A stretch of DNA of 64,000 nt from Steroidobacteraceae bacterium. Lineage in GTDB: Bacteria > Pseudomonadota > Gammaproteobacteria > Steroidobacterales > Steroidobacteraceae. The stretch spans positions 1 through 64,000 of the forward strand of contig JAFMJH010000008.1 of NCBI GenBank assembly GCA_017853555.1. The letters are read 5' to 3'. Positions 1 to 64,000 of this stretch are shown piece after piece. Below the pieces are notes generated by a model. That model did no database searches, was not told where the DNA came from, and saw only the letters and a program-made list of their open reading frames with translations. Each line of letters starts with the position of its first letter. Within the stretch, counting starts at the first letter, position 1. The position numbers and the translations under genes are program-made.

Positions 1-734
1 ATCCGGCCAAGATCGTGCAGACGGGTCAGGAAGTCGAAGTCATGGTGCTCGATTGTGACGAAGAGCGTCGCCGCATCAGCCTCGGCCTGAAGCAGTGTGC
101 GTCGAATCCGTGGCGCGAGTTCTCCGAGAACTACAACCGCGGCGACAAGGTGTCCGGTCAGATCAAGTCGATCACCGACTTCGGCATCTTCATCGGCCTC
201 TCGGGCAACATCGACGGTCTCGTGCACCTCTCCGACATCTCCTGGGACGTCGCCGGCGAAGAAGCCGTGCGCAATTTCCAGAAGGGTCAGACGGTCGAAG
301 CGATGGTGCTTGCGATCGATCCGGAGCGCGAGCGCATCAGCCTCGGCATCAAGCAGCTCGCCAAGGATCCGTTTGCCGGTTACATCGCCGACAACCCGAA
401 GGGCAGCGTCGTGCGTGGCGTCGTCAAAGAAGTCGATGCACGCGGTGCGATCATCGATCTCGGCAACGGCATCGAAGGTCAGTTGCGCGCCTCGGAGCTC
501 GGCCGCGACCGCGTCGAAGACGCGCGTCAGTTCATCAAAGTCGGCGACGAGATCGACGCGAAGTTCATGGGTGTCGATCGCAAGACGCGCTCGATCTCGC
601 TGTCCATCAAAGCCAAGGAAGTGTCCGAAGAAGCCGAAGCCGTGCAGAGCTATCGCTCTGAACAGGGCGGCAGCTCCTCGGGGACCAGCCTCGGCGAATT
701 GCTCAAGGCGCAAATCAACCCGGATCGCGGTTGA
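1..734 (+). CDS. rpsA: 30S ribosomal protein S1, C-terminal part (partial)
   Basis: This is the 3' part of the gene for ribosomal protein S1, which binds mRNA on the 30S subunit and helps initiation on structured leaders. The reading frame is open from base 3, so the true start lies before the window. The visible part holds the tail of one S1/OB repeat (ending ISLGLKQC), a complete repeat ([16 protein letters not shown]) and a last repeat ([17 protein letters not shown]) matching repeat 6 of the E. coli protein, then a Ser/Gly-rich tail. The next gene is ihfB, the usual gammaproteobacterial order. Confidence 0.97.
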
Positions 735-747
735 TTCGCAAGTGATC

Positions 748-794
748 GCGGGCGGCGTGTGCGCGTCAACGCGCACGCCGCTCGTCGAGCCCGC
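748..794 (+). other. Structured RNA between rpsA and ihfB
   Basis: The 71-base gap between rpsA and ihfB can fold. GGCGTG pairs with CACGCC and CGCG pairs with CGCG around a TCAA loop, with a two-base bulge; an outer GCGGGC/GCCCGC helix closes the structure. No T-tract follows, so a classical terminator is unlikely. It could be a processing site or mRNA stabiliser that sets the rpsA/ihfB ratio, which is inference. Confidence 0.35.
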
Positions 795-805
795 GGGGGC
801 CTGAC

Positions 806-1108
806 ATGACGAAGTCCGAACTCATCGAATTCATCACGGCCAAGCAGAAGCATCTGCCGGCCAAGGACGTCGAGCTTGCGCTCAAGCAAATGCTCGAGAT
901 CATGAGCGACGCGCTCGCCGCGGGTGAGCGTATCGAGATTCGCGGCTTCGGCAGTTTTTCTTTGCACTTCCGTCCGCCTCGTCAGGGCCGCAACCCGAAG
1001 ACCGGCGAAGCCGTCGCGCTCGCCGGCAAATACGTCCCGCACTTCAAGCCGGGCAAAGATCTGCGCGAGCGGGTCAACGAGAGCATCGTCCACCCCATAC
1101 GCGATTGA
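806..1108 (+). CDS. ihfB: Integration host factor subunit beta
   Basis: The 100-residue product is an HU/IHF-family DNA-bending protein that pairs with IHF-alpha (ihfA is also in this window). It starts [10 protein letters not shown] and carries the family arm signature around [12 protein letters not shown]. The partner position [11 protein letters not shown] matches IhfB rather than HU. IHF often helps sigma-54 activators reach the polymerase by bending DNA, so it may act on the sigma-54 flagellar promoters found here (inference). Length and position after rpsA are canonical. Confidence 0.97.
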
Positions 1109-1240
1109 CGCGTTGGACGCGGGTCACGTGACCGTCGCGTTTCGATGCGGAGACGGCACTTTTCGCGCTGGCGACTGACCCGGCGCAAACCTAGGCTGAT
1201 CGCGCAGCATCCGGCTGCGTACGTTTGCCCGAGGTTCATC

Positions 1241-1570
1241 ATGTTGCTGCCCATCCTCAGTCTGTTGCTCGTGCCGTTCGCCGAAGTCGCCGTCGCCGCA
1301 CCGTCCGCCGCGCCCGTGGCCGCCGCGGCCCAAACCCTCGTCAACATCAACGCCGCGGATGCCGCGACTCTCGCGCGCGAGCTCGTGGGTATCGGGCCGG
1401 CCAAGGCCCAAGCGATCGTGGACCATCGCACCCGCAACGGTGCGTTTCGCAGCATCGACGATCTCGCCCTCGTCAAAGGCATCGGCCAGCGGCTGGTCGA
1501 CCGCAATCGTGCGCGGCTGCGCATAGGGCCGGCGGCGGCTGCGGCACCGGTGCGCACCGCGCCACGCTGA
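1241..1570 (+). CDS. ComEA-like helix-hairpin-helix DNA-binding protein
   Basis: This small exported protein of 109 residues has an N-terminal signal-like segment (MLLPILSLLLVPFAEVAVA). A tandem helix-hairpin-helix domain follows: VNINAADAATLARELVGIG, then FRSIDDLALVKGIG. Such proteins bind DNA without sequence specificity, and ComEA homologues pull DNA through the periplasm during competence. The ORF track starts earlier at 1145, but ATG 1241 has GAGG seven bases upstream and directly begins the signal peptide. No other competence gene is adjacent. The family assignment is firm; a competence role is inferred. Confidence 0.85.
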   Translation: MLLPILSLLLVPFAEVAVAAPSAAPVAAAAQTLVNINAADAATLARELVGIGPAKAQAIVDHRTRNGAFRSIDDLALVKGIGQRLVDRNRARLRIGPAAAAAPVRTAPR

Positions 1571-1602
1571 TCCCGAGACCGCTCGGCACGCGCCGCCAAA
1601 CG

Positions 1603-1642
1603 CGAAACCGGTGACACGCCTTCGTCACCGGTTTCGTTTACC
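1603..1642 (+). terminator. Intrinsic terminator between comEA-like gene and galU
   Basis: A perfect 13-bp inverted repeat, CGAAACCGGTGAC and GTCACCGGTTTCG, surrounds an 8-base loop and is followed by TTTACC. The stem is strong and the T-tract short. It ends nine bases before the galU start, so galU would need read-through or a very close promoter. Confidence 0.75.
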
Positions 1643-1650
1643 ATTGCCAA

Positions 1651-2553
1651 ATGGCGCGCAAATCACCCATCGAAACGGCGGTTTTCCCCGTCGCCGGTCG
1701 CGGCACGCGGTTCTTGCCGGCCACCAAGGCCAGCCCCAAGGAAATGCTGCCGGTGGTCGACAAGCCGCTGATTCAATACGCCGTCGAAGAAGCGCTCGCC
1801 GCCGGTGCGCGGCGTCTGGTGTTCATCACCGGTGCCTCAAAGCGCGCGATCGAAGATCACTTCGATTCCGATCGCGAACTCGAGAACATGCTGCAGGCGC
1901 AGGGCAAGTCCGAGTTGCTGAAGCAGCTGCGCGGCGTGTTGCCCTCGTATGCGACCTGCATCTACATCCGCCAGCCTGCGCCGCTCGGACTCGGTCACGC
2001 CGTCTTGTGTGCCGCGCCGGCGGTCGGCGATCAACCGTTTTTCGTGCACCTCGCCGACGACTTGATCGCGGCCGACGAGCCCGTGCTTGCGCAGATGGCG
2101 CAGGTCTACGCGACGCGACGCGCCAGCGTCATCGGTTGCGAAACGGTACCGCGACGCGACACCGACAAATACGGCATTGTCGCCACGCATGGCAAAGGTG
2201 ACGTATTGCGCATCGAGAGCATCGTCGAGAAACCGAAGCCTGCGCTCGCACCGTCAAACCTCGCGGTGGTCGGTCGGTATCTGCTGTCGCCGACGATCTT
2301 CAATCATCTCTCGCGCATCGGCCGCGGCGCCGGTGGCGAGATCCAGCTCACCGACGGCATCGCGCGGTTGCTAGTCGAGGAGGCGGTCTACGCCTATCGC
2401 TTTCGTGGCGAGCGTTACGACTGCGGCAACAAGCTCGGTTATCTCGAAGCGACCGTCGCGTTCGCGCTCGCCCACCCGGAACTCGGTTCGGCGTTCCGCG
2501 CGCACCTGCAACAGATCGTCAAACCGAAGCGCGCCAAGCGTACATCGCGCTAG
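1651..2553 (+). CDS. galU: UTP--glucose-1-phosphate uridylyltransferase
   Basis: The 300-residue cytoplasmic enzyme makes UDP-glucose from UTP and glucose-1-phosphate for envelope and polysaccharide synthesis. The nucleotide-binding signature [22 protein letters not shown] is at residues 12-33. The sugar-phosphate site [20 protein letters not shown] and [11 protein letters not shown] follow, all as in GalU. Length is normal. The start at 1651 fits the conserved N-terminus, although no strong ribosome-binding site is visible and the terminator stem lies just upstream. Confidence 0.96.
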
Positions 2554-2584
2554 GGGATCAAACGACACGCTCGTCGGAGGCTGG

Positions 2585-3730
2585 ATGCTACCTTACGAAT
2601 CTCCCTGGATGGATGACGACCTGCGTGTGTTCCGCGAGACCGTCACGCGTTTCGTCGAGGCCGAGATGGTGCCGAACGATGCGCGCTGGCGAGCGCAGCA
2701 TCGCGTCGGTACTGAAATCTGGCGCAAGGCCGGCGACATGGGTTTGCTGTGCCTCGATCTGCCGGTCGAATACGGCTGCGGTGGCGGCGATTTTCGTCAC
2801 GAAGCGGTGCTCTACGAAGAACTCTCGCGCCGCGCGCTGTCGGGCTTCGGGCAGGGCGTGCACAGCATGTGTGCGCACTACGTCTTCAATTACGGCACCG
2901 AGGCGCAGAAGCAGCGCTGGCTGCCGCGGCTCGCCAAGGGTGAGTTGATCGGTGCGATCGCGATGACCGAGCCCGGTGCGGGTTCCGACTTGCAGGGGAT
3001 CCGTACCCGCGCCGTGCGCGACGGTGATCACTACGTCCTCAACGGCTCCAAGATCTTCATCACCAACGGCGGCAGCGCCTCGCTGTTGATGCTCGTCACG
3101 CGCACCGACCCGACCGAGCGCAAGCGCGGCCTGTCGCTGATCATGGTCGAGACCGAAAATCTCGCCGGCTATCGCGTCGGGCGCGTGCTCGACAAGATGG
3201 GCATGCCGGCGCAGGACACGGCCGAGCTCTTTTTCGAAGACGTGCGCGTGCCGGCGGACTGCCTGCTCGGCAGCGAAGAAGGCCAGGGCATGTATCAGCT
3301 GATGGGTGATCTGCCTTACGAGCGGCTCGTGATCGCGCTCTGCGGCGTCGGGGCGATGGAAGGCGCGGTGGCGGCGACCTCGCAATACGTCAAAGAACGC
3401 AAGGCATTCGGTCAAGTCATCGGCACGATGCAGAACATCCGCTTCAAGCTCGCCGAATGTGCGACCGTGACTCGCATCGCGCGCGTCTTCGTCGACGACT
3501 GCATCCAGAAGCTGTTGGTCGGCAAGCTCGACAACGAGACCGCATCGATGGCGAAATACTGGGTCACCGACGCGCAGCAGCAGGTGATCGACGAGTGCGT
3601 GCAGATGCACGGCGGCTACGGCTACATGAACGAATACCTCGTCTGCCGCATGTTCGCCGACTCGCGCGTGCAGCGCATTTACGGCGGCACCAACGAAATC
3701 ATGAAGGAACTGATATCGCGCTCGGTTTGA
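2585..3730 (+). CDS. Acyl-CoA dehydrogenase
   Basis: This 381-residue FAD enzyme oxidises acyl-CoA esters at the alpha-beta bond and passes electrons to electron-transfer flavoprotein. Family motifs are present: AMTEPGAGSDLQGIRT for FAD and substrate binding, and the C-terminal RVQRIYGGTNEIMKE with the catalytic-base glutamate region. ATG 2585 follows GGAGG by four bases; the longer ORF from 2405 overlaps galU and adds an arginine-rich non-conserved tail. Substrate chain length cannot be read from the sequence; the best resemblance is to the long-chain type. Confidence 0.92.
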   Translation: MLPYESPWMDDDLRVFRETVTRFVEAEMVPNDARWRAQHRVGTEIWRKAGDMGLLCLDLPVEYGCGGGDFRHEAVLYEELSRRALSGFGQGVHSMCAHYVFNYGTEAQKQRWLPRLAKGELIGAIAMTEPGAGSDLQGIRTRAVRDGDHYVLNGSKIFITNGGSASLLMLVTRTDPTERKRGLSLIMVETENLAGYRVGRVLDKMGMPAQDTAELFFEDVRVPADCLLGSEEGQGMYQLMGDLPYERLVIALCGVGAMEGAVAATSQYVKERKAFGQVIGTMQNIRFKLAECATVTRIARVFVDDCIQKLLVGKLDNETASMAKYWVTDAQQQVIDECVQMHGGYGYMNEYLVCRMFADSRVQRIYGGTNEIMKELISRSV

Positions 3731-3752
3731 GCGTGTCGCAAAGGAGTGCGTG

Positions 3753-4301
3753 ATGGGACTCGATCTGGTGCCGACCGGGCGCAACGTGCCCGAAGAAGTG
3801 AACGTCATCATCGAAATACCGAAGGATGCCGATCCGGTCAAATACGAGGTCGACAAGGCGACGGGCGCTATTTTCGTCGATCGCATCCTCTCGACCCCGA
3901 TGCGCTACCCCTGCAACTACGGCTACGTGCCGCACACCTTGTGCGGTGATGGGGATCCGGCGGACGTGTTGGTGATCCTGCCGCTGCCGCTCGTGCCAGG
4001 ATCGGTGATCCGCGTGCGTCCGGTGGGCGTGCTGATGATGCAGGACGAAGCCGGGTCGGACGAAAAGATCATCGCCGTGCCGGTGGCCAAGGTGTTCGAC
4101 GGCTATGCGCACGTGCAGTCGATCGAGCAGGTGTCGAAGAACTGGCTCGATCGGATCGGCCACTTTTTCTCGCACTACAAGGATCTGGAAGCGGGCAAGT
4201 GGGTCAAGATCGCCGGCTGGGGCGATGCGTCGCAAGCGCGCGAGATCATCAGCGAGGCGGTGAAGCGCTTCAACGCCGAGCCGGAGAAACCGCATTTCTG
4301 A
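3753..4301 (+). CDS. ppa: Inorganic pyrophosphatase (family I)
   Basis: The 182-residue soluble enzyme hydrolyses pyrophosphate and so drives nucleic acid and protein synthesis. It has the metal-site signature GDGDPADVLV and the upstream active-site motif YPCNYGYVPHT of bacterial hexameric PPases. AAGGAG lies six bases before ATG 3753, which favours it over the GTG three bases earlier. It sits 22 bases after the acyl-CoA dehydrogenase and may be co-transcribed. Length is typical. Confidence 0.97.
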   Translation: MGLDLVPTGRNVPEEVNVIIEIPKDADPVKYEVDKATGAIFVDRILSTPMRYPCNYGYVPHTLCGDGDPADVLVILPLPLVPGSVIRVRPVGVLMMQDEAGSDEKIIAVPVAKVFDGYAHVQSIEQVSKNWLDRIGHFFSHYKDLEAGKWVKIAGWGDASQAREIISEAVKRFNAEPEKPHF

Positions 4302-4316
4302 GGCGATGTAGGCAGG

Positions 4317-4332
4317 CTGCCGGAGTCGGCAG
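4317..4332. terminator. Possible bidirectional terminator between ppa and tRNA-Asn
   Basis: CTGCCG and CGGCAG form a 6-bp stem with a four-base loop between the convergent ppa and tRNA-Asn genes. There is no clear T-tract on either side, so the terminator call is weak. Confidence 0.35.
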
Positions 4333-4336
4333 TATG

Positions 4337-4412
4337 TGGCTCCCCGGGTTGGACTCGAACCAACGACCTGCGGATTAACAGTCCGACGCTCTACCGACTG
4401 AGCTACCGGGGA
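4337..4412 (-). tRNA. tRNA-Asn (GTT)
   Basis: Read on the minus strand, this 76-base gene folds into a complete cloverleaf. The acceptor stem is TCCCCGG/CCGGGGA, the D-arm begins GCTC, the anticodon loop is CTGTTAA and the T-loop is TTCGAGT. The anticodon GTT decodes asparagine AAC/AAU. The 3' CCA is encoded. It lies between convergent ppa and the aminotransferase gene. Confidence 0.95.
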
Positions 4413-4464
4413 ACGGAAGGCCTACTTCGAAGGCCGCGCATTGTCGGTAAAGGGGCGGGGTCCG

Positions 4465-5652
4465 TCAAGCCGGGCTCAGGAACGCGCGCAACCGCTCGAG
4501 GGCGCGCTCGAGCGAGCCCAAATCGGTGGCGAATGAGAGGCGCATGTGGCCCTGTGCGCCGAAGCCGCTGCCGGGCACGACCGCCACCCCCTGTTGCTCG
4601 AGCAAGGCGTCGCAGAACGCGACGTCGTCGTGCAAGCCTTTGGCCTGCATCGCCGCGCTGATGTCGGCGAAGGCGTAGAACGTGCCTTCACCAGTACGAC
4701 ACTGCACTCCGGGCAACGCGTTCAAGCCGGCGACCACGAAATCGTGGCGCCGTTTGTATTGCTCATTCATCGTCGCGACGCAGAGCTGATCGCCATTGAG
4801 CGCGGTGACGGCGGCATGCTGCGAAATGCTCGACGGGTTCGACGTGCTTTGCCCCTGGATGGTCGCCATCGCGGAAACGATCGCGCGCGGTCCGCCGCAG
4901 TAACCGATGCGCCAGCCCGTCATCGCGTGGCTCTTCGAAACGCCGTTGATGGTGATCGTGCGCTCGTAGAGCGCCGGCACGACCTGCGCGATGGTGCTGA
5001 AGGGCTCTGGTGCCCACCAGATGTGCTCATACATGTCGTCCGTGCCGATGAGTACGCGCGGATGCGCGAGCAGCACTTCGCCCAACGCGGCGAGTTCGGC
5101 GCGCGTGTAGGCCGCGCCGGTGGGATTGCTCGGCGAATTGAGCAGCAGCAAACGGGTCTTCGGCGTGATGGCGCGTTCGAGTTGCAGCGGCGAGATCTTG
5201 TAGCCCTGCTCGGCGTCGGTGCGCAGGATCACCGGGTGCGCATCGGCGAGCATCACCATGTCGGGATAGCTGACCCAGTAGGGTGCCGGAATGATCGCTT
5301 CGTCCTCGGGGTCGAGTACCGCCATGCACAAATTGAACAGCGTCTGCTTCGCACCGCAGGAGACCAAAATTTGTGCGCGTTCGTACGCGAGTTCGTTGTC
5401 GCGAGCGAACTTCGCGATGATCGCGTCTTTGAGCGCCGGCGTGCCGCCGACGTCGGTATAGCGCGTCAAACCGGTGCGGATGGCTTCGATGCCGGCGGCG
5501 CCGATGTGATCCGGCGTATCGAAATCCGGCTCGCCGGCGGTGAGGCTGATGATGTCGCGCCCTTCGGCGCGCAAGCGCGCCGCGCGCGCCGTGGCCGCCA
5601 TGGTGGGTGAGGGTTTGACGCGCTGCACGCGCCGCGCGATGGGTAGTGACAC
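4465..5652 (-). CDS. Class I/II pyridoxal-phosphate aminotransferase (aspartate aminotransferase-like)
   Basis: This 395-residue fold-type I PLP enzyme probably interconverts aspartate and oxaloacetate. The schiff-base lysine is in [16 protein letters not shown], the substrate-contact motif [11 protein letters not shown] is upstream, and the cofactor arginine region lies near the C-terminus (GHMRLSFAT). It resembles the AatA/AspC-Ib group, which includes enzymes that also act on prephenate, so exact substrate range is uncertain. The start is GTG at 5652. It is divergent from uvrB, with 57 bases between start codons that must hold both promoters. Confidence 0.9.
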
Positions 5653-5709
5653 GTGGGTGGCCTTGGAGCCGAGCGGCGGACCGCGGGGACCGCTATATTA
5701 AGCGATCCC

Positions 5710-7824
5710 ATGAGCACTGCCGACGCCACGCCGTTCCGTCTCGAATCCGCCTACGCTCCGGCCGGTGACCAGCCGGCGGCGATCGCCGCCTTGGTCGATG
5801 GTCTGCAGCAGGGGCTGGCTCACCAGACGCTGCTCGGGGTGACCGGCAGCGGCAAGACCTACACCGTCGCCAACATCATCCAGACGGTGCAGCGTCCGAC
5901 GCTCGTGCTTGCGCACAACAAGACGCTGGCCGCGCAGCTGTACGGCGAGTTTCGCGAATTCTTTCCGCACAACGCCGTCGAATATTTCGTCTCTTACTAC
6001 GATTACTACCAGCCGGAGGCCTACGTTCCCTCCAGCGACACCTTCATCGAGAAGGATGCCTCCATCAACGAACACATCGAGCAGATGCGCCTCTCGGCCA
6101 CCAAAGCGCTGCTCGAACGCAAGGACGTGATCATCGTCGCCACCGTCTCGTCGATTTACGGTTTGGGCGATCCGCAGACGTATCTCGCGATGGTCTTGCA
6201 TCTCGTGCGTGGCGAGATCCTCGATCAGCGCAAACTGCTGCGGCGTCTGGCCGACATGCAATACACGCGCAACGAGATCGAACTCACCCAAGGCACGTAT
6301 CGCGTGCGGGGCGACGTCATCGACATCTTTCCGGCCGAAAGCGAGCGCGAAGCGGTGCGCCTCGAACTCTTCGACGAGACCATCGAGTCGATCGCGACCT
6401 TCGACCCCTTGACCGGCGAGATCCTGCGGCGCGTGCCGCGGTACACCGTGTATCCGGGTACGCACTTCGTCACGCCCAAGGAGCGGCTGATCGGCGCGAT
6501 CGACGGTATCCGCGAAGAACTGCGGGACCGGATCGCCGCGCTGCGCGCCGCGGACAAACTCGTCGAGGCGCAACGTCTCGAGCAGCGCACCCTGTTCGAC
6601 ATGGAGATGATGAAAGAGGTCGGCTATTGCGCGGGGATCGAAAATTATTCGCGCTATCTCTCGGGGCGCGAGCCCGGTGAGCCGCCACCGTGCCTCTACG
6701 ACTATCTGCCTGCGAACGCGCTGCTGATCGTCGACGAGAGCCACCAGACCTTGCCGCAGCTCGGCGCAATGTACAAAGGCGATCGGTCGCGCAAGGAGAC
6801 GCTGGTGGAGTACGGCTTTCGTCTGCCGTCCGCGCTCGACAACCGGCCGCTGCGCTTCGAGGAGTGGGAGCAACTCGCGCCGCAGATGATTTTCGTCTCC
6901 GCGACGCCCGGCGACTACGAGGCGCGCCACGCCTCGCAAGTGGTCGAGCAGGTCGTGCGTCCCACGGGCCTCGTCGATCCGGAAGTCGAAGTGCGTCCGG
7001 TGCGTACGCAAGTCGATGACGTGTTGTCTGAAATCAAGCTGTGCGTCGAGCGCAAGGAGCGGGTGCTCATCACCACGCTCACCAAGCGCATGTCCGAAGA
7101 TCTCACCGAATACCTCGACGAACACGGCGTGAAAGTGCGCTACCTGCACTCGGACATCGAGACGGTCGAACGCAGCGAAATCATCCGCGACCTGCGGCTC
7201 GGCGTGTTCGACGTGCTGGTCGGCATCAACCTTCTGCGCGAAGGTCTCGACATGCCGGAAGTCGCTCTGGTGGCGATTTTGGATGCCGACAAGGAAGGCT
7301 TCCTGCGCAGCGCCAATTCTTTGATTCAGACCATCGGTCGTGCGGCGCGCAATCTGCACGGACGCGCGATCCTGTATGCCGATCGCATCACCGGTTCGAT
7401 GCAGCGGGCGATGGAGGAAACGGCGCGACGACGCGCGAAGCAACTCGAGTTCAATCGCGAGCACGGCATCGTGCCGCGCGGCATCGTCAAAGCCGTCACC
7501 GACGTGATGGAAGGCGCGCGAGCCGAGGGACCTGCAACCTTGGCGGGTGCCCTGGCCGCCGCGCGCGGCAAAGGCGGGCGCGGTACGGCTGCACAGCGCA
7601 AGGCGGCGGCCGAAGGTCAGGCCGCTGCGCTACGCGCCGCAGGCGGCGGCGAGGCCGCCATCGCCATCGCGCCCGAACAGGCGCTGCGCCGCGTGAAGCA
7701 ACTGGAAGCGGAGATGTTCAAGCACGCGCGCAACCTCGAGTTCGAGGAAGCTGCACGCTTGCGTGATGAAATCGAACGTTTGAAGCGCGGCGCTTTCGGC
7801 TTGCCGCGTTCGAGGGCGGTATGA
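5710..7824 (+). CDS. uvrB: Excinuclease ABC subunit B
   Basis: UvrB is the damage-verifying helicase-like subunit of nucleotide excision repair, acting with UvrA and UvrC. The 704-residue product has Walker [13 protein letters not shown], the beta-hairpin region [16 protein letters not shown], the DESH box, SATPGDYE and a C-terminal UVR motif ([23 protein letters not shown]). An Ala/Gly-rich linker of about 60 residues before the UVR motif makes it longer than the E. coli protein (673). ATG 5710 is preferred to the ORF start at 5653 because conservation starts there. Confidence 0.97.
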
Positions 7825-10169
7825 GCATGCGGCGTCGCACGGTCGTCTTGGCGGGACTCGGTGCGGCCGGCGCGCTGTTGGTCGGCTGGGCGGTCGCGCC
7901 GGTCGGGCAACGGCAACGCGGTGGCAAGCCGCTGCGTACCGCGGAGGGCGAGCTTGCGCCCAATGCATGGCTCAAAATCGACCGCGACGATCGCGTCACC
8001 ATAATCGTGCCGCGCATCGAGATGGGTCAGGGCGCGCAAACGGGCCTTGCGATGTTGGTGGCCGAAGAACTCGACGCCGATTGGGCGCGCGTGCGCATCG
8101 AAGCCGCCCCCTTCGATCCGGTCTACAACAATCTCGCCGTCGTCTCCAACGGGTTGCCTTTTCAGCCGGATGATCGCAGTGCGTTGCCGCGCGCGGCGCG
8201 GCATCTTGCCGACAAAGCCGTGCGGCATGTCGGTGCGATGGTCACGGGCGGTTCGACCAGTCTCGAAGATCTATGGCTGCCGATGCGCGAGGCGGGCGCG
8301 TATGCGCGCGCGCTGTTGATCGCATTGGCGGCCGAACGCTGGCAGGTGCCGGTGGACGCATGCTCGGTCCGAGCGGGCGTCGTACAGCATCCGCAGCACG
8401 AGGGTCTGCGTTTCGGCGCGCTGGTCGATCGCTTGGGCGGACGCTCGCCCGAATCCGTCTTGCCGCGCGCGAGTTTCGACGTCGCGGCCGGACGGCTCAA
8501 AGATGCCGCGCAACGCGGGTTGCTCGGGCGCAGGCCGATGCGCCTCGATACGCCCTCGAAAGTCGATGGTAGCGCGGTGTTCGCTGCCGACGTGCACGAA
8601 CCGGGCATGGCGTACGCGGCGCTCGAGTTCGCGCCGCAGCGTGATGCCATCTTGCGCAGCGTCGATGCGAGTGGCGCCTTGTTGCTGCGCGATGTGGAGC
8701 GCGTGTTTTCGATTCCCGCGATCGGTGGCGCGGCAGCCGCGGTCGTGGTGATCGCACGCTCGCGTCATGCGGCGTGGCGGGCGCGGGCCGCGCTGCGCAT
8801 CGATTGGCAGCCCGGCGCAAGTGTCTCGCTCGATGACGGCGTGGTTGCGCAAACGCTCACGCGTGCACTGGCGGATCCGGACGAAGGTTATGCGTATCGC
8901 GACGACGGTGATGCGCTGCGCATCCTCGCCGATGCGTCGTCGCATGAGCGTACGCTCGAGGCCGAATACGAAGTACCGTATCTCGCGCACGCGGCAATGG
9001 AATCGCCGTGCTGCGCGATTCGTTTCGACGGCGATCGCGCCCGCGTGATCGCCGGCGTGCAGATTCCGGATCTATGCTGCAAGGCCGTGGCCACCGTGCT
9101 CGGCATCGCGCCCGAAGCCGTGCGTTTCGAGCAGGCCTATATCGGCGGCGCCTTCGGGCGTCGCCTCGAACACGACTTCGTGTTGCAGGCGGCTGCGATC
9201 GCGCGCGAAGTTCCGCAACGTCTCGTGCAACTGCAGTGGCGCCGCGAAGACGATCTGCGCCAGGATTTCTATCGCCCTGCGACGCGCGCGCGCTTGCGTG
9301 CGGCGCTCGATGCGCAAGGTCGCGTGATCGCATGGCATGGTCGATCGGTCGGTCAGTCCATCGTTGCGCAAGCGGCGCCGCGCGTGTTCGGCGTGCCCGT
9401 GGCGGGGCCCGACAAAACCACGGTCGAGGGCGCGTACGACATGCCCTATGAAATCGACGCCTTGCGCGTCGCGCACCGCAACGTCGAGTTGCCGGTACGG
9501 GTCGGTTTCTGGCGGTCGGTCGGACATTCGTTCCAGGGGTTCTTCGTCGAGACCTTCATGGACGAACTCGCCCAACGCGCCGGTATCGACCCGGTCGAGT
9601 TCCGCGCGCGCCACTTGGCCAAACACCCGAGGCAATTGGCCGTGCTGCGCAAAGTCGCCGCGGCGTCGTCCTGGGCAACGCCGCCCGCACCGGCGGCCGA
9701 TGGCGCTCGCATCGCGCGCGGCGTGGCGCTCGTGTGTTCGTTCGGCAGCGTCGTGGCACAGGTGGCCGAGGTGTCGCTCGACCGCGACGGGCGCCCTCGC
9801 GTGCACCGCGTCGTCGTGGCGATCGACTGCGGGACGCCGGTGCACCCCGGACTCATCGCGCAGCAGATGGAAGGCGCCGTTGCGTACGGGCTCTCGGCGG
9901 CGCTGCGGGGCGAGATCAGCTTTGCGGGCGGGGCCGTCCAGCAAGGCAATTTCGACGGTTATCCGGCCCTGCGGCTCGCCGAGGCGCCGGCAGTCGAAAC
10001 GCACATCATGCCGAGCGACGCGCCGCCGAGCGGGGTGGGGGAGCCGGGGTTGCCGCCCATTGCCCCGGCAGTGGCGAACGCGCTGGCCGTTTTGACGGGG
10101 CAAAGGGCGCGGAAGTTGCCGCTAGGCGGTGTCTCCGGTATCGTTCGCGGCCTTTCTGCAGGCGCGTAG
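7821..10169 (+). CDS. Xanthine dehydrogenase-family molybdenum hydroxylase, large subunit (IorB/aldehyde-oxidase-like)
   Basis: The 782-residue product resembles the molybdopterin subunit of isoquinoline 1-oxidoreductase-type enzymes. It opens with a twin-arginine-like signal ([21 protein letters not shown]), implying Tat export of the folded cofactor protein. Repeated [26 protein letters not shown] and C-terminal [18 protein letters not shown] (with the catalytic-glutamate motif) are typical. It overlaps the uvrB stop by four bases, and its own TAG stop lies inside tRNA-Val. No [2Fe-2S] small subunit or cytochrome partner is adjacent, so the electron acceptor is unknown. Substrate is not predictable. 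Confidence 0.85.
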
Positions 10170-10234
10170 CTCAGTGGTAGAGCACCACCTTGACATGGTG
10201 GTGGTCGGTGGTTCGATCCCACTCGCGCCTACCA
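10160..10234 (+). tRNA. tRNA-Val (GAC)
   Basis: The 75-base cloverleaf has acceptor stem AGGCGCG/CGCGCCT, D-arm GCTC...GAGC, anticodon loop TTGACAT with anticodon GAC, and T-loop TTCGATC, ending in encoded CCA. Its first ten bases overlap the 3' end and stop codon of the upstream molybdenum hydroxylase gene. An intrinsic terminator follows ten bases later. Confidence 0.95.
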
Positions 10235-10244
10235 ATTCGATCGG

Positions 10245-10277
10245 GGGCGTTTTCGCGTCGCGGAAGCGCCCTTTTTT
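10245..10277 (+). terminator. Strong intrinsic terminator after tRNA-Val, before thrS
   Basis: GGGCGTTTTCGC pairs with GCGGAAGCGCCC (12 bp including two G-U pairs) around a three-base loop, followed directly by six T residues. It clearly can end the tRNA-Val transcript. It also lies only 24 bases ahead of the thrS start codon, so it may act as an attenuator for thrS. Confidence 0.85.
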
Positions 10278-10301
10278 CGATCAGGACGGAGCGAAGACGA
10301 C

Positions 10302-12230
10302 ATGCCGGTGATCACGCTGCCCGACGGCAGTCAAAGAACCTACCCGAACGCGGTGACCGTGGCCGAGGTTGCCGCGAGCATCGGTGCGGGGCTCGCCAAA
10401 GCGGCGCTCGCCGGCAAGGTCGGCGGCAAACTGGTCGACACGTCGTTTGCGATCGCGAGCGATGCCGCGCTCGAAATCGTCACCGAAAAGCATCCCGATG
10501 CCCTCGAGGTCATCCGTCACTCGACGGCGCACTTGCTCGCGCAAGCCGTGCAGGCCCTGTTCCCCGATGCGCAGGTGACCATCGGCCCGGTGATCGAAGA
10601 TGGTTTCTACTACGACTTCGCCTACAAGCGACCCTTCACGCCCGAAGATCTCGCCGCGATCGAAGCGAAGATGGCCGAGATCGTGCAAAGCAATCTCGCG
10701 GTGCTGCGCCGCGAGATGCCGCGCGACGAAGCGGTGAGCTTTTTCAAGAACCTCGGCGAGCACTACAAGGCCGAGATCATCGCCAGCATTCCCTCGAACG
10801 AGCCCATCAGCCTGTATGGCCAGGGCGAGTGGGTCGACTTGTGTCGCGGGCCGCATGTGCCGTCCACCGGCAAGCTCAAAGTATTCAAGCTCATGAAGGT
10901 GGCCGGCGCCTACTGGCGCGGCGATTCGCGCAACGAGATGTTGCAGCGCATCTACGGCACGGCCTGGGCGAACGAGAAAGATCTCAAAGATTATCTGCAT
11001 CGTCTCGAAGAGGCCGAAAAACGCGATCATCGTCGCATCGGTCGCGAACTCGATTTCTTCCACATGCAGGAAGAGGCGCCGGGCGCGGTGTTCTGGCACC
11101 CGAAGGGCTGGCAGGTGTTCCAATCGCTGATCGCCTACATGCGCGAGAAGCAGGCGGCGGCGGGCTTCCAGGAAGTGAACGGTCCCGAACTCATGGACCG
11201 CAGCCTCTGGGAGGCGTCGGGGCACTGGGAAAAATTCGGCGAGAACATGTTCACCACGACGACGCCGGACGAGCGCGTCTATGCGATCAAGCCGATGAAC
11301 TGCCCGGGGCACGTGCAGATCTTCAAACAGGGTCTGCGCAGCTATCGTGACCTGCCGCTGCGTTACGCAGAGTTCGGCAAGGTGCATCGCTACGAACCCT
11401 CAGGCGCGTTGCATGGCTTGATGCGCGTGCGCGCCTTCACGCAAGACGATGCGCACATCTTCGTGAGCCCCGAGCAGATCACCGCCGAGTCGGTGGCGGT
11501 CACGAAGTTGATCCTCGACATCTACCGCGACTTCGGCTTCGATGACCTGCGCATCAAGTTCTCCGACCGACCGCCCAAGCGGGTCGGCGCCGACGACATC
11601 TGGGACAAGGCCGAGGCGGCGCTCAAGGAAGCCGCACGCGAGGCGGGGATCGAGTTTTCGCTCAATCCGGGCGAGGGTGCGTTCTATGGCCCCAAACTCG
11701 AGTTCGTGCTGCGCGATGCCATCGGCCGAGATTGGCAGTGCGGCACTTTGCAGGTGGATCTGAACCTGCCGGGCCGCCTTGGCGCGCAATATGTCGACGA
11801 GCACAGCCAGAAGCAAACCCCGGTGATGCTGCACCGTGCGATCTTCGGCTCGCTCGAGCGCTTCCTCGGCATTCTGATCGAACATCACTCCGGGAAACTG
11901 CCGACTTGGCTCGCGCCGGTACAGGTGGTGCTCATGAACATCACCGATCGGCAGGACGAATACCTGCTCGAGACCGCTGAATTCCTTAAAAATCATGGGG
12001 TTCGGGTCGAAACCGACTTGCGCAACGAGAAAATTGGCTTTAAGATTCGCGAACATACGCTGCAACGCGTGCCATACCTATTGGTGGCGGGCGACAAGGA
12101 AGTAGCAGCGCAGCTTCTGTCCGTGCGTACCCGCAGCGGCAAGGATCTGGGCCAGATGTCTCCGCAGACTTTCGTCGAGCGGCTGCGCGTCGAGCTCGAT
12201 AGCCGTGGGCGCCGAACTTTGGAGGATTGA
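10302..12230 (+). CDS. thrS: Threonyl-tRNA synthetase
   Basis: This class II synthetase charges tRNA-Thr. The 642-residue product matches E. coli ThrRS (642). It has an N-terminal TGS domain ([14 protein letters not shown]), an editing domain with [11 protein letters not shown], the catalytic core ([23 protein letters not shown]) and a C-terminal anticodon-binding domain. It begins the conserved thrS-infC-rpmI-rplT-pheST block. The end of the gene contains GGAGG, which serves as the ribosome-binding site of infC. Confidence 0.97.
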
Positions 12231-12233
12231 CGT

Positions 12234-12755
12234 ATCTCGACTGCAACAAAGCGCATCCGGCGCAATGAGGAAATCACGGCGCCGCAGGTGCGAGTGATCG
12301 CGGCAGATGGGGCTCAGGCCGGCATCATGACCCGATTCGAAGCCCTTCAGATGGCGCAGAGCAGTGAGCTCGACCTCGTCGAAGTGTCACCGATGGCTGA
12401 GCCGCCGGTGGTTCGGATCATGGACTTCGGGAAGTTCCTCTTCGAACAGAAGAAGAAAACCCACTCCGCGCAAAAGAAGCAGAAGCAGCAGCAAGTCAAG
12501 GAAGTGAAGTTTCGCCCGGGTACGGAAGAGGCGGATTACCAAGTCAAACTGCGTAATCTCATCCGCTTCCTGACCGAAGGTGACAAGGCCAAGGTAACCC
12601 TGCGTTTCCGCGGCCGAGAGATGGCGCATCAAGAGGTCGGACGTCGGCTTCTCGATCGGTTGGTTCAAGACCTCGCCGCGCAGGCGATCGTCGAACAGAA
12701 CCCGCTGATGGAAGGTCGGCAGATGGTCATGGTGTTTGCGCCGAAGAAGAAGTGA
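12234..12755 (+). CDS. infC: Translation initiation factor IF-3 (AUC start)
   Basis: IF-3 keeps the ribosomal subunits apart and rejects non-standard start codons. The ORF track begins at an internal ATG 12288, which would remove the conserved N-terminus. Extending in frame to ATC 12234 gives [21 protein letters not shown], matching the family start, and a 173-residue protein of normal length. GGAGG at 12221-12225 lies eight bases before this ATC. Rare start codons on infC are a known autoregulatory device, because IF-3 discriminates against them. The gene begins three bases after the thrS stop. Confidence 0.93.
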
Positions 12756-12867
12756 TGTTTGCACGGCCGATTCGATCCATGGTGGGTCGAACGGCAGCGT
12801 AAACATCCGCACGTGAGCGGGTCTGCAAAGACCTTGCGAGCGAAGCCAGAAAAAGGAGTATCGAAAA

Positions 12868-13068
12868 ATGCCCAAGTTGAAGACCAACCGGGCGGCAGCG
12901 AAGCGTTTTCGCAAAACGGCGAAGGGCTACAAGTCCTATTCCGCCGGCCGTCGCCACAACCTCGGTCACAAGTCGCGCAAGACCAAGCGTCAACTGCGCT
13001 CGGGCGGCTCGAGCCTCGTGCACGAGAGCGACGTCGGTCGTCTCGACCAGTTGCTCCCGAACGTCTGA
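12868..13068 (+). CDS. rpmI: 50S ribosomal protein L35
   Basis: The 66-residue, very basic protein MPKLKTNRAAAKRFRKTAKGYKS is a canonical L35. It is preceded by AAAAAGGAG seven bases upstream. In related bacteria the infC-rpmI interval carries the L20 binding site that represses rpmI and rplT translation; the 112-base gap here could hold such a site, but I could not identify it. Confidence 0.98.
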   Translation: MPKLKTNRAAAKRFRKTAKGYKSYSAGRRHNLGHKSRKTKRQLRSGGSSLVHESDVGRLDQLLPNV

Positions 13069-13087
13069 CCCACCGAGGTAATCGAAC

Positions 13088-13450
13088 ATGGCAAGAGTAA
13101 AGCGTGGCGTCACCGCCGGTCGTCGTCACAAAAAGGTCCTCGGCAAAGCCAAGGGTTATTACAACGCGCGTCGCAAGGTCTACCGCACCGCCAAGCAGGC
13201 GGTGATCAAGGCCGGGCAGTACGCCTACAAGGGTCGCCGTCTCAAGAAGCGCGACTACCGCGCGCTCTGGATCCAGCGCATCAATGCCGCCGCACGCGGC
13301 TTCGGTCTGTCCTACAGCCGAATGATGAACGGCTTGAAGGTCGCGCAGATCGAAATCGATCGCAAGATGCTCGCGGATATCGCGGTGCACGATGCGGATG
13401 CTTTCGGTGCGCTCGCAGCCAAGGTCAAGGCAGCTCTCGGCGTCGCCTAA
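13088..13450 (+). CDS. rplT: 50S ribosomal protein L20
   Basis: The 120-residue protein begins [24 protein letters not shown], the L20 signature. L20 is needed for early 50S assembly and in E. coli represses its own operon. It follows rpmI by 19 bases and precedes pheS by nine. Confidence 0.98.
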
Positions 13451-16866
<3,416 letters not shown>

Positions 16867-16877
16867 GAGCAGTCAGC

Positions 16878-17177
16878 ATGGCATTGACGAAAGCAGAGAT
16901 GGCGGAGGCGTTGTTCGACCAACTGGGTCTCAACAAACGCGAAGCCAGGGAACTCGTCGACCTGTTTTTCGAAGAAGTCCGGGCAGCGCTCTCCTCGGGG
17001 GCGCAAGTCAAGCTGTCCGGTTTCGGCAACTTCGATCTGCGCGACAAAAACCAGCGACCGGGTCGCAACCCCAAGACGGGTGAAGAAATCCCCATCAGCG
17101 CACGGCGCGTGGTGACCTTCCGTCCGGGACAAAAACTGAAGGCGCGAGTCGAAGCGTATGCTGGAAGCCAAGAATAA
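16878..17177 (+). CDS. ihfA: Integration host factor subunit alpha
   Basis: The 99-residue DNA-bending subunit begins [23 protein letters not shown] and contains [29 protein letters not shown], the IhfA arm. It pairs with IhfB encoded at the start of this window. Its place after pheT is conserved in gammaproteobacteria. The last 20 bases overlap the start of the merR-type gene. Confidence 0.98.
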
Positions 17178-17514
17178 CGACGAATTGCCGGTCATCCCCG
17201 GCAAGCGGTACTTCACCATCGGCGAGGTCGCGGAGCTCTGCGGCGTCAAGCCGCACGTGTTGCGCTATTGGGAGCAGGAATTCCCGCAGCTGAAGCCGGT
17301 CAAGCGCCGCGGCAACCGTCGCTATTACCAGCGGCAGGACGTGATCGTGATCCGCCAGATTCGGGCGCTGTTGTATGAACAGGGCTTCACCATCGGCGGG
17401 GCACGCAACAAGTTGCAGGGCGAGGAAGCACGCAGCGACGTGACGCACAGTCAGCAGATCGTGCGCCAGTTGCGCATGGAGCTCGAGGACGTGCTGCGCA
17501 TTCTGCGCCGTTGA
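17158..17514 (+). CDS. MerR-family transcriptional regulator
   Basis: The 118-residue protein has an N-terminal MerR winged helix ([45 protein letters not shown]) and a short C-terminal coiled-coil dimerisation helix. There is no metal-binding cysteine or ligand domain. This ihfA-linked MerR is widely conserved in gammaproteobacteria and its regulon is poorly defined. The 20-base overlap with ihfA suggests co-translation. Confidence 0.92.
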
Positions 17515-17571
17515 CGTATTAGACTATCGACCGCGGGTCATCCCCACCCGCAAGAGTCGCTCGAATCAAGT

Positions 17572-17648
17572 CGGGACGTGGCGCAGCCTGGTAGCGCACT
17601 TGCATGGGGTGCAAGGGGTCGCGAGTTCGAATCTCGCCGTCCCGACCA
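17572..17648 (+). tRNA. tRNA-Pro (GGG)
   Basis: The 77-base cloverleaf has acceptor CGGGACG/CGTCCCG, anticodon stem CTTGC/GCAAG, loop ATGGGGT with anticodon GGG, T-loop TTCGAAT and encoded CCA. G follows the anticodon, as expected for proline tRNAs. It lies between the MerR gene and the M24 peptidase homologue. Confidence 0.95.
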
Positions 17649-17727
17649 ATACTTACGCGACCGTCGCGCTGCCTCCGTCTCCGCACGCGTGTCCTCGCGA
17701 CGGCGCGTTGATCAAGCGGAGGTCGTC

Positions 17728-19128
17728 ATGGATCGTAGAGATTTCTTCGCCACTGCCGCGACATGCGCATTGGCAGGCTCGGCGCCGGCGAGCGATGCCT
17801 CGCCCAAAGGCGCCCGCAATCTCGTGCAACTCGATCGGCGTTACAACGACCCCGCCTTGGCGCGACCGATTCCGATCAACAAACCGCGCGCTTACGAGGT
17901 GATGGCCGCGCTCGGGATCGACGGGTTGGTCGCATTGCGGCCTCACAACGTGTTCTACATCGGCAACACGGTGCCGACCCTGACTCCCTTCGGTGAGGAA
18001 TATCCGGGCTTTGCGACATTTCCACGCGACCCCGATCAACCGTCTTTCCTGATCACCAGCAGCGGCAATACCTGGGAGACGGCCAACGGCGAGCGGGACG
18101 TTCCCGAGATCATCACCTTCACCGGGGCCCGCAATTGGCGCGATTACCTCGACGCCACCCCCGAACAGCTGCGCATCGAGCCCGAGTCGGCCGGACGGAG
18201 TGCGGGTTTTGCGGTCAAAGACGGGGCCGAACTCACGCTGCGCGAGCGCGCTTGGAAGCATGCGCAGGAGACCTACAACCCCGATTCTGCGCCGACGGCA
18301 GCATGGGCGATCGCGCGAGCCTTGCGGCGTTCGGGCCTCGAGCGTGGCCGGATCGCCGTCGACGACATGCGCATCGGTCTGCTGCTCAAGAGCATCGGCT
18401 TCGACGGCGTCACGGTAGTCGACGGCGACAACATTTTTCGGAAAATTCGGCACGTGAAGACCGAGCACGAGATCGGTCTGATGCGCATCGCGCAACGGAT
18501 CACGCGTGAGTCGGCGGTCGCCGCAGCGCGTGCGCTTGAGCCCGGCATGACCTACCAGGATTTTCGGCAGCGATTGTTCACCGAAGCGGTGGCGCGCGGC
18601 GGTGAGCCCGGTTTCGTACTGCTCGGGATCACGCAAGGTCTGTTGCCCGGGGGAATCGTGCGGCGCGGTGACTCTTATCTGCTCGATTGTTCGATTCACT
18701 ACCAGATGTATCAAGGCGACTTCGCGCGTACCGTGACCATCGGCGAGCCGCGGGCCGAGTCGATGCGTCGGTTTCGTGCCCAGCAAGCCGGTCGCGAAGC
18801 GGCTTTCGAGATGATTCGGGCAGGCGTACCGTTTCGCAAAGTCGAGCAGGTCGCGTACGAGGCGATGGTCAAAGCCGGTATGCCGAAGAACGTGCCGGCG
18901 ATCAGCCTGCATTCGGTGGGCTTGCAGCACGGTGATGACCCGCAGCGCGAGCGCCTGGCATTCAAGGTGCGTGACGATCACGTTCTCGCCGCCGACATGA
19001 CGGTGACCCTCGATTTGCCTTATCTGGAAATCGGCGAGGGCGCCGGTCACAACGAGGACTTGCTGCGTATCACGTCCACGGGCTACGAGCTGCTCAACGA
19101 CCCGGCCGATCCCCTGATCGTCGTCTGA
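17728..19128 (+). CDS. Tat-exported M24 (prolidase/creatinase-fold) protein
   Basis: The 466-residue protein starts MDRRDFFATAATCALAGSAPASDA, a twin-arginine signal. A pita-bread M24 domain fills the C-terminal half. The two metal aspartates are seen in LLDCSIHYQMYQGDFARTVTIG and a histidine in LHSVGLQHGDDP. The usual TxEPG glutamate is replaced by TLDLPYLE, while the last glutamate is kept in HNEDLLRIT. It may be a prolidase-like hydrolase or an M24-fold enzyme with another reaction. ATG 17728 has GGAGG five bases upstream; the earlier ORF start lies inside tRNA-Pro. Confidence 0.82.
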   Translation: MDRRDFFATAATCALAGSAPASDASPKGARNLVQLDRRYNDPALARPIPINKPRAYEVMAALGIDGLVALRPHNVFYIGNTVPTLTPFGEEYPGFATFPRDPDQPSFLITSSGNTWETANGERDVPEIITFTGARNWRDYLDATPEQLRIEPESAGRSAGFAVKDGAELTLRERAWKHAQETYNPDSAPTAAWAIARALRRSGLERGRIAVDDMRIGLLLKSIGFDGVTVVDGDNIFRKIRHVKTEHEIGLMRIAQRITRESAVAAARALEPGMTYQDFRQRLFTEAVARGGEPGFVLLGITQGLLPGGIVRRGDSYLLDCSIHYQMYQGDFARTVTIGEPRAESMRRFRAQQAGREAAFEMIRAGVPFRKVEQVAYEAMVKAGMPKNVPAISLHSVGLQHGDDPQRERLAFKVRDDHVLAADMTVTLDLPYLEIGEGAGHNEDLLRITSTGYELLNDPADPLIVV

Positions 19129-19189
19129 CCGATCGCCGGCCGGCGACGGGCAACCGGTCGCGGCTGCGGGCACCGAACGGGCATAATTC

Positions 19190-19207
19190 GCGGTGGAGAT
19201 CCACCGC
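19190..19207 (+). promoter_or_regulatory. Hairpin covering the leuC ribosome-binding site
   Basis: GCGGTGG and CCACCGC form a perfect 7-bp stem with AGAT loop, ending two bases before the leuC ATG. The only Shine-Dalgarno-like GGAG lies half in the stem and half in the loop, so the fold would limit ribosome access. A CATAAT box at 19182-19187 may be the -10 element. Regulatory function is inferred. Confidence 0.5.
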
Positions 19208-19209
19208 CG

Positions 19210-20616
19210 ATGAAGCCCCGTACGCTGTTCGAAAAGCTCTGGTCCTCGCACGTCGTTCAAGAGCTCGAGGGCGGTGCGGCGCTACTCGCCATCGATCGCA
19301 TCTTTCTGCACGAGCGCACGGGTTCGGTGGCGCTCAAGAGCCTGAAGGACGCGGGCCGAACCGTGGCAGACCCGGCGCGCGTGTTCTGCACCATGGACCA
19401 TATCGTCGACACCCACCCCGGGCGCGGCGACGATACACGCATGAAGGGTGGTACCGCCTTCATTCTCGAAACCCGAGCCGCCGCCCTGGAAGCCGGCATC
19501 CGCCTCTTCGATGTGCGCGATCCGCTGCAAGGGATCGTGCACGTGATTTCGCCCGAGCTCGGCATCGTGCTGCCCGGTGCGACGGTGGTCTGTCCCGACA
19601 GTCACACCTGCACGCAGGGCGCGATGGGCGCGTTCGCCTGGGGCATCGGTTCGACCGAAGCCGAGCATGCGCTCGCCACCGGCACCTTGCGCGTCAATCG
19701 TCCGAAGACGATGCGCGTGCGTTTCGAAGGCAAGTTGCCGCGCGGGGTCACGGCCAAAGATTTGACCCTGGCCTTGATCGCCCGCTACGGCTCGGCGGGC
19801 GGCAACGGCTATGCCGTCGAGTACGCCGGCAGCGCGGTGCGCGAGCTCGACATCGAGGCGCGTCTGACGCTGTGCAACATGGCGACGGAATTTTCGGCGA
19901 TGACCGGTTTCATCGCGCCGGACGAGCGCACGTTCGAGTACCTGCATGGCCGGGCGTATGCACCGCAAGGCGCCGACTGGGATCGCGCACTCGCGGCATG
20001 GCGCGAACTGTCGAGCGATGCCGATGCCGTGTTCGATCGCGACATCGAGATCGACGTCGGTACGCTGGCCCCGATGATCACCTGGGGCACGAGTCCGCAA
20101 CACGCGGTCGCCATCGACGCGGCGGTGCCGGATCAGGCGAGCAGCGGCGCGAACCCCGAAGCCTATGCCCGTGCGTTGCAATACATGGACGTCGCGGCTG
20201 GCGTGCCGCTGCAGTCTTTGGCGATCGGTGCGGCCTTCATCGGTTCTTGCACCAACAGTCGCATATCCGATTTGCGTCGTGCCGCGGCCGTGCTGCGCGG
20301 TCGTAAAGTGGCTGCCGGCGTGCGCGCGATCTGCGTGCCGGGTTCGATGTCGGTCAAGCGTCAGGCCGAAGCCGAGGGACTCGATCGCGTGTTCACCGCA
20401 GCGGGTTTCGAGTGGCGCGAATCGGGTTGCTCGATGTGTTTCTTCGCCGGCGGCGAGAGCTTCGGCGCGCGCGAGCGGGTCGTGTCGTCGACCAACCGCA
20501 ACTTCGAAAGTCGCCAGGGCCCCGAGACCCGGACGCATATTGCGAGTCCCGAAACCGTGGCGGCCAGTGCCATCGCGGGACATCTGGCCGACGTGCGTGC
20601 ATTGGAGGTGGCGTGA
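19210..20616 (+). CDS. leuC: 3-isopropylmalate dehydratase large subunit (LeuC family)
   Basis: The 468-residue aconitase-family protein binds a [4Fe-4S] cluster through cysteines in VVCPDSHTCT, FIGSCTNSRISDL and GCSMCFF. With LeuD it isomerises 2-isopropylmalate to 3-isopropylmalate, or a related hydroxy-diacid. leuA and leuB are not adjacent. Instead the next genes are a lyase, a CoA-transferase and an acyl-CoA dehydrogenase, which leaves open a role in C5 dicarboxylate breakdown. The start codon overlaps no other gene, and its ribosome-binding site lies in a hairpin. Confidence 0.9.
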   Translation: MKPRTLFEKLWSSHVVQELEGGAALLAIDRIFLHERTGSVALKSLKDAGRTVADPARVFCTMDHIVDTHPGRGDDTRMKGGTAFILETRAAALEAGIRLFDVRDPLQGIVHVISPELGIVLPGATVVCPDSHTCTQGAMGAFAWGIGSTEAEHALATGTLRVNRPKTMRVRFEGKLPRGVTAKDLTLALIARYGSAGGNGYAVEYAGSAVRELDIEARLTLCNMATEFSAMTGFIAPDERTFEYLHGRAYAPQGADWDRALAAWRELSSDADAVFDRDIEIDVGTLAPMITWGTSPQHAVAIDAAVPDQASSGANPEAYARALQYMDVAAGVPLQSLAIGAAFIGSCTNSRISDLRRAAAVLRGRKVAAGVRAICVPGSMSVKRQAEAEGLDRVFTAAGFEWRESGCSMCFFAGGESFGARERVVSSTNRNFESRQGPETRTHIASPETVAASAIAGHLADVRALEVA

Positions 20617-21257
20617 TGGAGCGCTTCGGCGTGCTGTCGGCCGTCGCCGCACCGATCGTGCGTGCCAATGTGGACACCGACATCATCATTCCCTCGCGTG
20701 AAATGAAGTCGGTGTCGAAAACGGGTTTGGCGGACGGCTTGTTTGCCGGCTGGCGCTATACGGCAATCGGCGGTCGCGAGCCGAACCCCGATTTCGTGCT
20801 CAATCAGGCCGCGTATGCCGGCAGTCGCATCATTCTGGGTGGCGAGAACTTCGGCTGCGGCTCGAGTCGCGAGCATGCGGTGTGGGCCTTGCACGAATAC
20901 GGCTTTCGCGCGGTGATCGCGCCGTCGTTTTCGCCGATCTTCTTCGGCAATTGCGTGCGCAACGGCCTCGCGCCGGTGCGTCTGTCGCTCGACGCCGTGC
21001 AGGCGATCGCCGCCTGGGTGGCCGTCGATCCGGCGGGGCGGCCAGTCACCATCGATCTGCCGGCGCAGCGTGTTCGCGCCGGCGGGTCGGAGTACGCCTT
21101 CGATATCGACCCCGAATCGCGCGACATGTTGATCGAAGGTCTGGATGCCATCGATCTGACGCTGAAACAGCGCGCGGCGATCAGCGCTTTTCACGAGCGC
21201 GATCGACACGCCCGTCCATGGATCTATCTTTCGAAGGACGCTCGAGTACCGTCATGA
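20616..21257 (+). CDS. leuD: 3-isopropylmalate dehydratase small subunit (LeuD family)
   Basis: The 213-residue small subunit carries the swivel-domain motifs NVDTDIIIPSREMKSV and GGENFGCGSSREHAVWAL, which close the active site of LeuC. ATG 20616 shares its A with the leuC TGA stop, so the subunits are translationally coupled. The earlier ORF start at 20412 lies in leuC and is rejected. Length is normal for LeuD. Confidence 0.92.
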   Translation: MERFGVLSAVAAPIVRANVDTDIIIPSREMKSVSKTGLADGLFAGWRYTAIGGREPNPDFVLNQAAYAGSRIILGGENFGCGSSREHAVWALHEYGFRAVIAPSFSPIFFGNCVRNGLAPVRLSLDAVQAIAAWVAVDPAGRPVTIDLPAQRVRAGGSEYAFDIDPESRDMLIEGLDAIDLTLKQRAAISAFHERDRHARPWIYLSKDARVPS

Positions 21258-22189
21258 AAATTTTGATCAGTGAAGTCGGCCCGCGCGACGGCCTGCAGAG
21301 TGTGGCGAGCATCATGCCGCTCGAAGCCAAGAAAGCCTGGATCGCCGCCGAAGCCGCGGCCGGTGTCACCGAAATCGAGGTGGGCAGTTTCGTGCCAGCG
21401 AAGTTGTTGCCGCAACTCGCCGACACCGCGGAGGTCGTGGCCTACGCGCGTACCATCCCGAACTTGACGGTGGCGGCACTGGTGCCGAACTTCAAAGGTG
21501 CCGAAGCGGCCGTGGCCGCCGGTGCGCACAAAATCACGTTGCCCTTGTCGGTGTCCGAGACGCACAGTCTGAAAAACCTGCGTCGCACGCACGCGCAAGT
21601 GCTCGACGAGGCGCGTGCGATCGTCGCGTTGCTGCGGACGCTGCCTGCGGATCGCCGGCCGAAATTCGAAGGCGGTCTGTCGACGGCGTTCGGTTGCACC
21701 ATCGAAGGTGAGGTGCCGGCGACCAAGGTAGTAGAGCTCGCCGAGGCATTGATGACGATCGGTTGTGACGAAGTCGGCTTGTCCGACACCACGGGCTACG
21801 CGAATCCTGCGCAGGTGAAGGACCTCGTGCGCCGCGTGCGCGCCGCCTGCGGCGAGCATGCCTTGTCGGGCTTGCATCTGCACAACACGCGCGGACTCGG
21901 TCTCGCGAACGTCATGGCGGGGCTGGAAGTCGGCATCACGACCTTCGACAGCTCGCTCGGCGGTTTGGGCGGTTGTCCGTTTGCGCCGGGCGCCTCGGGC
22001 AACATCGTCACCGAAGATCTCGTGTTCATGCTCGAGGCCATGGGGCTCGAGACCGGCATCGATCTTCCCAAATTGCTGGCCGTGCGCGACATACTCAAGG
22101 CAGCGTTGCCTAGGGAGGCGCTGTACGGCTTCACGCCCGATGCGGGCTTGCCACTCGGGTTCGTACCCGCGTCGGTTCATCGAGGATAA
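21254..22189 (+). CDS. Hydroxymethylglutaryl-CoA lyase-like protein
   Basis: The 311-residue DRE-TIM metallolyase has SEVGPRDGLQ at the N-terminus, metal-ligand HLHNTRGLG and the catalytic-cysteine loop GGLGGCPFAPGASGNIVTED. The family cleaves HMG-CoA to acetyl-CoA and acetoacetate in leucine catabolism, and some members cleave other 3-hydroxy-3-methylacyl-CoA esters. It overlaps leuD by four bases. In this operon it may cleave a CoA ester made by the next gene (inference). Confidence 0.9.
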   Translation: MKILISEVGPRDGLQSVASIMPLEAKKAWIAAEAAAGVTEIEVGSFVPAKLLPQLADTAEVVAYARTIPNLTVAALVPNFKGAEAAVAAGAHKITLPLSVSETHSLKNLRRTHAQVLDEARAIVALLRTLPADRRPKFEGGLSTAFGCTIEGEVPATKVVELAEALMTIGCDEVGLSDTTGYANPAQVKDLVRRVRAACGEHALSGLHLHNTRGLGLANVMAGLEVGITTFDSSLGGLGGCPFAPGASGNIVTEDLVFMLEAMGLETGIDLPKLLAVRDILKAALPREALYGFTPDAGLPLGFVPASVHRG

Positions 22190-22195
22190 GCGTTC

Positions 22196-23380
22196 ATGAC
22201 CAAGCAGTCGCCGCTGCCGCTCAGCGGCATCAAGATCGTCGAATTCACGCACATGGTGATGGGGCCGGCCGTCGGTACGGTGCTCGTCGAACTCGGCGCC
22301 GAGGTGATCCGCGTCGAACCGATCGGCGGTGACTCGACCCGCAAGCTCGTCGGCTCCGGTGCGGGGTACTTTCCGATGTACAACCGCAACAAGAAGAGCA
22401 TCTGCCTCGATTTGAAATCGCCCGAAGGCCTCGACATCGCACGCAAACTCGCAGGTTCCGCGGATGTGGTGATCGAAAACTTTCGCACCGGCGCGATGGA
22501 CAAGCTCGGTCTCGGTTACGAAGCCCTGTCGGCGCTCAATCCACGGCTGATCTTTTGTTCGGAGAAAGGATTTCTTTCGGGCCCCTATGAAAACCGCACG
22601 GCGCTCGACGAAGTCACGCAGATGATGGGTGGCCTCGCATACATGACCGGTCCGCCGGGACGCCCGCTGCGCGCGGGCACTTCGGTCATCGACGTGACGG
22701 GCGGCATGTTCGGCGCGATCGCGGTGCTCGCAGCCATCGAAGAACGTCACCGCACGGGCCGCGGCCAGAAAGTCAGCAGTGCGCTGTTCGAAACGACGGT
22801 GTTTTTGGTGGGCCAGCACATGGCGCAGATGGCCGTCACGGGGCAGCCCGCAAAGCCCATGCCCGTGCGCATTTCGGCGTGGGCGATCTACGACGTCTTC
22901 GAGACGGCCGACGCGCAGCACGTATTCGTCGGCATCGTCTCCGACGGCTTGTGGCAAAAGTTCTGCGCGGCCTTCGAGTTGCACGAACTGGCCGCCGACC
23001 CGTCTTTGAAGGAGAACACGCAACGCGTGGCGCAACGCGAGACGTTGCTGCCGAAGGTGCGCGAGCTTCTGAAGCGGTACACCAAAGCGGATCTCGTGCC
23101 GATCCTCGAGCGTACCGGTCTGCCGTTTGCACCCATCGGCAAGCCGGAAGAGATGTTCGACGATCCGCATTTGCTCGCCAATGGCAGCCTCGGTGAGACG
23201 ACCTTGCCGGACGGTCGCAAGACGCGCCTGCCGATCCTGCCGATCGAAATGGACGGACGACGCCCGACCGTGGGTGGCTCGCTCGCCAAAGTCGGTGAAC
23301 ACACCGACGATGTCTTGACCTCACTCGGCGTGACGTCGAGCGAGATCGCTGCGCTGCGCGCACGCAAAGCGGTCGAGTAG
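22196..23380 (+). CDS. Class III CoA-transferase (CaiB/BaiF family)
   Basis: The 394-residue protein has the family N-terminus PLPLSGIKIVEFTHMVMGPAVGTVLVELGAEVIRVE, then RNKKSICLDLKSPEG. The catalytic aspartate region is probably ALDEVTQMMGGLAYMTG. Such enzymes move CoA between organic acids. The downstream glutaryl-CoA-dehydrogenase-like gene suggests glutarate as one candidate acceptor, as for mammalian SUGCT. The upstream leuCD and lyase genes suggest a branched hydroxy-diacid such as citramalate. It starts seven bases after the lyase gene. Confidence 0.9.
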   Translation: MTKQSPLPLSGIKIVEFTHMVMGPAVGTVLVELGAEVIRVEPIGGDSTRKLVGSGAGYFPMYNRNKKSICLDLKSPEGLDIARKLAGSADVVIENFRTGAMDKLGLGYEALSALNPRLIFCSEKGFLSGPYENRTALDEVTQMMGGLAYMTGPPGRPLRAGTSVIDVTGGMFGAIAVLAAIEERHRTGRGQKVSSALFETTVFLVGQHMAQMAVTGQPAKPMPVRISAWAIYDVFETADAQHVFVGIVSDGLWQKFCAAFELHELAADPSLKENTQRVAQRETLLPKVRELLKRYTKADLVPILERTGLPFAPIGKPEEMFDDPHLLANGSLGETTLPDGRKTRLPILPIEMDGRRPTVGGSLAKVGEHTDDVLTSLGVTSSEIAALRARKAVE

Positions 23381-23385
23381 CGACG

Positions 23386-24549
23386 ATGGCGCTCGATCCG
23401 CACGACTTGTTCGGAATCGACGCCGAATTCGCGCCGGAGCAGCGCGCGATCCGCGACGTCGTCGCGAAATTCGTCGATGCCGAGGTTTTGCCGACCATCG
23501 CGCGCGATTTCGACGCGCAGCGCTTTCCGCGCGAACTCGTCGCAGGGCTCGCCGATCTCGGCATTCTGGGTGGCTCGATCGAAGGCTACGATTGTCCGGG
23601 TCTCGACGCGATCTCCTACGGTCTCGTGTGTCAGCAACTCGAGCGCGGCGATTCGGCGCTGCGCAGTTTCGTCTCGGTGCAGTCGTCGCTCTGCATGTAT
23701 CCGATCGACACCTACGGGTCGGTTGAACAAAAAGCCCGCTATCTGCCCGCCATGGCGCGCGGCGAAGTCATCGGCTGCTTCGGCTTGACCGAAGCACATG
23801 GCGGTTCCGACCCGGCCAATTTGCGCACGCGCGCCGTGCGTCGTGGCGACGACTGGGTGCTGAACGGCGAGAAAACCTGGATCACCAACGCGCCGATCGC
23901 CGACCTGGCGCTGATCTGGGCCGACACCGAGGACGGCATCCGCGGATTTTTGATCGATCGCGATACGCCGGGCTTCGAGACGCGCGAGATCGAGCGCAAA
24001 TATTCACTGCGCGCCTCGACGACCGGCACGATTTTTCTGGACGACGTGGTGGTCGGCGACGAGCAGCGTTTGCCAGGCAGCGAGGTCGGGCTGAAAGCAC
24101 CCCTGTCGTGCCTGACGCAAGCGCGCTACGGCATTGCGTGGGGGGTGTTGGGGGCGGGCGAGGCCTGTCTGCGCGCCGTGCTCGACTATACGGGCACGCG
24201 CGAAATGTTCGGACGCCCGCTCGCCGCGACGCAAGCGATGCAACTTCGGCTCGCCGACATGGCGCGTCGTTTGACGACGGGTCAGGTACTGGCGCTGCAG
24301 TTGGCGCGCAACAAAGAACGCGGCGTCCTGCATCCGTCCCAGGTTTCTTTGGCAAAATGGAATAATTGCCGGCTCGCGATCGACATTGCACGCGATGCCC
24401 GTGATATGTTGGGTGGCGCGGGAATCACGAGCGACCATGTCGCGATCCGTCATGCCTTGAATCTGGAAAGCGTCATCACCTACGAAGGGACCGAGACCGT
24501 GCACCAACTCGCGATCGGACGCGAACTCACCGGCCACAATGCGTTCTGA
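23386..24549 (+). CDS. Glutaryl-CoA dehydrogenase-like acyl-CoA dehydrogenase
   Basis: The 387-residue flavoenzyme matches glutaryl-CoA dehydrogenase features: ERGDSALRSFVSVQSSLCMYPI near residue 85, GLTEAHGGSDPANLRTRA, and the C-terminus ITYEGTETVHQLAIGRELTGHNAF with the catalytic glutamate. GCDH oxidises and decarboxylates glutaryl-CoA to crotonyl-CoA in lysine and tryptophan breakdown. It lies five bases after the CoA-transferase, a pairing common in glutarate use. Related succinyl or methylsuccinyl substrates cannot be excluded. Confidence 0.88.
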   Translation: MALDPHDLFGIDAEFAPEQRAIRDVVAKFVDAEVLPTIARDFDAQRFPRELVAGLADLGILGGSIEGYDCPGLDAISYGLVCQQLERGDSALRSFVSVQSSLCMYPIDTYGSVEQKARYLPAMARGEVIGCFGLTEAHGGSDPANLRTRAVRRGDDWVLNGEKTWITNAPIADLALIWADTEDGIRGFLIDRDTPGFETREIERKYSLRASTTGTIFLDDVVVGDEQRLPGSEVGLKAPLSCLTQARYGIAWGVLGAGEACLRAVLDYTGTREMFGRPLAATQAMQLRLADMARRLTTGQVLALQLARNKERGVLHPSQVSLAKWNNCRLAIDIARDARDMLGGAGITSDHVAIRHALNLESVITYEGTETVHQLAIGRELTGHNAF

Positions 24550-25720
24550 CCGCCGGTCTGCATTTTTGCTCCTGCTCGCGGGTGCGCTGCCGGCAGCCGC
24601 GAGCTACGCCGACAATGAAAGCGCGGTGCATTGGTCGGCAAGTTACACCGGCGATGCCTGGAAGATCATCGACGACGGCGAGGCCCGCCGCAGTGCGTGG
24701 CTCGATTTGCTGGAGGTGGGCGTCGCGATCGACGGAGCGCAGGTCGGTGCGCCAGGCTGGTCGGCCTCGGTCACGGTGCATCGGGACAACGGCGGCTCGA
24801 TTTCGCGCTACGTCGGTGATTCGGCAGGGTTAGACAACATCGAGGCGACCGGCGTGACGCGGCTGCACGAAGCCTGGCTCGAATGGCACCCTGCGCAACG
24901 CCAAGAAACCAGCTTCAAATTCGGTCTCGTCGACCTCAACAGCGAGTTCGACGTCAGCGACGTCGGCAGCACATTCGTCAATTCGACCTTCGGTTTGGGC
25001 GTCGATCTCGCGCAGTCGGGGGTCACGGGTCCGTCAGCCTATCCATTGACGGCACTCGCCGTGCGTGGTCGATGGCAGCCGAATGATCTTTGGCGCGTGC
25101 ACGCGGCGCTGTTCGACGGTGTGCCGGGCAAGCGCTCGGATCCGGTCCGTCCTACCTTGCAGGTGTCGGCGCGGGACGGCGCCTTGCGCATCGTCGAGTT
25201 GCAGTACAACCGCGCCGCGTGGCGCGCCTACGTCGGACATTGGCGATACAGCGCGGCATTGCCGGTTGTCGGGCAGGACGTCGATCCCGAGCTGCGCGAC
25301 GCGCGCGGCAGCGCCGGCAGCTACGCGCTCGTCGAAGCACCGCTCTGGCTCGCAAACGATGCGCGCGCGTTGCACGCGAGCGTACGTTACGGCGTTGCGA
25401 GTGCGCGCCACAATCCGTTGGATCGTACGCTGCAGTTCGCGCTGCGCTTCGAGCGCCCATGGTTGGGGCTCGAGGGAGAGGCGCTCGGCATGGCATGGGC
25501 CGTCGCGCGCTTCGGTGATCCAGCACGCCGCGCGGCGCGACTCGACGGTGTTAACCTCGAACGCTATGAGCACGTGCTCGAACTTACCTATCGCATCCCG
25601 ATCGGTGGACGCTGGGTGCTGCAACCCGACCTGCAATACGTCGCCTATCCCGGGGGTGTCGCCAGCCCCTCGCGCGCACTGGTTGCGGGGCTGCGATTCG
25701 AGCTCGATCTGTCGCCCTGA
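24539..25720 (+). CDS. OprB-type carbohydrate-selective porin
   Basis: The 393-residue protein starts with a signal peptide (MRSDRRSAFLLLLAGALPAAASYA) and continues as an alternating beta-barrel pattern ending in aromatic and hydrophobic strands (ALVAGLRFELDLSP). Motifs such as FGLVDLNSEFDVSDVGSTFVNSTFG fit the OprB family of outer-membrane porins. It overlaps the dehydrogenase gene by 11 bases, so the porin may import the substrate of the preceding pathway. Sugar selectivity is not proven by sequence. Confidence 0.82.
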   Translation: MRSDRRSAFLLLLAGALPAAASYADNESAVHWSASYTGDAWKIIDDGEARRSAWLDLLEVGVAIDGAQVGAPGWSASVTVHRDNGGSISRYVGDSAGLDNIEATGVTRLHEAWLEWHPAQRQETSFKFGLVDLNSEFDVSDVGSTFVNSTFGLGVDLAQSGVTGPSAYPLTALAVRGRWQPNDLWRVHAALFDGVPGKRSDPVRPTLQVSARDGALRIVELQYNRAAWRAYVGHWRYSAALPVVGQDVDPELRDARGSAGSYALVEAPLWLANDARALHASVRYGVASARHNPLDRTLQFALRFERPWLGLEGEALGMAWAVARFGDPARRAARLDGVNLERYEHVLELTYRIPIGGRWVLQPDLQYVAYPGGVASPSRALVAGLRFELDLSP

Positions 25721-25732
25721 GCGAGTCGCTTC

Positions 25733-26998
25733 GTGACGATCGCCGAATTTTGGCGCTCTGAGTACGCCGCGTTCGTCGTCGCGCTCGGCGTCGGCTTGTT
25801 GATCGGCGTCGAACGCGAACGGCGCAAGCGTGATCTTTCCGCAGGCGTCGCGGGCGGCGTGCGCACCCATGCCATCGTGGCGCTGATCGGCGCACTCACG
25901 CGGCAATTCGCGGGCTTGGAAATGCTCGCCGTCGGCGCGGCATTCATCGGCGGTCTGGTGTGTCTGGCCTACTGGCGCGATCGCAGTCCCGATCTCGGCA
26001 TCACGAGCGAAGTGACGCTATTCGCCACCTATCTGCTCGGCGCGTTGGCCGTCGGCGCGCCGCAACTGGCTGCGGCAGTCGGGGTGGTGGTGGCATTGAT
26101 GCTCGCCTTGCGCGAGACCTTGCACCGCTTTGTCGACCGCACGCTCACCGATCGCGAAGTCCTCGACGGCCTGTTGCTCGCCGGGGCTGCGCTTGTCGTG
26201 TTGCCGCTGATGCCCGACGAGTCGGTCGATATCTATGGCGTCGTCAACCCGCGCACCATCTGGGAACTGACCGTGTTGGTGCTCGCCATCAACGGCTTCG
26301 GATACGTGGCGTTGCGTGCGCTCGGTGCGGGCCGCGGTTTGCCACTGGCGGGATTTTTCGGCGGCTTCGTGTCGAGTGCGGCGACGATCGGTGCGCTCGG
26401 GACGCAAGCGCGACGCAACGCCGCCTTGTTCGATGCCGCGGTTGCCGGTGGACTGTTGTCTTCGATCGCCACCGTCGTGCAACTTGGCCTCGTGCTCGAG
26501 GTCGTCGAGCCGGGAATGGTGATGCGTCTCTGGGAGACGCTGGCGGCGATGGCCGTCGTCGCCATCGGCTTCTCGAGTTGGGTCGTGGCAAAGCTGAGCG
26601 ACGGCAAGCCCGTCGATGATGCCCCCATGCATGGTCGGGCCTTCGAACCGGGTCGCGCCTTGGTGTTCAGCATGACCGTGACCGCGTTGCTGTGGACGGC
26701 GGCGTTGTTGCAAGCGCGATTCGGTGCCGGTGGCGCGTTGCTCGGCATCGCGTTCGGCGGCTTTGCCGACGCGCATTCGGCAGCGGCCTCGGCCGCTGCG
26801 CTGGCGGCGAAGGGCGTGTTGACCGATGGTGCCGCGGCCGCGGGCGTGATGATGGCGGTGCTCACCAACACGGTGACGAAAATCGTCGTCGCCGCGGTGA
26901 GCGGCGGACGACGTTATGCCATTCGCTTGGCAGGTCCCTTGTTGACGATGGCGGCCGCTGGCGCCGCCGCGGCCTGGCTCACGCTGCAATCGCCGTGA
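25733..26998 (+). CDS. MgtC/DUF4010-type integral membrane protein
   Basis: The 421-residue protein, starting at GTG 25733, is almost wholly hydrophobic with about ten or more membrane segments. Its N-terminus (FVVALGVGLLIGVERERRKR) has the MgtC/SapB-like pattern, and the rest resembles DUF4010. Function is unknown; a transport role is only suggested by topology. It follows the porin gene by 12 bases and is convergent with the universal stress protein gene. Confidence 0.8.
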   Translation: MTIAEFWRSEYAAFVVALGVGLLIGVERERRKRDLSAGVAGGVRTHAIVALIGALTRQFAGLEMLAVGAAFIGGLVCLAYWRDRSPDLGITSEVTLFATYLLGALAVGAPQLAAAVGVVVALMLALRETLHRFVDRTLTDREVLDGLLLAGAALVVLPLMPDESVDIYGVVNPRTIWELTVLVLAINGFGYVALRALGAGRGLPLAGFFGGFVSSAATIGALGTQARRNAALFDAAVAGGLLSSIATVVQLGLVLEVVEPGMVMRLWETLAAMAVVAIGFSSWVVAKLSDGKPVDDAPMHGRAFEPGRALVFSMTVTALLWTAALLQARFGAGGALLGIAFGGFADAHSAAASAAALAAKGVLTDGAAAAGVMMAVLTNTVTKIVVAAVSGGRRYAIRLAGPLLTMAAAGAAAAWLTLQSP

Positions 26999-27012
26999 GG
27001 GATCGCGCGTCG

Positions 27013-27999
27013 CTAGCCTGTCATCGCCGTCGGCAACGCAAGCAATTGCGCACCGCGTGATTTGCGCGGCACCTTGGTCTGGAAGCGACCGGGCTTCACC
27101 ACCAGCACGTCGCAGGGCAGCGCATCGAGCACGGCCTCGGCCGTGTTTCCGATCAGCACGCGCTGCATGCCGGAGCGCGACAACGCTCCCATGACGACGA
27201 TTTGGGCCTTCATCGACTTGGCCGCGAGCGGCAACGCTTCGCGAGCCACGCCCTCGATCACGGCGAGCTTGTGCGAGGGCAAGGCGTGGCGCGCGACTTC
27301 GGCGGCGAGTGCTTGGCGCGCGCGTTTCATCGCTGCATCGCTGTGCGGATCGGCGATGACCACGGGGCCCGTCATCCAGCCGGCGGTGACCATCGACGCG
27401 GGCGCGACGCAGTGCACGATGCGCAGAGCACCATGCAGATTTTCGGTCATGCGAGCCGCCGATTCGAGCAACGCATCGTCGAGCCGGGTCGGCTTGGCGT
27501 GGGCGTGGAAAGGGTCGAGCGCCGTCATCACCACCGGCCGATGATACGGGCGCGGCAGTTTGACCAACAGCACCGGGCACGGAGCCTCGCGCAGCAATTC
27601 CCAGTCCGTGTAGGCAAGCATCCAGCCGGCGACGTGGCGCGAGGCATGACGCTCGGCGACGATCAAATCAGCCTGAGTCTTGAGTGCGCGCCGCACGACG
27701 GCTTCGGCCGCCGGGAAATCCCATTCGGCTGCGCAGACGACCTCGACGTCGTGTTTGCGGATGCGTTTGGCGATGGTCTCGAGACGTTTGAGTGCCGCTT
27801 CGACTTGGCCTTGCTCGTAATCCTTCAAGCTGATGCGCCGTGCATCGAGCGCGTCGACCAGGATCGATTCCGACAGCGCGTGATAGAGCTCGAGGGTCGC
27901 GCCGGTAGCCATCGCGATCTGTGCGGCCTTGCGCACTGCCGGCAGGCTGGCCGCGTCGAGATCCTTGATCGCCACGAGGATTTTTTTCATTGCGGCCAT
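27013..27999 (-). CDS. Tandem universal stress protein (UspE-like)
   Basis: The 328-residue cytoplasmic protein contains two Usp domains. The first begins MKKILVAIKDLDAASLPAVRKAAQIA; the second ends with VVMGALSRSGMQRVLIGNTAEAVLDALPCDVLVVKPG, including a G-x9-G-(S/T)-like nucleotide motif. Such proteins accumulate under stress or anaerobiosis. GGAGG lies seven bases before the first ATG at 27999. It is divergent from the FAD-linked oxidase, with a 99-base shared promoter region. Confidence 0.9.
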   Translation of the reverse strand: MAAMKKILVAIKDLDAASLPAVRKAAQIAMATGATLELYHALSESILVDALDARRISLKDYEQGQVEAALKRLETIAKRIRKHDVEVVCAAEWDFPAAEAVVRRALKTQADLIVAERHASRHVAGWMLAYTDWELLREAPCPVLLVKLPRPYHRPVVMTALDPFHAHAKPTRLDDALLESAARMTENLHGALRIVHCVAPASMVTAGWMTGPVVIADPHSDAAMKRARQALAAEVARHALPSHKLAVIEGVAREALPLAAKSMKAQIVVMGALSRSGMQRVLIGNTAEAVLDALPCDVLVVKPGRFQTKVPRKSRGAQLLALPTAMTG

Positions 28000-28098
28000 G
28001 GGTCGTCCTCCAAACGGTTGTCGGTATTTTCCGCCCCCATACCCTGCACGGCATCAGTAGGATTGCGTATGTAACCTGATCCGTTTCGGAGCGAACCG

Positions 28099-29667
28099 AT
28101 GTCCGTTGCAATCGAGACTCTTTTGGCCGGGTGCCTGGATGCCGATGAGTGGAGCGTCGACCCGGTACGACTCGCGCTCGTGTCCTCCGATGTCTATTCC
28201 GAAGGCGTGCTTGCCGTGGCGGTGGTCAGCCCGAAGGACAAAGCGCGATGCGCGGCAGTGATCGGCACGCTGACGCGTGCCGGGTTTGCGATCGTCGGGC
28301 GCGGCGGCGGCATGTCGTATACCGGTGGCTATCTGCCCACGCGTCCGAACACGGTGGTCGTCGACACCTCGCGCCTCGATCGGATCGTCGAGATCAACGC
28401 GGAAAATCTCTACATCACGGTCGAAGCGGGCGTCACCTGGAAGCGAATTCATGAGGCGCTGAAGCCGCTCGGTCTGCGCTTGCCGTTTTTCGGTACGTTC
28501 TCCGGCGCGCAAGCGACGATCGGCGGCGGACTGTCCAACGGCGCGCTGTTTCTCGGCACGGCCCGATACGGTACCGGTGCCGACTGCATGCTCGGCATGG
28601 AAATCGCACTCGCCGACGGGCGCATCCTGCACACCGGGCAACGCGCCTTCAGTCGTGCCGTGCAACCGTTTTACCGCACCTATGGCCCCGATCTGTCGGG
28701 ACTCTTTGCGCACGAATCGGGTGCGTTCGGTATCAAGTTGCAGGCGACATTCAAGTTGATTCGTACCCCTGCACATACGGGATATGCGTCGTTCGTGTTC
28801 GACGGCATGGAAGCGGCGGGTCGTGCCTTGTCGGAAGTGGCGCGCACCGGAGCTGCCGAGGAGGCCTACGTGTTCGACCCGGCGTCGACGCGCAAAAATC
28901 TGCGATCCGCCGGTCTGCTGAGTGACGCAGGCAAATTGTTGAGTGTCGTGAAGGCCGAGCGCAGTTGGTGGCGCGGATTGTGGGCCGGCGCGAAGCTTGC
29001 GGCAGCCGGACGCGGATTTTTGCCCGACGAGGCCTATTCGCTGCACGTCGTCTGTACGGCGCGTAGCGAGGCGGCGCTGCGCGATGAGCTCGCGTCCGTG
29101 CGCGCGGCATGTTCGCAGCTAGCCGGTCAGGAGATTCCCGATTCGATTCCCCGCGCGGTGCGGGCGGATTTGTTCCCCGCACCCGACGGGGTGCTTGGTC
29201 CCGATGGTGACCGTTGGGCCGCACTCAATGCGAAAGTCGCGCACTCCGAAGCCAATGCGATCATCCGTGCAAGTCGCGCCGCTCTCGAACCTTATCAGCG
29301 GAGAATGAAGGACCACGGCGTGTGGATGAGTCATCTGCTGATCGCGATCGGCAGCAATGCGTTCAGCTTCGAGCCGGTTTTTCATTGGCACGACCGCTGG
29401 TTGCCGATGCATGAAGCGATGCCCTCAGCGCAGACGCTCGCACGTTTGCCGCGACCGACGCCGAATCCCGAGGCGACGCAACTGGTCGCCGAACTGCGCG
29501 AGGTGCTGATCGAAGTATTCGTGCGTCTCGGTGCGGCGTCCAACCAGATCGGCAAAACCTACCCGTACATGCCCGTGCTGCGCGACGAACCGCGCGAGCT
29601 GCTCGGCGAAATCAAACGCTGGGTCGACCCGCAGGGCTTGATGAATCCGGGCGGTCTCGGTTTTTGA
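28099..29667 (+). CDS. FAD-linked oxidase (PCMH-type FAD-binding domain)
   Basis: The 522-residue flavoprotein has an N-terminal PCMH FAD domain with VGRGGGMSYTGGYLPTRPNTVVVDTSRLDRI, ITVEAGVTWKRIHEAL and GGGLSNGALFLGTARYGTGAD. A C-terminal cap follows, ending WVDPQGLMNPGGLGF, as in the VAO/GlcD superfamily. Substrate is unknown; lactate, glycolate or phenolic alcohols are possible. It lies just outside the flagellar cluster and converges on flgN with 19 bases between. Confidence 0.82.
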   Translation: MSVAIETLLAGCLDADEWSVDPVRLALVSSDVYSEGVLAVAVVSPKDKARCAAVIGTLTRAGFAIVGRGGGMSYTGGYLPTRPNTVVVDTSRLDRIVEINAENLYITVEAGVTWKRIHEALKPLGLRLPFFGTFSGAQATIGGGLSNGALFLGTARYGTGADCMLGMEIALADGRILHTGQRAFSRAVQPFYRTYGPDLSGLFAHESGAFGIKLQATFKLIRTPAHTGYASFVFDGMEAAGRALSEVARTGAAEEAYVFDPASTRKNLRSAGLLSDAGKLLSVVKAERSWWRGLWAGAKLAAAGRGFLPDEAYSLHVVCTARSEAALRDELASVRAACSQLAGQEIPDSIPRAVRADLFPAPDGVLGPDGDRWAALNAKVAHSEANAIIRASRAALEPYQRRMKDHGVWMSHLLIAIGSNAFSFEPVFHWHDRWLPMHEAMPSAQTLARLPRPTPNPEATQLVAELREVLIEVFVRLGAASNQIGKTYPYMPVLRDEPRELLGEIKRWVDPQGLMNPGGLGF

Positions 29668-29686
29668 AGCGAGCCGCACGTCGCGC

Positions 29687-30100
29687 TTACGCCCGAGCGT
29701 TCACGCGCAATGCCGGCTCGACCGCGAGCGTCGCATCAGCCGCGTAGTTGCGTACATTGCGACCGCCTTGCAACACTTCGAGCATGCCGCTGACGCGCTG
29801 TGCGCGATGAGCGACGAACGCGCCGACGAGATCGTTCAGCGCACGACAAACCTGCGCTTGTTCGAGCACCCGGTTCCAGAGTTCGCGCGCTGCACTCAGC
29901 GCCGGATCCAAATCGCGGCGCCGATCGCGCAATTCGAGCAAGCGATGCGTGATGCCTTGGCGTCGCTCGCAGGCGCGCTCCAAAGCCTCGGTGCTCGGGT
30001 CGGCGTGCAGCAGCCCACGCTCCTCGCGCAGCGCCTCCTCAAGCTCGGTCAACGTGTGCAATTCGAGCTGCAGTACTTCGTTCAAATCCTGCAAGCTCAT
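29687..30100 (-). CDS. flgN: Flagellar chaperone FlgN
   Basis: FlgN is the cytoplasmic chaperone for the hook-filament junction proteins FlgK and FlgL. The 137-residue product is mostly helical, with the family pattern LQLELHTLTELEEALREERGLL followed by ARRQ-like repeats and a C-terminal substrate-binding tail. It overlaps flgM by four bases and ends the minus-strand flgA-flgM-flgN group, the same order as in Pseudomonas. Confidence 0.88.
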   Translation of the reverse strand: MSLQDLNEVLQLELHTLTELEEALREERGLLHADPSTEALERACERRQGITHRLLELRDRRRDLDPALSAARELWNRVLEQAQVCRALNDLVGAFVAHRAQRVSGMLEVLQGGRNVRNYAADATLAVEPALRVNARA

Positions 30101-30414
30101 CGGCTGCGCTCCGCGTAAGCCAATTGCGCTTCGAGTCGCAGGAATCCATCGACCACGCGTGCCGCATCGGGACGGTAGCGACCGAGCGCGAGCGCTTCGG
30201 AGAGCGCGTCGACTTTGCCGGCATCGACGCCCGGGCTCGCGGCGACGGCGCGTTCGAGCGTCGTGAGTTGGTGGGCATACGCCGTGATCGCCACGTCGCG
30301 CCCAGTGACCTCGGCGCTGGCCTTGGGGCGCGCAGGCGTCGCTCCCCGGCCTTGATCGGTCGTCGGCAAACCCGACACGGGCGGTCGCAGGATTCGGTCG
30401 ATGTCGTGGGTCAA
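30097..30414 (-). CDS. flgM: Anti-sigma-28 factor FlgM
   Basis: FlgM binds FliA until the hook-basal body is complete and is then secreted. The 105-residue protein has a disordered N-terminal half and a C-terminal helical FliA-binding part (DAGKVDALSEALALGRYRPDAARVVDGFLRLE) matching the FlgM pattern. A good FliA promoter lies upstream, overlapping the flgA stop codon, which gives a negative feedback loop. flgN follows with a four-base overlap. Confidence 0.88.
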   Translation of the reverse strand: MTHDIDRILRPPVSGLPTTDQGRGATPARPKASAEVTGRDVAITAYAHQLTTLERAVAASPGVDAGKVDALSEALALGRYRPDAARVVDGFLRLEAQLAYAERSR

Positions 30415-30447
30415 GGTGGCTACTCCGAAACGGGCTCTCGATGCCCG

Positions 30448-30474
30448 TTAACGGCCGGGGCGGTAAAACCTTTA
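30448..30474 (-). promoter_or_regulatory. FliA (sigma-28) promoter for flgMN
   Basis: On the minus strand the sequence reads TAAA, a 15-base spacer, then GCCGTTAA, one mismatch from the FliA consensus TAAA-N15-GCCGATAA. The -35 TAAA includes the TAA stop codon of flgA. It would give late, FliA-dependent flgMN expression. Confidence 0.85.
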
Positions 30475-31224
30475 GTCAGCGGTACCGAACGCGGTAACCG
30501 TCGCGGTGACGACACCGGGTGCCGTCGCGCGACCCTGCAGAGCGCGGCCGGTTTGGGCGTTGCGCAGTCGCAGTTCTTCGCCGGGGCGTGCATCGGCCAA
30601 CGCGATGGCGACCGTGCGCAATTCGAACCCGGCGCCGTTGACCCGCACCGTGACGCTGTCGCCGCGGCGGATCCAGGGCAGGGGCCGCAGATCCGAGGGG
30701 CGCAAGACGACGCCGGCGCGCAGCGCGCGACGCGGCGTGAGGCCAGCGAGGTCTTGAGGCGGCGACAACAAGGTCGCCGGCAGGGCCGCAAGCTGCACGC
30801 GCTCGATGCGCCATGCCGCAGCGTCGATGGGTTCGTCGACGCGTAGCTCGCGCGCGCTGACGTAGACGTCGGCGTCGGTCGTCACGCGCATGGATAGCGG
30901 CACGCGCCAAGTCGCGCCGTCGGCGCACTGTGCGTGCACGAGCACGCGACCCGTCTCGGCATTCACGATCGTGTGCGTCCAGCGCACCGCCGTCGTGCAG
31001 GCGCGCCACTGCAGCGCTTGATCGTTCGTGCCCGAGATCGGCTCGATCGAGATTCGGCTCCGCGTGCCGATGTCTTTCGATAGCTGCATATGCAGATAGG
31101 CGATGCCGCGTTGCGCGAGCTCGCGCATCGACCAGTCCGCCGCATCGACGTCGGCGACGCTGATCGACGACGCACTGACACCGGCACCGATCGCGAGCGT
31201 CAAACAAATGGCTCGAAGTTTCAT
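30472..31224 (-). CDS. flgA: Flagellar P-ring assembly chaperone FlgA
   Basis: The 250-residue periplasmic protein starts with a signal peptide (MKLRAICLTLAIGAGVSA) and ends with the SAF-type domain typical of FlgA (VVLRPSDLRPLPWIRRGDSVTVRVNGAGFELRT). FlgA helps FlgI assemble into the P ring. The ORF track extends upstream to 31839, but that part runs antisense to flgB. A sigma-54 promoter places transcription start about one base before this ATG, so the mRNA may be leaderless. It is divergent from flgB. Confidence 0.9.
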   Translation of the reverse strand: MKLRAICLTLAIGAGVSASSISVADVDAADWSMRELAQRGIAYLHMQLSKDIGTRSRISIEPISGTNDQALQWRACTTAVRWTHTIVNAETGRVLVHAQCADGATWRVPLSMRVTTDADVYVSARELRVDEPIDAAAWRIERVQLAALPATLLSPPQDLAGLTPRRALRAGVVLRPSDLRPLPWIRRGDSVTVRVNGAGFELRTVAIALADARPGEELRLRNAQTGRALQGRATAPGVVTATVTAFGTAD

Positions 31225-31235
31225 ACGCCACCGGG

Positions 31236-31251
31236 AGCAATTCGTGTGCCA
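31236..31251 (-). promoter_or_regulatory. Sigma-54 promoter for flgA
   Basis: The minus strand reads TGGCACACGAATTGCT, with the -24 GG and -12 GC separated by exactly ten bases. Predicted transcription start is 31225, one base before the flgA ATG at 31224. Confidence 0.85.
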
Positions 31252-31296
31252 GCGCGTTGCGGGACGAAACGTCAGCGAAATGGCGCGAATGCGGCG

Positions 31297-31312
31297 TGGC
31301 ACAGGCTTTGCT
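31297..31312 (+). promoter_or_regulatory. Sigma-54 promoter for flgB operon
   Basis: TGGCACAGGCTTTGCT matches the -24/-12 consensus, with GG and GC ten bases apart. Predicted start is near 31323, leaving a 28-base leader before GTG 31351. It is back-to-back with the flgA promoter, so one FleQ-type activator could control both directions. Confidence 0.87.
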
Positions 31313-31350
31313 ACCTGCCTTGCGTAGCCAATTTCATGGCGGAGGCGAAT

Positions 31351-31701
31351 GTGAATCTCGATCAATATCTGGACGTGCACGTGCGGGCATTGAATCTGCG
31401 CAGTTCGCGTGCGGAACTCATCGCGCGCAACATCGCCAACGCCGACACGCCGGGGTTCAAAGCCCGCGATATCGATTTCGAACGGGAACTGCAGCGTTCG
31501 GCGCAGGGGCAAAACGCAGGCCGCGCGGTCGATCCGCAACCGCTTTACCGCACACCGCTCGGTACGTCGCTCGATGGCAACACCGTCGAGCTGCAAATGG
31601 AGCAGTCGGCCTTCGCCGAAAACGCGGTGCGCTACCAGTCCACCTTGACGTTTCTGAATTCCAAATTGCGCGGCCTGATGACCGCGATCACGGGGCAGTG
31701 A
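31351..31701 (+). CDS. flgB: Flagellar proximal rod protein FlgB
   Basis: The 116-residue rod protein has the family motif LRSSRAELIARNIANADTPGFKARDIDFEREL. GTG 31351 is chosen because GGAGG lies five bases upstream and the sigma-54 start gives a suitable leader; an in-frame ATG at 31336 would leave only 13 leader bases and place GGAGG inside the gene. It heads the flgBCDEFGHIJKL operon. Confidence 0.93.
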   Translation: MNLDQYLDVHVRALNLRSSRAELIARNIANADTPGFKARDIDFERELQRSAQGQNAGRAVDPQPLYRTPLGTSLDGNTVELQMEQSAFAENAVRYQSTLTFLNSKLRGLMTAITGQ

Positions 31702-31711
31702 GGCCGTCACC

Positions 31712-32098
31712 ATGTCGGGCATGAAAATCTTCGAAATCTCCGGCGCCGCGCTGGTCGCGCAATCGGTGCGGCTCAATACCGTGGCCTCCAATCTCGCCAA
31801 TGCCGATTCCGTCGGCGCGAGCCGCGAGGCGGTGTTCAAGGCGAAGCATCCGGTATTCGTCGCGGATGGTGATTCGGTGCGCGTGGACGGAGTCGTCGAG
31901 TCGTCGCGGCCGCCGCTCGCGCGCTACGAACCCGGCCACCCGTCGGCGGATGCAGCCGGATACGTCTATACGCCGGACATCGATCCGGTCGAACAGATGG
32001 TGGACATGATCTCGGCCTCGCGCTCCTACCAAAGCAACCTCGAGGTGATGAACGCATCCAAAGAGATGTTGCTGTCGACGTTGAGAGTCGGGCAATGA
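31712..32098 (+). CDS. flgC: Flagellar proximal rod protein FlgC
   Basis: The 128-residue rod subunit has the N-terminal motif FEISGAALVAQSVRLNTVASNLANADS and the C-terminal helix DMISASRSYQSNLEVMNASKEMLLSTL shared by axial proteins. It assembles with FlgB and FliE at the rod base. It follows flgB by ten bases and overlaps flgD by four. Confidence 0.95.
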   Translation: MSGMKIFEISGAALVAQSVRLNTVASNLANADSVGASREAVFKAKHPVFVADGDSVRVDGVVESSRPPLARYEPGHPSADAAGYVYTPDIDPVEQMVDMISASRSYQSNLEVMNASKEMLLSTLRVGQ

Positions 32099-32745
32099 AC
32101 GAGGTGAGCGCGATCGGCGCCGGCAGCACGGCGAAGTCGGCCAAAGAGCTTCAGCAGCTCGGTCAGGACCAGTTCATGAAGCTGATGCTCACGCAACTGA
32201 AGAACCAGGATCCGCTCAAGCCGCTCGAGTCGACGGAATTTTTGAGTCAGCTCGCGCAGTTCTCGACCGTCACGGGCATTCAGGATGTCAAAGGTGCCGT
32301 AACCGACATGGTCGGCAGCTTGCGTGCCAGTCAGGCATTGCAAGGGGCCGGACTGATCGGTCGCAGCGTCGTGGCCGTCGCCGATCACGCGAATTTCGAT
32401 GGCGTGACGTCGGTCGAGGGCAGCATCGACGTGCCGGAAGGTGCGAGCGCCGTCGAACTCACCGTGCGCGACACCGCCGGTGCGATCGTACGGCGACTGC
32501 CGCTGCGTATCGACGGCAGTTCGGCGGCGTTTGCCTGGGACGGACGCAGCGAGCCCGGCACGGCCGCCGCGCGCGGGCCATACGCACTCGAAGCGGTAGC
32601 GCAGGTCGGCGGTCGCGCCGAATCGGTGCCCGTACAAGTCCAAAGTCGGGTGGCGAGCGTATCGCTCGACCCGACGAGCGGCGCGATCGCGCTCGAAACC
32701 GATCACGGCACTTTGGCGTTCGCCGCCGTACGGCGCGTCAAATAA
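32095..32745 (+). CDS. flgD: Flagellar hook cap protein FlgD
   Basis: The 216-residue scaffold caps the growing hook. The N-terminal secretion part contains LGQDQFMKLMLTQLKNQDPLKPLESTEFLSQLAQFSTVTGIQ, the FlgD hallmark, followed by a Tudor/FnIII-like C-terminal region. It overlaps flgC and lies 19 bases before flgE. Confidence 0.96.
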   Translation: MNEVSAIGAGSTAKSAKELQQLGQDQFMKLMLTQLKNQDPLKPLESTEFLSQLAQFSTVTGIQDVKGAVTDMVGSLRASQALQGAGLIGRSVVAVADHANFDGVTSVEGSIDVPEGASAVELTVRDTAGAIVRRLPLRIDGSSAAFAWDGRSEPGTAAARGPYALEAVAQVGGRAESVPVQVQSRVASVSLDPTSGAIALETDHGTLAFAAVRRVK

Positions 32746-32764
32746 TCCAACGGGAGAGACCTAC

Positions 32765-33982
32765 ATGACGTTCAGAGTGGCGATCTCGGGTTTGAATTCG
32801 GCGCAAACCGATCTTTCGGTCACCGCCAACAACATCGCGAACAGTTCGACGACCGGCTTCAAAGAGTCGCGCGCACAGTTCTCCGAGTTGTTTTCGGTCT
32901 CATCGGTCGGCGTCAGCTCGCTCGCCACCGGCAACGGCGTACGCGTCACCGACATCGCGCAGCAGTTCACGCAAGGCAACATCGACTTCACCAACAACAG
33001 CCTCGATCTGGCCGTGAGCGGCAACGGGTTCTTCGTGTTGAGCGACAACGGGGCAACCGCGTATTCGCGCGCCGGCGCGTTTCGCGTCGATCGTTCGGGT
33101 TACGTGGTCAATGCGGCCAGTCAGCGACTGCAGGTGTTTCCGCCGAACCCGCAAGGCGGCTTCAACACGGGCGCACTCACGGACTTGCGGCTGACGAGCG
33201 GCGAAAGTCCGCCGTCCGCCACGGGCGGGGTGAGGGTCGTGGCCAATCTGCCGGGCAATGCCCAGCCGCCGTCGCTCGGCACGTTCGATCCGAACGATCC
33301 GGATTCCTACAACCATTCGACGGCGATGACTGTCTACGATTCGCTCGGTTCGCCGCATACAGCCACGTTCTACTTCACCAAAAAATCGCAATCCAACGAG
33401 TGGGAGCAGCGCATGTACGTCGATGGCAATGCCGTCGGGACGCCGCAGGCGCTGCAATACTCGTCATCCGGCACGCTCGAGCAGCCTGCCAACGGCAGCG
33501 TAGAGTTTCCGCAGTACGACCCGGGCAATGGCGCGGCGCCGCTGACGATCAAGGTTGACGTCGGAGCGACGACGCAATACGGCAGCTCGTTCAGCGTCTC
33601 GGCCATCACGCAGGACGGCTACACCACCGGTCGCCTGATCGGCATCGACACCGAATCGAGCGGCGTGGTGCAGGCCCGTTTCACCAACGGGCGCTCCATC
33701 GCGCTCGGCATGGTCGCGCTCGCTCAGTTCGCGAATCCCAACGGCTTGCAGCAACTCGGCGACACGAGTTGGGCCGAAACGTTTTCATCGGGCCAGGCCT
33801 TGCGCGGCGCGGCAGGATCCGCCGGACTCGGGCTCATCCAATCCGGTGCGCTCGAGGCCTCGAACGTCGACGTGACCGCACAGTTGGTCGGCATGATCAC
33901 CGCGCAGCGCAACTTCCAGGCGAACGCCAAGATGATCTCGACGGCCGACGCGATCACCCAAAGCATCATCAATATTCGCTGA
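32765..33982 (+). CDS. flgE: Flagellar hook protein FlgE
   Basis: The 405-residue hook subunit begins [39 protein letters not shown] and ends [39 protein letters not shown], the two parts that form the D0 coiled coil. Central domains have the expected length. GGGAG lies upstream. Its final size in the cell should depend on the unusually short FliK encoded later in the cluster. Confidence 0.96.
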
Positions 33983-34719
33983 TGGACAAGTCCATTTATG
34001 TCGCGATGTCCGGTGCACGTGCCGCGTTGCGCGCGCAGGCGGTCGTCAACCACAACCTCGCGAACGCATCGACGATCGGCTTTCGTGCCGAGTTGCCGCA
34101 AGCGGCGGCCGTCGAGGCCAACGGCGACGGCGAGGTGCGTGCCTACGCCCAGGTCGCGAGCACGCGGTACAGCGACGCCCAGGGTGCCATCGGCACGACC
34201 GGCAACCCGCTCGATGTCGCGATCCGCGGCGCGGGTTGGTTCGCCGTCGAGGCGCCCGACGGTACGGAGGCGTATACGCGTGCCGGAGACTTTCGGATCG
34301 ATGCGACCGGGACGTTGCGCAATGGCGCCGGCCACGCAGCGCGCGGCGAGGCCGGGCCGATCACGCTCCCCGCGCATGCGGCCATTGCCGTCGGTCGCGA
34401 CGGCGCGATCTCGCTCGTCGGGCAGGGCCAGGGCCCATCGACGTTGAACACCATTGCACGCTTGAAACTCGTGCGCCCCGACGCCGCGAGTCTCGAGCGC
34501 GGCGCCGATGGTTTGTTTCGCCTCAAAGCCGGCGGCGATGCACCAAGCGATGGTGCCGTCACGCTCGAAAGCGGGGCGCTCGAGTCGAGCAACGTCAACG
34601 TCGCCGCGCAACTCGTGCAGATGATCGAAACGTCGCGTCGCTTCGAGTGGCAGATGCGCGGCGTACGTGCCGCGGAAGAGAACGCGCGCGACACCGGCTC
34701 ATTGCTGCGCATGGGTTGA
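33982..34719 (+). CDS. flgF: Flagellar proximal rod protein FlgF
   Basis: The 245-residue rod protein begins [38 protein letters not shown] and ends in a helix containing [27 protein letters not shown] 33982 shares its first base with the flgE stop. The longer ORF from 33769 lies within flgE and is rejected. Length is normal. Confidence 0.95.
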
Positions 34720-34748
34720 TCAACGGCATCGATTTCAAGGAGACGCGT

Positions 34749-35534
34749 ATGGATCCGGCACTGTGGGCGGCCAAGACCGGCCTCGAAGCACAACAGACAC
34801 GCATGGCCGTGACGGCCAACAACCTCGCCAACGTCAGCACCACGGGTTTCAAAAAGGGACGCGCGGCGTTCGAAGATTTGCTGTACCAGAACGTTCGGCA
34901 AGTCGGCGCGCAAGCGACGCAAGACTCGCAACTGCCCTCGGGGCTCGCGGTCGGCACCGGCGTGCGGGTGGTCGCGACCGAGAAGACGTATACGCAAGGC
35001 AACATGCAGATCACGAACAATGCCCTCGACTTCGCGATCGACGGACGGGGGTTCTTTCAGGTGGCGCTGCCGGATGGCACCTTGGGTTACACGCGCGACG
35101 GCAGCTTCAAAGTGAACGGACAGGGCGAACTAGTGACCGCCGGTGGCTATCGCGTGCAGCCGACGATTTCGATTCCGCAGGGCGCCCAGTCGATCACCGT
35201 GGCGCGCGACGGCGTCGTGACGGTCGCGCTTGCGGGGCAGGCGAATCCGACCCAGGTCGGAACGCTGCAAGTGGTCGACTTTTTGAATCCCGGCGGCCTG
35301 CAGGCCCGCGGCGAAAATCTGTTGGTCGAAACGGCGGTGAGTGGTGCGCCGCAAGCGGGCAATCCGGGCGGCAACGGTCTCGGCAACCTGCAGCAAGGTG
35401 CGCTCGAGGCCTCCAACGTGAACGTGGTCGAAGAGCTGGTCGGCATGATCGAGACCCAGCGCGCCTATGAAATGAATTCGAAGGCGATTGCCACGGTCGA
35501 CAAGATGCTCGAAGTGCTGACGAATCGCATATGA
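34749..35534 (+). CDS. flgG: Flagellar distal rod protein FlgG
   Basis: The 261-residue protein begins [48 protein letters not shown] and ends [33 protein letters not shown], typical of FlgG. AAGGAG precedes ATG 34749. It builds the distal rod that passes through the P and L rings encoded next. It overlaps flgH by four bases. Confidence 0.96.
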
Positions 35535-36190
35535 AGCATTGCATTCCGGTGCTCATGATTGCGCTTTCGGGGTGTGCCGCGAGGCCGCTGCATTCGAACG
35601 ACGAACCCGCAGCACTCGGCACCGACGTTGTCGCGACGGCCTCGCACGGCGCGATCTACCGCGACGGGCGCGACCTGCGCCTGTTCGAGCACTACGTCGC
35701 GCGCGGCGTCGGTGACGTGCTAACGGTTCGGTTGGCCGAAACGACGGATGCGTCGAAGAGCGCCAGCACCTCGACCAAGAAATCGGCCAAAGCCGACTTG
35801 CCGGGACCTTTGATCGGCGGTCGCCCGGTGACGGTCGGCGGGACGCGCATCCTGCAAGGCGGGCTCGCCGACGAGTCGAGTTTCGCGGGTGAAGGCGCGA
35901 GCCGGCAGAGCAACCGTCTGTACGGCGATGTCACGGTGACCGTCGAGCGTCGCTTGGCGAACGGTGATCTCTACGTGCGCGGCGAGAAGGTCATCATCAT
36001 CAATCAAGGTCGCGAATCGATCCGCGTCAGCGGCGTCGTGCGGCCGGTGGATATCGAGCCCGACAATTCGGTGGTGTCGACCAAACTCGGCGCGGCGCGC
36101 ATCAGCTATTCGGGCCGCGGCGCGCTGGCCGACTCGAATACGCCGTCGCTGCTGTCACGGCTCTTCGGTGCGCCATGGTTGCCGTTTTGA
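35531..36190 (+). CDS. flgH: Flagellar L-ring lipoprotein FlgH
   Basis: The 219-residue outer-membrane lipoprotein starts [19 protein letters not shown], with the lipobox LSGC. FlgH motifs include [28 protein letters not shown] and [29 protein letters not shown]. It forms the L ring around the rod. It overlaps flgI by 16 bases. Confidence 0.95.
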
Positions 36191-37314
36191 AGCGGCCGCC
36201 GCGCGCAGCGCGCTCGATGGCGTTGCGCGCCGTGATGTTCGGCGCACTGCTCGCGACGAGCGCGGTGCACGCCGAGCGTGTCAAAGATCTCGCGAGCATC
36301 GGCGGCGTCCGCAACAATCAGTTGGTGGGCTACGGCCTGGTGGTGGGGCTCGACGGAACCGGCGATCAGACGAGTCAGGCACCCTACACGGCACAGAGCA
36401 TCAAAAACATGTTGGCGCGCTTCGGGGTCAGTTTGCCGCCCGGCGTGAACGCGCAGCCGAAGAACGTCGCGGCGGTCACGGTGCACGCAGACCTTCCGCC
36501 GTTCACCAAAGCGGGACAGAACATCGACGTCACGGTGGCGTCGATCGGCAACGCGGGCAGTTTGCGCGGCGGACTGTTGCTGATGACGCCGCTGCGCGGC
36601 GCAGACGGCGAGGTGTATGCAGTGGCGCAGGGCAATCTCGTAGTCGGCGGTTTCGGTGCGTCGGGGCGGGACGGGTCGCGCATCGCCGTCAACATCCCGA
36701 GCGCCGGTCGCATCCCGGGAGGTGCAAGCGTCGAGCGCGAGGTCAGCAGCGACTTCGCGTCCTTGCCCTATATCTCGCTCGATTTGCGGGCGCCCGACTT
36801 CACCACCGCGATGCGCCTGGCCGACGGGGTCAATCGACTGCTGGGTGAAGGCACGGCCGAACCCATCGATGCGGTCAGCGTGCGCGTCGCGGCACCCAAG
36901 GATCTGACGCAACGCATCGCCTGGATGTCGACGCTCGAGCAACTCGAGATCACGCCGGGGGACGCGCCGGCGCGCGTGATCGTCAATTCGCGTACCGGCA
37001 CCGTCGTGATGAATGCCAAAGTACGCGTGCTGCCCGCGGCAGTGACGCATGGGTCGATGTCGGTGACCATCACCGAACGCATCGAGGTGAGTCAGCCCGG
37101 GGTGCTCTCGAACGGCACGACCGTGCAAGTACCGCGTTCCGAAATCGAACTCAAGACTCCCGATGCGCGCATGTTCAAGTTCGACGCCGGCGTCACGCTC
37201 GACACCATCGTGGACGCCGTCAATCGGGTCGGCGCAGCACCGGGTGATTTGGTGGCGATTTTGGAAGCGCTGAAACAGGCGGGAGCTTTGCGTGCCGAAC
37301 TCATCGTCATCTGA
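36175..37314 (+). CDS. flgI: Flagellar P-ring protein FlgI
   Basis: The 379-residue periplasmic protein has a signal peptide ending [40 protein letters not shown], the FlgI hallmark. It polymerises into the P ring with help from FlgA. ATG 36175 overlaps flgH; an in-frame ATG at 36217 ([16 protein letters not shown]) gives a more standard signal peptide and could be the real start. It overlaps flgJ by 23 bases. Confidence 0.94.
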
Positions 37315-38098
37315 GATCGGGTCGGTCTCCCAGTACACCGATGTCGCCGCGCTCGGCGCCTTGCGCGCCGGCGCGAAACACACCGAGCCGCAGACGATGC
37401 GCGAGGTCGCGCGCCAATTCGAGGGCATCTTCGTGCGCATGATGCTGCAGAGCATGCGCGATGCGAGTCCCGGTGATCCGTTGTTCGGCTCGAGTCAAAG
37501 CGACATGTATCGCGATATGTACGACGGGCAGTTGTCGCTGCAATTGACGCAGGGCAAGGGCATCGGGCTCGCAGATCTTTTGATGCGGCAGTTGCAGGCG
37601 CAGCCGGCAGCGCCGGCGCCGAGCGCCGCGGTCGATGCCGCGCCGCCGTCGCGCGCGGCCTTCGTCGACTTCCTGCGCCCGGCCGCCGAACGGGCGGCGC
37701 GCGAACTAGGCGTGTCGGCGCGCACGATCATCGCGCACGCCGCGCTCGAAACGGGCTGGGGTCGTTCTTTGCCGACGGATTCCGCCGGCCGCAGCTCGCA
37801 AAACTTCTTCGGCATCAAAGCGATCGGCAGCGCGCAGCCCGGTGTGCCGGCGAAGACGACCGAATACGAGCAGGGCCGGGCGGTGCAACGTACCGAACGG
37901 TTTCGAAGTTATGCAAGCGTCGAGGCGGGCATCGCCGATTATGTGCGGCTACTCGGCCTTCCACGGTATTCCGCAGCTCGCGGCGTCGGCGACGACCCGG
38001 CCGCGTTCGGCGCGGCTTTGCAACGGGCGGGCTATGCGACCGACCCCGATTACGCACGCAAGCTCGCCGCGGTCGCCCGCCACATCGGTGACGCATGA
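37292..38098 (+). CDS. flgJ: Rod-assembly muramidase FlgJ
   Basis: The 268-residue protein has two domains. The N-terminal rod-cap part contains [23 protein letters not shown] and [15 protein letters not shown]. The C-terminal glucosaminidase part contains [18 protein letters not shown], with the catalytic glutamate, and FFGIKA. It opens the peptidoglycan for the rod. The GTG start at 37292 overlaps flgI; flgK overlaps its end by four bases. Confidence 0.94.
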
Positions 38099-39672
38099 GC
38101 GGCATGCTCTCCACGGGGCTCAACGGCCTGCGCGCGTTTCAACTCGCCATCGACGTGACATCGCAGAACGTGGTCAATGCGAACACGGATGGCTACGTAC
38201 GCCAGCGCGCGGAACTTGCGACTCGGCCCGCAGTGCCGAGTGCCGGCGCGTGGCTCGCATCGGGCGTGCAAGTCGCGCGTATCGCCCGCGAAGTCGATGT
38301 CTATCGGGTTGCGCAGTCGCGCGATGCGGCGACGCAGGCGCAGAACGCCGCGACACGCATGCAGGAAATCGGTCGCGTGGTCGCGGCACTCGGCCGCGGT
38401 CAGGACGGACTGCCCGGCGCGTTGCAACGGGTACGTGATGCACTCGAGGCCCTGACGGCCGCGCCCGCCACGCGCAGCGTGCGCGTCGAGTTGCTTGCCA
38501 AGCTGGACGACGCGGCGACGGAAATTCGGGCCGTCGACGCACGCTGGCGCGACTTCGATCGTGAATGGGGTCAGCGCATGACGACGCTGGTCGGCGAATT
38601 GAACGCCGATGCGCGTGCGATCGCGGATCTCAATCGCCAGATCGCCATCGGCGCCGCGGCCGCGGGCACACCGTCGCCCACGCTGCTCGATCAACGCGAT
38701 CAGTTGCTCGATCGTTTGGCGGGCTATGCCGACTTGCGGGTGGTCGAAGATGCGGAGGGCAAGGTCAACGTATTTGCAGGCCGGGGACGAGCGCTCGTAG
38801 TCGGCGATGTGGCCACGGCCGTCAAGGCGGAGGATTTTGCTGCGGACTCGGGCGGCACGCTCGGCGCGCTGGCGTCTAGCCGCGCGCCGCTCCTGAGCGG
38901 CGCACGCGATGAGCTCGGCGCACTCGCGGCGGCGCTGGCGGAACGCCTTAACACGACGCATGCCGAGGGCGTCGATGGTGCGGGCCGCAGCGGCACGCCG
39001 CTCTTCAGCACGCCGGTAGCGACCGTCACCCCACGCTCGGGCAACACGGGTTCGGCTACCGTCGTGGCCACGCTCGACGACACCGATGCTCTCACCATCA
39101 AAAATTATCGTCTGCAACGCGTGGCCGATGCCTGGGTGCTATCGCGCCTCGATGACGGCACGCCGGTGCCGATGTCGGGAAGCGGCAGCGTGATCGACCC
39201 GCTGCGTGCCGAAGGGCTTGCGATCGCGGTGTCGGGCGTCGCCGCCAATGGCGACGGGTTCGAAATTTACCCGACGCGCGAGTTGGCCTGCGACTTCACG
39301 GCGACCGTCACCGACCCGACGCGCGTTGCCGCTGCCGCCTCGGGACTCGGACCAGGCGACAACGGCAATGCACGCCGACTGTTGCTCGCCTTCGATTCGG
39401 TTGCGCCGAGCGATGCCGGGACGACGCTCATCGATCGCCTCGACCACTTGCAACTGCGCCTCTCGCGCACGCAGCAGATCGCCGCGCGCGACGCGGAAGT
39501 GACGCAAGTTGCGCGTGCGGACATCGACCGGCAGCGCAGCAACGTCTCCGGCGTGAATCTGGACGAGGAGGCTGCGCGCTTGTTGCAGCTGCAGCAGGCT
39601 TACCAGGCCGCGGCGCAAGTCGTGCGAATGTCGGACGAGTTGTTCCGCACCTTGCTCGACGCCACGCATTGA
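38095..39672 (+). CDS. flgK: Hook-filament junction protein FlgK
   Basis: The 525-residue HAP1 protein begins [41 protein letters not shown] and ends with NLDEEAARLLQLQQAYQAAAQVVRMSDELFRTLLDA. It links hook and filament and is a FlgN client. It has no promoter of its own in the four-base overlap with flgJ, so it is read from the flgB operon or an internal promoter. Confidence 0.95.
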   Translation: MSGMLSTGLNGLRAFQLAIDVTSQNVVNANTDGYVRQRAELATRPAVPSAGAWLASGVQVARIAREVDVYRVAQSRDAATQAQNAATRMQEIGRVVAALGRGQDGLPGALQRVRDALEALTAAPATRSVRVELLAKLDDAATEIRAVDARWRDFDREWGQRMTTLVGELNADARAIADLNRQIAIGAAAAGTPSPTLLDQRDQLLDRLAGYADLRVVEDAEGKVNVFAGRGRALVVGDVATAVKAEDFAADSGGTLGALASSRAPLLSGARDELGALAAALAERLNTTHAEGVDGAGRSGTPLFSTPVATVTPRSGNTGSATVVATLDDTDALTIKNYRLQRVADAWVLSRLDDGTPVPMSGSGSVIDPLRAEGLAIAVSGVAANGDGFEIYPTRELACDFTATVTDPTRVAAAASGLGPGDNGNARRLLLAFDSVAPSDAGTTLIDRLDHLQLRLSRTQQIAARDAEVTQVARADIDRQRSNVSGVNLDEEAARLLQLQQAYQAAAQVVRMSDELFRTLLDATH

Positions 39673-39682
39673 AGGAGCTGCG

Positions 39683-40603
39683 ATGCGAATTTCGACTCGA
39701 ACGTTTCTCGAACAACCCGTGACCGACATGACGCGCTTGCAAGCGACGCTCGGTGTCACGCAGCAGGAGATCGCCAGCGGCGTACGCCAAAGCGCCTCGG
39801 AACCCGCGACGGCAAGCCGACTCGGCGCGCTCGATCGGTCCGTGGCACGACTTGCGCAGTACGAACGCAATGCCGCGTTCGTGGGTGATCGCCTGCGCAG
39901 CACCGAGACGGCGATCGCCGATGCGGGTGACGTGCTGCAGCGCATCCACGAGCTCGCCGTGCAAGCCGGCAGCGGCACGCTGGATGGAGCATCGCGCAAA
40001 CTGATCGCCGCGGAAGTGCGCAGCTTGCGCGATCACCTTTTGGGTGTCGCCAACCGCATCGACCCCAACGGCGGCTATCTCTTCGGCGGCAGCCGCAGTG
40101 AGCAAGCCCCGTTCGTGGAGCATTGGGGAAACGTTCAGTATCAGGGCGACGAAGCGCTGCGCGCCGTCGAAGTACTGCCTGGGCGCGCCATCGCCGATGG
40201 CGTGGACGGCGGTTCCTTTGCGGAGATCCAAGCAGAGGGCGAAACTCGGGACGTATTTGCGGCAATCGACGGGTTCGCAAGCGCGCTCGAGTCGGTGGCG
40301 GACGGCAGCTTGAGCGAGCAGGATTTTTCCGCCTCGATTGCAGATACGTTGACGATCTCCAATGCCGGCATCGACCACTACGTGCTGCTGCGGGCACGCA
40401 TCGGCGGCCGACTCGCCACGCTCGATTCGTGCCTGAGCACGCGCGCGAACATACACGCCGATTTGCTGGCGCAAGCGTCGCAATTGCGTGACCTCGACAT
40501 GGCCGAAGCGATCAGTCGATTGCAGGCGCAACTGACCGGCCTGCAAGCCGCGCAACTGTCGTACACCAAACTCGCGCGACTCAGTCTGTTCGACTACTTC
40601 TGA
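39683..40603 (+). CDS. flgL: Hook-filament junction protein FlgL
   Basis: The 306-residue HAP3 protein has a flagellin-like N-terminus (MRISTRTFLEQPVTDMTRLQATLGVTQQEIASG) and C-terminus (LDMAEAISRLQAQLTGLQAAQLSYTKLARLSLFDYF). It joins FlgK to the filament. It is the last gene of the flgB operon; the next gene, fliC, has its own FliA promoter. Confidence 0.94.
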   Translation: MRISTRTFLEQPVTDMTRLQATLGVTQQEIASGVRQSASEPATASRLGALDRSVARLAQYERNAAFVGDRLRSTETAIADAGDVLQRIHELAVQAGSGTLDGASRKLIAAEVRSLRDHLLGVANRIDPNGGYLFGGSRSEQAPFVEHWGNVQYQGDEALRAVEVLPGRAIADGVDGGSFAEIQAEGETRDVFAAIDGFASALESVADGSLSEQDFSASIADTLTISNAGIDHYVLLRARIGGRLATLDSCLSTRANIHADLLAQASQLRDLDMAEAISRLQAQLTGLQAAQLSYTKLARLSLFDYF

Positions 40604-40615
40604 GGACGGCGGGCC

Positions 40616-40641
40616 TAAAGGTTCCGGCTGTCTGCCGTTAC
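40616..40641 (+). promoter_or_regulatory. FliA (sigma-28) promoter for fliC
   Basis: TAAA is followed by a 14-base spacer and GCCGTTAC, close to TAAA-N15-GCCGATAA. It shares the block TAAAGGTT with the flgM promoter. It lies 73 bases before the flagellin start codon. Confidence 0.8.
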
Positions 40642-40713
40642 AGGGTTTGCAGGGCGATGACCCGCAAGGTCAGGCGCCGCAGTCGAACCCCATCCCTCTC
40701 GAGGAGTCCATTC

Positions 40714-42129
40714 ATGAGTCAAGTGATCAATACCAACGTGATGTCGCTGACGGCGCAGCGCAATCTCGCCACCTCAGGGCGGGACATGGCCACCGCGCTG
40801 CAGCGTCTCTCGTCCGGCTTGCGCATCAACAGCGCCAAAGACGACGCGGCAGGCCTTGCGATCTCGCAACGCCTGAGCGCGCAAGTGCGCGGTTTGAACC
40901 AGGCGACCCGCAACGCCAGTGATGCGATTTCGCTGTCGCAGACGGCCGAAGGCGCACTCGATGCCATCAGCCAGAACCTGCAGCGCATGCGCGAGTTGTC
41001 GGTGCAGTCCGCCAACTCGACCAACAGCGCCTCCGACCGCGCGGCGCTGCAGCTCGAAGTCAAGCAACTGAAGGCGGAAATCGATCGCGTCGCCGCGCAG
41101 ACCCAATTCAACGGCATCAATTTGCTGGACGGCAGTTTCATGAACCGCGCCTTCCAGGTCGGTGCCGATGCCAACCAGACGATCGTCATCGACGCCATCG
41201 ACAGCGCGCGCACCAGCGCGCTCGGTCAGTTCCGCGGCGTCGTGTTGACGGCGCAGTCGATCGGTACCGCCGACGATACGGCGGACGATCAGAGCGTCAC
41301 GGTCGACGGTGTCGAATACGACCTCGGCTCGATCGCCAACGACGCGAAGGCACTCGCCGCAGCGATCAACGCCAAAGGTCCGCCGGGCATGCTGGCGAGT
41401 GCCAATGCGACCGTCGTCGACAGCGTCACGGCGTCGACCAACGCCTCGGCCGACGGTGACGCGACGATCACGATCAATGGTGTCGATATCACGGTTGCCG
41501 GCTTGCACGGCAACGCGTCGAGCAATCGTGCCGCAGCGGTCGCCGCGATCAATGGTCAATCCGCCGCCACCGGCGTGTCGGCCACCGACGACGGCAGTGG
41601 CGTCAAATTGACCGCCGCCGACGGGCGCAACATCACGCTTGCATTCGACGAGGGAGATTTCACGGACGGCACGCTCGAGGACTTCGGCATCGACGAAGAT
41701 GGCACTTATGGCGGGACCTTGACCGTCAGCTACGCCGCACCGGAAGGCGTCAACGGCACGGTGTCCTGGAGCGGCGCGTTCGAGCCCTCGGATTCGACCA
41801 TCGCAGTCTCCGGCATGGCGGTGGCCGACGTGGATGTCTCGAGTTCGACTGGCGCAAACTCGGCGCTGGTGTCGATCGATGCGGCGCTCGGCGCGGTCAA
41901 CAACTCGCGCGCCAAGCTTGGTGCGATTCAGAACCGCTTCGAGTCAACGATCTCCAACTTGCGCACCACCGCCGAAAATGTCGCGGCGTCGCGCTCGCGC
42001 ATCCAGGACGCGGACTTTGCCGCGGAAACGGCCATGTTGACCCGCGCGCAGATTCTGCAGCAGGCCGGCATCGCCATCCTTTCGCAGGCGAATGCGGCAC
42101 CGCAGAGCGTATTGACCTTGTTGCGTTGA
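40714..42129 (+). CDS. fliC: Flagellin FliC
   Basis: The 471-residue flagellin has a conserved N-terminal D0/D1 region (SQVINTNVMSLTAQRNLATSGRDMATALQRLSSGLRINSAKDDAAGLAISQR) and C-terminal half (RAKLGAIQNRFESTISNLRTTAENVAASRSRIQDADFAAETAMLTRAQILQQAG). The variable middle holds two flagellin-IN-like repeats (QSVTVDGVEYDL and ATITINGVDITV). ATG 40714 follows GAGGAG; the ORF start at 40657 is not conserved. Only one flagellin gene is present. Expression should depend on FliA. Confidence 0.97.
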   Translation: MSQVINTNVMSLTAQRNLATSGRDMATALQRLSSGLRINSAKDDAAGLAISQRLSAQVRGLNQATRNASDAISLSQTAEGALDAISQNLQRMRELSVQSANSTNSASDRAALQLEVKQLKAEIDRVAAQTQFNGINLLDGSFMNRAFQVGADANQTIVIDAIDSARTSALGQFRGVVLTAQSIGTADDTADDQSVTVDGVEYDLGSIANDAKALAAAINAKGPPGMLASANATVVDSVTASTNASADGDATITINGVDITVAGLHGNASSNRAAAVAAINGQSAATGVSATDDGSGVKLTAADGRNITLAFDEGDFTDGTLEDFGIDEDGTYGGTLTVSYAAPEGVNGTVSWSGAFEPSDSTIAVSGMAVADVDVSSSTGANSALVSIDAALGAVNNSRAKLGAIQNRFESTISNLRTTAENVAASRSRIQDADFAAETAMLTRAQILQQAGIAILSQANAAPQSVLTLLR

Positions 42130-42140
42130 TCGGCAAGTCG

Positions 42141-42172
42141 GGTGGGGCGTACGCATCCTGCGGCGCCCCACC
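42141..42172 (+). terminator. Hairpin after fliC (probable partial terminator)
   Basis: GGTGGGGCG pairs perfectly with CGCCCCACC (9 bp), and an inner CGCA/TGCG stem forms in the loop. No T-tract follows. It may act as a 3' mRNA stabiliser or weak terminator that keeps flagellin mRNA above flaG-fliD levels. Confidence 0.55.
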
Positions 42173-42197
42173 TGCACACCGCAGGGGACGATGAATC

Positions 42198-42566
42198 GTG
42201 AGCACCATCGACAAAGCCGAAGTCGCGCCGGTCACTGCACCGGCGGCTGTCGTTTCCGCGCGCGACGCAGATCCCGCCCGCCGCACTGCACTTGCCGCAA
42301 TGACACCCACCGCGGCGAAGGCGCCGAGCGACAACGTTCGTCTCGACAAACTCGCGGCCCGCCTCGAAGCGGCTGCGCGCAACGTAGGGCATGCGCTCGA
42401 GTTCACCGTGCGGGATGACTCGCATCGGGTGGTCGTGACGGTCAAAGACGTGAAAACCGGCGAGGTCATTCGCCAGATTCCGAGTGAGACCCTGTTGCGA
42501 TTGGCTGAAAACGCCGACGCGGGTTTGTTGCCGACGGGCAGCGTCATGTTCGACGGTCGCGCCTGA
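42198..42566 (+). CDS. flaG: FlaG family protein
   Basis: The 122-residue protein starts at GTG 42198. Its C-terminal half matches FlaG: LEFTVRDDSHRVVVTVKDVKTGEVIRQIPSETLLRLAE. FlaG affects filament length in polar flagella and usually lies between fliC and fliD, as here. The N-terminal half is low complexity. Confidence 0.9.
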   Translation: MSTIDKAEVAPVTAPAAVVSARDADPARRTALAAMTPTAAKAPSDNVRLDKLAARLEAAARNVGHALEFTVRDDSHRVVVTVKDVKTGEVIRQIPSETLLRLAENADAGLLPTGSVMFDGRA

Positions 42567-42570
42567 TCGC

Positions 42571-43890
42571 ATGCCCGGCTTGCAATCCTCGGGCATCGGC
42601 TCCGGGCTCGACGTCAACGGCCTGGTCAGCCAACTCGTGGCGGCGGAGCGTGCGCCCGTCGAGCAACGAATCGCACGCGCGAAAAACGGTGTCGACACGA
42701 AACTGTCGGCATTTGCGACCTTGCGCGGTGCCGTCGCGGCGCTGTCGACGGCGACGCAGGCGCTGTCGACGGTCAGCGATGCCAATGTGGCGAGCAGTGA
42801 AGATCCCGATGTCGTCGTGGCGAGCGCGAGCACTACGGCCGTTGCCGCGACCCACAGCGTCGAGGTCAAACGAATCGCCAGCGCCCACAAGTTGCGCTCT
42901 TCGCCCTTCGGCGACGGCGCCCAAACGGTACTTGGCGCAGGTCGTTTGACCCTCACCCAGAATGGTCGCAGCTTCAGCGTCGAGCTCGACGCGCAAGGGG
43001 ATCTCGGCGCACTGCGCGCTGCGATCAATGCAGCGCGCGACAATACCGGCGTCCGCGCCGCATTGTTGAATACCTCGACGGGCGTGCGCCTCGTTCTCGA
43101 AGCGAGCAGCGTGGGATCGGCGGGTGAAATCGCGTTGCGTGTCGATCATGCAAACGGTGCGCTCGTCGACCTTCCGGCGTCGATGCAAAGCGTCGCGGCG
43201 GCGACGGATGCCGACGTTTGGATCGATGGTTGCGCGGTGAACGCCGTCGGCAACCGGATCCGCGATGCGATCGAGGGCGTCACCGTGGACGTATTGACGG
43301 CGAAACCCGACACGCCGCTGCGCATCGAGGTCAAAAGCGACGTCGCAGTCAAGCAGGCGCGTCTCGGTCAATTCATCGACGCCTACAACAACCTCGCCGC
43401 GACTCTGCAACGTCTGCGCGCCTACGATCCGGATACGCGCGAGGGCGGGCCGCTCATCGGCGATGCCACCTTGCGCAATCTCGAAGGCGCGTTGCGCCGC
43501 GTCGTCGCCACGCCTTTCAAAGCGGATGCGCTGCAGTCGGCCGCCGGGCTGCTCGGGCTCGAGATGCGCGTCGATGGCAGCCTGCGAGCGCGCAGCGCGG
43601 CAAGCGGCACCGCGGACCCTGCACGCTGGCCGACTGCGGTGCGCTCGGAGCGCGGTATCGCGACGCTCGTCGAGGGCGTACTGCGCGACTTCATCGCCAG
43701 CGACGGCGCATTCGCCCAGCGTACCGATGCATTGCAGGCGCGCAAGCGCGCCCTGGTCACGCAGGCCGCTGCACTCGATACGCGCATGAGCGCGGTCGAG
43801 CAGCGCTACCGCGCACAATTCACTGCGCTCGATTCGATGCTCAGCAACATGCAGACCACCTCGAGCTATCTCGCCAAACAGCTCAAGTAA
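42571..43890 (+). CDS. fliD: Flagellar filament cap protein FliD
   Basis: The 439-residue cap protein begins MPGLQSSGIGSGLDVNGLVSQLVAAERAPVEQRIARAK, the FliD_N signature, and ends with a coiled coil LDSMLSNMQTTSSYLAKQLK. ATG 42571 is four bases after the flaG stop; the ORF start at 42484 lies inside flaG. It caps the filament and folds incoming flagellin. Confidence 0.94.
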   Translation: MPGLQSSGIGSGLDVNGLVSQLVAAERAPVEQRIARAKNGVDTKLSAFATLRGAVAALSTATQALSTVSDANVASSEDPDVVVASASTTAVAATHSVEVKRIASAHKLRSSPFGDGAQTVLGAGRLTLTQNGRSFSVELDAQGDLGALRAAINAARDNTGVRAALLNTSTGVRLVLEASSVGSAGEIALRVDHANGALVDLPASMQSVAAATDADVWIDGCAVNAVGNRIRDAIEGVTVDVLTAKPDTPLRIEVKSDVAVKQARLGQFIDAYNNLAATLQRLRAYDPDTREGGPLIGDATLRNLEGALRRVVATPFKADALQSAAGLLGLEMRVDGSLRARSAASGTADPARWPTAVRSERGIATLVEGVLRDFIASDGAFAQRTDALQARKRALVTQAAALDTRMSAVEQRYRAQFTALDSMLSNMQTTSSYLAKQLK

Positions 43891-43915
43891 TCGAGCGTCG
43901 GCCGATATTGAAGGT

Positions 43916-44326
43916 ATGTCCGTCTCGCACAGCAACCCGAAAGTCGCCGCCTACCAGCAAGTCGCCGCGCACGGCGGCGTCGCGGCGGCCGACGGCCACA
44001 AACTGATTGCAATGATGCTCGACGGTGCGCTCGCCCGGATTGCCGAAGCACGGGGTTTCGCGCAGCGCGGCGCGACGGTCGAAAAGAGCCGACCGCTGCA
44101 GCGCGCGTTGGCGATCGTCGCGGAACTGCGCGCTTGTCTTGCACTCGAGCATGGCACCATCCCGCGCAATCTCGATCGGCTCTACGATTACGTCGGCCGC
44201 CAGCTGCTGCGGGCGCACACGGACCGCGACCCTCGAATTCTCGACGACGCGGCGCTGGTCTTGAACGAAATCCGCATGGCCTGGAACGCGCTACCCGAAG
44301 CGGCCCCGGGTCGCGCAACGCGTTAA
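43916..44326 (+). CDS. fliS: Flagellin export chaperone FliS
   Basis: The 136-residue helical protein contains the FliS pattern AAYQQVAAHGGVAAADGHKLIAMMLDGALARI and LDRLYDYVGRQLLRAHTDRDPRIL. It binds the flagellin C-terminus before export. No fliT gene follows, unlike in enterobacteria and Pseudomonas. Confidence 0.92.
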   Translation: MSVSHSNPKVAAYQQVAAHGGVAAADGHKLIAMMLDGALARIAEARGFAQRGATVEKSRPLQRALAIVAELRACLALEHGTIPRNLDRLYDYVGRQLLRAHTDRDPRILDDAALVLNEIRMAWNALPEAAPGRATR

Positions 44327-44329
44327 TCA

Positions 44330-44344
44330 GTTCCGATTCGGAAC
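44330..44344. promoter_or_regulatory. Perfect palindrome upstream of the fleQ-like gene
   Basis: GTTCCGATTCGGAAC is a perfect 15-base palindrome with a central T, 62 bases before the fleQ-like start codon and just after fliS. The region around it is clearly AT-richer than its neighbours. It could be an operator or a small hairpin; neither is established. Confidence 0.4.
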
Positions 44345-44406
44345 TTTCTGTCCTCACGGTCATTAAGATCTCGTAATAGTATCTTTAGTCATGTGAGGAG
44401 GGTCAC

Positions 44407-45525
44407 ATGACGGCGACCGTCGAATCGATATCCGCAGCCCAAATGGCCTTGATGCCTGTCGCGGTACCGCGCGTACCCACTGGCCGATCCGCCGCCATAC
44501 TCGAAGTGGTGAGGCTCGTACGCCAGGTCGCCCGGCATGACTCGAACGTGCTCGTGCTCGGCGAGTCCGGGACCGGCAAGGAGGTGGTCGCACGCGCCGT
44601 GCACGACCATAGCCAGCGTCGCGGCGGTCCTTTCGTGGCCGTCAACTGCGGTGCGATCCCCGCGGATCTGCTCGAGAGCGAGCTGTTCGGCCACGAAAAG
44701 GGCGCTTTCACCGGTGCCTACGCACAACGCCCGGGACGGTTCGAAGTTGCCGAAGGCGGTACGCTGTTTCTCGACGAGATCGGCGACATGAGCTTGCCGA
44801 TGCAGGTGAAGTTGCTGCGCGTGCTGCAGGAGCGCACCTTCGAGCGCGTCGGCGGCCATCACAGTTTTCGCTGCGACGTACGCATCATCGCCGCGACGCA
44901 TCGCAACCTCGAGGCGGCGATCGATCGCGGCAGCTTTCGTGGCGACCTGTTCTACCGTCTGAACGTCTTTCCGATCGACATGCCGAGTCTGCGCGAGCGC
45001 ATCGAAGATCTCGAGTGCCTGATTTCGGAGTTCGTCGAGCAAAACGTGCGCGCCGGCCGACCGCGACTGATCCTCGGAGAATCGGCGCGCGCCGCGTTGC
45101 GTGCGTATTCCTGGCCCGGCAACGTCCGTGAGCTGTGCAATCTGATCGAGCGACTGTGCATTTTGCATCCCGATCGCAAAGTCGAGGGCCGCGATTTGCC
45201 CATGCGCTATCGCAACGACGCACTCGTCGCCGTGGAACCGGCGCGCGATTCGTTCTTGGCGGGTGAAGAGCTCGAGGCGATCGAGGCCGCCGACATGCCT
45301 GCCAACGCGCTGTCGAGCGTGGTTCCGCTGCCATCGGTCGCGCTGCCGAACGACGGCATCGATCTGCGTGCGCATCTGAATTCGATCGAGCAACAACTCA
45401 TCAACGAAGCTTTGCACCGCTCGGGCGGCACGGTCGCGCATGCGGCGCGTCTGTTGGGTTTGCGACGCACGACGCTGGTCGAGAAATTGCGCCGACTCGG
45501 CGTGGCGGAGACGTCGTTGGTTTGA
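44407..45525 (+). CDS. fleQ: FleQ-like sigma-54 activator lacking the receiver-like domain
   Basis: The 372-residue protein activates sigma-54 promoters. The AAA+ domain starts near residue 25, with Walker [23 protein letters not shown] for sigma-54 contact and FLDEIGD. A Fis-type helix-turn-helix ends it ([21 protein letters not shown]). The C-terminal pattern [20 protein letters not shown] plus RRTTLVEK resembles FleQ. The N-terminal FleQ/receiver domain of about 120 residues is absent, and no fleS-fleR pair follows. It lies just before the sigma-54-driven fliE operon, which it probably controls. Confidence 0.88.
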
Positions 45526-45537
45526 CGTCCCGGAGCC

Positions 45538-45553
45538 GGGCACGGAATTTGCT
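45538..45553 (+). promoter_or_regulatory. Sigma-54 promoter for fliE operon
   Basis: GGGCACGGAATTTGCT has GG and GC ten bases apart and matches the -24/-12 consensus. Predicted start is near 45564, leaving a 28-base leader before GTG 45592. Confidence 0.85.
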
Positions 45554-45591
45554 CCGTATCGCGCGTCCATCAATTTTCGGAGTCGACGCGC

Positions 45592-45951
45592 GTGAGCCAG
45601 ATCGAAATCGACCGAGTCCTCTCGCAAATTCGTGCGCTCCGTCAACGCGCCGTCGCCCACGACGGACCCAGCGTCGGCGGTCTGACGCCGGGGGCGCGCG
45701 CGACCTCGAGCGTCGCTGCGAACAACGTCGTCAGCTTCGACGCCGTGCTGCGCAACGGGCTCGATGCGGTCAATCGCGCCGACACGCAGGCGCGCGAGTC
45801 CGTCACCGCGTTCGAACGCGGTGCGCCGGGCGTCGATCTCGCGCGCGTCATGATCGACATGCAGAAAGCGAGCGTGAGTTTTCGCGGCGCGGTCGAGGTA
45901 CGCAATCGGGTCGTAGCCGCGTATCAAGACGTCATGAACATGCCGATCTGA
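45592..45951 (+). CDS. fliE: Flagellar MS-ring/rod junction protein FliE
   Basis: The 119-residue protein starts at GTG 45592 and has the C-terminal FliE pattern VDLARVMIDMQKASVSFRGAVEVRNRVVAAYQDVMNMPI. It joins the MS ring to the rod. It is the first gene of the fliEFGHIJK operon behind a sigma-54 promoter. Confidence 0.93.
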   Translation: MSQIEIDRVLSQIRALRQRAVAHDGPSVGGLTPGARATSSVAANNVVSFDAVLRNGLDAVNRADTQARESVTAFERGAPGVDLARVMIDMQKASVSFRGAVEVRNRVVAAYQDVMNMPI

Positions 45952-45963
45952 GGCGGGTGAATC

Positions 45964-47562
45964 GTGCCCAACGCCTTGTCCACCGCCGATCGCCTGCCTG
46001 GTCTGATGGCCGGCATACGCCCGCTCATCATGCTGGTCGGGCTCGCCGCTGCCGTGGCGCTCGGCGTTGCCGTCGTATTGTGGTCGCAGGCGCCGACATA
46101 CTCGCTGTTGTATTCGAATTTGCCGGATGACGACGTGGCCGCGGTCAGCCAGGCGCTCGGCGCTGCCGGCATACCGTATCGGCTCGAAAACGGCACTGGT
46201 GCGCTCTCGGTGGCCCAAGAGCGTCTCAACGACGCGCGCCTTTTGCTCGCCGGCAAAGGCGTGGTCGAATCCGGCGGCTTCGCGAATCTCGCCAAAGAAA
46301 ACGGTTTCGGCACTTCGCAGTTCATGGAGGGGGCACGTTACCAGCATGCGCTCGAGACCGAATTGGCGCGTACCATCGCGAGCCTGCAGCAAGTGGCGAG
46401 CGCGCGCGTGCACATCGCCGCCGCGCGGGAAACGGGCTTCGTGCGGGACCGCGTCCGCGGCGGTGCCAGCGTATTCCTGCAACTGAAACCGGGACGCAGG
46501 CTCTCGAGCGAACAGGTGACCTCCGTCGTCAATCTGGTCGCCTCGAGTTTGCCGAATCTCGAGGCCGATCGGATCACCGTCGTCGATCAGCAGGGGCGCT
46601 TGTTGTCGTCACCGCGCGGTCGCGACCCGCAAGCGCTGCGCGATCAGCAGATCGAGTTCGCCCGACAATTCGAAGAAAGCTATGCGCAGCGCATCGAAAC
46701 CTTGCTGGCACCGCTCGTGGGCGCAGGGCGGGTGCGAGCCGAAGTCAGTGCGGAATTCGATATGAGCGTCAGCGAGGAGGCCCGCGAGCAGTTCCGTCCC
46801 GACAGTCAAATCGTGCGACGCGAACAACTCGCCGAAGACCGGCGATCGACCACCTCGGCCGGCGGTGTGCCGGGGAGTCTGTCCAATCAACCGCCGGGCA
46901 AAACTCCCGCTGCCGCGACCGGCACCGAAGGCACACCGCCGAACTCGGTGCAAAGTACGCGCGACTACGAAATCGATCGGACCGTCGCCTACACCCAGCA
47001 ACCGGCCGGACGCATCAAGCGGCTGTCGGTGGCGGTCCTGATCGATCACGTCGATCTGGTCGGCAAGGACGGCAAACCTAAACCCACGCCGCTCGATGCC
47101 AAGCAACTCGAGCGCATCGACGCGTTGGTCAAAGACGCCGTCGGCTTCGACGAGAAGCGTGGGGATCGGGTCAGCGTCCTCAACAGCCCGTGGAGTGGCG
47201 AGCCGCGCAGCACGGATCGTGGCATCGACGACGTGCCGCTGTGGCAGCAGCCGTGGGTGCGCGATGCGGCGAAACTCGTGCTCGGCGCGCTGCTCGTGAT
47301 GGTGTTGCTGTTGACGATCGTTCGGCCGCTGCTGCGGCAATACGCGGCGATGATGCCGCGCGCGAGCACCGGGGCAAGTATCAGCGCGGACGATGCGGCC
47401 CTGGCCTTGTCCGGAGATTCGGTCGGCGCGGGCCCGATGACGCCCGCCAAACCGAAACGGCCTGCGTACGAAGACGATATCGCTCGCGCGCGCTCGTTGG
47501 TCAACGAAGATCCGGCCCGCGTCGCGCAAGTGGTGAAGAAATGGGTCGCGAGCGATGCCTGA
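45964..47562 (+). CDS. fliF: Flagellar MS-ring protein FliF
   Basis: The 532-residue inner-membrane protein has a first membrane helix (PLIMLVGLAAAVALGVAVVLW), a periplasmic YscJ/FliF domain (LLYSNLPDDDVAAVSQAL) and a second helix (LVLGALLVMVLLLTIVRPLL) followed by a cytoplasmic tail that binds FliG. The GTG start at 45964 is 12 bases after fliE. It overlaps fliG by eight bases. Confidence 0.96.
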   Translation: MPNALSTADRLPGLMAGIRPLIMLVGLAAAVALGVAVVLWSQAPTYSLLYSNLPDDDVAAVSQALGAAGIPYRLENGTGALSVAQERLNDARLLLAGKGVVESGGFANLAKENGFGTSQFMEGARYQHALETELARTIASLQQVASARVHIAAARETGFVRDRVRGGASVFLQLKPGRRLSSEQVTSVVNLVASSLPNLEADRITVVDQQGRLLSSPRGRDPQALRDQQIEFARQFEESYAQRIETLLAPLVGAGRVRAEVSAEFDMSVSEEAREQFRPDSQIVRREQLAEDRRSTTSAGGVPGSLSNQPPGKTPAAATGTEGTPPNSVQSTRDYEIDRTVAYTQQPAGRIKRLSVAVLIDHVDLVGKDGKPKPTPLDAKQLERIDALVKDAVGFDEKRGDRVSVLNSPWSGEPRSTDRGIDDVPLWQQPWVRDAAKLVLGALLVMVLLLTIVRPLLRQYAAMMPRASTGASISADDAALALSGDSVGAGPMTPAKPKRPAYEDDIARARSLVNEDPARVAQVVKKWVASDA

Positions 47563-48574
47563 CGATCAATCTCTGATTGCGGTTCGCTCCGGCGTCGACA
47601 AGGCGGCAATCTTGCTGTTGACGCTCGGCGAAAAAGAGGCCGCCGAAGTGCTGCGCCATCTGCCCGGCAAGGACGTGCAACGGCTGGGCGTCGCCATGGC
47701 GCAGATCGCCGACGTCAGTCGCTCGGAAGTGAGCGAAGTGCTCGGCTGGTTCATGGACGATGCCGAGCGCCAAACCTCGCTCGGGCTCGGCAGCGCCGAC
47801 TTCGTGCGCAAGACCTTGATCGAGGCCATGGGCGAGCACCAGGCCGCAGGCCTCATCGACCAAATTCTTCTGGGACGAGCGAGCAAAGGTCTCGAGTCGC
47901 TGAAGTGGATGGACCCGAAAGCGATCGCCGAAATGATCCGCGTCGAACATCCGCAGATCATCGCGATCATCCTCGCGTATCTCGAGTCCGAGCAGGCGGC
48001 GAAGATCGTCAGTCATCTGCCGGAGGAGATGCGCGGCGATTTGTTGTATCGCGTGGCGACACTGGACGGCATACAACCGGCGGCGCTGCAGGAACTCGAT
48101 CAGGTCATGGAGCGCCAATTCGCCGGCAACAGCCGCACGCAAGCACCCGGGTTCGGCGGGCCGAAAGTCGTCGCCGACATCGTCAATCTGCTCGATGCAC
48201 GCATCGAATCGCGCGTCATGCAGGAAATCACCACGACCGACGAAGCGCTGGGCGCCAAAATCCAGGATCTCGTATTCGTGTTCGACGATTTGATCGAACT
48301 CGACGATCGGAGCATGCAGGAGCTGCTGCGGCAAGTGCCGGCCGACCAGTTGCTGCTGGCCTTGAAGGCGACCGAAGACACTCTCAAAGAAAAGATCTTC
48401 AAGAACATGTCGCAGCGCGCCGCCGAAACCTTGCGCGACGACATGGAATCGCGCGGCCCGGTGCGCTTGTCCGAGGTCGAGGCCGCTCGCAAGGAAATTC
48501 TCGCCGGAGCGCGTCGCTTGTCGGAAGAAGGGGTGATCTCCCTGGGGGCACGGGGTGGTGAAGCCTTCGTCTGA
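47555..48574 (+). CDS. fliG: Flagellar motor switch protein FliG
   Basis: The 339-residue rotor protein has RSGVDKAAILLLTLGEKEAAEVLRHL at the N-terminus, an EHPQIIAIILAYL motif in the middle, and charged residues for stator contact in the C-terminal torque domain (VFDDLIELDDRSMQELLRQV). It transmits torque from MotA. Length is typical. The last 20 bases overlap fliH. Confidence 0.96.
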   Translation: MPDDQSLIAVRSGVDKAAILLLTLGEKEAAEVLRHLPGKDVQRLGVAMAQIADVSRSEVSEVLGWFMDDAERQTSLGLGSADFVRKTLIEAMGEHQAAGLIDQILLGRASKGLESLKWMDPKAIAEMIRVEHPQIIAIILAYLESEQAAKIVSHLPEEMRGDLLYRVATLDGIQPAALQELDQVMERQFAGNSRTQAPGFGGPKVVADIVNLLDARIESRVMQEITTTDEALGAKIQDLVFVFDDLIELDDRSMQELLRQVPADQLLLALKATEDTLKEKIFKNMSQRAAETLRDDMESRGPVRLSEVEAARKEILAGARRLSEEGVISLGARGGEAFV

Positions 48575-49193
48575 CGCGGAACGGGTCTGGGCGCCACCCG
48601 CGTTGGCCGGACCGCTGATCAGTCCGCGCGTGCGCGGTGCGCCGGTGGCTGCCGTGGAAGATCGCGACCACGCATGGAATGCGGGGTTCGCACGCGGTCA
48701 TGCCGACGGCTGGGGCGCTGCGGCGATCGAGATCGAGGCGCACCAGATCGAGTTGCGCGAAGCCGTCAAGGCCGCGCGATCGATCGCGAGTCGTCTGTCG
48801 CAACCGCTTGCCGAAATCGATGCCGTGCTCGAGGGCGAGCTTATACGCCTGGCCGCGCTCGTCGGCGCTCATTTGGCGTACGGCGAACTGTCCGCGGGGT
48901 CAGATCGAATTCGACTCTTGATTGCCGAGAGCCTGAATGCCCTGCCGTCGAGGCGAGATCGGGTTCGCGTGTTTTTGCACCCGGCTGATCATGCCGAGAT
49001 CTCGAGCGGGCCCGCCGACGAGGCGGGCGGTAGCGACATCGAGTACCGCGCGGATGCGAAAATCGAGCGCGGCGGAATCTGGTTGGAGACGGACGATTCC
49101 TCGCTGGATGCGCGCTGGCGCACGCGATTTGACGCGGCGCTCGATGCCATCACGGGCTCCGGCACCCTGCATCAGTCACGAGGTGATGGATGA
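48555..49193 (+). CDS. fliH: Flagellar export ATPase regulator FliH
   Basis: The 212-residue protein has an N-terminal coil, the region [32 protein letters not shown] and a conserved C-terminal part ([12 protein letters not shown] and [24 protein letters not shown]). It binds FliI and controls export ATPase activity. It starts at GTG 48555 within the end of fliG and overlaps fliI by four bases. Confidence 0.9.
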
Positions 49194-50515
49194 CGGCCGG
49201 CCACCGACGTCGGGCGGCACTCGCCGCCGCCGAGGCGCTCGCGCCACCGCGTGTGGCCGGACACTTGACGCGCCTCGTCGGTCTGACGCTCGAAGCGCGC
49301 GGCCTGCGCGCCTCGATCGGCGATCGATGCCTGATCGAAACCGTCGAAGGTGACGGTCACGAAGCCGAAGTCGTCGGCTTTGCCAACGACCGTGTTTTGT
49401 TGATGCCGGCGGGCAGCCCGGAGGGCCTCGCGGTCGACGCGCGGGTGAGGCCCATGGGTCGTGGCGGGCGGGTGCCGGTGGGCATCGCGTTGCAAGGACG
49501 CGTGGTCGATGCGCGCGGTCTTGCGCTCGATGACGGGCCACCGATTCGGTGCGACGACGCGGCGCGACTGATTGCACCGCCGATGAATCCTTTGCAACGC
49601 CAACCGATCACTGCGCCGCTCGATGTGGGCGTGCGAGCCATCAACGCGCTGCTCACCGTCGCGCGCGGGCAGCGAATCGGCCTCTTTGCCGGCAGCGGCG
49701 TCGGCAAAAGCGTGTTGCTCGGCATGATGGCGCGTCACACCGCCGCGGACGTGATCGTGGTCGGGCTCATCGGTGAGCGTGGTCGTGAGGTGCGCGAATT
49801 CGTCGAGCAGATCCTGACCCCCGAGGAACGTCGTCGTTCGGTGGTGGTTGCAGCGCCGGCGGATGCGCCACCTTTGCTGCGTTTGCAAGGCGCGTGGTAC
49901 GCGACCGCCATCGCCGAATACTTTCGTGATCGGGGCGCTGCGGTGTTGCTGCTGATGGATTCGCTGACGCGCTTCGCGCAGGCGCAGCGCGAAATCGGTC
50001 TTGCCGTCGGCGAAGCGCCGGCGAGCAAAGGCTACCCGCCGTCGGTATTCGCGCGACTGCCGCAACTCGTCGAACGCAGCGGCATGGGCTTATCCGGGAC
50101 CGGCTCGATCACTGCGTTCTATACGGTGCTGACCGAAGGCGACGACTTGCAGGATCCCGTTGCCGACTCGGCTCGGGCCATTCTGGATGGGCACGTGGTA
50201 CTCAGCCGGCGTCTGGCTGACGCGGGGCACTTCCCGGCCATCGACGTGGAAGCTTCGATCAGCCGGGTAATGCCTGCGGTCGCCGATGCGCGGCATCTCG
50301 AGCGCGCGAGGCGCCTGCGAGGCGCGATCTCGCGCTATGAACAGGCGCGTGATCTGGTCGCACTCGGGGCGGTGAAGTCCGGCGCCGACCCGCAGCTCGA
50401 TCGAGTATTGGCGGCCTGGCCGCAAGTGCAGGGCTTTCTGCAGCAAGCGCCCGACGAATCGGCCACGCTGCCGGCGAGTCTCGCCGCGCTCGCCCAACTT
50501 GACGGAGTCCTGTGA
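49190..50515 (+). CDS. fliI: Flagellar export ATPase FliI
   Basis: The 441-residue ATPase resembles the F1 beta subunit. Walker A is [17 protein letters not shown], followed by [18 protein letters not shown] and the conserved [30 protein letters not shown]. It energises delivery of export substrates. Length matches family members. Confidence 0.97.
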
Positions 50516-50516
50516 C

Positions 50517-50966
50517 GTGAGTGCGGACCGCGCGCTTGCCGCATGGCAGTCGGACCGGATGCAGCGCGAGCAGCGCGTCGCCGCGGAACTGCGCGTCGCG
50601 GCGCAACGGCTCGCCGAGGCGGAGGCTAGATTGAAAGAGCTACGCGATTACCGCGGCGAATATCACGCGGCGTTCACGCAGCGCGCCGGGCGCGGATTGG
50701 ACGGCGTCGCGGCGCGCGACTTCCGCGTATTTCTGCACAAGCTCGACGAGGCCATCGCCCTGCAAACCCAACGCCTCGCCACGCTGCAGGGCGAACGCGA
50801 GCGGGTATTCGAGGCCTGGCGTGACAGTGCACGGGAGCTGCGTATCATCGAGCGCCTGCGCACACGCCGGGCGGTCCGCGCCGCGCGCGCCCTCGAGCGC
50901 CGAGATCAACGCGCGCTCGATGATCGGCCACATTGCTCGCCGATACCGGCGCTCGTCGATGAGTGA
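50517..50966 (+). CDS. fliJ: Flagellar export chaperone FliJ
   Basis: The 149-residue protein is almost wholly an antiparallel coiled coil (QRVAAELRVAAQRLAEAEARLKELRDYRGEY). FliJ couples FliI to FlhA. GTG 50517 is one base after the fliI stop with GGAG nine bases upstream; the ORF start at 50499 would overlap fliI. It overlaps the fliK-like gene by eight bases. Confidence 0.87.
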   Translation: MSADRALAAWQSDRMQREQRVAAELRVAAQRLAEAEARLKELRDYRGEYHAAFTQRAGRGLDGVAARDFRVFLHKLDEAIALQTQRLATLQGERERVFEAWRDSARELRIIERLRTRRAVRAARALERRDQRALDDRPHCSPIPALVDE

Positions 50967-51444
50967 CCTGCATCGCCTCGCGGAGCGCGTCGGTTTCGCT
51001 CGAGGGCGCACGCTCGGCCACGAGCAGAGCAGCGCGCCGTCCGAGCCGGCGGCGAATTTCGCGACCAATTTGACGCCATCAATGATCTCGCTGTCGGCGA
51101 GCGATCATTCGGTCGCGCAAACGGTGCAACGCTGCTTGCGCGACGAAATACTGACGAACGTCAGATCGCTCATGGCTGGCGACGACAGCGCCGTCATAAA
51201 TTTGGCGCTCGCCGATGCGCCGTCGCTGCAGATCACCGTGCAACTGGCCGGCGCCGCCGTGTCGATCGTCGTCACCGGCGCCGGCGCCGAGACCCGCGGA
51301 TTGCTGCACGCCATGTTGCCGTCGCTGCGTAAATCTCTGGCCGCACAGGGATTGTGTCTTTCGTCTTTGGTTTCAGGTCAAGGCGAAGAAGCCGCGCGCG
51401 GCGAACGTTCCGTCGGCAAGCGCGAGCTCGATACCTACGCCTAA
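50959..51444 (+). CDS. fliK: Minimal FliK-like hook-length control protein
   Basis: The 161-residue product occupies the fliK position between fliJ and fliL. Its C-terminal 90 residues resemble the FliK substrate-switch core (VINLALADAPSLQITVQLAGAAVSIVVTGAGAETRGLLHAMLPSLRKSLAAQGLCLSSLVSG). Only about 65 residues precede it, whereas FliK is usually 350 residues or more because its N-terminus is the hook ruler. ATG 50959 overlaps fliJ; the ORF start at 50821 lies inside fliJ. No frameshift is evident that would restore a longer frame. Confidence 0.72.
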   Translation: MSDLHRLAERVGFARGRTLGHEQSSAPSEPAANFATNLTPSMISLSASDHSVAQTVQRCLRDEILTNVRSLMAGDDSAVINLALADAPSLQITVQLAGAAVSIVVTGAGAETRGLLHAMLPSLRKSLAAQGLCLSSLVSGQGEEAARGERSVGKRELDTYA

Positions 51445-51471
51445 TTCTTTGGGCGTACCGTGCGAGCCTCT

Positions 51472-51488
51472 TTGGCACGTCAATTGCT
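51472..51488 (+). promoter_or_regulatory. Sigma-54 promoter for fliL operon
   Basis: TTGGCACGTCAATTGCT is a full match to the -24/-12 consensus TTGGCACG-N4-TTGCT, with GG and GC ten bases apart. Predicted start is near 51499, leaving a 31-base leader before ATG 51530. Confidence 0.9.
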
Positions 51489-51529
51489 AAATCGGTCTGC
51501 GGAACGGTTTCATGACGCCGGAGAGGCAG

Positions 51530-52027
51530 ATGGCGGACAGCGAAGTCAAAAAAGACGCACCGACCGAAGAGTCGAGCGCAGCGCCCTCGGGTCGTCGCAG
51601 GTTGTTGCTCGGCGGTGCCGCGCTCGCGTTGACCGGCATCGGCGGCGGCGCGGGATATTGGTTCTGGTGGCGCACACCGGCGCAGCCTGAGCCCGAACCG
51701 ATTCCTCCGCTGCAGTTCCTGACCCTCGAGCCACCGTTCGTGACGAATCTTGCGGGCGCGGACGCGCAGCGTCTGCTGCAGGTCGAGGTCAGCGTCGTCA
51801 CGCGTTCGCCGCACACGCTCGCGATTCTCAAGGATCACCAACCGATGCTGCGCGACGGTTTGCTGATGCTGTTCGCCTCGCAGGAGGTCGGCGCAGTGAG
51901 CCTGACCGCCGGCAAAGAAGCGCTGCGTCGTGCCGCACTCTCGACGGTGCGGCAGGTCGTGAAGCAAGTGGAGGGCGATCCCGTCACGGTGCTCAATGTG
52001 TTGTTCAACGGCTTCGTGGTGCAGTGA
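51530..52027 (+). CDS. fliL: Flagellar basal body-associated protein FliL
   Basis: The 165-residue inner-membrane protein has one N-terminal membrane helix (RRRLLLGGAALALTGIGGGAGYWFWW) and a periplasmic stator-associated domain (FLTLEPPFVTNLAGADAQRLLQVEVSV). ATG 51530 has GGAGAGG upstream and fits the sigma-54 start; the earlier in-frame ATG 51512 has a poor ribosome-binding site. It heads the fliLMNOPQR-flhBA block. Confidence 0.92.
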   Translation: MADSEVKKDAPTEESSAAPSGRRRLLLGGAALALTGIGGGAGYWFWWRTPAQPEPEPIPPLQFLTLEPPFVTNLAGADAQRLLQVEVSVVTRSPHTLAILKDHQPMLRDGLLMLFASQEVGAVSLTAGKEALRRAALSTVRQVVKQVEGDPVTVLNVLFNGFVVQ

Positions 52028-52031
52028 CCCC

Positions 52032-53009
52032 ATGGCCAACGAACCGATTTTGAACCAGGAAGAAGTCGATGCGCTGCTCGTCGGCATGGACGAGGGACGC
52101 GTGCCGCTCGCCGATCCGACCGGCGCGACGGATGTACGTCGTTATGAACTCGGACGCGAAGCGCGCATCGTGCGCGCCCGCATGCCGACGCTTGCAATGC
52201 TGAACGAGCGCTACGCGCGCCTCTATCGCCACAGCATCTGCAACATACTGCGCCGCTCCGCCGGCGTGATCGGCGGCCAGATCCGCATGGTGCAGTTCGC
52301 CGACTATCTCCAGAGCGTACGTACGCCATCCTCCATAAACCTGCTGCGCTTCGCGCCGTTGCGCGGCACCGTGCTGCTCGTGATGTCAGCGGATTTGGTG
52401 TTCGCGGTCGTCGAGAATTTTTTCGGCGGTCGCGTCCGGCCGACGCGTTACGAGACGCGCGACTTCACCGCCACCGAAACTCGCATCGTGCAGATGCTGC
52501 GCGACGCGGCACTCGTCGATCTGCGCGAGGCATGGAGCAGCATCATGCCCGTGACGATCGAGCTTGCCTCGAGCGAGACCAACCCGCAGTTCCTCACCGT
52601 CATGAGCCCGAACGACGTCGTCGTCGTGGCGGATTTCACGGTCGAGATCGAAAGCGTTTCGAGCACGATGTCGATCGCCATCCCGTACTCGTCGCTCGAA
52701 CCGCACAAAGAGCTGCTGGGCGGCAACGCTCACGAGAACGCGCGCGACGAGGACGGACGCTGGCACCGCAGCTTGCGCGAAGATCTTGAAGACGCCGATC
52801 TCGAGCTGCGCGCGGTTCTGGGTACGCGCGACGTTCGCCTCGCGCAGCTGCTCGATTTCCGGCCGGGTGACGTCGTGTCCTTCGAATTCGACGGACGCGC
52901 GACCGTGTTCGCCGAGGACGTGCCGTTTCTGCGTGGCCGCTACGGCGTCTCGCGCGGTCAGCAGGCCGTAAAGGTCGAGCAGCGATGCATAGGCGGGAGA
53001 GGCACATGA
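52032..53009 (+). CDS. fliM: Flagellar motor switch protein FliM
   Basis: The 325-residue C-ring protein begins with ILNQEEVDALLVGM, a well-kept CheY-P binding motif. The middle domain contains GGQIRMVQFADYLQSVRTPSSINLLRFAPLRG, and the C-terminus is FliN-like. The kept CheY motif implies that chemotaxis genes exist elsewhere in the genome. ATG 52032 is four bases after fliL; it overlaps fliN by four bases. Confidence 0.96.
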   Translation: MANEPILNQEEVDALLVGMDEGRVPLADPTGATDVRRYELGREARIVRARMPTLAMLNERYARLYRHSICNILRRSAGVIGGQIRMVQFADYLQSVRTPSSINLLRFAPLRGTVLLVMSADLVFAVVENFFGGRVRPTRYETRDFTATETRIVQMLRDAALVDLREAWSSIMPVTIELASSETNPQFLTVMSPNDVVVVADFTVEIESVSSTMSIAIPYSSLEPHKELLGGNAHENARDEDGRWHRSLREDLEDADLELRAVLGTRDVRLAQLLDFRPGDVVSFEFDGRATVFAEDVPFLRGRYGVSRGQQAVKVEQRCIGGRGT

Positions 53010-53353
53010 CCGAAACGACGGACCAAACGCCGCGCACCGCGAATTTCGAACAATTGCAGGGCGCAGTCACGACAACCGAGAGTGCGTCGTCGGACGTCAA
53101 TCTCGACGTGATCCTCGAGGTCCCGGTGACGTTGTCGATGGAGGTCGGACGCACCCGCATTCCGATCCGCAATCTTTTGCAGCTCAATCAGGGTTCGGTC
53201 ATCGAGCTCGAGCGCGTGGCCGGCGATCCGCTCGACGTGTTCGTGAACGGTACGCTGGTGGCGCACGGCGAGGTCGTCGTCGTCAACGACAAATTCGGCA
53301 TACGTTTGACCGACGTCGTGTCGCCGGCGGAGCGGATCCGCAAGCTGCGATGA
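53006..53353 (+). CDS. fliN: Flagellar motor switch protein FliN
   Basis: The 115-residue protein contains the surface-presentation core LDVILEVPVTLSMEVGRTRIPIRNLLQLNQGSVIELERVAGDPLDVFVNG. It forms the base of the C ring with FliM. ATG 53006 overlaps the fliM stop; the ORF start at 52985 is not needed. It overlaps fliO by four bases. Confidence 0.96.
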   Translation: MTETTDQTPRTANFEQLQGAVTTTESASSDVNLDVILEVPVTLSMEVGRTRIPIRNLLQLNQGSVIELERVAGDPLDVFVNGTLVAHGEVVVVNDKFGIRLTDVVSPAERIRKLR

Positions 53354-53658
53354 GTTACGCGGTCCCGAGTGCCCATGTTGCCGAGGCGGGTGCCGGCGAT
53401 CCGCTGCAGGTGACGCTTTCTTTGCTCGCCGTGCTGGCGACGATCGTCGCCCTCGGCTGGCTCGCACGCAGATGGCGTCGGATTCTGCCGCAGCGCCACG
53501 GACCGCTGCGGGTGGTGGATGAAATTGCGATCGGCCCGAAAGACAAGGTCGTGCTGTTGGCCTGCGGTGAGCGTCAACTGTTGATCGGCGTCGGCGAGCG
53601 AGGCAGCACGGTACTCGCCCGGTCGATCCGGCCGACGCCCTGCGGAGATCAATCGTGA
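53350..53658 (+). CDS. fliO: Flagellar biosynthesis protein FliO
   Basis: The 102-residue protein has one membrane helix ([18 protein letters not shown]) and a short cytoplasmic domain ([30 protein letters not shown]). FliO helps FliP assemble. It overlaps fliN and fliP by four bases each. Confidence 0.9.
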
Positions 53659-54419
53659 TCGCGGGGCGCATCTTCGGCCGCGCCGTGACGCTGAGCGCCG
53701 CAATCGCCCTGGCGTATGCGCTTCCGGTGGACGCTGCGGAGCTCACGCTGCCGGCCCTCACCGTCAAGCAGGCGAGCGGTGGCGGCACGACCTACGGTCT
53801 CACGCTGCAAGTGTTGCTGTTGATGACCGCGCTGTCGTTTTTGCCGGCGGTGCTGTTGATGATGACGGCGTTCACGCGCATCGTGATCGTGCTCGGCATC
53901 TTGCGGCAGGCCATCGGTGCGGGGCAGACGCCGCCGAATCAGGTGTTGATCGGGCTCGCGCTATTCATGACGTTTTTCGTCATGGCACCGACCTTCGATC
54001 GGATCAACGCCGAGGCCTTCCAGCCCTACAGCGAAGGTCGGCTCGACGCCCTGCAGGCGCTCGAGCGCGCCGCTGACCCCTTGCGCAAATTCATGCTCGA
54101 TCAGACGCGCGAGGCCGACGTTGCCACCTTCGTCGGCATCGCCGGTGGCAAAGGCTACGAGCGACCCGAGGACGTGCCGCTCAGCATTCTTGTTCCGGCC
54201 TTCGTCACGAGTGAACTGAAAAGCGCCTTCACGATCGGCTTCATGCTGTTCATCCCCTTCGTGATCATCGATCTCGTGGTCGCGAGCGTACTCATGTCCA
54301 TGGGCATGATGATGCTCTCGCCGGTCCTGATCTCGCTGCCGTTCAAGCTGATGCTGTTCGTGCTGGTCGACGGCTGGTCGCTGGTGATGGGCACACTGGC
54401 TGCGAGTTTCGTGCGATGA
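53655..54419 (+). CDS. fliP: Flagellar export gate protein FliP
   Basis: The 254-residue protein has a cleavable signal ([14 protein letters not shown]) and the export-gate motifs [52 protein letters not shown] and [41 protein letters not shown]. It forms the core export channel with FliQ and FliR. GTG start at 53655. Confidence 0.97.
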
Positions 54420-54429
54420 GGTACGCGCC

Positions 54430-54699
54430 GTGACACCCGAACGCGTATTGGTGATCGGTCATGACGCGCTGCTGACGATGCTGCTGCTCGCGAGCCCGCT
54501 TTTGATCGTCGCGCTGGTGGTCGGTCTCGCGATCGGCATCGTGCAGGCGGCCACGCAGATCAACGAAATGACGCTGGCGTTCATCCCGAAATTGCTTGCG
54601 ATGTCATTGACGATGGTGATCGCCGGACCGTGGATGCTCAAGGTCATCGTCGCGTACACGCGCGAGATGATCATCGCGATTCCCGGAATGTTGCGCTGA
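54430..54699 (+). CDS. fliQ: Flagellar export gate protein FliQ
   Basis: The 89-residue protein has two membrane helices and the motif LLIVALVVGLAIGIVQAATQINEMTLAFIPKL, typical of FliQ. GTG start at 54430, ten bases after fliP. It precedes fliR by one base. Confidence 0.96.
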   Translation: MTPERVLVIGHDALLTMLLLASPLLIVALVVGLAIGIVQAATQINEMTLAFIPKLLAMSLTMVIAGPWMLKVIVAYTREMIIAIPGMLR

Positions 54700-54700
54700 C

Positions 54701-55471
54701 ATGCTCGAAGTGACTCAGGCACAGCTTTGGCAGTGGATCGGCGCTGCGCTATGGCCGTTCGCGCGTATCGCGGCGTGCCTGATGATCGCGCCGACCATCG
54801 GCGCGCAGTTCGTACCGCGCCGAATACGCCTCGTGCTTGCCGCGGCGCTCGCCATCCTGGTCGCGCCACGACTCGTGATGCCGAGCGCGATCGATCCGCT
54901 CTCGGGTCTCGGCATCAAGATTCTGCTGGTGCAAATCGCGGTCGGGCTCGCGATCGGCTTCCTGATGCAACTGGTGTTCGATGCGGTCGGTCTCGCCGGG
55001 CAATTGTTGGCGAACGGAATGGGCCTGTCGTTCGCGTTCAATATCGATCCGCAACGCGGGGCTTCGACGGCGGCGGTCGGCCAGTTCTACATCGTGTTCG
55101 TGACGTTGACGTTTTTGGCGCTGGACGGCCATCTCGCGCTGCTCAAAACGTTGCTCGCGACGTTCGACGCCATTCCGGTCGCGACGCACTCCCTGTCGGC
55201 GAGATTCTTTCTGGACATCGCGGCGAGCGGCGGCACTCTGTTCGAGGGCGCCCTGCGGATCGCGCTGCCCGGGCTTGCAGCCCTCGTGATCGCCAATCTC
55301 GCCTTCGGCGTCGTCAGTCGCGCAGCGCCGTCCTTGAACATCCTGTCGGTCGGATTGCCCGCGGCCTTGCTGTTCGGCTTGTCGGTCCTGGTGTGGTCGC
55401 TCCCGGGTGTGCAATTCGGCTTCGAGCATTTGTTCGACGCGGCGCTGCAGCGCATCGGTGCATTGCGATGA
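54701..55471 (+). CDS. fliR: Flagellar export gate protein FliR
   Basis: The 256-residue integral membrane protein contains FARIAACLMIAPTIGAQFVPRRIRLVLAAALAILVAPRL and the conserved VGLAIGFLMQLVFDAVGLAGQLLANGMGLSFAFNIDPQ. It completes the FliPQR export gate. It overlaps flhB by four bases, as in many clusters. Confidence 0.96.
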   Translation: MLEVTQAQLWQWIGAALWPFARIAACLMIAPTIGAQFVPRRIRLVLAAALAILVAPRLVMPSAIDPLSGLGIKILLVQIAVGLAIGFLMQLVFDAVGLAGQLLANGMGLSFAFNIDPQRGASTAAVGQFYIVFVTLTFLALDGHLALLKTLLATFDAIPVATHSLSARFFLDIAASGGTLFEGALRIALPGLAALVIANLAFGVVSRAAPSLNILSVGLPAALLFGLSVLVWSLPGVQFGFEHLFDAALQRIGALR

Positions 55472-56586
55472 GCGGCGAGAGCGCGAGCGATCGCAGCCTC
55501 GAACCGACGGCCAAGCGACTCGACGACGCCCGCGAGCGGGGGCAGGTGCCGCGCTCGGCGGATTTGACCACCGCGGTGGTGATGGTGGTGTCGGTGCTGA
55601 TGCTTTGGTTGCTCGGGCCGTACGTGATGGGCGGGTTCATCGACGGCATGCGCGGCGGTCTCGAAATCGGCGCGACAACCTGGCGTAACCCGGACGCGAT
55701 GTCCTTCGCGCTCGCGGAGGTCGGGGCGCGTACCGTGCGCGGTCTGCTGCCGTGGTTTGCCGCCTGCTTGCTCGGCGCGATGGCTGCACCGACGCTGATC
55801 GGCGGATGGAATTTCTCTTTGCGCGCGCTGCAGTTCGACCCGGCGCGCCTCGATCCGCTCGCAGGTCTTGCGCGCATGGGCTCCGCCCGTGCCTGGATCG
55901 AACTTGGCAAGAGTCTGTTGAAGTTCGCCTTCGTGGCCGGTTGCGCCGTGCTTGTGCTGTACCGCGAGAGCACGGCGCTCGAGTCGCTCGCGCGCTACGC
56001 GATTCCTTCCGCGGGCGCTGCGGCCTGCGCGCTCATCGGCGAGGCCATGGTGCTGATGGCGGCGGCGCTAGGCGCGATCGCGCTCATCGATGCGCCGTGG
56101 CAGTTGTGGAGGCATCGGCGTGAATTGCGCATGACGCAGGAAGAAGTTCGCGAGGAATACCGCGAGTCCGAAGGCTCGCCCGAGACCAAATCCCGGTTGC
56201 GCGAGGTGCAACGCTCGATCGCCCGCGGCCGCATGCTCGAGGACGTCCCCAAAGCGACGGTCGTCATCACGAATCCTACGCACTATGCGGTGGCGTTGCG
56301 TTATCGCGCGGGCGAAGACGCCGCGCCGCTCGTGCTCGCCAAAGGCGCGGGTCATCTCGCCGCGTCGATCCGCGAGCTCGCGGGGCGACACGGGGTCGAG
56401 CTCGTCTCCGTCCCGCCGTTGGCACGCGTGTTGTATCGCAAGGTCGAGGTCGGCGCGACCATTCCGCCGCGTCTCTACGCCGCGGTGGCGCAGGTGCTGA
56501 CCTACGTCTGGCACGTCGAACTCATAAGGCGTCGCGGCGGCGTCCAACCATCTTTGCCGCAGATCGATCCGAGGATCGAGTCGTGA
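55468..56586 (+). CDS. flhB: Flagellar export switch protein FlhB
   Basis: The 372-residue membrane protein begins with the cytosolic leader DRSLEPTAKRLDDARERGQVPRSADLTTA and carries the autocleavage site NPTH near residue 269 (ATVVITNPTHYAVALRY). Cleavage lets export switch from hook to filament proteins, a step normally triggered by FliK. ATG 55468 overlaps fliR; the long ORF from 54727 lies in fliR. It overlaps flhA by four bases. Confidence 0.96.
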   Translation: MSGESASDRSLEPTAKRLDDARERGQVPRSADLTTAVVMVVSVLMLWLLGPYVMGGFIDGMRGGLEIGATTWRNPDAMSFALAEVGARTVRGLLPWFAACLLGAMAAPTLIGGWNFSLRALQFDPARLDPLAGLARMGSARAWIELGKSLLKFAFVAGCAVLVLYRESTALESLARYAIPSAGAAACALIGEAMVLMAAALGAIALIDAPWQLWRHRRELRMTQEEVREEYRESEGSPETKSRLREVQRSIARGRMLEDVPKATVVITNPTHYAVALRYRAGEDAAPLVLAKGAGHLAASIRELAGRHGVELVSVPPLARVLYRKVEVGATIPPRLYAAVAQVLTYVWHVELIRRRGGVQPSLPQIDPRIES

Positions 56587-58661
56587 GCGGCGAATCATCG
56601 ACCGTCGCGACCTTGGGCGCTTCGTTGCGACGCGGCGTCGGCGTTCCCATCGCCGTCATCGCGCTGCTTGCGATGGTCGTACTGCCGTTGCCGCCGTTCG
56701 TGCTCGACATCCTGTTCACGTTCAACATCGCCTTGTCGTTGATGATCGTCGTCGCGGTGTTCTCGATCCGGCGTCCGCTGGAATTCGCGACCTTTCCGAG
56801 CGTATTGCTCGTCGCAACGGTATTTCGACTTGCGCTGAACGTAGCCTCGACGCGGGTCGTGCTCATGAACGGGCACGGCGGCAGTGGCGCAGCCGGTCAC
56901 GTGATCGAGTCTTTCGGTCATTTCGTCATCGGCAGCAACTTTGCTGTCGGCATCGTCGTGTTCGTGATCCTCACGATCATCAACTTCGTCGTGATCACCA
57001 AGGGTGCAGGGCGCATCTCCGAAGTGAGCGCACGTTTCACGCTCGATGCGATGCCCGGCAAACAGATGGCCATCGATGCGGACCTCAATGCGGGATTGAT
57101 CGACCAGCAAGAAGCGCGCAACCGTCGCGCCGAGGTGCGTGCCGAAGCGGACTTCTACGGCTCGATGGATGGTGCGAGCAAGTTCGTGCGCGGCGACGCC
57201 ACCGCCGCGATCCTGATCCTGCTCGTGAACCTGCTCGGCGGGATCGCGATCGGCCCTTTGATGCACGACATGTCGCTCGGCGATGCGGCGCGCGTCTATA
57301 CGACCCTGACCATCGGCGACGGCCTGGTTGCGCAGATTCCCGCGCTGCTGCTGTCGATGGCGGTGGCGGTGATCGTGACGCGTATGTCGCGCGAGCAAGA
57401 CATCGGCGCCGAAGTGGCGCGGCAACTCGTCGGTGATCCGCGCTTGATCGCCGTCGCCGCCGTGATCCTCGGCTTGCTCGGTCTCATCCCCGGCATGCCG
57501 AACATCGTGTTTCTCGGCATGGCGATTCTCGCCGCGTGGCTTGCGCGACATTTGCAGGGGCGCGAACTCGAGCGCAGTCGCGAAGCACAACGCGTCCCGT
57601 TGACGCGGCCGCGCGGCGAGCCGCGCGATCTGTCGTGGGAGGATCTGCCGTCCGTGGATTTGATCGGCCTCGAGGTCGGCTATCGCCTCGTGCCGCTGGT
57701 GGATGCGGAGCAAGGCGGCGATCTGATGCCGCGCATCCGCGGCGTACGCCTGAAGCTCACGCAGGAGCTCGGGTTTCTCATCCCCGCCGTGCACATCCGC
57801 GACGATCTCGAACTCGCACCGAACGCTTATCGAATTTCTTTGAGCGGCGTGCCGGTGGGCGAGGGCATCGTGCATCCCGAACGCGAACTTGCCATCGACC
57901 CCGGTCGCGTATTCGGCACGATCGAAGGCCTCGCGACACGCGATCCGGCCTTCGGGCTCGACGCCTTGTGGATTGAGCCTGCGCTGCGCGAGCGCGCGCA
58001 GTCTTTCGGCTACACGGTGGTCGACGCCGGCACCGTGATCGCGACGCACCTCGGACAACTGGTCGGTCGCAATGCGCACGAGCTGCTGGGGCACGAGGAG
58101 GTGCAGAACCTGCTCGCGAACCTCGCCAAGAGCGCGCCGAAGTTGGTCGAGGATCTCGTGCCGAAGATTCTTCCGCTAGGCGTGCTCGTCAAAGTATTGC
58201 AGGGGCTGCTGAGCGAACGCGTACCGATACGCAATCTGCGCGCGATTCTCGAAGCCCTGGCCGAGATTGCGCCGAAGACCCAGGAGTCGTCGGCACTCAT
58301 CGCGCAAGTGCGCCTCGCCTTGGCGCGCCAGATCGTGCAGGACATCGCGGGACTCTCGACGGAATTGCCGGTGATCACGCTCGACGCCGGCATCGAGCAG
58401 GCCTTGTCGGTCGCACTCACCAACGGAGCGAGCGCAGGCATCGAACCGGGCCTCGCCGAACGCTTGCAAACGCGCCTCGCCGAGGCAGTGCAGCGCCAGG
58501 AGTTGACGGGTCATCCGAGCGTGTTGCTCGTGCCACCGACGCTGCGCAGCACGCTTGCACGATTTTTGCGCGCGACGGTGCCCGAGCTGCACGTGCTCGC
58601 GTGGAACGAAATTCCGGACAACCGACGCGTGCGACTCGTCAGCACGATCGGCCAACAGTGA
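56583..58661 (+). CDS. flhA: Flagellar export gate protein FlhA
   Basis: The 692-residue protein has eight predicted membrane helices and the FHIPEP hallmark RFTLDAMPGKQMAIDADLNAGLID, then a large cytoplasmic docking domain. Length matches E. coli FlhA (692). The GTG start at 56583 overlaps flhB. It lies eight bases before the FlhF-like gene. Confidence 0.97.
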   Translation: MSGESSTVATLGASLRRGVGVPIAVIALLAMVVLPLPPFVLDILFTFNIALSLMIVVAVFSIRRPLEFATFPSVLLVATVFRLALNVASTRVVLMNGHGGSGAAGHVIESFGHFVIGSNFAVGIVVFVILTIINFVVITKGAGRISEVSARFTLDAMPGKQMAIDADLNAGLIDQQEARNRRAEVRAEADFYGSMDGASKFVRGDATAAILILLVNLLGGIAIGPLMHDMSLGDAARVYTTLTIGDGLVAQIPALLLSMAVAVIVTRMSREQDIGAEVARQLVGDPRLIAVAAVILGLLGLIPGMPNIVFLGMAILAAWLARHLQGRELERSREAQRVPLTRPRGEPRDLSWEDLPSVDLIGLEVGYRLVPLVDAEQGGDLMPRIRGVRLKLTQELGFLIPAVHIRDDLELAPNAYRISLSGVPVGEGIVHPERELAIDPGRVFGTIEGLATRDPAFGLDALWIEPALRERAQSFGYTVVDAGTVIATHLGQLVGRNAHELLGHEEVQNLLANLAKSAPKLVEDLVPKILPLGVLVKVLQGLLSERVPIRNLRAILEALAEIAPKTQESSALIAQVRLALARQIVQDIAGLSTELPVITLDAGIEQALSVALTNGASAGIEPGLAERLQTRLAEAVQRQELTGHPSVLLVPPTLRSTLARFLRATVPELHVLAWNEIPDNRRVRLVSTIGQQ

Positions 58662-58669
58662 GGTGATCG

Positions 58670-59413
58670 ATGCTCGCCGTGTTGCAAGCACCCGATATGC
58701 AAAGCGCTTTGGCGCGGGCGCGCGAGCGCTGCGGCGCCGATGCCGTCGTCGTCGCCACGCGACGCACCGAGCATGGCGTGGAGATCGAGCTCGAGATGCC
58801 GGGCGAACGGCATGATTGGCTTGCCCAGGGCGGGCGGATGGTCGTCGTTGGCCCACCGGGCGCCGGCAAGAGCACCTTGCTCGCGGCACTCGCCGCACGC
58901 TGGGTGTTGCGCCACGGCGCACGACGCGCGCGACTCTTCGGCCTCGGCGCAGCGCATTCGCTCGCCGCACACGGTTTGCAACACGTCGGCCGCCTCGTCG
59001 GCCTGCCGACCGCTGCACATCCGACGGTGGATGAACTAATCGACGCGCTGCCGGCGTCGGAGTTGCACAGCCTGCAACTGATAGAAATTCCGACGCGCGC
59101 GATCGAGACGGCCGACCTCCTGCCGCTCGTCGGCGTGACGCCTTGTTCCGTATTGCTCGCCTTGCCTGCGACCTTGCATGCGCGTTCCGCGCAGCATGCC
59201 CTGCGGCGTCATCGCGCGGCGCGTCCGACGGCGGTGGTGCTCACGCACTGCGCCGACAGCGCCGCGCCGTATGAGGTGGTCGCTGCGGCGTCGGCGGCAG
59301 GACTGCCGATCGCCTATCGGCTCGTCGGTACCCGCATTCCGGACGACTTGCTGAACGCCGAGCACCCCGTCAAGACATCCTTACCGGAGCGAACCCGTCA
59401 TGCCGTCGCTTGA
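58670..59413 (+). CDS. flhF: Reduced FlhF-like protein (degenerate SRP-type GTPase)
   Basis: The 247-residue product lies between flhA and flhG, where flhF belongs. Its first 35 residues match the FlhF start (LQAPDMQSALARARERCGADAVVVATRR). The G domain follows at once, so about 150-200 residues of B/N domain are missing. A P-loop is kept as GPPGAGKST, but the G2 DTYRIGA is now LGAAHSLA, the G3 DTAG is LIEIPTRA and the G4 TKLD is LTHCAD. Only GTRIPDDL near the end resembles the FlhF finish. FlhF normally sets polar flagellum position. Confidence 0.78.
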   Translation: MLAVLQAPDMQSALARARERCGADAVVVATRRTEHGVEIELEMPGERHDWLAQGGRMVVVGPPGAGKSTLLAALAARWVLRHGARRARLFGLGAAHSLAAHGLQHVGRLVGLPTAAHPTVDELIDALPASELHSLQLIEIPTRAIETADLLPLVGVTPCSVLLALPATLHARSAQHALRRHRAARPTAVVLTHCADSAAPYEVVAAASAAGLPIAYRLVGTRIPDDLLNAEHPVKTSLPERTRHAVA

Positions 59414-60254
59414 ATTTCTGCGCCGCAAACCGGTCAACGTCATCGCCGTCACCGGCGGCAAGGGCGGAGTCGGCAAATCCGTACTCACCTTGAACCTTGC
59501 CGCCGCCTGCGCCGCGCTGGGTCGCGAGACGATGGTGCTCGACGGTGACCTCGGACTTGCCAATCTCGATGTCATGCTCGGCGTCATGCCGCGCCACACG
59601 CTCGCCGACGTCGTCGGCGGAGAGCTTGCGCTGTCGGACATCCTCATCGACGTCCGTCCGAAGTTGCGCATCGTGCCGGGCGCCTCGGGCATCGTGTCGA
59701 TGGCCGCCCTCGGCGGCGCCGAGCATCTGGGTCTGGTGCGCGCCTTCGGCGACGTCACGGCACAGTGCGAAGTGATGTTCGTCGATACCGCCGCGGGCAT
59801 CGCCCCGGGAACGCTGCAACTCATCCAGGCCGCGCAGCACGTCATCGTGGTGGTGTGCGACGAGCCGGCCTCCGTGACCGACGCCTATGCCTCGATCAAG
59901 GCGCTGCGCAAAGAATTCGACATCCGCCATTTCAAGATCGTCACCAACATGACGCGTCGCCCCGACGCGGGCGATCGCCTGTTCTCGACTCTGAATCGGG
60001 TCGCATCGCGTTTTCTGGACGTCATACTCGAGCATGCGGTGGACGTTCGCGAAGACGAGTTGCTGCGCCGCGCGATCCGTCGCCAGCGGCTCGTCGTCGA
60101 GGATTATCCGCACGCAAGTTCCTCGACCGCACTGCGCGCGCTGGCGGCGCGCTGCCTCGATTGGCCGCTTCCGAATGGGCCGCGCGGCAATATCGAATTC
60201 TTCGTCGAGCGCGCGCTGAAACGTGCCCCCGCGCAGCTGCAGGTGGTGCGATGA
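59400..60254 (+). CDS. flhG: MinD-like flagellar number regulator FlhG (FleN)
   Basis: The 284-residue ParA/MinD-type ATPase has a deviant Walker A (AVTGGKGGVGKS), DGDLGLANLDVMLGVMPRHTLADVV and FVDTAAGIAPGTLQLIQAAQH. FleN limits flagellar number by binding FleQ. The N-terminus starts MPSLEFLRRKPVNVIAVT and shows no DQAxxLR helix of the kind that activates FlhF in other lineages. It overlaps the FlhF-like gene by 14 bases and fliA by four. Confidence 0.93.
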   Translation: MPSLEFLRRKPVNVIAVTGGKGGVGKSVLTLNLAAACAALGRETMVLDGDLGLANLDVMLGVMPRHTLADVVGGELALSDILIDVRPKLRIVPGASGIVSMAALGGAEHLGLVRAFGDVTAQCEVMFVDTAAGIAPGTLQLIQAAQHVIVVVCDEPASVTDAYASIKALRKEFDIRHFKIVTNMTRRPDAGDRLFSTLNRVASRFLDVILEHAVDVREDELLRRAIRRQRLVVEDYPHASSSTALRALAARCLDWPLPNGPRGNIEFFVERALKRAPAQLQVVR

Positions 60255-60964
60255 GGTCGCAGGCCTACGTGCGAACGCGAGCGGCGACCGACGCCGCGAG
60301 CGGCTTGATCGACTCGCATGCCGGACTCGTCAAACGCATCGCCTATCACCTGAAGGCACGGCTGCCGGACTCGGTCGACGTCGAAGATTTGCAGCAAGCC
60401 GGCATGCTTGCGCTGCTCGAGGCCGCGGCAAACTTCGAACGCGGTCACGGCGCCTGCTTTGCGACCTATGCCGGCATACGCATCCGCGGCGCGATGATCG
60501 ACAGTCTGCGAGCCGTCGATTGGGCGCCACGCTCCGTGCATCGCAAAGCGCGTGCCGCCGCGGCGGCCATCCAGGCCGTCGAGCGACGCACGGGGCGCGA
60601 AGCCCGCGAGGCGGAGATCGCTGCCGAGCTCGGTGTGAACCTCGGCGAATATCACCGCATCGCGCAAGACGCGCTGCAATGTCGCTTCGGCAGCCTCGAC
60701 GAATCGGACGAGCAGCACCCGGCGGATGTCGATGCCGACCCGTTGCGCGAAGTCAGCGATCAGGGTCTGCGCGCCGCGCTGACCTCGGCCATCGAATCGC
60801 TGCCCGAGCGCGAGCGCCAGGTGATGTCGATGTACTACGACGACGAACTGAATCTCAAAGAAATCGGTCTGGTACTCGGCGTCAGCGAGTCGCGCGTGTC
60901 GCAGATCCACGGCCAGGCCGTACTGCGCTTGCGCGCGCAGCTGCGCGACTGGAATCGCAGGTGA
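60251..60964 (+). CDS. fliA: RNA polymerase sigma factor FliA (sigma-28)
   Basis: The 237-residue sigma-70-family factor has region 2 (LVKRIAYHLKARLPDSVDVEDLQQAGMLALLEA and FATYAGIRIRGAMIDSLRAVDWAPRSVHR) and region 4 (LPERERQVMSMYYDDELNLKEIGLVLGVSESRVSQIHGQAVLRLR). It should read the flgM and fliC promoters found here and is held by FlgM. ATG 60251 overlaps flhG; the longer ORF from 59765 lies in flhG. Confidence 0.97.
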   Translation: MRSQAYVRTRAATDAASGLIDSHAGLVKRIAYHLKARLPDSVDVEDLQQAGMLALLEAAANFERGHGACFATYAGIRIRGAMIDSLRAVDWAPRSVHRKARAAAAAIQAVERRTGREAREAEIAAELGVNLGEYHRIAQDALQCRFGSLDESDEQHPADVDADPLREVSDQGLRAALTSAIESLPERERQVMSMYYDDELNLKEIGLVLGVSESRVSQIHGQAVLRLRAQLRDWNRR

Positions 60965-60974
60965 GGCCGCCGGC

Positions 60975-61709
60975 ATGCTGACCCTGCTCGGCTGGGGCTT
61001 GGCGGGCGCCGCGCTCGTCGTCGGGTGCCTGCTCAAAGGCGCGGCGCTGTCGAATCTGCTTTCGAGTTCAGCCTGCGTGATCGTCCTCGGCGGAACGGTG
61101 GCCGCGACGCTCGCGCAAACACCCGCGAGCACGCTGCGACGCAGCATAGGATTGACACGCTGGCTATGGCGCTCGCCGGTCGCGCCGCTGGAGGATTTCA
61201 TCGCCCGCGTCAGTACCGCGGCGCGCATCGCGCGCCGACATGGCGTGCTTGCGCTGCAGCAACTCGTGCGTGAGGAGCCGGATCGATTTCTGCGCCACGG
61301 ACTGCAGCTCGTGCTCGACGGTCTCGACCCGGTGCGCCTGCGCAAGGTGCTGGAAGCGCGCATGCAGACGATCGCCGAAGAGGATCTGGAGGCGAGCCGC
61401 GTGTTCGAGAGCATGGGCGGCTATGCGCCCACCGTGGGAATACTCGGTGCCGTGCTAGGGCTCATGGCGGTGATGCAGCAACTGGACGATCCGCAACGGC
61501 TCGGCCCCGGCATCGCCGCGGCCTTCACCGCGACGTTGTACGGCATCGGCGCCGCGAATCTCGTCTTTCTGCCGCTGGCGGGCAAATTCGAACTGCTGAT
61601 CGCGCAGCGCCTGCGCCAGCACCGCGCACTCACGGACGGCCTGGTCGCGCTCGCCGCAGGCGAAAGCGCGCAGTCGATCGGTTGGCGCATGCAGAGCGAC
61701 CCGACGTGA
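60975..61709 (+). CDS. motA: Flagellar stator protein MotA (MotC-like)
   Basis: The 244-residue stator protein has four membrane helices. The cytoplasmic loop ends with FESMGGYAPTVGILGAVLGLMAVMQQL, the MotA hallmark with conserved proline and glycines. The position after fliA matches motC in Pseudomonas, but the cheYZAB genes that normally lie between are absent. It overlaps motB by four bases. Confidence 0.93.
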   Translation: MLTLLGWGLAGAALVVGCLLKGAALSNLLSSSACVIVLGGTVAATLAQTPASTLRRSIGLTRWLWRSPVAPLEDFIARVSTAARIARRHGVLALQQLVREEPDRFLRHGLQLVLDGLDPVRLRKVLEARMQTIAEEDLEASRVFESMGGYAPTVGILGAVLGLMAVMQQLDDPQRLGPGIAAAFTATLYGIGAANLVFLPLAGKFELLIAQRLRQHRALTDGLVALAAGESAQSIGWRMQSDPT

Positions 61710-62377
61710 ACCCGACCGGCCGCGTGGGACGCGAGCGCTGGGCGATCCCGTTCGCGGATCTTTTGCTGTTGTTGCTCGCGGTGTTTGCCGTGTTGTATGC
61801 CGCATCGAGCGTCGATTCGGTCAAATATCGTGCGACGGCGAGGGCGCTTGCCCTGGCCTTCGACGGCTCCCGGACATCGTCCGCAGATCCGCGCCCGCAA
61901 CAATTGTCGAAGTTGGCCGCGGACCTCGAACGCGTGCTCGCGCCACTGTCGGCAGCGGGTCTCGTGTCGGTCCGTCGCATCGATCTCGGGCTCGAAGTGG
62001 AGATCAGCAACGATCTGATGTTCGACAGTGGTCGAGCCGAACTCGAACCTTCCGCACGGGCCGCGCTCGAAGCGCTCGCCGTACCGCTCGGCGCGATCGA
62101 CGGATTCATTCGCGTCGAGGGTCACACCGACGACGTGCCGATCGCCGTCACCCGCTATCCGAGCAATTGGGAATTGTCTGCGGCGCGCGCTTCCGCCGTC
62201 GTGCGCACTTTGACGGAGCGAGGCGTACGCCCTGAACGCCTCACCGTCGTCGCTCATGCGCAATACAAACCTCTGCAATCCAACGCCACCCCGGCGGGGC
62301 GCGATGCCAATCGGCGCGTGCTGCTCACGATCCGCCCGTTCTGCAACACCTCGGAGGAGACATGCTCGAAATATTGA
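61706..62377 (+). CDS. motB: Flagellar stator protein MotB (MotD-like)
   Basis: The 223-residue protein has a short N-terminus, one helix RWAIPFADLLLLLLAVFAVLYAASS with the proton-carrying aspartate (about residue 18), and an OmpA-like peptidoglycan-binding domain (GRAELEPSARAAL and VEGHTDDVPI). GTG 61706 overlaps the motA stop. It overlaps the next gene by 16 bases. Confidence 0.94.
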   Translation: MNPTGRVGRERWAIPFADLLLLLLAVFAVLYAASSVDSVKYRATARALALAFDGSRTSSADPRPQQLSKLAADLERVLAPLSAAGLVSVRRIDLGLEVEISNDLMFDSGRAELEPSARAALEALAVPLGAIDGFIRVEGHTDDVPIAVTRYPSNWELSAARASAVVRTLTERGVRPERLTVVAHAQYKPLQSNATPAGRDANRRVLLTIRPFCNTSEETCSKY

Positions 62378-62652
62378 ACGAACCGTCGGTACGTACCTTC
62401 GCGCCGTTCGCGCTCGCGGCACTCGGAGCGGTGGTCGGCGTCGCGTCCGTGCGCATCGTCGCATGGCTACGCCGACCGCGACCCTTTGATGCCGCACCAG
62501 CCTCGCGCGTCACGGCGCGCGACGACGACCTGCCGGCCAAGCTCGCGCGCAGCGGCGCAGACCGCGCGCAGCTGATGATGCAATGCGGGCTCGACGCCGA
62601 CGAAGCGGCACTCGTCCTGCGGCTGCATGGATCCGGGCCCACGCGCGACTGA
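62362..62652 (+). CDS. Small membrane-anchored protein, possibly DUF2802
   Basis: The 96-residue protein has one N-terminal membrane helix (FAPFALAALGAVVGVASVRIVAWL), a disordered linker and a compact C-terminus (KLARSGADRAQLMMQCGLDADEAALVLRLHG). The latter resembles the DUF2802 tail found in Pseudomonas flagellar/chemotaxis loci after motD, parA and cheW. GGAGGA lies directly upstream. Function is unknown; coupling to motB suggests a stator or polar role. Confidence 0.65.
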   Translation: MLEILNEPSVRTFAPFALAALGAVVGVASVRIVAWLRRPRPFDAAPASRVTARDDDLPAKLARSGADRAQLMMQCGLDADEAALVLRLHGSGPTRD

Positions 62653-62672
62653 GGCATTGGTATGATTCGCAC

Positions 62673-63668
62673 ATGCGAACGATCCTGGTTTCTGCGCGAC
62701 GCCTCATGCTTGCGCTCGTGGTGCTTGCGCCCGCCGCGCACGCGGCGGAATTCCCGATGCCCGAAGGAGGCGCGGCGCTATTTGGCGTGAACGAACGCGT
62801 CGTGACCCGCTATCAGGACACGCTGATCGAACTCGCGCGTCGCTACAACCTCGGCTACGAAGAATTGCTGCGCGTGAATCCGGGCATCGATCCGTGGTTG
62901 CCGGGCGAGGGCACGCAGATCTTCATTCCGGGGCAGCGCATCCTGCCACCGGGTCCGGCCGAGGGCATCGTCGTCAATTTGCCGGAACACCGTCTCTACT
63001 ATTTTCCGAAGGCCGCCAAAGGAGAGCCGCGCACGGTGCTCACGTTTCCGGTGAGCGTCGGCAAGATGGATTGGCGCACGCCGCTGGGCACGACGCGCAT
63101 CAAATCCAAAACCAAAAATCCGACCTGGTTTCCGCCCGAGTCGGTCCGACGCGAACACCGCGAGCGAGGTGATCCGTTGCCGGCGTCGGTGCCGCCGGGC
63201 AAGGACAACCCGCTGAGCTCACGTGCAATGCGCCTCGATATCGCACGCGGCTCCTATCTGATCCACGGCACCAACAACCCGGATGCGGTCGGCATGCCGG
63301 TCACGCACGGCTGCCTGCGACTGTATCCCGAAGATGTCGAGCGCCTGTTCGACGTGACGCCCGTCAACACCACGGTCCGACTCATCAACGAACCTTTGAA
63401 GCTGGCCAGCGTCGACGGCCGCATCTGGCTCGAAGTGCATCCGCCGGTCGACGATCAGGGACAACAGACCGACGCGACGCTCGAAGATTTCGAAAAGCGT
63501 CTCGATCTGTTGTTGGGAGTGAACGACGTCGCGATGGATTGGGATGCGGCGATCGCCGCGCTCAAAGAACGCAGCGGCGTGCCGGCGATGGTGGGCCTCG
63601 AACTTCATCCGGAAACGCCGCCGGGTCCTGCGGCACCTGCCGCGATCGTCGTCCCGACCGAACCTTGA
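62673..63668 (+). CDS. L,D-transpeptidase with LysM-like domain
   Basis: The 331-residue exported enzyme has a signal peptide (RRLMLALVVLAPAAHA), a LysM-like segment (DTLIELARRYNLGYEELLRVNPGIDPWLPGEGTQIFIPGQ) and a YkuD catalytic domain with YLIHGTNNPDAVGMPVTHGCLRLYPEDVERLF, including the catalytic His and Cys. It cross-links peptidoglycan or attaches lipoprotein to it, as the ErfK/YcfS group does. ATG 62673 starts the signal peptide; the ORF start at 62583 is too early. Confidence 0.92.
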   Translation: MRTILVSARRLMLALVVLAPAAHAAEFPMPEGGAALFGVNERVVTRYQDTLIELARRYNLGYEELLRVNPGIDPWLPGEGTQIFIPGQRILPPGPAEGIVVNLPEHRLYYFPKAAKGEPRTVLTFPVSVGKMDWRTPLGTTRIKSKTKNPTWFPPESVRREHRERGDPLPASVPPGKDNPLSSRAMRLDIARGSYLIHGTNNPDAVGMPVTHGCLRLYPEDVERLFDVTPVNTTVRLINEPLKLASVDGRIWLEVHPPVDDQGQQTDATLEDFEKRLDLLLGVNDVAMDWDAAIAALKERSGVPAMVGLELHPETPPGPAAPAAIVVPTEP

Positions 63669-63675
63669 GCGAGGC

Positions 63676-64000
63676 TCAGACCAGCGCGACCGAGTGACCG
63701 CCATCGACCGGCAGCGTCACGCCATTGACGTAGCTGCCCGCATCGCTTGCGAGCAGCAACGCGGGGCCGACCAATTCGTCGAGTTGGCCCGCGCGACCCG
63801 GCGGGATCTTCTTCAAATATTCTTCGCCGGCAGCGGTCGCGAAGTAGTCGCGATTCATTTCCGTGACGAACCAGCCGGGCGCGAGCGCGTTCACGCGAAT
63901 CCGGTAGCGCACGAACTCGAGCGCGAGACTGCGCGTCATGCTGACGAGCGCCGCTTTCGAAGCCGAATAGGCGGCGTAACCGGGCCCTGCGCCCAGCGCG
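63676..64000 (-). CDS. Short-chain dehydrogenase/reductase, C-terminal part (partial)
   Basis: The frame is open to the window end on the minus strand, so the N-terminal NAD(P) site lies outside. The visible part contains the catalytic YAAYSASKAAL (Tyr-x3-Lys), VNALAPGWFVTEMNRDYF and the C-terminus LLASDAGSYVNGVTLPVDGGHSVAL. It is a classical SDR; the substrate is unknown. It converges on the L,D-transpeptidase gene with seven bases between. Confidence 0.9.
   Translation of the reverse strand, partial: ALGAGPGYAAYSASKAALVSMTRSLALEFVRYRIRVNALAPGWFVTEMNRDYFATAAGEEYLKKIPPGRAGQLDELVGPALLLASDAGSYVNGVTLPVDGGHSVALV

Follow-up and report, generated by a model that had tools for sequence, protein, structure and literature searches.

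Hook length control is the textbook case of a molecular ruler. In Salmonella, secretion switches when rod and hook together reach ~80 nm; the driver of the switch, either length itself or the slowness with which FliK passes the export gate, is under active study (PMC13344023). Salmonella FliK has 267 residues before its switch core and 53 after it (PMC6972891). For FliKs of 363 residues and more, hook control is tight, with a scaling of 0.2 nm per residue, and engineered Salmonella FliKs of 310 and 335 residues leave hooks partly uncontrolled while switching is retained (PMC6126814); length control is separable from switching (PMC2427183; PMC6126814). The P296L substitution of Salmonella FliK was selected as letting the protein flip the switch without a rod or hook to measure, its earlier switching was attributed to slower FliK secretion, and P296S and P296T are suppressors of a Salmonella fliK mutant (PMC13344023). 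Among the open-licence papers searched, none describes a flagellar FliK that naturally lacks its ruler.

We analysed a window of 64,000 nucleotides from a Steroidobacteraceae bacterium (genome G000), in which a complete flagellar set, here system A, surrounds a short gene at the place of fliK:

50517..50966, + strand: fliJ, the upstream neighbour (GTG start assumed; position and similarity to the fliJ of relatives)
50959..51444, + strand: fliK of system A, 161 aa, ruler-less (PF02120, core match to 2RRL, position between fliJ and fliL)
51530..52027, + strand: fliL, the downstream neighbour (position and matches among relatives)

The earlier note had described a 161-residue FliK between fliJ and fliL, and frame, position and profile all bore this out. 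The frame runs on the + strand from an ATG at 50959 to a stop ending at 51444, its start overlapping the end of fliJ at 50966. A Pfam profile search matched PF02120 (FliK) to residues 76-144 at 38.9 bits (E 7.9e-10), above the Pfam cut-off of 29.8 bits; PF02120 was the sole Pfam family matched by the protein, and the NCBIfam FliK models gave no match to it. A longer FliK from an upstream in-frame start was rejected, as it would reach 207 aa at most, would begin inside fliJ and is impossible in a relative, G019. There, the stop-to-stop frame of the system-A fliK comprises only 168 codons, which rules out a mis-called start as the cause of the shortness. The G019 protein is likewise 161 aa long and ~35-37% identical to that of the window, and since this separate assembly has its own 161-aa gene, an assembly artefact is unlikely.

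Within the short protein, four features were located:

51058..51072, + strand: candidate FxxxPhi gate-recognition (export) motif FATNL, residues 34-38 (position shared with system-A FliKs)
51103..51384, + strand: switch (T3S4) core, residues 49-142 (AlphaFold2 fold; PDB match 2RRL)
51208..51210, + strand: Leu84 (CTC), where Salmonella FliK has Pro296 (alignment through 2RRL numbering)
51427..51441, + strand: C-terminal five residues LDTYA, like VDIFA of E. coli (sequence comparison)

An AlphaFold2 model, built from three sequences only, folded residues 49-142 with 10-residue block means of ~65-89 and left both ends disordered, the whole-protein mean being 61.5. The best PDB match of the predicted core was 2RRL (E 6.4e-6), the solved C-terminal domain of Salmonella FliK, followed by the switch domain of PscP. 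A PDB search with the whole short FliK returned no match, and 2RRL was reached via a long relative, that of G009. Salmonella numbering was taken as the 2RRL chain residue plus 201, so that the proline of PEELG is residue 296; we derived this offset from the reported 204-370 construct. It is consistent with V302, I304 and L335 of the FliK literature. Aligned with Salmonella FliK, the window core starts at residue 56, so that 55 residues precede it and 21 follow; the count of about 65 residues before the core in the earlier note was too high. The same note had credited the protein with only the C-terminal core. The core is present, but the protein has also kept a candidate export motif near its N-terminus and the switch end at its C-terminus, so that three parts remain, while the ruler domain and the linker that would span rod and hook are absent.

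FxxxPhi is the gate-recognition motif of early export substrates (PMC10965912), and each of the ten system-A FliKs compared has exactly one such motif within its first 90 residues. It begins at residue 34 in the window protein, 37 in G019 and 35 in G006, the third genome with a short FliK, and lies at 33-37 in seven of the ten. In shuffles of the pre-core segments, a motif fell at 33-37 in 2-3% per protein, giving a joint value of 2.8e-5 for a range that was picked after the data had been seen. Substantial export of FlgD needed ~30 residues between its two export signals (PMC8983047), and the spacing of FxxxPhi from the N-terminus also agrees with this work. At the other end, the last five residues of FliK have been proposed to act on FlhB (PMC13344023). 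They read LDTYA in the window protein, LDDYA in G019 and VDIFA in E. coli, DxYA being common to the first two. The G006 FliK keeps core and export motif and has lost the C-terminal DxxA end, finishing in GASSR.

Alignment of the window and G019 FliKs exceeded shuffled sequences at z 17.9 overall (5.9 for the first 60 residues, 14.6 for the remainder), and over 155 codons their genes show 77 differences at first, 71 at second and 96 at third positions. With third positions the most diverged and the alignment far above shuffles, the pattern fits selection on the short FliK protein. Together, descent, position and switch domain indicate that the window protein is a FliK, although it lacks the ruler after which the family is named.

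We estimated how far this protein could reach. Salmonella FliK works at 80 nm over 267 pre-core residues, or 0.30 nm per residue; the 55 residues of the short FliK would then reach ~16 nm, rising to 19 nm at full stretch, which, presuming an ordinary rod length, does not even match the rod itself (80 minus 55 nm). Independently, the engineered Salmonella FliKs that lose part of the control, at 310 and 335 aa, are already about double its size (PMC6126814). The short FliK can therefore be no usual hook ruler and, judged by its length, is too short for hook measurement. The earlier view that measurement by the usual ruler seems impossible is thus supported.

We compared 24 genomes of the genus. 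A system-A FlhA was full or nearly full in ten of them (72-100% identical to that of the window) and a fragment in G021; other FlhA copies were ~50-56% identical to the window's. The FliKs encoded between fliJ and fliL of system A measured 612 (G014), 506 (G007), 506 (G020), 457 (G009), 431 (G010), 356 (G017), 345 (G011), 175 (G006), 161 (G019) and 161 aa (G000). The gene of G006 is recorded as follows:

L066 (G006:C10), ~7478-8005, - strand: fliK of G006, 175 aa

Seven export and motor proteins yielded a tree that joined G000 with G019 and placed G006 with G009 and G010, each with support of 1.0. As G000 and G019 stand apart from G006, which is sister to species with FliKs of 431-457 aa, FliK shortening, on this tree, is an event that happened at least twice independently. 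Short forms of system-A FliK occurred in three of the six genomes with both this and a second flagellar system and in none of the four with system A alone. Across the family (150 genomes, a sample that lacks G019), short frames clear of contig ends were confirmed in G000 and G006 only, and the order survey likewise confirmed no further one. The short FliK as a common form was rejected, the frames of G179, G200, G144, G363 and G402 being cut by contig ends; a 136-codon fliK frame in G544 is outside the confirmed short set. The phylum survey covered the stronger matches. Two side observations concern other genomes: at L162 (G309:C1 3027500-3032500), on a single-contig chromosome, fliK is apparently split by a frameshift into frames of 483 and 250 codons, and at L069 (G011:C53 42000-58300), positions 10288-10431, no fliM lies between fliL and fliN in the system-A cluster.

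Proline occupies the place of Salmonella Pro296 in 81 of 83 distinct FliKs, the FlhX-linked proteins described below being left out. Both exceptions, the window protein (Leu) and that of G006 (Thr), are among the three short FliKs, and none is among the 80 others; the chance of this is 3/3403 (~0.0009), to be taken as a guide only, since the sequences are related. The PxxLG motif that begins at Pro296 is replaced by LADAP in the window protein and is damaged in all three short FliKs, with G019 retaining the proline. PxxLG is conserved but is not known to serve curators as a criterion for the FliK family. Given that G019 kept its proline, that the rest of the motif is also damaged, and that Leu, Ser and Thr are each one base from Pro, relaxed constraint could likewise account for the Pro296/PxxLG pattern.

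The remainder of system A appeared whole. Besides the genes already named, the cluster comprises flgN, flgM, flgA, flgB-L, fliC, flaG, fliD, fliS, a sigma-54 activator, fliE to fliR, flhB, flhA, flhF, a FleN-like ATPase, fliA and motAB; names without a Pfam hit or matches among relatives are our own reading of the sequence. The hook, late-substrate and flhB genes are:

32095..32745, + strand: flgD, hook cap, normal (Pfam FlgD domains)
32765..33982, + strand: flgE, hook protein, 405 aa, normal (Pfam FlgE domains)
38095..39672, + strand: flgK, late substrate, intact (Pfam)
40714..42129, + strand: fliC, late substrate, intact (Pfam flagellin N and C)
42571..43890, + strand: fliD, late substrate, intact (Pfam FliD N and C)
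55468..56586, + strand: flhB of system A, NPTH site present, the expected partner (alignment to solved FlhB; PF01312)

FlgE and FlhB, with its NPTH site, had been called normal in the earlier note, and domain searches and alignment agree; FlgD is normal too. The intact fliC, fliD and flgK suggest that the switch is still made. Among the assignable genes of the window's flagellar cluster, we saw no substitute ruler gene. An FlhB altered to bypass FliK was rejected, as the positions of Salmonella bypass substitutions show nothing bypass-like that is special to the species with a short FliK. For that comparison, the 6S3L chain, whose row in the FlhB alignment is labelled 'Sal', was taken by us to be Vibrio, and the 36hu alignment, the source of the Salmonella FlhB letters, was assumed to be Salmonella. 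An altered export pore was rejected as well: FliQ keeps G32 and T48, and FliP and FliR are ordinary, with positions 210-221 of FliR and 195 of FliP compared by eye only. A 96-residue gene at 62362-62652 of the window, after motAB, gave a sub-threshold match to DUF2802 (32.3 bits; cut-off 33.5).

The genome as a whole (2.48 Mb in 74 contigs, 93.8% complete) carries two flagellar systems, A in the window and B elsewhere, with two FlhA genes, three FlhB-type genes and three genes that are clearly of FliK type. For system B, contig C26 holds fliE to flhB and C43 holds flhA, and its FliK, of 587 aa, occupies the usual place between the system's own fliI and fliM. A second long FliK, which the earlier note had named as a possible refutation, is thus present but belongs to the separate system-B cluster, and for that reason does not by itself explain the short FliK. 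FlhB of system B is ~36% identical to that of system A. In the named genome collection, FlhB relatives of the latter stand at about 37-42% identity, the closest being mostly Burkholderiales at about 40-42%; with system B so strongly different, the two flagella differ in history. The third FliK-like protein, of 391 aa on C25, adjoins a gene for an FlhB C-domain (FlhX type) and lies near genes that we read as flgM and flgN. Such a FliK-like gene beside a small FlhB C-domain gene was seen at L003 (G000:C25, ~3025-4400), L146 and L148-L156, so that it recurs in G000 and, among relatives, at ten loci or more. The FlhX-linked proteins are without the PxxLG motif of canonical FliKs, which is why the FlhX-type gene and its FliK-like neighbour look like a separate switch pair.

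Homology, shortness, retained parts, two independent shortenings and a second system are read here directly from sequence; as to how the short FliK is exported, binds FlhB, switches and is timed kinetically, and how long the hooks are, we infer the following. A true system-A fliK would have lost ruler and linker in evolution and retained both ends, its N-terminal export segment becoming joined almost directly to the switch core, with the C-terminal end acting on FlhB. The short protein would dock at FlhB, be exported during rod and hook assembly and flip secretion from hook to filament substrates, at a moment set by the slowness and frequency of its own gate passage and not by hook length. System-A hooks would consequently be unmeasured, either very short or broadly spread, and perhaps tolerated because system B keeps its full ruler. 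We hold this account, of a ruler-less FliK that is exported and whose own secretion times the switch, to be the most likely one and give it an even chance. In its favour are the homology and fold of the protein, the signs of selection on it, the independent short FliK of G006, the kept FxxxPhi and DxYA ends, the intact late-substrate genes, the separability of length control from switching, and the loss of Pro296 in two of the three short proteins, seen beside the behaviour of P296L, P296S and P296T in Salmonella. Several observations weigh against it: G019 retains Pro296 and G006 is without the C-terminal motif, so that no single pattern covers all three proteins; their PxxLG damage is shared; no compensating change was seen in FlhB or in the pore; and in Salmonella, linker deletion led to weaker FlhB binding and polyhooks (PMC6972891). 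The broader statement is more tentative, and we would put it somewhat short of even: some flagella may have hooks without any ruler, an exported ruler-less FliK switching via its own slowed gate passage, an arrangement that would have arisen at least twice, each time beside a ruler-controlled second flagellum, with the loss of Pro296 in two of the three proteins paralleling P296L/T.

Alternatively, system A might be a spare flagellum and its fliK an eroding remnant, with polyhooks formed or system A not built at all. The confinement of short FliKs to genomes that also carry system B would suit such decay, as would the fast divergence of FliK, FliL and FliO between G000 and G019 and the damage to PxxLG in each short protein. 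We nevertheless consider it unlikely, if worth keeping in view, as three genomes have an intact fliK frame, two of these short proteins keep both functional ends, the rest of system A is intact down to its late substrates, and removal of only the middle, twice over, is unexpected from random decay.

Measurement in trans is a further reading, in which the 587-aa FliK of system B or the 391-aa FlhX-linked protein would be exported via system A and measure its hook, the short FliK only helping to switch. Both proteins are encoded in the genome, and short FliKs occur only where system B exists; however, the two FlhBs share only ~36% identity, the FlhX-linked paralogue has no PxxLG, and several dual-system species keep a long system-A FliK, which together make this reading rather improbable.

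We regard it as very doubtful that the short FliK senses the rod alone, switching soon after rod completion to give hooks that are very short yet set. Its reach of 16-19 nm is of the order of a rod (80 minus 55 nm), and Salmonella FliK secretion slows at rod completion (PMC13344023), but that reach is still shorter than the rod of Salmonella, and the sequence offers nothing that speaks directly to the idea. Finally, a longer fliK hidden by frameshift, misassembly or a wrong start is close to excluded, for even in a draft assembly of 74 contigs, and with a frameshifted fliK seen in G309, there is no room between the end of fliJ at 50966 and the start of fliL at 51530, and the separate assemblies of G019 and G006 have the same arrangement.

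Compared with known systems, the window FliK shares with those of Salmonella and E. coli the position between fliJ and fliL, the fold of the switch core, an N-terminal FxxxPhi and a C-terminal DxxA end. It differs in length (161 aa against 405 in Salmonella and 375 in E. coli), in its 55 pre-core residues against 267 in Salmonella, without ruler or linker, and in carrying Leu where Salmonella has Pro296. Salmonella FliK310, FliK335, linker deletions and P296L/S/T combine switching with poor or no length control (PMC6126814; PMC6972891; PMC13344023), much as proposed for the window FliK. Unlike these engineered proteins, the latter is natural, is about half the size of the shortest member of the engineered series, which spans 310-785 aa, and is matched by an equally long homologue in a second species.

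Outside flagella, the closest parallel is provided by the HpaC/HpaP T3S4 proteins, small switch proteins that act on an FlhB homologue and have been proposed to work without length control (PMC2427183). HpaC, of 212 aa, is reported not to be secreted and serves an Hrp system, whereas the window FliK has an export-type motif and matches the FliK profile, and its gene sits in a flagellar operon within a flagellar cluster, not in an Hrp type III gene set. The FlhX-linked proteins (that of C25 in G000 and ten relatives) resemble the window FliK in core similarity and in missing PxxLG; they are frames of ~390-500 codons beside an FlhB C-domain gene, whereas the window fliK is short, lies between fliJ and fliL and has no such gene adjacent, the FlhX-linked copy being the separate C25 gene. 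Having lost the ruler but not the ends, in two independent lineages, these natural FliKs would offer a ready test of the minimum that FliK needs for switching. They would also provide a switch module reduced to 161-175 aa and a counterpart in nature to the laboratory mutants P296L/S/T.

Follow-up and report, generated by a model that had tools for sequence, protein, structure and literature searches.

The flhF slot of a flagellar cluster

The window – 64,000 nucleotides from a Steroidobacteraceae genome (G000; contig JAFMJH010000008.1) – carries a set of flagellar genes in which the position normally occupied by flhF, between flhA and flhG, holds one intact open reading frame (58670-59413, forward strand; hereafter flhF1) of just 247 aa. 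It begins 8 nt past the end of flhA1 (56583-58661, forward) and overlaps by 14 nt with flhG1 (59400-60254, forward), which encodes a MinD-type ATPase; fliA1 (60251-60964, forward), named from reading of the sequence as the flagellar sigma factor, follows. Both the small size and the overlap had been reported in a preliminary description of this DNA, and both are borne out. Read in the same way, the surrounding cluster contains flg genes, fliC, fliD, fliS, fliF-fliR, flhB, flhA, flhG, fliA, motA/motB-like genes and a DUF2802 gene, and reads as complete; Pfam matches support FliG, FliM, FliN, MotA, MotB and one FlgE/F/G-type rod protein. The expected partner of the FlhF N-terminus, FliG1, is encoded at 47555-48574 (forward; Pfam FliG_N/M/C). 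A possible polar partner is a short, FipA-like DUF2802 protein (62362-62652, forward; 96 aa), which scores 32.3 bits against PF10975 (cut-off 33.5) and matches the C-terminal half of the domain only; the genome encodes a FimV-core protein as well.

FlhG1 is without the co-catalytic DQAxxLR activator helix. Because the helix also leaves no clear trace in FlhG of many family members, including ones with an intact FlhF, its loss is probably older than the shortening of FlhF1 and not specific to it: loss of the helix as a partner loss peculiar to FlhF1 was rejected on the same grounds.

Domains and GTPase motifs of FlhF1

FlhF is the third SRP GTPase and normally uses GTP in flagellum placement; its dependence on the GTPase cycle varies among model species. 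In Shewanella the first 44 residues fold as a FliG-interaction domain (FID) and the first 60 suffice for FliG binding (PMC11236974). Residues 7-43 of FlhF1 match the crystal structure of this domain (9en1; phmmer E 0.005, weak alone), and an AF2 model built on an alignment of 13 rows (mean pLDDT 82, pTM 0.74) begins with E2-7, H10-21, E26-33 and E36-42 – the beta-alpha-beta-beta topology reported for the FID – before entering an SRP-type core. Together with the alignment, these matches identify residues 1-43 (58670-58798, forward) as an FID. Residues 50-230 (58817-59359, forward) form a decayed SRP-type G core: residues 46-230 match the solved NG domain of FlhF (8r9r, E 1e-13), the SRP54 GTPase model is matched at 29.4 bits (cut-off 22.7), and the top PDB match of the model in Foldseek is again 8r9r (TMq 0.69). 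Against the FlhF family model TIGR03499 the protein gains 59.5 bits (E 5e-16), far under the curated equivalog cut-off of 174.15; it is still recognisable, by these matches, as an FlhF.

An N domain is absent from both the alignment and the AF2 model, with the FID stopping at residue 43 and the G core starting at about residue 50. Aligned with full-length relatives, FlhF1 skips the linker and N domain, resumes at the strand preceding the P-loop, and ends without a C-terminal tail of ~30 residues. The earlier statement that the B/N-domain stretch is missing thus holds for linker and N domain alike (and can be extended to the tail) but not for the structured N-terminal part of the B domain, the FID, which is kept. 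Compared with FlhF as represented by TIGR03499 and by structures from Shewanella putrefaciens (8r9r, 9en1) and Bacillus subtilis (2px0), what FlhF1 shares is the flhA-flhF-flhG-fliA slot, the FID fold, the SRP G-domain fold and the P-loop. A difference lies within the FID itself: strand 1, which carries KIKRY-like basic residues in most FlhFs, reads LAVLQ in FlhF1 and in its ortholog from a sister species (see below), and since the basic residues are replaced, FliG binding may have changed.

Motif positions were assigned by alignment with over 50 FlhFs, and the outcome agrees with the preliminary description, in which the P-loop was kept and G2, G3 and G4 replaced. G1 is retained as GPPGAGKST (58850-58876, forward). 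At the former G2 (58946-58978, forward) GAAHSLAAHGL stands in place of DxxRIGAxEQL (Asp to Gly); at the former G3 (59072-59101, forward) LQLIEIPTRA replaces LVLIDTAGxx, with Asp changed to Glu and Gly lost; and at the former G4 (59240-59272, forward) LTHCADSAAPY replaces LTKxDEAxSLG, so that TKxD has become THCA and both Lys and Asp are gone. FtsY of the same genome, by contrast, has GVNGSGKTT, DTFRAAA, DTAGR and TKLD intact; an SRP GTPase of the Ffh/FtsY kind is marked by a complete NG domain whose G motifs are all preserved, and FlhF1 has no such domain. A GTP-dependent homodimer and FlhG-stimulated GTPase activity are predicted to be absent. An acidic residue, E139, nevertheless occupies the Walker-B position (hhhhE) in both short forms.

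Conservation, selection and erosion of FlhF1

A second species of the same genus (G019; locus L006), the sister of G000 in a FlhA tree (support 100/100), encodes an ortholog of 250 aa that is 52% identical, has the same deletion and an identical LTHCADSAAP, and likewise overlaps flhG by 14 nt. That a sequencing error or a frameshift conceals a longer frame, a case against which the earlier reading had been hedged, is very unlikely and was rejected because this second assembly shares the architecture. Neither gene contains stops or frameshifts; neutral simulations at equal divergence produced a mean of 2.7-4.2 stops, and only 1-6% of runs remained stop-free.

Selection was estimated by NG86 from this single pair, for which dS is near saturation and all ratios are therefore rough: dN/dS is 0.36 for flhF1 overall, 0.14 for flhG1 and 0.13 for fliA1, and within flhF1 the regional values run from 0.11-0.13 (FID) and 0.15 (P-loop block, residues 50-85) through 0.31 (residues 159-230) to ~0.7 (G2/G3 stretch, residues 86-158). 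The G2/G3 stretch is 29% identical between the short forms, below all 325 pairs of full-length FlhF. Selection acts unevenly along the protein: the FID and P-loop are constrained and the G2/G3 stretch is nearly free. With a same-length ortholog, a conserved overlap and two constrained segments, the comparison indicates that flhF1 is a retained gene; the proposal that the gene is no pseudogene but encodes a redesigned protein that has been kept is supported. The further suggestion that the protein is a nucleotide-independent placement factor fares less well. The TKxD that recognises guanine has been lost, as has the G2 Asp, yet phosphate or nucleotide binding may persist, because K67 and S68 of the P-loop are under purifying selection and E139 is present in both species.

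The closest full-length relatives, FlhF1 proteins of the same flagellar system elsewhere in the genus (n=9: L007, L008, L010-L012, L014-L016, L025; about 380-470 aa), retain the linker, the N domain, the G3 Asp and the G4 Asp, unlike the short form. As in FlhF1, their GTPase motifs are already altered: the G4 Lys is Arg or His (TR or TH for TK) in 9/9 and the G2 Asp is lost in 7/9. In FlhF1 sampled from other genera of the family, the G4 Lys is present in 26/27 and the G2 Asp in 27/27. Since all nine full-length congeners carry TR or TH, the short FlhF1 looks like the last step of a stepwise erosion.

Eroded or short FlhFs were also seen elsewhere. In another genus of the family (G032, L027) an FlhF has eroded independently (P-loop GRTT, G3 DAPA, G4 THYD) and adjoins an FlhG with GGTGK, and the gammaproteobacterium UBA7803 encodes an FlhF of 321 aa (L047:5623-6585) with a short linker and THTD at G4. 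Among the matches listed from a search of 369 genomes of the class, the short FlhF frames that were fetched proved to be contig-edge cuts (L173, L175, L176) or, in the case of L174, an flhF that is broken. The first of these, from a distant family (L173:2665-3423), carries THLD and lies at a contig edge; the frame-broken gene (L174:2200-2847) is followed by an flhG that is intact and has DQATGLR. No description of an FlhF like FlhF1 was found in the open-access literature.

Two explanations of the short form bear directly on these patterns. The gene might be a slowly decaying remnant, temporarily held by translational coupling with flhG while placement of flagellum 1 proceeds free of FlhF. Room for such decay is left by the near-neutral middle of the protein; its tail, likewise near neutral, the overall ratio (above those of flhG1 and fliA1) and the erosion across the genus point the same way. 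However, constraint on the FID equals that on flhG1, the P-loop block is constrained too, uninterrupted frames in both species are rare under neutrality, and coupling to flhG alone would not preserve amino acids: on balance we consider decay rather unlikely. Alternatively, the core may bind a changed nucleotide through the P-loop and Glu139, being no longer GTP-specific and instead switched by ATP or another ligand. The constrained P-loop gives this explanation its room, the hhhhE at the Walker-B site is present in both species, and losses are confined to the guanine-reading TKxD and the switch residues of G2 and G3. But the switch-like G2/G3 stretches differ between the two species, which makes it difficult to recognise a new switch, and the P-loop may be retained for folding; we regard a changed nucleotide as unlikely.

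The second flagellar system and the role of FlhF1

The view that the genome holds no other FlhF was rejected when a profile search of the genus revealed flhF2 (L123:15206-16303, reverse strand) on another contig of G000 (C43), within a second flhA-flhF-flhG-fliA set. Further basal-body and export genes of system 2, with fliG2, lie on contig C26 (L177); the system thus has its own FliG2, FlhG2 and FliA2. FlhF2 (365 aa) retains FID, linker and N domain. A full-length flhF elsewhere in the genome, which the preliminary description had counted against its own proposal, therefore exists formally, but it is part of the other flagellar system, and its own GTPase motifs have decayed. Arg takes the place of the G2 Asp and His-Trp stands in G4 in 17/17 FlhF2 sequences, and in 4/17 Arg or Thr replaces the Lys of the P-loop; judged from its sequences, FlhF2 is a pseudo-GTPase FlhF in every species seen. 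The slot, the FID, the eroded G4 (TH/SH), the lost G2 Asp and an FlhG without the activator helix are common to FlhF1 and FlhF2. Unlike FlhF1, FlhF2 possesses a linker and N domain, and its pattern of constraint is reversed – dN/dS is 0.06 in the middle stretch and 0.33 (relaxed) in the P-loop. The middle stretch of FlhF2 (L123 and 16 relatives) contains a new conserved motif, RDxRxGaRExFFAxAD..WG.

Within the genus FlhF2 occurs in 14/24 genomes, and a small number of the family's other genera carry it as well; one weak match was obtained, aside from G000 itself, among the 369 class genomes. Both flagellar systems, as judged by flhA, occur in six genomes of the genus (G000, G006, G007, G009, G010, G019), and the others have one or none. 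Neither G000 nor G019 yielded an FlhF whose GTPase site is canonical; since these assemblies are 93.8% and about 90% complete, respectively, a further copy may have been missed. That the two FlhFs cooperate at a shared landmark or in a mixed complex, with the functions lost from FlhF1 supplied in trans, is very improbable: G000 and G019 both hold the two genes, but FlhF2 has its own FliG2, FlhG2 and FliA2 and, being GTPase-decayed, cannot supply a canonical GTPase.

We favour, with about even confidence, a different explanation: FlhF1 would be a minimal FlhF, kept as a FliG-recruiting adaptor without a GTP cycle. No protein smaller than an FID linked to a G core could still do both the FliG-binding and the polar job, and for this reason the adaptor is preferred. 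Its FID would bind FliG, and FlhF1, acting as a static adaptor, would most likely bring FliG/FliF of system 1 to where the flagellum is assembled. The SRP-fold core would no longer be a GTP switch but a surface on which a landmark (FimV/HubP or the FipA-like protein, for example) docks. The P-loop may be retained for folding or residual phosphate binding, and release would no longer be tied to FlhG-stimulated GTP hydrolysis. Consistent with such an adaptor, the same 247/250-aa design is found in both species, with the FID and P-loop constrained and G2/G3 near neutral. The modelled FID topology and SRP fold, the top fold match to FlhF, the helix missing from FlhG1 (unspecific though that loss is) and the presence of FimV-core and DUF2802 proteins also speak for it. 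In Shewanella the NG domain of FlhF binds HubP whether loaded with GDP or GTP (PMC11236974), and in Pseudomonas aeruginosa a G domain without the N domain still reaches the pole, while flagella require the B domain (PMC12713375). Against it stand the conserved P-loop Lys and Ser and the acidic Walker-B residue, through which nucleotide may still bind, and the LAVLQ in FID strand 1; moreover, in P. aeruginosa flagella needed the B and N domains together, and domain deletions did not restore motility (PMC12713375). Those artificial deletions likewise separate the pieces of FlhF, as BN, NG and G constructs, with no FID-G fusion among the constructs given in the abstract and opening Results of that study.

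The lineage as a whole may, we suggest tentatively and with less than even confidence, have given up the FlhF GTP switch, both flagellar systems relying on pseudo-GTPases (one reduced to FID and G core, the other able to do without its P-loop and bearing a conserved surface that is new) and placement becoming a matter of GTP-free scaffolding. Across the genus, the gradation from TK through TR and TH to THCA, followed by loss of the N domain, suggests a possible order of steps. That FlhF1 is kept intact in two related species beside a complete flagellar set suggests that the FliG-grabbing part of FlhF can function in the absence of the usual GTP switch. Having no G2-G4, no N domain and a constrained FliG-binding end, FlhF1 would amount to a natural separation-of-function allele, with which the model of an adaptor composed of a FliG hook and a landmark dock becomes directly testable.
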